Assembly (NCBI GenBank): GCA_025966435.1
Contig: JAICRQ010000008.1
Coordinates: 1-20,624 of the forward strand
DNA: 20,624 nt
DNA from: Anaerolineales bacterium
Lineage (GTDB): Bacteria; Chloroflexota; Anaerolineae; Anaerolineales; Villigracilaceae
Reading direction: 5' to 3'
Of this stretch, positions 1 through 20,624 are shown one piece after another. The notes beneath the pieces were generated by a model. It ran no database searches. It was not told the origin of the DNA and saw nothing but the letters and a program-made list of their open reading frames with translations. Position numbers and translations under genes: made by a program. Positions within the stretch are counted from its first letter, which is position 1. The number at the start of each line of letters is the position of its first letter.

Positions 1-1
1 G

Positions 2-103
2 TCCCCCATTGGCAAGGCGTTAATGGGAAACAAGGTTGGAGACACAGTCGAGGCAGAGACGCCAGGCGGTAAGATTCGGTTCAAGATTCTGAAGGTTGAA
101 TAG
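2..103 (+). CDS. greA: Transcription elongation factor GreA, C-terminal end (partial)
   Basis: The first in-frame codon begins at position 2 and the frame runs 33 codons to a TAG at 101-103. The residues read [20 protein letters not shown] and continue [13 protein letters not shown]. The pattern SPxGKALxGxKxGDxVxxxxPxG is the conserved end of the GreA/GreB C-terminal FKBP-like domain. GreA binds the RNA polymerase secondary channel and stimulates transcript cleavage in backtracked complexes. The coiled-coil N-terminal domain lies outside the window, so GreA rather than a Gre-like paralogue is the likelier but not proven call. A symmetric terminator at 169-197 follows 65 bases after the stop. 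Confidence 0.9.
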
Positions 104-105
104 CT

Positions 106-160
106 TGTAGGTCAGGTTGGCAACCTGACATTCATAATAAAGCGGATTACCAACCCGCCT
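106..160. repeat. TGTAGG-type intergenic palindrome, copy A (two hairpins)
   Basis: TGTAG at 106-110 runs into GTCAGGTT (111-118), loop GGC, then AACCTGAC (122-129), an 8-bp perfect hairpin. A second, weaker inverted pair (AGCGG near 141, CCGCCT near 160) follows. The opening TGTAGG is shared with the palindromes at 7610 and 10811. It sits between the greA stop and the terminator and would be transcribed with greA. Confidence 0.55.
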
Positions 161-168
161 CATTGAAA

Positions 169-197
169 AAAATAGACCGGCGCTGCCGGTCTATTTT
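169..197. terminator. Two-way intrinsic terminator between greA and the convergent 334-aa gene
   Basis: AAAATAGACCGGC (169-181), loop GCT, GCCGGTCTATTTT (185-197) is a perfect 13-bp stem. It has a T-run at its 3' side on each strand, so it can end greA on plus and the 212-1216 gene on minus. Confidence 0.85.
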
Positions 198-211
198 GAT
201 TCAGGAGTGAC

Positions 212-1216
212 TTACTGTCCGCTGCGGGGCCAAACCGCGAGCTCAAGTGTTATTCGTTCGAAGTGACTTCGCGGGGGCAGCGCTCCGGTGCCGTATTCCA
301 TGTCCACAACGGTTGCCAGCAATTGCAGAGTCGCTGTTTCCAAAAGAACCTGGTCCTGCGGCTTCACAACTACAAGCTCACCCTTCGGTTCAAGCCGCGC
401 CCGGATGTTCGGATCGTTGTAGGCGTGTTCCGTCATCAACACCTTGGTCGCGGTCTTGATATCGTTTTTGTCGAAGAGCCAGATCTCGAGCGCCGCGACT
501 TTCTTCGGGTCACCCACGCCGATCGTTTCCGAAACGCCCACACCATACTCACCCAGGAATTCCCCACCGCCGGTGTCGATGCTGAAGGACTCATCATACA
601 GATCATCGCCCAAAACGTAGGTGGTCATCGTCTGTGTGATCGGCTGCGCCAGCCCAAGGGACTGGAAATCGGTCTTCTCCACGTGGCGGCTGATCTCTGC
701 AGCCTGCATCACAGGCGTCACAGTACCGGAGTTTTTGCGGAACAAGCGGAGCAGATACAATGTGCCTGCACCCACTAAAACTAACACGAGGAGCGATCCT
801 AAAATCACCCAGGTACTTAAGCCAGAGGTATCCCCAGGAGCAGCCGTTGGCGGCGTGCCCTGAATAGGTCCTCCGACCACTGGCGCCTGAACCGCAGTAG
901 CAAATCGCTGATACACACCCGGATCGAGACTTGGCTGAATCCGCTGCAGAGTTGGCAGAGCAGCAGTCCCCAGGTCATTCCAACGCTTAAGAGCAGTTTG
1001 CTGATCGCCCGTACGCTCGAATGAATCGATCACCATGCGCAAGTAATCATCCTGAAGATCAGAACGCAGGATCTCAGGGGTAGTATCTGTGTATGTCACA
1101 GGCCAGATTCCCCAGCCAATGATCAAACCCAGGAGCAACCCCAGTACGACGCCCACGATGAGCACCGTCCTTACATTTTGAAGAAGGTTCTTTATGATCG
1201 CAGTTACTGCTTCCAT
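212..1216 (-). CDS. Two-helix membrane protein of unknown function (334 aa)
   Basis: I do not recognise a named family. Residues 16-38 form a long hydrophobic helix with no signal-peptidase site. Residues 39-133 are a polar segment with Asp- and Glu-rich helices and a Pro/Gly/Thr-rich linker (about 111-131). A second helix spans about 134-158 and ends in basic residues (RLFRK). The C-terminal 175 residues are soluble and acidic, with beta-like stretches around LEIWLFDKNDIKTATKVLM. A hairpin topology with both ends cytoplasmic and residues 39-133 outside fits the charges. The ATG at 1216 follows AAGGAA by about 8 nt and a promoter at 1246-1273, so it appears separately transcribed from the methyltransferase 77 bp upstream. 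Function unknown. Confidence 0.75.
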   Translation of the reverse strand: MEAVTAIIKNLLQNVRTVLIVGVVLGLLLGLIIGWGIWPVTYTDTTPEILRSDLQDDYLRMVIDSFERTGDQQTALKRWNDLGTAALPTLQRIQPSLDPGVYQRFATAVQAPVVGGPIQGTPPTAAPGDTSGLSTWVILGSLLVLVLVGAGTLYLLRLFRKNSGTVTPVMQAAEISRHVEKTDFQSLGLAQPITQTMTTYVLGDDLYDESFSIDTGGGEFLGEYGVGVSETIGVGDPKKVAALEIWLFDKNDIKTATKVLMTEHAYNDPNIRARLEPKGELVVVKPQDQVLLETATLQLLATVVDMEYGTGALPPRSHFERITLELAVWPRSGQ

Positions 1217-1245
1217 GGCGTATTCCTTTTCGGGTAGTTTAATCT

Positions 1246-1273
1246 ATTATATACCATCCCTTGCACAATACAA
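1246..1273 (-). promoter_or_regulatory. Sigma-70-type promoter for the 334-aa membrane protein gene
   Basis: On the minus strand a perfect TATAAT (1246-1251) lies 16 bp downstream of TTGTAT (1268-1273), which matches the -35 consensus only at TTG. Transcription would start near 1239, giving a leader of roughly 25 nt that contains the AAGGAA ribosome site. Confidence 0.5.
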
Positions 1274-1293
1274 CCTATCGAAAGTACCGAGAA

Positions 1294-2682
1294 TTAGAGG
1301 CGTTCCATCAAATATAAGGCGCGTTCGGACTCACGGACGTTTACCGCCTCTACAATCCTAAATCTCCGCTGAAATGCAGTTTCAAACCCCTCGCGTGTGT
1401 AATCCGGGAAAATGTCCTCGCGCGAGGCCAGCAATTTTTGCACCTGACTGTCTGCCTTAGGGACGAATTCGATCACAAGCCATTTTCCGAGTTTTGCAAA
1501 GAAATCTGCTATCTGAAGCAGAGGCACGTTATTCGAGATCGCCAGATGGTGGATCAGCGCCAGCGCCAGAAGGATGTCGGCTGGACCGCGTCTGCCGAAC
1601 GAGTCGCGTTCCTCGTTCGCCCACCCAATGGATGGACTGGGGTTCGTCAGGTCGAGAAGCAGCGGCAGGAGGTTTTCCGTTTTCTCCGCTTTCATCTGAC
1701 GATAATTCTGCTCTACAGCTGTGGGGTCAATATCCGACGAGACTACGAATGCACCGTGTTCTCCTGCCATGCGGCTGAAGACGCCCCTGTTCGCCCCCAG
1801 ATCCCAGACCAGAGATGGCTTGACCTTTGCAGACCATTCCTGAACGAGTTGTTTTTTATGCTCGAACGCCGAATCGGAATAATTCGTGATATCGTAATAG
1901 TTTCCCCACTCCGTGCCACCCGGTTTCCACTCCAGCTTTCGAACCGTAGAGTCGAGGCTGTCGATCAAGCCCGTCATAGCTTGTTTGCTCATGGTCGCGG
2001 CGCGAGATTTTACTTCCATACCAGAGTATCGCTTCTGTGCACCGGCATGCAAGTGGATGTGCGTCAGCAAGCCGAAGTTGAAGCGCGTTTTGGATGGCAG
2101 TAATCCACTCGCAAGGTCAAGCGGAATGCCATCGATGTAAACGCGTAGCAATTGATTCAAGCGAATATCGCGCAGCGCCATCAATGCCAGCGGCGCAAGG
2201 AAATGCTGGCAGAACTGACGGTATGCCACCCAGGGCTGTCCCTCTTTGTATGTCTCAAAAGAGAGTGTATCGATCAGGGTCGCTTTGCCGCGCACGAACT
2301 GCATGTTGTACGCGCTGGCGTCCTTCAAGGACATACCCACCTTCAATGACCGGCGCTGGATAGCGAGGGTTGCCAGCGCTGCATCCTTCAGTTGACTGAA
2401 GGACCATTCATACGGATACGAGATGAACGGCACATGCTCCGGTTGAATGACTTTATGAGATAGATCCGACTCTGCCGGAGCCTGGTCTACTTCCACATGC
2501 GGAATCAACAATCCGGCTTTGACAAGCCTGTCATATAAGCCGGATTCCATTAACCGCGCGTATTCCTGTTCATACCTGCGGTTCACCTGCCGATAGAGGA
2601 CTCCGTCGCGGGAAAATAAGAATCCGCTCGGGTCACGGAACGAAGCGGAAAGCTGTTCGTTATTTTGCTTCGGGTTCGTCAT
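1294..2682 (-). CDS. SAM-dependent methyltransferase with kinase-like N-terminal half (NoeA-like, 462 aa)
   Basis: The C-terminal half is a class I methyltransferase: motif I is VWDLGANRG (292-300), the acidic residue closing strand 2 is D317 (SSDID), and LLALALIHHLAI is a post-I/motif IV-type segment. The N-terminal half carries D121-x4-N126 and then D138 (IDTLSFE), the spacing of catalytic and metal-binding residues in aminoglycoside-phosphotransferase-type kinases; that fold assignment is my inference. The overall layout resembles proteins annotated as NoeA-like methyltransferases; the substrate is unknown. The ATG at 2682 is preferred to the upstream in-frame start at 2769, because residues before it lie inside the small gene 2660-2845. 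The 23-nt overlap with that gene and the lack of a clear ribosome site suggest translational coupling. Confidence 0.8.
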   Translation of the reverse strand: MTNPKQNNEQLSASFRDPSGFLFSRDGVLYRQVNRRYEQEYARLMESGLYDRLVKAGLLIPHVEVDQAPAESDLSHKVIQPEHVPFISYPYEWSFSQLKDAALATLAIQRRSLKVGMSLKDASAYNMQFVRGKATLIDTLSFETYKEGQPWVAYRQFCQHFLAPLALMALRDIRLNQLLRVYIDGIPLDLASGLLPSKTRFNFGLLTHIHLHAGAQKRYSGMEVKSRAATMSKQAMTGLIDSLDSTVRKLEWKPGGTEWGNYYDITNYSDSAFEHKKQLVQEWSAKVKPSLVWDLGANRGVFSRMAGEHGAFVVSSDIDPTAVEQNYRQMKAEKTENLLPLLLDLTNPSPSIGWANEERDSFGRRGPADILLALALIHHLAISNNVPLLQIADFFAKLGKWLVIEFVPKADSQVQKLLASREDIFPDYTREGFETAFQRRFRIVEAVNVRESERALYLMERL

Positions 2683-2845
2683 CTTCGTCGTCGGCTTTGG
2701 GCTCTGACTTAATTCCAAACCATCCTTTGATTCGGCTCCACGAGGCGCGCACCGCCACGCCAATCCCAAGCAAGGCCGCGATCAGCAATTGGATCAAAAA
2801 ACTGCCTGAGCCGGGATCGAGATATGGAAGGGGTGTGAAATGCAT
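2660..2845 (-). CDS. Small conserved YLDPGSGS membrane protein (61 aa)
   Basis: MHFTPLPYLDPGSGSF is followed by one hydrophobic helix (about residues 16-33, LIQLLIAALLGIGVAVRA). A basic juxtamembrane stretch (SWSRIKGWFGIK) and a highly acidic tail (DDEDDEPEAK) come next. Small proteins with this YLDPGSGS plus single-helix pattern recur in several bacterial phyla and, as I recall, beside NoeA-like methyltransferases; no function is established to my knowledge. The start at 2845 is supported by AGGAGAT 5 nt upstream. Its last 23 nt overlap the start of the methyltransferase in another frame, so the two are probably made together. The helix could anchor the methyltransferase at the membrane, which is inference. 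Confidence 0.8.
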   Translation of the reverse strand: MHFTPLPYLDPGSGSFLIQLLIAALLGIGVAVRASWSRIKGWFGIKSEPKADDEDDEPEAK

Positions 2846-2873
2846 GAGATCTCCTATTTGTTCAGGGTATCTG

Positions 2874-2919
2874 AAAAAAACTTTGCGAAGGCTGTGCGCA
2901 GGCGTAAGTGTCGCAAGGT
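2874..2919 (-). terminator. Possible intrinsic terminator after topA
   Basis: On the minus strand ACCTTGCGA (2919-2911) and TCGCAAAGT (2888-2880) pair with one mismatch around a 22-nt loop and are followed by seven Ts (through 2874). The long loop makes it weaker than the other terminators here; it may only partly separate topA from the YLDPGSGS gene. Confidence 0.4.
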
Positions 2920-2921
2920 TG

Positions 2922-5231
2922 TCATTCAACAGTTTCAGGAACGATCTCTTCCAGGAGGAAGGTTTCCTGGCAATTGATGCACTGGACTTCGCGCTTGTTT
3001 GCAATGACCAGCAGGTTGCCGCATGTGGGACAGGGCTGTTTGATCGGCCGCTTCCAGGATGTGAAATCGCAGCTCGGGTAATTTTCACAACCGTAGAATG
3101 TCCGTCCTTTGCGCGTCTTCCGCTCAACGAGCTCGCCGCCATCCTTGGGACACAATACACCAATTTTTTCAAGCCAGGGTTCCGTGTAGCGGCAGGTTGG
3201 GAAATTGGAGCACGAAATAAATTTTCCGAAACGTCCGTAACGGATGACAAGCTCACCACCGTCCTCCGGACACTTGCGCCCGATCGGTTCTGGCTCGCTC
3301 TTGGTCACTGGCATTTCCGCCTGTGCCTTTTTGACATCCTCTGCAAACGGACGATAGAACTCGTGCATCACTTCCACCCATTCCGCCTGACCGGAAGCGA
3401 TCATATCGAGGTCTTCTTCCATGCGCGCGGTGAATTGCAAATCGACAATGTCGGGGAAGTATTGCATCATCAAGTCGTTGACTTGAATCCCGATTTCAGT
3501 CGGCATGAGACGTTTTTCTTCACGCAGCACATACCCACGTTGTTGAATCGTCGAGAGCGTAGGAGCATACGTGGAGGGACGCCCGATACCCTGCTCCTCC
3601 AGCGCCTGTACGAGCGAGGCTTCCGAGTAACGCGGCGGCGGCTGCGTAAAGTGCTGTTCAGGGATCAAGCGAATCAACTCCTGTTTTTGCCCCTCCACCA
3701 CCCCCGCCGGAATGCGGACATTCTCTTCATCTTCCTCGGACTTCACGTCTTCATTTTTCGCTTCTTCGTAAACCACCAGAAAACCAACAAATTTGACTGA
3801 CGAACCGGAGGCGCGCAGTAAGTAGGTGTGTTCGTTCGTCTTGCCGGTGACTTCCACCTGCAAAGTATCGTAGACGGCTGCTTCCATCTGCGACGCCACA
3901 AACCTCTGCCAGATAAGGCGATAGAGCTTATACATCGCCGGATCGAGATAGTCCTTGACCTGCTCCGGATCCCGCTCCACGGACGTCGGGCGGATGGCTT
4001 CATGTGCTTCCTGCGCGTTTGCGGAGCGTGTCTTGTACTGAGGCGCTTCCCCGGGCAGGAAGTCCGCGCCGTATTTTGTCTTGATGTACTGGCGCGCTTC
4101 GTTCTGCGCACCGATGGAAACGTTAGTAGAATCGGTGCGCATGTATGTGATCAGACCGGTTGTGCCGCCTGTCCCTACATCCTGACCTTCATAGAGTCCT
4201 TGCGCCAACGCCATCGTGCGCTTGGCGGTAAAGCCAAGTTTGCGTGACGCCTCCTGCTGCAACGTGGAGGTAGTGAATGGAGCGGAGGGCTTGCGACGCC
4301 GCTCGCCGCGCTTGACCTTGGTCACTGTGTAGGCGGCGGTTTCCATATCCACCAGAATTGGCTGGACCGTCTCTTCGTTGGAGAGCTCCGGGTCCTTCTC
4401 ATCGATCTTCGCCAGCTTGGCGAGAAATGTCGATTTGATCCCCTCCGGCTGCAGCTCTGCATGGATAGACCAGTATTCAACCGGCACAAAGGCTTCGATC
4501 TCCCGCTCGCGTTCAACGATCAGCCGAAGCGCCACTGACTGGACGCGTCCTGCCGAAAGACGGCCGCGCACCTTCTCCCACAGAATCGGGCTAATGCTAT
4601 AGCCGACCAATCTATCGAGCACGCGGCGCGCCTGCTGGGCATCCACCAGGTCCATGTTGATTTGTCTGGGGTGCGAAAAGGCTTCCTTGATCGCCGGTTC
4701 CGTGATCTCGTGGAAGACCACGCGCTTGGCGCGCTCGGGCTCGATCTGCGCGGCTTCCATAAGATGCCAGGAGATCGATTCGCCTTCACGATCAGGGTCA
4801 GTTGCAAGATAAACTTCTTCCGCTTTCTGCGCCAGTTTCTTGAGATCCTTGACGACATCCTTCTTCTCATTCGGGACGCGATACTTCGGCGCAAAATTAT
4901 TCTCCACATCCACCGAAAGCTGAGACCTTAACAGATCGCGCACATGCCCCACCGAGGCGCGGACCGTATAGCCTTTTCCCAGATACCGTCCCACGGTTTT
5001 GGCTTTCGCCGGTGACTCGACGATCACCAGCTTGCCATCGCGCTTATCCACCTTGACAGGCTTTTCGGGCGGAGTCAACCCCTCATGCGCGTCGGTCCGT
5101 CCCATTCTATAAAGTTTTGTTCCACAAACGGCGCACACACCGACCGTGACCGGAGATCCCTTCGCATTGAACATCGCGACGGGATCATTCATCTCACGTT
5201 TGGTCTTGCACTTCATGCAATATGCTTCCAT
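2922..5231 (-). CDS. topA: DNA topoisomerase I with extra N-terminal zinc ribbon (769 aa)
   Basis: A type IA topoisomerase that relaxes negative supercoils through a 5'-phosphotyrosine intermediate. TOPRIM begins near 67 (KLVIVESPAKAKT) with E72, and the metal triad is D145, D147, E149 (TDPDREGE). The catalytic tyrosine is Y363 in GLITYMRTDST. Three C4 zinc fingers close the protein: KCPEDGGELV, LCPKDGGELV and PCPTCGNLL. Unusually, residues 1-45 form an added zinc ribbon (C5, C8, C33, C36) resembling the DUF5679 family, joined to TOPRIM by a charged linker. The ATG at 5231 is kept because it includes the whole ribbon and has AAGG 7-8 nt upstream. It lies downstream of manC, separated by the repeat at 5254-5375. 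Confidence 0.97.
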   Translation of the reverse strand: MEAYCMKCKTKREMNDPVAMFNAKGSPVTVGVCAVCGTKLYRMGRTDAHEGLTPPEKPVKVDKRDGKLVIVESPAKAKTVGRYLGKGYTVRASVGHVRDLLRSQLSVDVENNFAPKYRVPNEKKDVVKDLKKLAQKAEEVYLATDPDREGESISWHLMEAAQIEPERAKRVVFHEITEPAIKEAFSHPRQINMDLVDAQQARRVLDRLVGYSISPILWEKVRGRLSAGRVQSVALRLIVEREREIEAFVPVEYWSIHAELQPEGIKSTFLAKLAKIDEKDPELSNEETVQPILVDMETAAYTVTKVKRGERRRKPSAPFTTSTLQQEASRKLGFTAKRTMALAQGLYEGQDVGTGGTTGLITYMRTDSTNVSIGAQNEARQYIKTKYGADFLPGEAPQYKTRSANAQEAHEAIRPTSVERDPEQVKDYLDPAMYKLYRLIWQRFVASQMEAAVYDTLQVEVTGKTNEHTYLLRASGSSVKFVGFLVVYEEAKNEDVKSEEDEENVRIPAGVVEGQKQELIRLIPEQHFTQPPPRYSEASLVQALEEQGIGRPSTYAPTLSTIQQRGYVLREEKRLMPTEIGIQVNDLMMQYFPDIVDLQFTARMEEDLDMIASGQAEWVEVMHEFYRPFAEDVKKAQAEMPVTKSEPEPIGRKCPEDGGELVIRYGRFGKFISCSNFPTCRYTEPWLEKIGVLCPKDGGELVERKTRKGRTFYGCENYPSCDFTSWKRPIKQPCPTCGNLLVIANKREVQCINCQETFLLEEIVPETVE

Positions 5232-5253
5232 ACATTAACCTTATTCATCCGTT

Positions 5254-5375
5254 TCATTGCGAGGAGAGTCGAGATGCGTAGCATCGAGATCCCAACGAAG
5301 CAATCCCTATTCTTATGAGGAGACACTTGCACTTGGTGCCAGCGCAGGTGTTGCTTCGCTGTTGCTCGCAATGAC
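5254..5375. repeat. Intergenic fold-back element with TCATTGCGAG ends, copy 1
   Basis: TCATTGCGAG begins at 5254 and its complement CTCGCAATGA ends at 5374. Inside are CGAAGCAA (near 5296) and its complement TTGCTTCG (near 5351), so most of the 122 bp can fold back. It also contains GCCAGCGCAGGTGT (5338-5351), the reverse complement of a 14-mer matching the cores at 10829 and 14316 at 12 of 14 bases. It fills the manC-topA gap and has no reading frame. Confidence 0.75.
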
Positions 5376-5380
5376 ATAAT

Positions 5381-6484
5381 TTATAAATATTTCTCCTGGT
5401 GGTGTTTCTTCAGATGTTCCACAACATCTTTTACCTTCTGTGACTGGTCTACTTTGCAAACCATCAAAACATCGCCTGCATCCACAACCACGATGTCATC
5501 GAGTCCGATCGTCACGACCAGGCGCTCATCGGTCTTGGAATATACCAGAGTATTGTGCGTATCCAGTGCCAGGTGCTGTGCGTTGTTCGCGACATTCCCA
5601 TTCATATCCGGCAGGAGCACCTCGAAGAGTGAATCCCACGAACCAACATCGTTCCATCCCAGACCACCAGCGGGGAGCACGGCAACACGTTCAGCCCTTT
5701 CCATCACGCCATAGTCAACGGTTTGGCTCTTCAGGTCAAACCAATTTTCCTGTACAACCTTGTCCTGTTCAGACGTGCCCCAGGCACCGGCGATTTTATT
5801 CACCACTTTAAAAAGCTCGGGCATCTGTCGCTCGATCTCTCCCAGGATCGTATCCGCACGCCACACGAACATACCGCTGTTCCATGAGTGATCGCCACTG
5901 CGCAACAACTTTTGAGCGGTTTCCTCATCTGGTTTTTCCTTAAAACGTTCCACTACATATACAGGATATCTATAATTACCATTCAGTGCCGCGCCCTGCT
6001 GGATATAACCATATCCGGTAGAAGGGTAGGTGGGCGTGATACCCAAAGTGACAAGATATTTTTCCTGGGCAACATCAAACGCGGCGCGAATCAAATAATG
6101 AAAAAGATCACGATTGCGAATGTAATGGTCTGAGGTCTGGATCGCCATGGCTGCCTGAGGGTCGCGCTTTTGCAGCACGGCAGCCGCCAATGCTACCACA
6201 GATGCGGTACCGCGGGGAGCCGGCTCAATCAAGTAGTTTTCCAGAGGGATCGCAGGTACTTGCTTCTGCATCTCCCGCGCCTGCTCGGCAACAGTCACGA
6301 CGAGAATACGTTCCGGGGGGAATAACTTTTCCAGCCGTGCAACGGTGCTTTGAAATAAAGTGTCTTTGCCAAGCAGGGGAAGTAGCTGCTTGGGAGTCTC
6401 TTTCCTTGAGATGGGCCAAAGACGAGTCCCACCCCCGCCTGCCATAATCACTGCATACGTATGCACAGCATTCGTATTTTGCAT
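5381..6484 (-). CDS. manC: Mannose-1-phosphate guanylyltransferase (367 aa)
   Basis: Makes GDP-mannose from mannose-1-phosphate and GTP, a cytoplasmic step feeding mannosylated polysaccharides, glycolipids or compatible solutes. The nucleotide-binding signature is MAGGGGTRLWPISR (14-27) with K32 in the KETPKQ segment. EPAPRGTA (87-94), FKEKPD (181-186) and WNSGMFVW (201-208) are family motifs. The usual PADH metal-site region reads TSDHYI here (117-122), a mild divergence. At 367 aa it is the single-domain form with only a short C-terminal extension, lacking the phosphomannose isomerase domain of bifunctional enzymes. AAAGGAT lies about 6 nt before the ATG, inside the last codons of dprA, whose stop is 2 nt away, so co-transcription is likely. 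A related hexose-1-phosphate nucleotidyltransferase specificity cannot be excluded. Confidence 0.92.
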   Translation of the reverse strand: MQNTNAVHTYAVIMAGGGGTRLWPISRKETPKQLLPLLGKDTLFQSTVARLEKLFPPERILVVTVAEQAREMQKQVPAIPLENYLIEPAPRGTASVVALAAAVLQKRDPQAAMAIQTSDHYIRNRDLFHYLIRAAFDVAQEKYLVTLGITPTYPSTGYGYIQQGAALNGNYRYPVYVVERFKEKPDEETAQKLLRSGDHSWNSGMFVWRADTILGEIERQMPELFKVVNKIAGAWGTSEQDKVVQENWFDLKSQTVDYGVMERAERVAVLPAGGLGWNDVGSWDSLFEVLLPDMNGNVANNAQHLALDTHNTLVYSKTDERLVVTIGLDDIVVVDAGDVLMVCKVDQSQKVKDVVEHLKKHHQEKYL

Positions 6485-6486
6485 AT

Positions 6487-7602
6487 CTATCCTTTAAAAG
6501 TAGAGTAGTCGGATTGTACCTCACGCACGGCAATGTAATTCATGCCACCCACCTGACGCACCATTCCTTTCAGCTCCATCAGCGCCAATGTCGCTGAGAC
6601 TTTTTCAATGGGTAATTCTGTTTGATTCCGGATTTCATCCACATGCAAAGGTTCTTCACTTAACACATTCAGCAGCCGCGCTTCTGTTTCGTCAGACGGG
6701 ATGACCTTTCGTGCAGCTTTCTGCTCGCCCATGCGGGTCAGGTCCAGAGCCTGCATCAGATCGTTGACACTCAGCAAGGGCAGAGCACCGTTTTGAATCA
6801 GTTTATTCGTGCCTTTGCTTTGCGGCGCAAGGATACTTCCCGGCACCGCGAAAATCTCACGTCCCTGTTCCGCTGCAAACTCAGCAGTGATCAAGGCGCC
6901 GCTGGTCTCACCGGCTTCGATCACAACAACTGCCAGGGATAAACCCGAAATAATGCGGTTGCGCGGCGGGAAGTTCGAGGCGTCTGGTGGGGTACCCAGT
7001 GCATAGTCACTGACGATCGCGCCGCTCTCCATCATTTTTTCCGCCAGCCCGCGATGCTCCGGCGGATAAATCTTGTCCACGCCTGAGCCCAGCACACCGA
7101 TCGTTCGCCCGCCTGCCTTCAGCGCCGTTTGATGCGCCACAGCATCCACGCCGCGTGCCAGGCCGCTGATGACCGTAATTCCATTCGCTGCCAAATACGC
7201 CGCAAGCTCCTCCGTGATCTGCCTGCCATAGGCAGTCACTCGCCTGGTGCCCACGATGGCAACCGCAAAAAGGTCATCCGGCAGATAGTCGCCACGAATA
7301 TATAACACAGGTGGCGGCTGTTCAATCTCTTTCAAGCGTTGCGGATACGTTTCATCTTCCCAAGTGAGGATCTTGATCCCCTGCGCATCGATCTTCGTCC
7401 AAAGCTTCTCTAGATCGACTGCCTTGCGCGCCTGGACGATGCGCTCGATCACTTTCCCGCCCAAGCCTGCGCGCGCTAATTCGATTGGCGCAGCGTTCCA
7501 CGCAGCTTCAAGATCTCCAAAATGCCGGATCAGCGCCTGCATTCGCACCGCGCCGATACCTTTGATCAAGTTGAAACCGATCCAGTAGCGTTTGTCGATC
7601 AT
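6487..7602 (-). CDS. dprA: DNA processing protein DprA (371 aa)
   Basis: DprA binds single-stranded DNA entering during natural transformation and loads RecA. A helix-hairpin-helix-like region (LIKGIGAVRMQALIRHFG, 12-29) precedes the Rossmann domain. Its signatures are IVGTRRVTAYGR (117-127), SGLARGVDAVAHQTAL (146-161), GSGVDKIYPPEH (172-183), FPPRNRIISGLS (211-222) and TSGALITAEFAAEQGRE (233-249). A C-terminal winged helix (about 305-360) completes the long form of the family. I take the ATG at 7602 (MIDKRYWIGFNL) and not the in-frame ATG at 7659, because the family begins just before this tryptophan-containing helix and the extra 19 residues run through the palindrome at 7610 and into rimM. 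Presence of dprA alone does not prove competence; it also occurs in non-competent bacteria. Confidence 0.95.
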   Translation of the reverse strand: MIDKRYWIGFNLIKGIGAVRMQALIRHFGDLEAAWNAAPIELARAGLGGKVIERIVQARKAVDLEKLWTKIDAQGIKILTWEDETYPQRLKEIEQPPPVLYIRGDYLPDDLFAVAIVGTRRVTAYGRQITEELAAYLAANGITVISGLARGVDAVAHQTALKAGGRTIGVLGSGVDKIYPPEHRGLAEKMMESGAIVSDYALGTPPDASNFPPRNRIISGLSLAVVVIEAGETSGALITAEFAAEQGREIFAVPGSILAPQSKGTNKLIQNGALPLLSVNDLMQALDLTRMGEQKAARKVIPSDETEARLLNVLSEEPLHVDEIRNQTELPIEKVSATLALMELKGMVRQVGGMNYIAVREVQSDYSTFKG

Positions 7603-7609
7603 AAAATAC

Positions 7610-7638
7610 TGTAGGGCGGAATGACATTCCGCCTTACA
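7610..7638. repeat. TGTAGG-type intergenic palindrome, copy B
   Basis: TGTAGGGCGGAATG (7610-7623), one-base centre A, CATTCCGCCTTACA (7625-7638): arms match at 13 of 14. The element supplies the rimM stop codon (7634-7636) and occupies the rimM-dprA junction, leaving dprA with no obvious ribosome site. Confidence 0.75.
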
Positions 7639-8170
7639 ATCCTTCCAACAAGTGCACACGCATCAAACGGCGTGCAGGGTCCGTTTCCAGAACAACAGAG
7701 GGAATCGCAGGCAGGAGAATCTCTTTTCCTGATTCGTTCCTGACCACATATACATCGTTCGCGCCCGTCTCGATGATTTCCACCAGTTCGCCCAACTCAT
7801 TACCGCTCTCATCGATGACACGAAACCCAAAAAGCTCATGCTGATAAAGCCTGCCCTCCGGCAGATTCGGAGCATCTGTCGATTTGACGTAGACCCACTG
7901 GTTACGCAACCGTCCAGCATCTTCCGGGGTTTCGACGCCTTCAAATTTGACCAGCATTCCCTTTGCATGGGGACGCGCGTTGGAAAGCGTCATCGGCTTG
8001 TGCTCATCGCCGACGAAAAGTTTTCTCCCACTCTGAAAACGCTCGGGAAAGTCTGTATGCAAATCCATAATGATTTCCCCGCGCAAGCCATGCGCACGGC
8101 GCAAGAAACCCACTACCAAATAGACAGGCTCGCCGTCTGGCGAGCCTGAAGAATTCTTCGCATCAGCCAT
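7634..8170 (-). CDS. rimM: Ribosome maturation factor RimM (178 aa)
   Basis: RimM assists late 30S assembly around the 16S head and binds S19. The RimM N-domain starts at about residue 16 (YLVVGFLRRAHGLRGEI) after a short polar leader. The PRC-barrel half starts near LYQHELFGFRVID and contains GANDVYVVRNESGKEILLP, a typical RimM ending pattern (IPS VVLETD follows). The ATG at 8170 overlaps the khpA stop in a TAATG arrangement, so translation is likely coupled. Usually trmD and rplS follow rimM; here dprA does. The stop codon lies in a palindromic repeat. Confidence 0.95.
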   Translation of the reverse strand: MADAKNSSGSPDGEPVYLVVGFLRRAHGLRGEIIMDLHTDFPERFQSGRKLFVGDEHKPMTLSNARPHAKGMLVKFEGVETPEDAGRLRNQWVYVKSTDAPNLPEGRLYQHELFGFRVIDESGNELGELVEIIETGANDVYVVRNESGKEILLPAIPSVVLETDPARRLMRVHLLEGL

Positions 8171-8406
8171 TATTCTGGCTCAACCACGTCGAGGGTAGCC
8201 TGCTTGCCTTCGCGTTCGGCTGCCACCCGCAGAAGGGTCCGGATGGAGTTGGCGACCTTGCCGCCCTTTCCGATGACGCGTCCCATATCATCCTTGGAAA
8301 CGCTAAGCTCGATGCGGACGCGTGGCCCGCCTCCACTCTCACGCACTTGAACTTCATCCGGATGATCCACTAGTGATTTGGCGATGTATTCAATCAGATC
8401 TTTCAT
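8170..8406 (-). CDS. khpA: KH-domain RNA-binding protein KhpA (78 aa)
   Basis: A one-domain KH protein of the KhpA/YlqC family, normally found between rpsP and rimM as here. The RNA-binding GxxG loop is GKGG in the context MGRVIGKGGKVANSIRTLL, and the N-terminal LIEYIAKSLVDHPDEVQV matches the family. In Gram-positive bacteria KhpA pairs with KhpB (Jag) and affects cell elongation and RNA stability. No khpB is visible in this window. It is 108 bp downstream of rpsP, with a fold-back repeat filling the gap. Confidence 0.94.
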   Translation of the reverse strand: MKDLIEYIAKSLVDHPDEVQVRESGGGPRVRIELSVSKDDMGRVIGKGGKVANSIRTLLRVAAEREGKQATLDVVEPE

Positions 8407-8417
8407 AATTTTGTCTC

Positions 8418-8506
8418 GTCATCGCGAGGAAGGCTCAAGCCTGACGAAGCAATCTTGGATTTAATTAAAAGATTGTGTCGTCGCAATCAGCACTCCTCGC
8501 AATGAC
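8418..8506. repeat. Intergenic fold-back element with GTCAT-GCGAGGA ends, copy 2
   Basis: GTCATCGCGAGGA (from 8418) pairs with TCCTCGCAATGAC (ending 8506) with one mismatch. Inside are GACGAAGCAATCTT and, after an AT-rich centre, AAGATTGTGTCGTC, partly complementary to it. The 89-bp element fills the rpsP-khpA gap and would be transcribed with both genes, forming a long hairpin in the mRNA. Confidence 0.8.
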
Positions 8507-8514
8507 ATAAAAGA

Positions 8515-8856
8515 TTACTTGCCTGTCTTGACAGACGCGCCGCGTTTTGTTTCCGCTTCTTCGGCTTCTTTTAAGAGGGTTTCCATCGACTCACCCTTCT
8601 TGAAGCGTTCAAAGCGATCCAAAATGCCCGCGCTTTTGAAAACCTGCTCGACGGATTCGGTTGGCAAAGCGCCATTCTTCATCCAATGAAAAGCGCGGTC
8701 TTCCTTAACGTGAATTGTCGCAGGTTGTGTGCGAGGGTTATAGAAACCCAAAATTTCCAAAAAGCGACCATCGCGCGGTGACTCCTTATCGGCAGCCACA
8801 ATGCGGTACGTGGGTTGGCCCTTGAGACCAATACGACGTAAACGAATACGAACCAT
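8515..8856 (-). CDS. rpsP: 30S ribosomal protein S16 (113 aa)
   Basis: S16 is a primary 16S rRNA-binding protein of the 30S body. The start MVRIRLRRIGLKGQPTYRIV, then ADKESPRDGRFLEILGFYNP, is diagnostic. The family core ends near residue 85; the remaining Glu/Lys-rich tail (KEAEEAETKRGASVKTGK) is a common lineage-variable extension. AAGGAGT about 8 nt before the ATG at 8856 is a strong ribosome site. It opens the leftward rpsP-khpA-rimM run. Confidence 0.97.
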   Translation of the reverse strand: MVRIRLRRIGLKGQPTYRIVAADKESPRDGRFLEILGFYNPRTQPATIHVKEDRAFHWMKNGALPTESVEQVFKSAGILDRFERFKKGESMETLLKEAEEAETKRGASVKTGK

Positions 8857-8946
8857 TTAGCTTACTCCTTTTGATATTTTGCGTTTCAGGCAGGCAAGAG
8901 AGGGGTGCGTGAAAGGACGCCTTGCGGGCTGAAATCACAAGCAGAT

Positions 8947-8955
8947 ATTTTACCA
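8947..8955 (-). promoter_or_regulatory. Possible extended -10 promoter for rpsP
   Basis: On the minus strand TGGTAAAAT (8955-8947) is an extended -10 element (TGn plus TAAAAT). No good -35 is present, as is usual with TGn promoters. Start near 8940 would give a leader of about 84 nt before rpsP. Confidence 0.4.
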
Positions 8956-8960
8956 CGCCC

Positions 8961-10094
8961 TTACAAAGGAAGCGCAAAGGAAATCTTTGTACCCTTCCCC
9001 TCTTCGCTTTCCGCCCAGATTTTCCCGCGGTGAGCCTCCACCAGATACTTCGCAATGGATAAGCCTAATCCCATCCCGCCGGAATCGCTGGACTTATAAA
9101 ACCGGTCGAACACACGCGGCAACATGGGAGATGCAATCCCCGGACCGCTGTCTTTCACCGAAATCGTTACATTTCTTTCCTCCCCGAGAGCTGCTTCCGC
9201 TAATTGAATTTTGATCTCCCCGCCGCGTGGTGTGTAGCGTAATGCATTGGAAAATAGATTGGTCAACACTTCACGGATGCGTTGCGGGTCAATAGTTACT
9301 TCTTCCACGTTCTCTAATGCCATCTCAAGATGGATCTCTTTTTCCTTTATTTGCGCTTGAAGGCTAGAAGTTGCATCGTGAATTAATCCTGCTAAATTGG
9401 TTGGCTCGCGCTTCAAACGCAATGCGCCACTTTCTGCCAGGGCGAGTGTTCGCAAGTCATCCACGAGGCGCGAAAGGATTTGCGTCTCTTCGATAATAGA
9501 CTTTAATCGTGCCTCATCTGTGGGATATACACCGTCCAGCATCCCTTCCACGTTTCCCTGAATCACCGTAATAGGTGTTCGTAATTCGTGAGATATATCC
9601 GCCAGCATGTTGCGCCGCTGTTGATCGCTCACCTGTAAACGTTCCGCCATCGAATTAAAGCTTCTCATCAGCGAGTAAACTTCCGGGGGTCCCTTTTCCT
9701 GGACACGCACGGAATAATCTCCATTTGCCACTCTCTCGGAGGCGCGGAACAACTCATCCAGAGGGGTGAACATACGGCGCAGACTGCGCGCTCCCCATCC
9801 CACCGCGAACACCAATAAAATAAAACTCAAAAAGGCAATGGGCAAAATATAAACCGTTCGATCAAAAAGTGCATCGCCCGGGACATCAAAAGCAGAAGCG
9901 AAAAGAAGCCTCAAAATTCCAAGCAATCCCACAAAGGCAAGAAAAGCGAATCCGAAGAAGAAACATCCCATTCGGCGAAAGAACGGGTTGCGCCTGCCGA
10001 CGCGCCGCCAGGCTTCACGTGTCGGGGGCCATTCTTCGTTCTCGGGCCACCATGGCGGACGCTGACGATGAGAGAAGTGATGATGAGGATTCAT
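8961..10094 (-). CDS. Intramembrane-type sensor histidine kinase (377 aa)
   Basis: Autophosphorylates on H169 (DISHELRTPI) and should pass the phosphate to the response regulator encoded 22 bp upstream. The N-terminus is rich in His and Trp (MNPHHHFSHRQRPPWWP). Helices span about 44-67 and 80-103 and leave only about a dozen residues outside the membrane, so there is no periplasmic sensor domain. HAMP (104-155), HisKA (156-225) and HATPase_c follow, with the N box NLFSNALRY, G1 DSGPGI and G2 GMGLGLSI. The catalytic region resembles the BaeS/CpxA-like class. The signal is unknown. A perfect palindrome (10103-10116) covers the only SD-like AGGAT before its ATG. Confidence 0.93.
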   Translation of the reverse strand: MNPHHHFSHRQRPPWWPENEEWPPTREAWRRVGRRNPFFRRMGCFFFGFAFLAFVGLLGILRLLFASAFDVPGDALFDRTVYILPIAFLSFILLVFAVGWGARSLRRMFTPLDELFRASERVANGDYSVRVQEKGPPEVYSLMRSFNSMAERLQVSDQQRRNMLADISHELRTPITVIQGNVEGMLDGVYPTDEARLKSIIEETQILSRLVDDLRTLALAESGALRLKREPTNLAGLIHDATSSLQAQIKEKEIHLEMALENVEEVTIDPQRIREVLTNLFSNALRYTPRGGEIKIQLAEAALGEERNVTISVKDSGPGIASPMLPRVFDRFYKSSDSGGMGLGLSIAKYLVEAHRGKIWAESEEGKGTKISFALPL

Positions 10095-10102
10095 AATCAG
10101 GC

Positions 10103-10116
10103 AATCCTATAGGATT
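10103..10116. promoter_or_regulatory. 14-bp perfect palindrome over the kinase ribosome site
   Basis: AATCCTATAGGATT fills most of the 22-nt gap between the regulator stop and the kinase ATG. On the mRNA its right arm contains AGGAT, the only Shine-Dalgarno-like sequence, about 10 nt from the ATG. The AATCC/GGATT stem could lower kinase translation relative to the regulator. Confidence 0.4.
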
Positions 10117-10803
10117 TTATTTATCAGCAAATTTATATCCAACACCATACACAGTCAAAATATATTGCGGCTCACTGGCTTTCACTTCGATCTTACGGCG
10201 GATGTTCTTGACGTGTGCATCGATGGCACGTTCATACGACTCAAATGCCACACCATGGATCGCGTCCAGCAATTGGACGCGGGTGAATACTCGCCCGGGC
10301 TGGCGCGCTAAAGCAGCTAACAACTCAAATTCCGTAGGCGTAAGTTCCTCGATCCTGCGGTTTTCCACCGTGGCACGCAGACGCGGGACATCAAGCGTCA
10401 AATCTGCCACGCGAATCATTTCGGCATTCGCCGATAAAGCATTCTCGATCCGCCGGAAGACAACCCGGACGCGCGCCACCAATTCTTTAGGGCTGAATGG
10501 CTTGGTCATGTAATCGTCTGCGCCGAGTTCGAGCCCGATCAATTTGTCTGTTTCCTCCGCCCGCGCTGTCAGCATAATGATCGGCGCGTTGGAAGCTTTG
10601 CGGAACTCGCGGGTAAAGTCCAGCCCATCGAGCTGAGGCAGGCCCAGATCCAGAATGACCATATCCGGTTTCTCGGTCTTCCCCAGAGATAACGCCTTCC
10701 TCCCGTCATACGCGACAAGAACACCAAACCCGGCGCGCTCCAGATAATCGCGCACGAGTTGGGTGATCTTGGGTTCGTCGTCCACAACGAGGATGGTTTT
10801 CAT
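10117..10803 (-). CDS. OmpR/PhoB-family response regulator (228 aa)
   Basis: The receiver domain (about 1-120) has the acidic pair D8-D9, phosphoacceptor D52 (VILDLGLP), the switch Thr in IIMLTARAEE and the conserved Lys in YMTKPFSP. A winged-helix DNA-binding domain follows (about 125-228), with ELTPTEFELLAALARQPG, DAHVKNIRRKIE and the family-typical end YILTVYGVGYKF. I start at the ATG at 10803 (MKTILVVDDE), the normal receiver start. The longer frame to 10986 would run through the repeat at 10811-10870 and into the preceding gene. No clear ribosome site precedes this ATG. It probably controls the operon's own promoter through the repeats at 11340-11357. Confidence 0.95.
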   Translation of the reverse strand: MKTILVVDDEPKITQLVRDYLERAGFGVLVAYDGRKALSLGKTEKPDMVILDLGLPQLDGLDFTREFRKASNAPIIMLTARAEETDKLIGLELGADDYMTKPFSPKELVARVRVVFRRIENALSANAEMIRVADLTLDVPRLRATVENRRIEELTPTEFELLAALARQPGRVFTRVQLLDAIHGVAFESYERAIDAHVKNIRRKIEVKASEPQYILTVYGVGYKFADK

Positions 10804-10810
10804 AATATTT

Positions 10811-10870
10811 TGTAGGTCGGACACCGAACGCACACCTGTCCTGGCGGACGGCGCCAGTGTCCAATCTACA
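10811..10870. repeat. TGTAGG-type intergenic palindrome, copy C, with inner hairpin core
   Basis: Outer arms TGTAGGTCGGACAC (10811-10824) and GTGTCCAATCTACA (10857-10870) pair at 12 of 14. Inside, CTGGCG and CGCCAG (10841-10857) form a second hairpin around GACGG. Bases 10829-10857 match 14316-14344 at 27 of 29. The element sits immediately upstream of the response regulator, inside the operon. Confidence 0.8.
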
Positions 10871-10879
10871 TTATACGTT

Positions 10880-11293
10880 TTATTCTTTCTTCTCTGCCGG
10901 CGGCTCCCCATGTGTACGCTTGTGCCATTCCTCCAACATCGATGGGACACCATTTTCCCAGTGTCTTCCCGACGGACCCTGTCCATGATGGTGTCCCCAT
11001 CCCCAGCGTGGACCCCAGAAGAGGAAGCGGAACGCTCGGAGGGCGAGAAAGAAGAGAAATAGCAGAATCAGGAAGCCAAAGAACCCAAATCCAAACCCGA
11101 ATGGATGGTGCAGGTGCATACCATAGCCGTAATATGGATATGGAGCGGGCACCACTTCACCGGAGGGTGCCTCGACGGTGATCGGCGATCCCTGTGCAAC
11201 ACCGGCTCGAAATGCAAAGAAGGCGATGCCCGCGATCGCGGCGATCAACACCAACGCCGAGACGATCCGTAAACCAGTATTATTTCCGTTCAT
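10880..11293 (-). CDS. Small His/aromatic-rich membrane protein heading the two-component operon (137 aa)
   Basis: I know no named family. The first helix is about 10-29 (VSALVLIAAIAGIAFFAF). A linker with PYPYYGYGMHLHHP follows, then a Gly/Phe-rich second helix (about 66-92, FGFGFFGFLILLFLFFLAL). The tail is rich in Trp and His (WGWGHHHGQG, then HW and HKRTHGE) and ends in a charged EKKE. AAGGAGT about 6 nt before the ATG is a strong ribosome site. It is the first gene after the promoter and the repeats at 11326-11357, and precedes the regulator and the kinase on the same strand. A sensing or accessory role for the kinase, perhaps involving metal, is inference from position and composition. 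Confidence 0.75.
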   Translation of the reverse strand: MNGNNTGLRIVSALVLIAAIAGIAFFAFRAGVAQGSPITVEAPSGEVVPAPYPYYGYGMHLHHPFGFGFGFFGFLILLFLFFLALRAFRFLFWGPRWGWGHHHGQGPSGRHWENGVPSMLEEWHKRTHGEPPAEKKE

Positions 11294-11325
11294 GTTTTAC
11301 TCCTTTTGTTTGAACTCATGTCTGG

Positions 11326-11357
11326 AGTATAGGACCCGGTTGTGAATTGATTGTGAA
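11326..11357 (-). promoter_or_regulatory. Two-component operon promoter with tandem TTCACAA regulator half-sites
   Basis: On the minus strand TTCACAA occurs at 11357-11351 and again at 11346-11340, start to start 11 bp apart (TTCACA-N5-TTCACA). TATACT (11331-11326) lies 8 bp beyond the second copy. There is no good -35; the repeats cover that region, the geometry of PhoB/PhoP-class activation. OmpR/PhoB regulators bind direct repeats with about 11-bp spacing, so autoregulation by the 10117-10803 product is likely. Confidence 0.65.
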
Positions 11358-11387
11358 GAGAGGATGGAGAGAAAAATTGAATGGATA

Positions 11388-11416
11388 TTGACGCAGTAGA
11401 ATATGCGTTCTAGAAT
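11388..11416 (+). promoter_or_regulatory. Near-consensus promoter for the 211-aa gene; predicts a leaderless mRNA
   Basis: TTGACG (11388-11393), 17-bp spacer, TAGAAT (11411-11416). Only 7 nt separate the -10 from the ATG at 11424, so transcription should start at or beside that ATG. Confidence 0.75.
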
Positions 11417-11423
11417 CAGACGC

Positions 11424-12059
11424 ATGAATCTCAACAAATTAAAACAGGCAGAAAAAGCATTTCTCCGTCGCTATCCCGGTGGCTTCGATAACCCGGGGCT
11501 TGTTGCCACGCGAGTCAGAAAACATAAGCCAGACCAAATGATTGCTCTCACCCGCGAAAGCTTTTCCAGGGAAAATTTCAATCGTCCTGATCTGATTGTT
11601 CAGAATATGATAAAGGTCGTGAGCCGCTCATCGGTCATTTCTGTGTTCGAAAAACCAAGATTTCGTGATTTCGCCAATGGACTTTCTCATCAAGAACGGG
11701 AGTTCCTGAGTAGTGGGCTGGAACAGGTATTACATGGGAATGAGCAGACGGGATTCGAAATGATTCTGGATTTGCTTAAGAGTGAAAAGTTGGCAAAATG
11801 GTCACTGATCACTGTCTGTCAGACTTATTTTCACCCGCTGAGAGATGTCTTCATCAAGCCCACCACCGTCAAAGGTGTCATTGCATATTTTGAGCTGGAA
11901 AACCTGCACTACAGGCCAACCCCATCCTGGGCATTCTATGAGGCATACCGATCCGTCTTCCATGAAATGAAATCAAAAGTGGATTCGTCACTTTCCCCTA
12001 CCAACCCGGCATTTTCAGGTTTCCTTTGGATGACTGTACGAGGAGAGCTACTGTTATAA
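11424..12059 (+). CDS. Conserved-looking soluble protein of unknown function (211 aa)
   Basis: The protein begins MNLNKLKQAEKAFLRRYPGG and contains VSRSSVISVFEKPRFRDF, a pattern I associate with a widespread uncharacterised bacterial family; I cannot name a function. It is helical and basic at the N-terminus, with no signal peptide, transmembrane helix or recognisable catalytic motif. I choose the ATG at 11424, not the in-frame ATG at 11403, because 11403 lies inside the promoter upstream of the predicted transcription start. No Shine-Dalgarno precedes 11424, in keeping with a leaderless message. It is divergent from the two-component operon (130 bp between starts). A terminator at 12200-12226 follows 140 bp after the stop. 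Confidence 0.8.
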   Translation: MNLNKLKQAEKAFLRRYPGGFDNPGLVATRVRKHKPDQMIALTRESFSRENFNRPDLIVQNMIKVVSRSSVISVFEKPRFRDFANGLSHQEREFLSSGLEQVLHGNEQTGFEMILDLLKSEKLAKWSLITVCQTYFHPLRDVFIKPTTVKGVIAYFELENLHYRPTPSWAFYEAYRSVFHEMKSKVDSSLSPTNPAFSGFLWMTVRGELLL

Positions 12060-12434
12060 ATTATGAAAGAATACATTCTTGCCCTACGGGAACAATGCAG
12101 GCGCTGAGAAGAATTTCTTGCAAGCTCAAGCGGTTGCTCTAAGTCAGCGTAAAAACGCAATTGACAAACCTTTTTGAATAGAAAGATATCAGCACTCTTG
12201 ACCTTGACGTTCCAAGGTCTTTTTTGTTTTCGGTCGCATTTCTGAGGACTCTGTGCATTCCCAAACTGCTCACTGCTGTTCTGAACTCCAAAATCCACCT
12301 TTCGATTGCGAAAAGTAGATGTATAGCAGTTGAAAGCTGCAAAGTGAAAATGCCGGATTAAACTAGGCTTAGAATTTTTTAGGGCTGAGAACAGCGTCGG
12401 TCCAAATCATATAACATATTACAAAGGAGTAATC
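12060..12434. other. Gene-poor gap of 375 bp
   Basis: The left part (12060-12199) is the 3' untranslated stretch of the 211-aa gene and contains only very short frames, such as a 14-codon frame from 12063. A terminator occupies 12200-12226. The right part (12227-12434) is the upstream region of the 137-aa membrane protein gene: it is AT-rich near the gene, with TAGAAT (12370) and TATAAC (12410) as possible -10 elements but no -35 at proper spacing. I see no RNA gene or repeat. Confidence 0.6.
12200..12226 (+). terminator. Intrinsic terminator downstream of the 211-aa gene
   Basis: GACCTTG (12200-12206), loop ACGTTC, CAAGGTC (12213-12219), then TTTTTTG. A 7-bp perfect stem followed by six Ts. 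Confidence 0.8.
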
Positions 12435-12848
12435 ATGGAATACAGTACTACACAACAAAGAATCGCCGCGATCGGTCATCAGCCAGCTTTGAAAAAATCC
12501 ACTTTTGTTATCGCTCTCGCAATTTTTGGTGTTTTTAGCGTTCTGGCTGGAATGATAAGCTTAGCCACATGGATCACTCTGTCCTCAGGTGCAGCTATGC
12601 CCGGCCTTGCCGATGCCATGTTAATCGACGCAGTCTATGAGTTTATCCTGGGTGCGTTGATTTTTGCCAGCTCAAGGGCATTCGCAAAAGGCAAGATGCT
12701 GTCAGTGTGGATTTACGCTGCCAGCATCCTTTTGGATAGCCTCTACAATATCGTAACAGGATATCCGTTGAATTATGTCTTCGTGGGCTTTGGCTTGCTC
12801 CTGATCTGGCAAATTTTGAGATTCAGGGGCAGGCTGGATCTTGCATAA
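12435..12848 (+). CDS. Four-helix membrane protein of unknown function (137 aa)
   Basis: Four hydrophobic segments at about 23-47, 61-81, 88-108 and 110-130 account for nearly the whole chain, after a short polar N-terminus (MEYSTTQQRIAAIGHQPALKK). The C-terminus is basic then short (RFRGRLDLA). The pattern is that of small inner-membrane proteins of the DoxX/DUF size class, but no motif ties it to one. AAAGGAGT 4 nt before the ATG at 12435 is a strong ribosome site. It is followed at once by the symmetric terminator shared with ffh. Confidence 0.8.
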   Translation: MEYSTTQQRIAAIGHQPALKKSTFVIALAIFGVFSVLAGMISLATWITLSSGAAMPGLADAMLIDAVYEFILGALIFASSRAFAKGKMLSVWIYAASILLDSLYNIVTGYPLNYVFVGFGLLLIWQILRFRGRLDLA

Positions 12849-12865
12849 TTTCGAGTGAACACCTC

Positions 12866-12906
12866 AACAAAAACAGGTCACGCTTGAAGCGTGACCTGTT
12901 TTTGTT
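12866..12906. terminator. Two-way terminator between the convergent membrane protein and ffh genes
   Basis: Arms of 20 bp (12866-12885 and 12887-12906) are perfectly complementary around a single central G at 12886, in practice a TTGAA loop on a CAGGTCACGC stem. A-run and T-run flanks make it work in both directions; its right end includes the first bases of the ffh stop codon. Confidence 0.92.
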
Positions 12907-14227
12907 ATCCAAACAACCGTCCCAAGCCCTTTCCCCCGGTTTTTTGCATCATCTTCATTAGTTTCTGCGTTTCACGGAACTGTTTGATCAGGCGGTTCAC
13001 GTCCTGCACTTCCATGCCGGCACCTGCGGCAATGCGCCGACGGCGGGAGGCGTTCAAGATCTCCGGGTCGCGACGTTCCTTTAACGTCATAGAGTTGATG
13101 ATCGCTTCGGATTGCTTGAACGTTTTCTCGATGTCTTTTGGGTCCACCTGACGCGCCGCCTGCCCGAACTGCCCGGGCAGCATATCCATGATCTGCGCCA
13201 GTGGTCCCATCTTTTTCATCTGCTTCATCTGGTCGAGCCAGTCTTCGAGCGTGAAGTGGCCTTTCATCATACGCTCAGCAGTCTTTTGCGCGGTCTGCTG
13301 GTCGAAGGCGGCTTCGGCTTTTTCGATCAAACCGATCATGTCACCCATCCCCAAAATGCGCGAAGACAAACGCCCAGGGTCGAATGCCTCGAGGGCATCC
13401 AACTTTTCACCTGTACCGATGAACTTGATTGGTACACCCGTCACAGAGCGGATTGAGATCGCCGCGCCGCCGCGCGAGTCACCGTCCATTTTAGTCATCA
13501 TCAAGCCTGTGATGGACACATTATCCCGAAATCCCTGGGCGATATTTAACGCTTCCTGACCGATCATGGAATCGACCACGAGCAGGATCTCCACCGGTGG
13601 GACTTTGTCGACAATGGACTTTAGTTCGTTCATCAGCTCTGAGTCCAGTTGCGATCGCCCGGCAGTGTCCACGATCATAATTCCATATCCGCCCTTTTCG
13701 GCTTTGTCAAAGGAACGCTGGACAAGCTCGGGCGGCGTAATGGTTAGGTCTGCCTCGACCGGGACATCAATCCGCTCGCCGAGCTGCTGCAGCTGCGTTA
13801 CCGCCGCGGGACGATAGGGATCGCCTGCGACTAGCATGACCCGCTCCCCTTTCGAGCGGAGCATACGCGCCAGTTTTCCTGCCCCAGTTGTCTTTCCCGA
13901 GCCTTGCAAACCGACCATCATGATGACATGCGGCTTCGGTCCGCGCAGGTTTAAGGGTGCCGGCTCACCCAAAGTCTGGATCAATTCATCGTTGACGATC
14001 TTGATGATCTGCTGCCCTGGGTTCAATGCCTTTGAGACTTCAGCGCCAATGGCACGCTCGCGGACGCGGCCAATGAAGGACTTGACCACGCTAAAATGCA
14101 CGTCCGCTTCGAGTAAAGCGAGGCGCACTTCTCGCATCGCCACGTCTACATCGGCTTCGGAGAGCTTCCCGCGCCGGCGGAGTTGGTCAAAAACTTGATT
14201 AAGTCGATTAGTGAGATTTTCAAACAT
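12905..14227 (-). CDS. ffh: Signal recognition particle GTPase Ffh (440 aa)
   Basis: Ffh binds 4.5S/SRP RNA and hydrophobic signal sequences and docks with FtsY for co-translational membrane insertion. The N-domain bundle (1-90) leads into the G-domain: P-loop GLQGSGKTT (106-114), DTAGRSQLD, TKMDGDSRGG and the closing-loop GTGEK. The M-domain (from about 295) is Met-rich (MKQMKKMGP) and carries the RNA-binding signature SRRRRIAAGAG. Length is normal for the family, with a short GKGLGRLFG end. The promoter at 14403-14431 lies beyond the repeat at 14242-14381, so the mRNA should carry that repeat in a leader of roughly 170 nt. Only a weak ribosome site precedes the ATG. Confidence 0.98.
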   Translation of the reverse strand: MFENLTNRLNQVFDQLRRRGKLSEADVDVAMREVRLALLEADVHFSVVKSFIGRVRERAIGAEVSKALNPGQQIIKIVNDELIQTLGEPAPLNLRGPKPHVIMMVGLQGSGKTTGAGKLARMLRSKGERVMLVAGDPYRPAAVTQLQQLGERIDVPVEADLTITPPELVQRSFDKAEKGGYGIMIVDTAGRSQLDSELMNELKSIVDKVPPVEILLVVDSMIGQEALNIAQGFRDNVSITGLMMTKMDGDSRGGAAISIRSVTGVPIKFIGTGEKLDALEAFDPGRLSSRILGMGDMIGLIEKAEAAFDQQTAQKTAERMMKGHFTLEDWLDQMKQMKKMGPLAQIMDMLPGQFGQAARQVDPKDIEKTFKQSEAIINSMTLKERRDPEILNASRRRRIAAGAGMEVQDVNRLIKQFRETQKLMKMMQKTGGKGLGRLFG

Positions 14228-14241
14228 AGGTTTATTTTCCC

Positions 14242-14381
14242 GTCATTGCGAGGAGTGACACTTACACCGCTCCTATTCAATTTACTGTGTGATTGCTCAC
14301 CTGCACGGCGTGCGGCGCACACCTGTCCTGGCGTACGGTGCCAGGAAGAGTCGTCGGGAAGTACACCCTCCTCGCAATGAC
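14242..14381. repeat. Intergenic fold-back element with GTCATTGCGAGGAG ends, copy 3, carrying an inserted core
   Basis: GTCATTGCGAGGAG (14242-14255) and CTCCTCGCAATGAC (14368-14381) are perfect 14-bp inverted ends. The interior differs from copies 1 and 2 and includes bases 14316-14344, which match the core of the palindrome at 10829-10857 at 27 of 29. No reading frame of note. It lies in the ffh leader. Confidence 0.85.
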
Positions 14382-14402
14382 ATATCGTCAGTGTAGGCGG
14401 GC

Positions 14403-14431
14403 ATTGTAGTGCGGAAGTAGATGGAGGTCAA
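14403..14431 (-). promoter_or_regulatory. Sigma-70-type promoter for ffh
   Basis: On the minus strand TTGACC (14431-14426), 17-bp spacer, TACAAT (14408-14403): 5 of 6 at each hexamer. Its -35 is only 11 bp from the -35 of the divergent tRNA promoter. Confidence 0.75.
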
Positions 14432-14442
14432 GAGACCCTTGC

Positions 14443-14471
14443 TTGACAATCCCTATATCCCCTAGTAAAAT
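14443..14471 (+). promoter_or_regulatory. Consensus promoter for the tRNA operon
   Basis: Perfect TTGACA (14443-14448), 17-bp spacer, TAAAAT (14466-14471). Start near 14478 would leave about 20 nt of 5' leader before tRNA-Phe for RNase P removal. Confidence 0.88.
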
Positions 14472-14498
14472 CACGGACGCTTAACAAGTAAAAGTCTG

Positions 14499-14571
14499 GC
14501 CGAGATAGCTCAGTTGGTAGAGCACGCGACTGAAAATCGCGGTGTCCCCAGTTCGATCCTGGGTCTCGGCA
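14499..14571 (+). tRNA. tRNA-Phe (GAA)
   Basis: 73 nt fold into a standard cloverleaf: acceptor GCCGAGA/TCTCGGC, D-arm GCTC/GAGC, anticodon stem CGCGA/TCGCG with loop CTGAAAA, T-arm CCCAG/CTGGG with TTCGATC, discriminator A. CCA is not encoded and must be added by the CCA-adding enzyme. Confidence 0.97.
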
Positions 14572-14599
14572 CTCTCGGTCAGAAGCAACGACCAGAACT

Positions 14600-14671
14600 G
14601 CGGGCGTAGTACAGTGGTAGTACGTCTCCTTGCCAAGGAGAAGGTCGTGGGTTCGAATCCCATCGCCCGCT
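14600..14671 (+). tRNA. tRNA-Gly (GCC)
   Basis: 72 nt: acceptor GCGGGCG/CGCCCGC, D-arm GTAC/GTAC, anticodon stem TCTCC/GGAGA with loop TTGCCAA, T-arm GTGGG/CCCAT with TTCGAAT (one G-T pair), discriminator T. No encoded CCA. It lies 28 nt after tRNA-Phe in the same transcript. Confidence 0.97.
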
Positions 14672-14688
14672 CAGCAATTTTAACAAAT

Positions 14689-14760
14689 GGCGTCGTGGCC
14701 AAGTGGTAAGGCAAGGGTCTGCAAAACCCTCATTCAGGGGTTCGAATCCCCTCGACGCCT
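14689..14760 (+). tRNA. tRNA-Cys (GCA)
   Basis: 72 nt: acceptor GGCGTCG/CGACGCC, D-arm GCC/GGC, anticodon stem AGGGT/ACCCT with loop CTGCAAA, T-arm AGGGG/CCCCT with TTCGAAT, discriminator T (U73 is a cysteine identity base). No encoded CCA. Last gene of the operon, 34 nt before the terminator. Confidence 0.97.
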
Positions 14761-14794
14761 CTCAACAATTTACAACGGTGTTCGACAAAGAACT

Positions 14795-14815
14795 GACGCC
14801 TTGCGGCGTCTTTTT
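14795..14815 (+). terminator. Intrinsic terminator of the tRNA operon
   Basis: GACGCC (14795-14800), loop TTGC, GGCGTC (14805-14810), then five Ts. Confidence 0.9.
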
Positions 14816-14867
14816 GTTCTTAACAGTTTTATTATTCCGTTGTCACTAAGCGAACTCCACTTTGTTT

Positions 14868-14873
14868 TATAAT
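14868..14873 (+). promoter_or_regulatory. Likely -10 element for the giant sensor gene
   Basis: A perfect TATAAT 54 nt before the ATG at 14928. No -35 is found at 16-18 bp (TTGTCA lies 22 bp away), so it may need an activator or be weak. Confidence 0.45.
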
Positions 14874-14927
14874 GATTTCATGCTTCATTGAAAACATTGC
14901 TTACATGCTTAGAGAGTTAGATATTGA

Positions 14928-17900
14928 ATGAAAATCCTGTACGTTGAAGATGAGACTGCACACGTCATGCTGACAGAAAGGGTTCTGGAAGAGAATCTAC
15001 ATGACGGATTCAAGTTAATTCACGCAGAAACAATCGAAGCCGCCCTCAGGCTTCTCGAAACGGAACCGGACATTGATGTTGTCCTGACGGATCTACGCCT
15101 GCCCGATGGAACCGGCCTGGATCTGCTTCTAAAAGTTCGGGAGCGTACTTCGCCTCCGGCCGTCGTTTTGGTCACAGGACAAGGGGATCAGGAAGTGGCA
15201 GTTACAGCGTTGAAGTCTGGCGCTGCAGACTACCTTGTCAAACAGAGCGATTATTTGCACCGCCTGCCGGTTGTCATCAGCAATGCAATTGCTCAAAATC
15301 GTTACCTGCGCGAGCAGCAAGCTTTATATCGGGCAGAGGTCCGTTACCAGTCTCTTGTCGAGCAGATCACAGCAGTTGTATTTTTGGACCAGACCAATGA
15401 GGAGCAAACGACCATCTATATGAGTCCCCGCATCGAGGAACTGACCGGCTACACGGCAGAAGAGTGGTGCGTTGATCGAAATTTGTGGACATCCTCTATT
15501 CATCCGGATGATCGCGAACGTATCGTCCGGAAGGATACAGAAACGAACCAAAGCGGGGAGCGTTTCCTTGAAGAATATCGCTTGATCAGGCGTGATGGCA
15601 CCATTGTATGGGTCAAGGAAGATACAAACCTTATCCGCGATCAGGAGGGACAACCGCTCTACTGGCAGGGTATTCTGCTGGATATCACAAAGGAAAAAGA
15701 GAATGAAGCTGCCCTCCAGAGACAGCTTGAGGAACTGGCAGTCCTTCATTCTGCCTCTCTGGCTGCGTCCAATGCACTGGATATCGACAAGTTAATCGAG
15801 CAGGTTACGAATATTATCGGGGATGCACTCTATCCAGATAATTTCGGAATCTTATTGTTAGACAGAACTAAAAACACACTCAAGCCACATCGCTCTTATC
15901 GAGGTACAACCGTAGAAAATCTTTCTGCGGACTTTCCGATTACACAGGGCATTACTGGAAAAGCTGCCCAGACAGGAAAGTCGATTCGAACGGGGGATGT
16001 AAAAAAGGAAGCGTCATATATGGAGGTCACAGGGGGAGTGCAGTCTGAGCTTTGTGTGCCAATCATTTCGCATGGACGGGTCACCGGTGTAATTAATAGT
16101 GAGAGCAAGAAGCAAAATGCATATTCACAGAAGGATGAGCGTCTTCTTACGACCATTGCCCACACGCTTGCAACTGCAACAGATAAATTAAGATCCTTCG
16201 AGGAAGCCCGGCAACGCGCTACAGAACTCGAAGCTCTTTACCAAGCCTCCCGCTCGCTGGCTCTAAGCCTTGAACCGGAAATCATCGGGAAAAACCTGGT
16301 CACAACCATGGATGAGATGCTGGGATATGAGTTTGCAGCCGTGTACTTGTTAGAGGATCAGACCCAGACCCTTGCTCTCCTGGCCGTTACGCAAGAAGCA
16401 CAAGGTCCAGAAAACTTCGAGAGCAACATGTCTTCCTTTTTCAGCCAGAAGATTCCCTTGAAGGTTGGCATTCTCGGCTGGGTGGCAAAACATGGACAAT
16501 CTGTTCGCGTTGATGACGTTACCAAGAACACACGCTATCTTGGTGTTCTCAAGAACATCAAATCCGAACTCTGCGTTCCATTGGTTGCACGCGGCAAAGT
16601 GATTGGAGTCCTCAACATCGAGTCCCCGCAGCTCAATGCATACTCAGAAAGAGATGAGAACCTGCTAACTGCACTCGCTAACTCCGCTGCAATTGCCCTT
16701 GAAAATGCCCGTCTTTACAAATCGGAGCTGGCTCGGCGAGAGCAAGCTGAAACCCTGCGGACAGCGACCGCTGCCCTATCCACCGCACTGGAGATGGATA
16801 CTCTCTATGAGATCATTCTCGACTCAGTCTCGAAACTCGTGCCGTACGACCATGCTTCGATCGAGATTATAAAACAAGGATGTCTGGAACTCGTGGCGGA
16901 GCATGATCGCCTAAAAGGGCAGCATATTGAACGTAAGGATGCCTGGAACTCAAAGCAATGGGAGGATTGGAAGGACCTATGGAAGGGTCAATACCGTCCC
17001 CTCATCTTATCGGATGCTCAACTCGAGGACGACCCAAATAAGATTACAAATCACCAATCGATTCGCAGTTGGATGCGTATACCTATGGTTGCCGGGGAGA
17101 AGGTATTTGGGCTGATCAATCTGGAAAGCAAACGGACAAATTTATTCACAGAAGAACATGCAGGTATTCTTCAGACGTTTGCCAACCAGGCAGGTATTGC
17201 GATTGAGAAGGCACAGCTTTATCAAGATGCGTTGCGAGCCGCGGACCGCCGCGCCGTGTTGCATCGCATCAGCCAGGATATTGTCCGTTTCACACAGGAT
17301 TCGGAACAAATCTATACAGCCATTCATGAGGCAGCGCAGAAATTGATGCGCTGCGATGTATTTATTATCTCGCTTCACGATGAGAAAACGGATCAAAATA
17401 TTTCTGTTTACACCGTGGAAGCGGGAAGTCGGTATCCACCTGAGGGGGTGCCAGCAGAGCAAGGACTTACTGCATTTGTCACCAACAAAGGAAAAAGTAT
17501 TATTCTGAGAAATGAGGCGGAAATCGAGGAAAGAGGGGTGCTTCATTTCGGCTCACCCACTCATGTTCAGTCTGTCGTGGCGGTTCCATTGCGCGTTAAC
17601 GATCAAGTGATCGGGATGATCTCAGTGCAGAGTTACCAAGCTTACGCTTATGATGTGGAAGAGCAATCCCTACTCGAAATGCTGGCTACACATGCAGCAA
17701 CTGCTATCGAAAACAACCGTCTATTTGAACTGGAACAAAAAAGACGCCAGGAAGCAGAAAATTTGCGGCAAGCGGCAGCCGTCATATCATCCACACTGGA
17801 TACGGACAATGTCGTGGAACAGATCCTCATGGCTCTTAAGCAAGTGATCCCCTACGACAATGCCAGTGTCTTCTTCCATGAAGGAGATCATCTGCGGATC

Positions 17901-20624
17901 GCCATGGCGCATGGATACCCTCATGCCAGAGAATTGACGAATTCCACTTATCCAGCTAATAACGAGCTGTTTCATCTCGTTCGAGAGAGCCGTCGTCCTA
18001 TCTTCTTAGAAGATGCACAAAAAGACCTGCGCTTCAAAAATTGGGGAGGAGCGCATACCGTTCATGGCTGGATGGCAATTCCTCTCATTGCAAGGGGTGG
18101 AGTGATTGGGTTTATCACGTTAGATAGTTACGAACCCAGTGTATACAATGAGTCTATTATTGAAACCGCTATGGCGTTTGCAAATCAGGCGGCTGCGGGA
18201 ATTGATAATGCCCGGCTTTTCCAGGAACAAAGCCGGCGTTCGAAAATCATCGAGGCATTGGCAGATATTGCCAATGATATCGCCACGACCCGCGAGGCCC
18301 TGCCCGCGTTGGATCAGATCACACAGCGTGCCCTTGACCTGCTCCATGCGAATCATGTTGCCATCTATCTGCTTCAAGACGACGGTATTACGTTGAGGAC
18401 AGTGGCCGCGCATGGGACGTATCGGAACGAATTGCTGGCACATACACGGAAAGTTGGTGAGGGGATTACAGGAAATGTGTTCCTTAAGGGAAAACCGGAA
18501 ATTGTTAACGACACCCGTGAAGATCCACGCAGAGTCGTTATCCCGGGTACACCTGAAGGAGCAAACAGGATCGAGAGCTTAATGTCTTCCCCGCTGAGCC
18601 TGCGTGGGAGGACAATCGGGGTGATAAACGCCTGGAGACTTAAGCAAGATGGCTTGTTCAACGAGACTGAATTGAACTTCCTTGTCGGAATCGCACACCA
18701 GGTATCGATCTGTATCGAATCAGGCAGGCTGTTTCAGGAGACAAACCGTCAGGCGCAGGAGGCGGCCGCGATTGCCGAGGTCGGTCGAGATATTTCAGCC
18801 ACCCTTCAGCTCGATACGGTGCTCGAGCGAATCGCCTCATATGCCATGAATTTGCTCCAGGCGGAGACCAGCGCCGTGTATCTGGCAAACGCAGCAACTC
18901 CAACGCTTCAGGCAATTGCGGCGCTCGGCGTCGATTCGGAAGAAATCAAAAGTGATCCCATCGTCCTTGGTACAGGAATCATCGGAAATATCGCCCTGCA
19001 AAGCGTTGGAGAAATTGTAAATAATACTGCCAATCATCCACGTGGAATCACCGTACGAGGCACAGAGATAAACCTGCTTGAGCATCTTATGGCAGTGCCG
19101 ATTCTTCTAAAAGATAAGCATACAGGTTTACTCGCTGTCTGGCGCACCGGGTCGGGCGCGGAGTTCGCGCCGCGGGAACTGGAGTTCCTTACGAGCCTTG
19201 CAAGGCAAACGGCGGTTGCAATTGAGAACGCGCGATTATTTAAGGAAGTACAGCGTCGCTTGCAAGAACTGGAAACCATCAATCGGATTTCTACATCCCT
19301 GCGGATAACGCAGTCATTCGATGAGATGCTGCCCATCCTCCTGAATGAAACGCTGCAACTTGCGGGCACCTCTCATGGCTCCATCTGGCTCTACGACCAT
19401 ACCTCCGACAGGCTCGTCCAGCGTGTGGCCAGCGGTATGGAAACCAGCCTCAGACAAAAATCATTAAGTCCGATGGAAGGGATTGTCGGATATACCTTTA
19501 GAACCGGAAGGACGTATCGCTCATCCGAGTTGAAAAATGACTCATTGCTCTTCGAGGCTGAGCGGGATAGCATGATCCCAGGGTATGGTGCCATTTGTAT
19601 ACCGATCCAATCCACAGCAGGTCCGGTAGGTGTGCTGGTTGTGGTTATGGAAATGGAACGACAAATCACAGAGGAGATCAATCTTCTATCTATACTCGCC
19701 GAAATCGCAGGTAATTCCATCCATCGCGCCCAGCTATACGACCAAAGTCAGAGACAGGTGCGGCGATTGACATCGCTGCGGGATATCGACTCTGCGATTG
19801 CATCCTCCTTCGACTTGCGCCTGACGTTGAACATCTTAATGGATCAGACAGTCAGCCACCTCAATATCGATGCAGTAAATATTGGGCTCTATCATCCAGA
19901 CTTGCAAAGCCTCACATACCTGAATGGCGTTGGATTCACAATCCCCTCTCCTTCGCGTCCACAGGTCCGCATGGGAGAAGGGCTTGCCGGACAAGTGCTC
20001 ATTAAACAGCAAACCTGCCATATCACGAACCTTCAAAATGCTCCAGAAACAACAAACGAAGTACTTGTCAAGCGAGAGGGGTTCGTGACCTATATAGGCA
20101 TCCCACTGATTGTCAAGGGGCAAATCAAGGGAGTCTTTGAAATATTTCATCGCTCCCCTCTTTCACCGACCCCCGATTGGATGGAGTTTTTGCATACTCT
20201 GGCGGGTCAGGCGGCTATCGCAATAGACAGCGCCCAGCTGTTCGAAAACTTACAGCGCTCGAATCAGGAACTGATCCAGGCGTATGACACGACACTGGAA
20301 GGCTGGGCACGCGCGCTGGAACTTCGCGACCGAGAAACAGAGGGTCATACACGGCGCGTCACAGAGACGACCATGCGGCTGGCGAGATACATTGGCGTCA
20401 ACGACACGGAAATGGTAAACATTTACCGTGGCGTACTGCTCCACGATATTGGCAAAATGGGTGTTCCAGATCACATCTTGAAGAAGGAGGGCAAGCTTAC
20501 CGAGGAGGAGTGGGGGGAGATGCGCCGGCATCCTGTATATGCTTACAATCTTCTTTCCCCCATTACATTCCTGCGGGGCGTACTGGATATTCCCTACTGT
20601 CATCATGAGCGCTGGGATGGAAAA
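14928..20624 (+). CDS. Giant REC-PAS-GAF(x9)-HD-GYP signalling protein, 3' end cut by the window (at least 1899 aa)
   Basis: I read this frame codon by codon to the window edge with no stop. The receiver domain (1-120) has E7-D8-E9, phosphoacceptor D55, T83 and K105. A PAS domain with PAC-type end follows (about 138-258). Nine GAF domains then lie at about 285-435, 449-595, 623-763, 791-932, 958-1098, 1121-1268, 1294-1438, 1463-1604 and 1628-1772. Most end in a helix like AIENARLF that leads into a linker. The HD-GYP domain starts near 1785, with H1807, the HD pair H1839-D1840, K1843, H1868 and HHERWDGK at 1892-1899; the next codons should give GYP. This class hydrolyses c-di-GMP. No transmembrane helix, histidine-kinase domain or GGDEF is present. 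Start ATG has only a weak ribosome site. Ligands of the GAF domains are unknown. Confidence 0.93.
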   Translation, partial: MKILYVEDETAHVMLTERVLEENLHDGFKLIHAETIEAALRLLETEPDIDVVLTDLRLPDGTGLDLLLKVRERTSPPAVVLVTGQGDQEVAVTALKSGAADYLVKQSDYLHRLPVVISNAIAQNRYLREQQALYRAEVRYQSLVEQITAVVFLDQTNEEQTTIYMSPRIEELTGYTAEEWCVDRNLWTSSIHPDDRERIVRKDTETNQSGERFLEEYRLIRRDGTIVWVKEDTNLIRDQEGQPLYWQGILLDITKEKENEAALQRQLEELAVLHSASLAASNALDIDKLIEQVTNIIGDALYPDNFGILLLDRTKNTLKPHRSYRGTTVENLSADFPITQGITGKAAQTGKSIRTGDVKKEASYMEVTGGVQSELCVPIISHGRVTGVINSESKKQNAYSQKDERLLTTIAHTLATATDKLRSFEEARQRATELEALYQASRSLALSLEPEIIGKNLVTTMDEMLGYEFAAVYLLEDQTQTLALLAVTQEAQGPENFESNMSSFFSQKIPLKVGILGWVAKHGQSVRVDDVTKNTRYLGVLKNIKSELCVPLVARGKVIGVLNIESPQLNAYSERDENLLTALANSAAIALENARLYKSELARREQAETLRTATAALSTALEMDTLYEIILDSVSKLVPYDHASIEIIKQGCLELVAEHDRLKGQHIERKDAWNSKQWEDWKDLWKGQYRPLILSDAQLEDDPNKITNHQSIRSWMRIPMVAGEKVFGLINLESKRTNLFTEEHAGILQTFANQAGIAIEKAQLYQDALRAADRRAVLHRISQDIVRFTQDSEQIYTAIHEAAQKLMRCDVFIISLHDEKTDQNISVYTVEAGSRYPPEGVPAEQGLTAFVTNKGKSIILRNEAEIEERGVLHFGSPTHVQSVVAVPLRVNDQVIGMISVQSYQAYAYDVEEQSLLEMLATHAATAIENNRLFELEQKRRQEAENLRQAAAVISSTLDTDNVVEQILMALKQVIPYDNASVFFHEGDHLRIAMAHGYPHARELTNSTYPANNELFHLVRESRRPIFLEDAQKDLRFKNWGGAHTVHGWMAIPLIARGGVIGFITLDSYEPSVYNESIIETAMAFANQAAAGIDNARLFQEQSRRSKIIEALADIANDIATTREALPALDQITQRALDLLHANHVAIYLLQDDGITLRTVAAHGTYRNELLAHTRKVGEGITGNVFLKGKPEIVNDTREDPRRVVIPGTPEGANRIESLMSSPLSLRGRTIGVINAWRLKQDGLFNETELNFLVGIAHQVSICIESGRLFQETNRQAQEAAAIAEVGRDISATLQLDTVLERIASYAMNLLQAETSAVYLANAATPTLQAIAALGVDSEEIKSDPIVLGTGIIGNIALQSVGEIVNNTANHPRGITVRGTEINLLEHLMAVPILLKDKHTGLLAVWRTGSGAEFAPRELEFLTSLARQTAVAIENARLFKEVQRRLQELETINRISTSLRITQSFDEMLPILLNETLQLAGTSHGSIWLYDHTSDRLVQRVASGMETSLRQKSLSPMEGIVGYTFRTGRTYRSSELKNDSLLFEAERDSMIPGYGAICIPIQSTAGPVGVLVVVMEMERQITEEINLLSILAEIAGNSIHRAQLYDQSQRQVRRLTSLRDIDSAIASSFDLRLTLNILMDQTVSHLNIDAVNIGLYHPDLQSLTYLNGVGFTIPSPSRPQVRMGEGLAGQVLIKQQTCHITNLQNAPETTNEVLVKREGFVTYIGIPLIVKGQIKGVFEIFHRSPLSPTPDWMEFLHTLAGQAAIAIDSAQLFENLQRSNQELIQAYDTTLEGWARALELRDRETEGHTRRVTETTMRLARYIGVNDTEMVNIYRGVLLHDIGKMGVPDHILKKEGKLTEEEWGEMRRHPVYAYNLLSPITFLRGVLDIPYCHHERWDGK

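Follow-up and report, generated by a model that had tools for sequence, protein, structure and literature searches.

A giant gene at a conserved locus

The window (the whole stretch of DNA analysed, 20,624 nucleotides) ends inside a giant gene, which is preceded by three tRNA genes and an ordinary housekeeping neighbourhood:

2922-14227, minus strand: ffh (TIGR00959) and, further on, rimM, dprA, a nucleotidyltransferase and topoisomerase I (Pfam)
8961-10986, minus strand: HAMP histidine kinase and OmpR-type response regulator pair (Pfam), with ffh between this pair and the giant gene
14499..14761, plus strand: tRNA-Phe, tRNA-Gly and tRNA-Cys, the usual upstream neighbour of the giant gene
14928..20624, plus strand: the giant gene, with its 5′ end complete and its 3′ end lost at the contig edge; 1899 codons visible

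As the original prediction had it, the reading frame spans at least 1899 codons: it opens with the ATG at 14928 and meets no stop before the contig end at 20624. Its nearest relative among the best 120 of 1519 protein matches, P0002 (1973 aa), is 97% identical to it across all 1899 residues and finishes the HD-GYP domain, with GYP, within 74 further residues. Thus the GYP tripeptide and stop that were expected past the contig end are both complete in P0002, but the missing 3′ tail was not found elsewhere in the window's own assembly, where the best match was only 57% identical and lay in other proteins; because the tail was not located, GYP is unseen for this genome. A hydropathy scan speaks against a membrane protein. 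The highest 19-residue mean (1.87, at residue 1556) falls inside GAF8, and for that reason we keep the label "soluble" that the chain was first given.

We fetched the locus around one strong match each from all 17 other same-genus genomes searched and from three (G018, G024 and G036) of 19 same-family genomes belonging to other genera. The tRNA-Phe/Gly/Cys trio lies upstream in 17 of these 20 loci; among the others, L043 has tRNA-Cys at the contig edge, L062 has no upstream sequence, and L060, from another genus, lacks the trio. Downstream, 17 of the 18 loci with sequence there carry a convergent gene of a single cluster, whose tested member is tyrS (TIGR00234). The lone exception with enough sequence, G011, does have the tRNA trio, and G002, G004 and the window are too short downstream to show tyrS. 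Upstream, ffh or a homologue was found in 9 of 21 loci, the window included. Given this conserved locus, the differing GAF numbers described below belong to orthologues at one place and not to paralogues.

No conserved kinase gene was seen beside the locus in the fetched stretches. The kinase and response regulator at 8961-10986 lie near the giant gene, but related genes occur in only 3 and 2, respectively, of the 21 loci, window included, and many of the fetched stretches are too short to reach the equivalent of that pair. In 12 loci, a small gene (167 aa at L047:2397-2900) follows tyrS; it is HNH-like, with an IscB match below the cut-off.

Domain organization

Pfam recognizes on the frame one receiver (Response_reg, 3-108), one PAS domain (PAS_3, 163-249), nine GAF domains and the beginning of an HD-GYP domain, whose HD_5 match at 1795-1899 breaks off at position 112 of the 170 in the model. 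Three GAF models each give nine stretches, and GAF_2 has an overall E of 1.3e-145. The modules are arranged as follows:

14934..15251, plus strand: receiver domain, residues 3-108, with D55, T83 and K105 (Response_reg E=1.1e-18)
15342..15686, plus strand: PAS domain, residues 139-253 (PAS_3 163-249, E=1.4e-22; PAS 139-253)
15711..16205, plus strand: GAF1 with its leading helix
16206..16730, plus strand: GAF2
16731..17231, plus strand: GAF3, with the lowest conservation (mean identity 0.60 over 52 proteins)
17232..17738, plus strand: GAF4
17739..18230, plus strand: GAF5
18231..18743, plus strand: GAF6, first half of the GAF6-GAF7 pair (GAF7 is next in 120/120 copies)
18744..19250, plus strand: GAF7, second half of that pair
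19251..19748, plus strand: GAF8, in the C-terminal block (GAF8-GAF9 adjacent in 140/141 sequences)
19749..20252, plus strand: GAF9, in the C-terminal block (mean identity 0.89; GAF9 plus HD-GYP of P0002 matches PmGH, 4mcw)
20253..20624, plus strand: HD-GYP, first part, with E1803, H1807, H1839, D1840, H1868, H1892 and H1893; GYP and the last 74 residues lie past the contig

This layout agrees with the one first read from the DNA: a complete receiver with D55, a PAS domain, nine GAF segments, and an HD-GYP domain with HD at 1839-1840 and an intact HHERWDGK at the end of the frame. Fewer than seven GAFs had been named as fatal to that reading, and the HMM search counts nine. In the receiver, D55 is accompanied by E7, D8, T83 and K105, and all five are invariant in 126 of 126 aligned receivers (those of the 141 sequences introduced below that have a recognised receiver start).

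The HD-GYP output and its c-di-GMP setting

The window carries the HD pair (H1839/D1840) and the HHERWDG motif, and HD_5 scores above the Pfam cut-off. When P0002 was compared by sequence with solved structures, the best match was PmGH (4mcw; E=1.3e-52), over residues 1611-1966, which comprise GAF9 and HD-GYP; the window's own incomplete HD part matches PmGH with E=1.6e-20. For PmGH, the roles of the ligand and catalytic residues are described in PMC4159591, with E185 as the eighth ligand of a trinuclear subgroup. Seven of the eight metal ligands are in the window, and the eighth is visible in relatives. The expectation that GYP and metal ligands would follow downstream thus held for the relatives in full, and for the window in its seven ligands. 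The position of E185 is E in 139 of 140 aligned sequences (P0108 stops before it), within a family triplet E-T-E, as against the E/D-T-G given in PMC4159591. The GYP loop, I294, D305 and D308 are present in 137 of 140, the window, P0108 and L059 stopping before them. Wherever the sequence extends, the PmGH ligand and catalytic residues are invariant.

The window's own assembly, which is 80% complete, gave 14 GGDEF, 8 HD_5 and 3 PilZ matches, and no EAL match. HD-GYP is thus the sole type of c-di-GMP phosphodiesterase found in this 80% complete assembly, beside the 14 GGDEF matches. The remaining seven HD_5 frames of this genome measure 296-864 aa, in line with the 350-800 aa originally quoted as usual for HD-GYP proteins.

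A family with steady ends and a changing middle

The family table consists of the best 120 of 1519 protein matches, and the domain HMMs were built from 53 aligned proteins. With the window included, 52 of 121 proteins have exactly the order receiver-PAS-GAF1 to 9-HD-GYP; in the others, domains are missing, repeated or reordered, and some are fragments. The source names among these best 120 include Anaerolineales and Chloroflexota, as well as one Bacteroidota and one Syntrophothermus; every one carries the MAG label. Of 201 genomes sampled from the phylum, 15, the window's own among them, have matches to GAF8-GAF9-HD with E no greater than 1e-100, and 11 of the 15 belong to the same family. A scan of genome contigs yielded only two distant loci, which were left out of the analysis.

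The 20 fetched relatives are 1084-2153 aa long (in G002 and G036 a contig end truncates the gene). All 20 have GAF1 and GAF8-GAF9-HD-GYP, 18 have the receiver, and 18 have a PAS domain of this type. The number of GAFs at this one locus ranges from 3 to 10 in the relatives: Pfam alone found 3, 10 and 5 in the three tested, and G009, G012 and G013 have three GAFs only, with no middle GAF at all.

Across 141 sequences (139 distinct genes, as L043 is P0093 and L044 is P0120) we count 25 distinct GAF orders, a figure that takes in fragments. Both GAF1 and the C-terminal block are present in 137, and four lack one or the other. In those 137, the GAFs between GAF1 and GAF8 number 0 (3 sequences), 1 (1), 2 (6), 3 (1), 4 (25), 5 (31), 6 (64) or 7 (6). 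Two adjacencies stand out: GAF7 directly follows GAF6 in 120 of 120 cases, and GAF8 adjoins GAF9 in 140 of 141, although such adjacencies, like the joints described below, are not independent events, because the 141 sequences are mutually related and were chosen by similarity. Judged from these sequences, the chain is not a one-off but belongs to a family with a variable number of GAFs. We found no published description of this multi-GAF HD-GYP family in the non-subscription literature searched.

Ten types of GAF module

Cut at the leading helix, the nine GAFs of the window are 15-34% identical in pairs, the closest being GAF6 and GAF7 (34%), followed by GAF1 and GAF2 (32%). A recent tandem duplication of GAFs was ruled out by these low identities and by the lack of any repeated 14-mer in the gene. 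Over the 52 full-length proteins (window included), mean identity is 0.83 for the receiver, 0.73 for PAS and 0.90 for the HD part, and for GAF1 to GAF9 it is 0.74, 0.73, 0.60, 0.74, 0.71, 0.83, 0.81, 0.73 and 0.89.

When 350 GAF copies taken from 48 of the 141 sequences were placed in a tree, classes 1-4 and 6-9 came out as one clade apiece, containing all their members and no others (support 0.986-1.0); some clustering is expected, because the classes had been set by HMM ahead of the tree. What was first taken as class 5 divides, 21 copies against 13, and the 13 form a clade of their own (support 0.994), which makes ten GAF types in all. As class 5 is therefore not one lineage, GAF orders written with a "5" mix two types.

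Adding 118 GAFs from other frames left the picture nearly unchanged (L037, a duplicate of L059, was omitted). Classes 2 and 3 remain clean, classes 4 and 5 lose two copies each, and classes 1, 6, 7, 8, 9 and 10 gain one to three outside copies each, 15 in total. Eight of these 15 are from genes fetched twice (L036 and L039), and three are from L032, a relative with the same end modules. The remaining four come from other proteins: class 1 takes in copies from L031, L035 and L103, and class 7 one from L094. GAF modules may therefore have been exchanged with other proteins. Phylogenetically, then, the ten types persist when deleted, doubled or moved, each keeping its identity while its neighbours change.

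The chain was originally read as a many-input integrator. That reading is supported in part: none of the nine GAFs is a copy of another, their lineages persist in relatives, and the output domain retains the ligand and catalytic residues of PmGH.

A standard joint between GAFs

As the joint distance, we took the number of residues from an anchor in the last helix of one GAF to an anchor in the first helix of the GAF after it; either anchor corresponds to a single alignment column across all nine GAFs. Domain hits scoring less than 25 bits were dropped, as were one pair separated by over 25 residues and 12 joints with a missing anchor. In the window, every one of the eight GAF-GAF joints has a distance of 16; across the family, 983 of 988 joints share this value, and the other five are at 27. 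Within GAF bodies, distances vary from 139 to 158 across the family. The five 27-residue joints, longer by 11 residues (about three helical turns), are all of the GAF1-GAF3 type and belong to the five relatives with the order 1-3-4-8-9 (L055-L059, from G017, G011, G015, G010 and G002). Joints of types absent from the window number 145, in 20 types, and 140 of them are 16. The spacing from GAF9 to HD-GYP is constant in 140 of 140 relatives; its anchor was hand-placed to give 16 in the window, so that only the constancy is a finding, and this joint is excluded from the 988. With it, 1123 of 1128 joints are at 16, in 29 joint types. A similar result came from a generic GAF model made with 75 GAFs of the family: 994 of 1000 at 16, five at 27 and one at 141, pairs with a missing anchor being skipped.

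As a control, we applied the generic model to 16 stretches of the window's own genome that encode other GAF proteins. Of 34 measured pairs (14 more had a missing anchor), 19 had the 16-residue distance and seven had 23; a distance of 20 occurred twice, 9, 27 and 34 occurred once each, and three pairs exceeded 100. A wider set of 37 frames that includes some family members contributes one further joint, at 30. Since 19 of the 34 control pairs are at 16, this is the most frequent joint among the genome's GAF arrays and is not private to the giant-gene family, in which it is strictest. The short departures from 16 (-7, +4, +7, +11, +14 and +18) all fall within 40 degrees of a whole turn at 100 degrees per residue. 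One frame of the own genome (L093 on C91; 1616 aa, six GAF_2 matches) is another array in which the joint is constant but of a different length: all five of its measured joints are 23, that is, 16+7. Two other contigs of this genome (C401 and C591; L099 and L101) each carry several separate GAF-bearing frames side by side.

Predicted structure of the C-terminal half

A structure model was made of residues 1102-1899 as a monomer (mean pLDDT 75, pTM 0.40). It places one unbroken helix at each of the three GAF joints covered (145-190, 314-359 and 482-525 in model numbering), with pLDDT at the joints of 65-68 for GAF6-GAF7 and 75-86 for GAF7-GAF8, dropping to 46-59 for GAF8-GAF9; the helix into HD-GYP is broken and poorly modelled. 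With moderate confidence, then, these GAF joints are predicted to be continuous helices of 44-46 residues. The best fold matches were PDE2A, the cyanobacterial cyclase GAFs, PmGH, PDE5A and PDE6, with entries 3ibj, 1ykd, 1mc0 and 3lfv among them.

A proposed mechanism and its alternatives

We think it likely that the protein is a soluble, dimeric c-di-GMP phosphodiesterase of the HD-GYP type, set by a rod of stacked, interchangeable sensor modules. Two chains would lie side by side, with their joint helices forming a parallel coiled-coil spine. Phosphorylation of the receiver, or binding of a ligand to a GAF, would shift the register or rotation of these helices, and the spine would pass the shift on to the HD-GYP pair. 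The modules would be interchangeable because the joints have one length and one helical register: inserting, removing or moving a module would leave the register intact, so that the inputs could differ between species while the output stays the same. GAF6-GAF7 and GAF8-GAF9-HD-GYP would act as units.

On balance, we also favour an evolutionary extension of this mechanism, in which the gene between the tRNA trio and tyrS is an evolving plug-in array. About ten GAF types would have been added, lost and moved between fixed ends, enabled by a standard joint (16, or 16 plus whole helical turns) along a single coiled-coil spine that drives the HD-GYP pair, and most GAF arrays of the own genome would follow the same joint rule.

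The alternative that survives best, although we consider it unlikely, is that most middle GAFs are spacers or dimerisation blocks that set the length of the rod (perhaps its reach to a partner) and whose number drifts with little effect. The range of 3 to 10 GAFs at one locus, the weak conservation of GAF3 (0.60), the three relatives with no middle GAF (G009, G012 and G013) and the lack of an established ligand for the GAFs would all suit such a role. It fits less well with GAF6 and GAF7 being about as conserved as the receiver (0.83 and 0.81 vs 0.83) and adjoining in 120 of 120 sequences, or with the survival of module identity through moves, since pure spacers would need no identity.

It is less probable still that the substrate of the HD-GYP domain is a different cyclic dinucleotide, such as 3′3′-cGAMP, or that the domain serves mainly as a protein-binding output. 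The second-best solved relative of P0002 is indeed the 3′3′-cGAMP-specific phosphodiesterase 3 (5z7c; E=9.7e-41), but the best match, with its GAF domain included, is a c-di-GMP enzyme whose metal and catalytic residues are retained, and the own genome has 14 GGDEF and 3 PilZ matches. Finally, the idea that the long array is an assembly artefact, prompted by a draft genome in 635 contigs and a contig that stops within the gene, can be rejected as extremely improbable: no frameshift or assembly join, which had been named as a risk to the original prediction, was found in the GAF array, the gene contains no N and no repeated 14-, 16-, 18- or 20-mer, 52 of 121 proteins (window included) share the domain order, and P0002 is 97% identical throughout.

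The size of the gene by itself would be a curiosity. What makes the family worth following up is the natural series at one locus together with the joint rule, which bear on the general question of how a receptor can gain and lose sensors without losing control of its enzyme. The orthologues, which range from 3 to 10 GAFs but keep near-constant ends and a single joint spacing, could serve directly as constructs, and the joint rule allows a prediction of which artificial sensor chains ought to function.

Comparison with known systems

Tandem-GAF phosphodiesterases and cyclases have two GAFs. Like the giant chain, PDE2A, PDE5A, PDE6 and the cyanobacterial adenylyl cyclase (1ykd) place tandem GAFs before a cyclic-nucleotide enzyme; unlike it, they have a different catalytic domain, and the giant-gene family, known from sequence, has 3 to 10 GAFs.

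PmGH of Persephonella marina (4mcw) is alike in that GAF9 plus HD-GYP of P0002 aligns with it, with metal ligands and catalytic residues retained, and PMC4159591 describes a long helix of about 42 residues joining its GAF to its HD-GYP domain. It differs in having one GAF, whereas the giant chain has nine GAFs plus a receiver and a PAS domain, and an activity that is predicted.

The S-helix (Anantharaman et al. 2006; PMC1592074) is a helical segment between sensory domains and before HD-GYP, and the giant chain likewise has predicted helical segments between its sensor modules. The same paper reports that some coiled coils between GAF domains are antiparallel, which counts against a parallel spine.

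A parallel for the joint rule comes from Rec-GGDEF and phytochrome-GGDEF proteins (DgcR and PadC), whose linker lengths, according to PMC8041772 and PMC9587094, are restricted by register, mostly in steps of 7, with a further -4 linker class in PadCs. There, each protein has one joint, and several length classes exist; the giant chain, by contrast, has a single spacing at its eight GAF-GAF joints, and this spacing is retained in shuffled orders.
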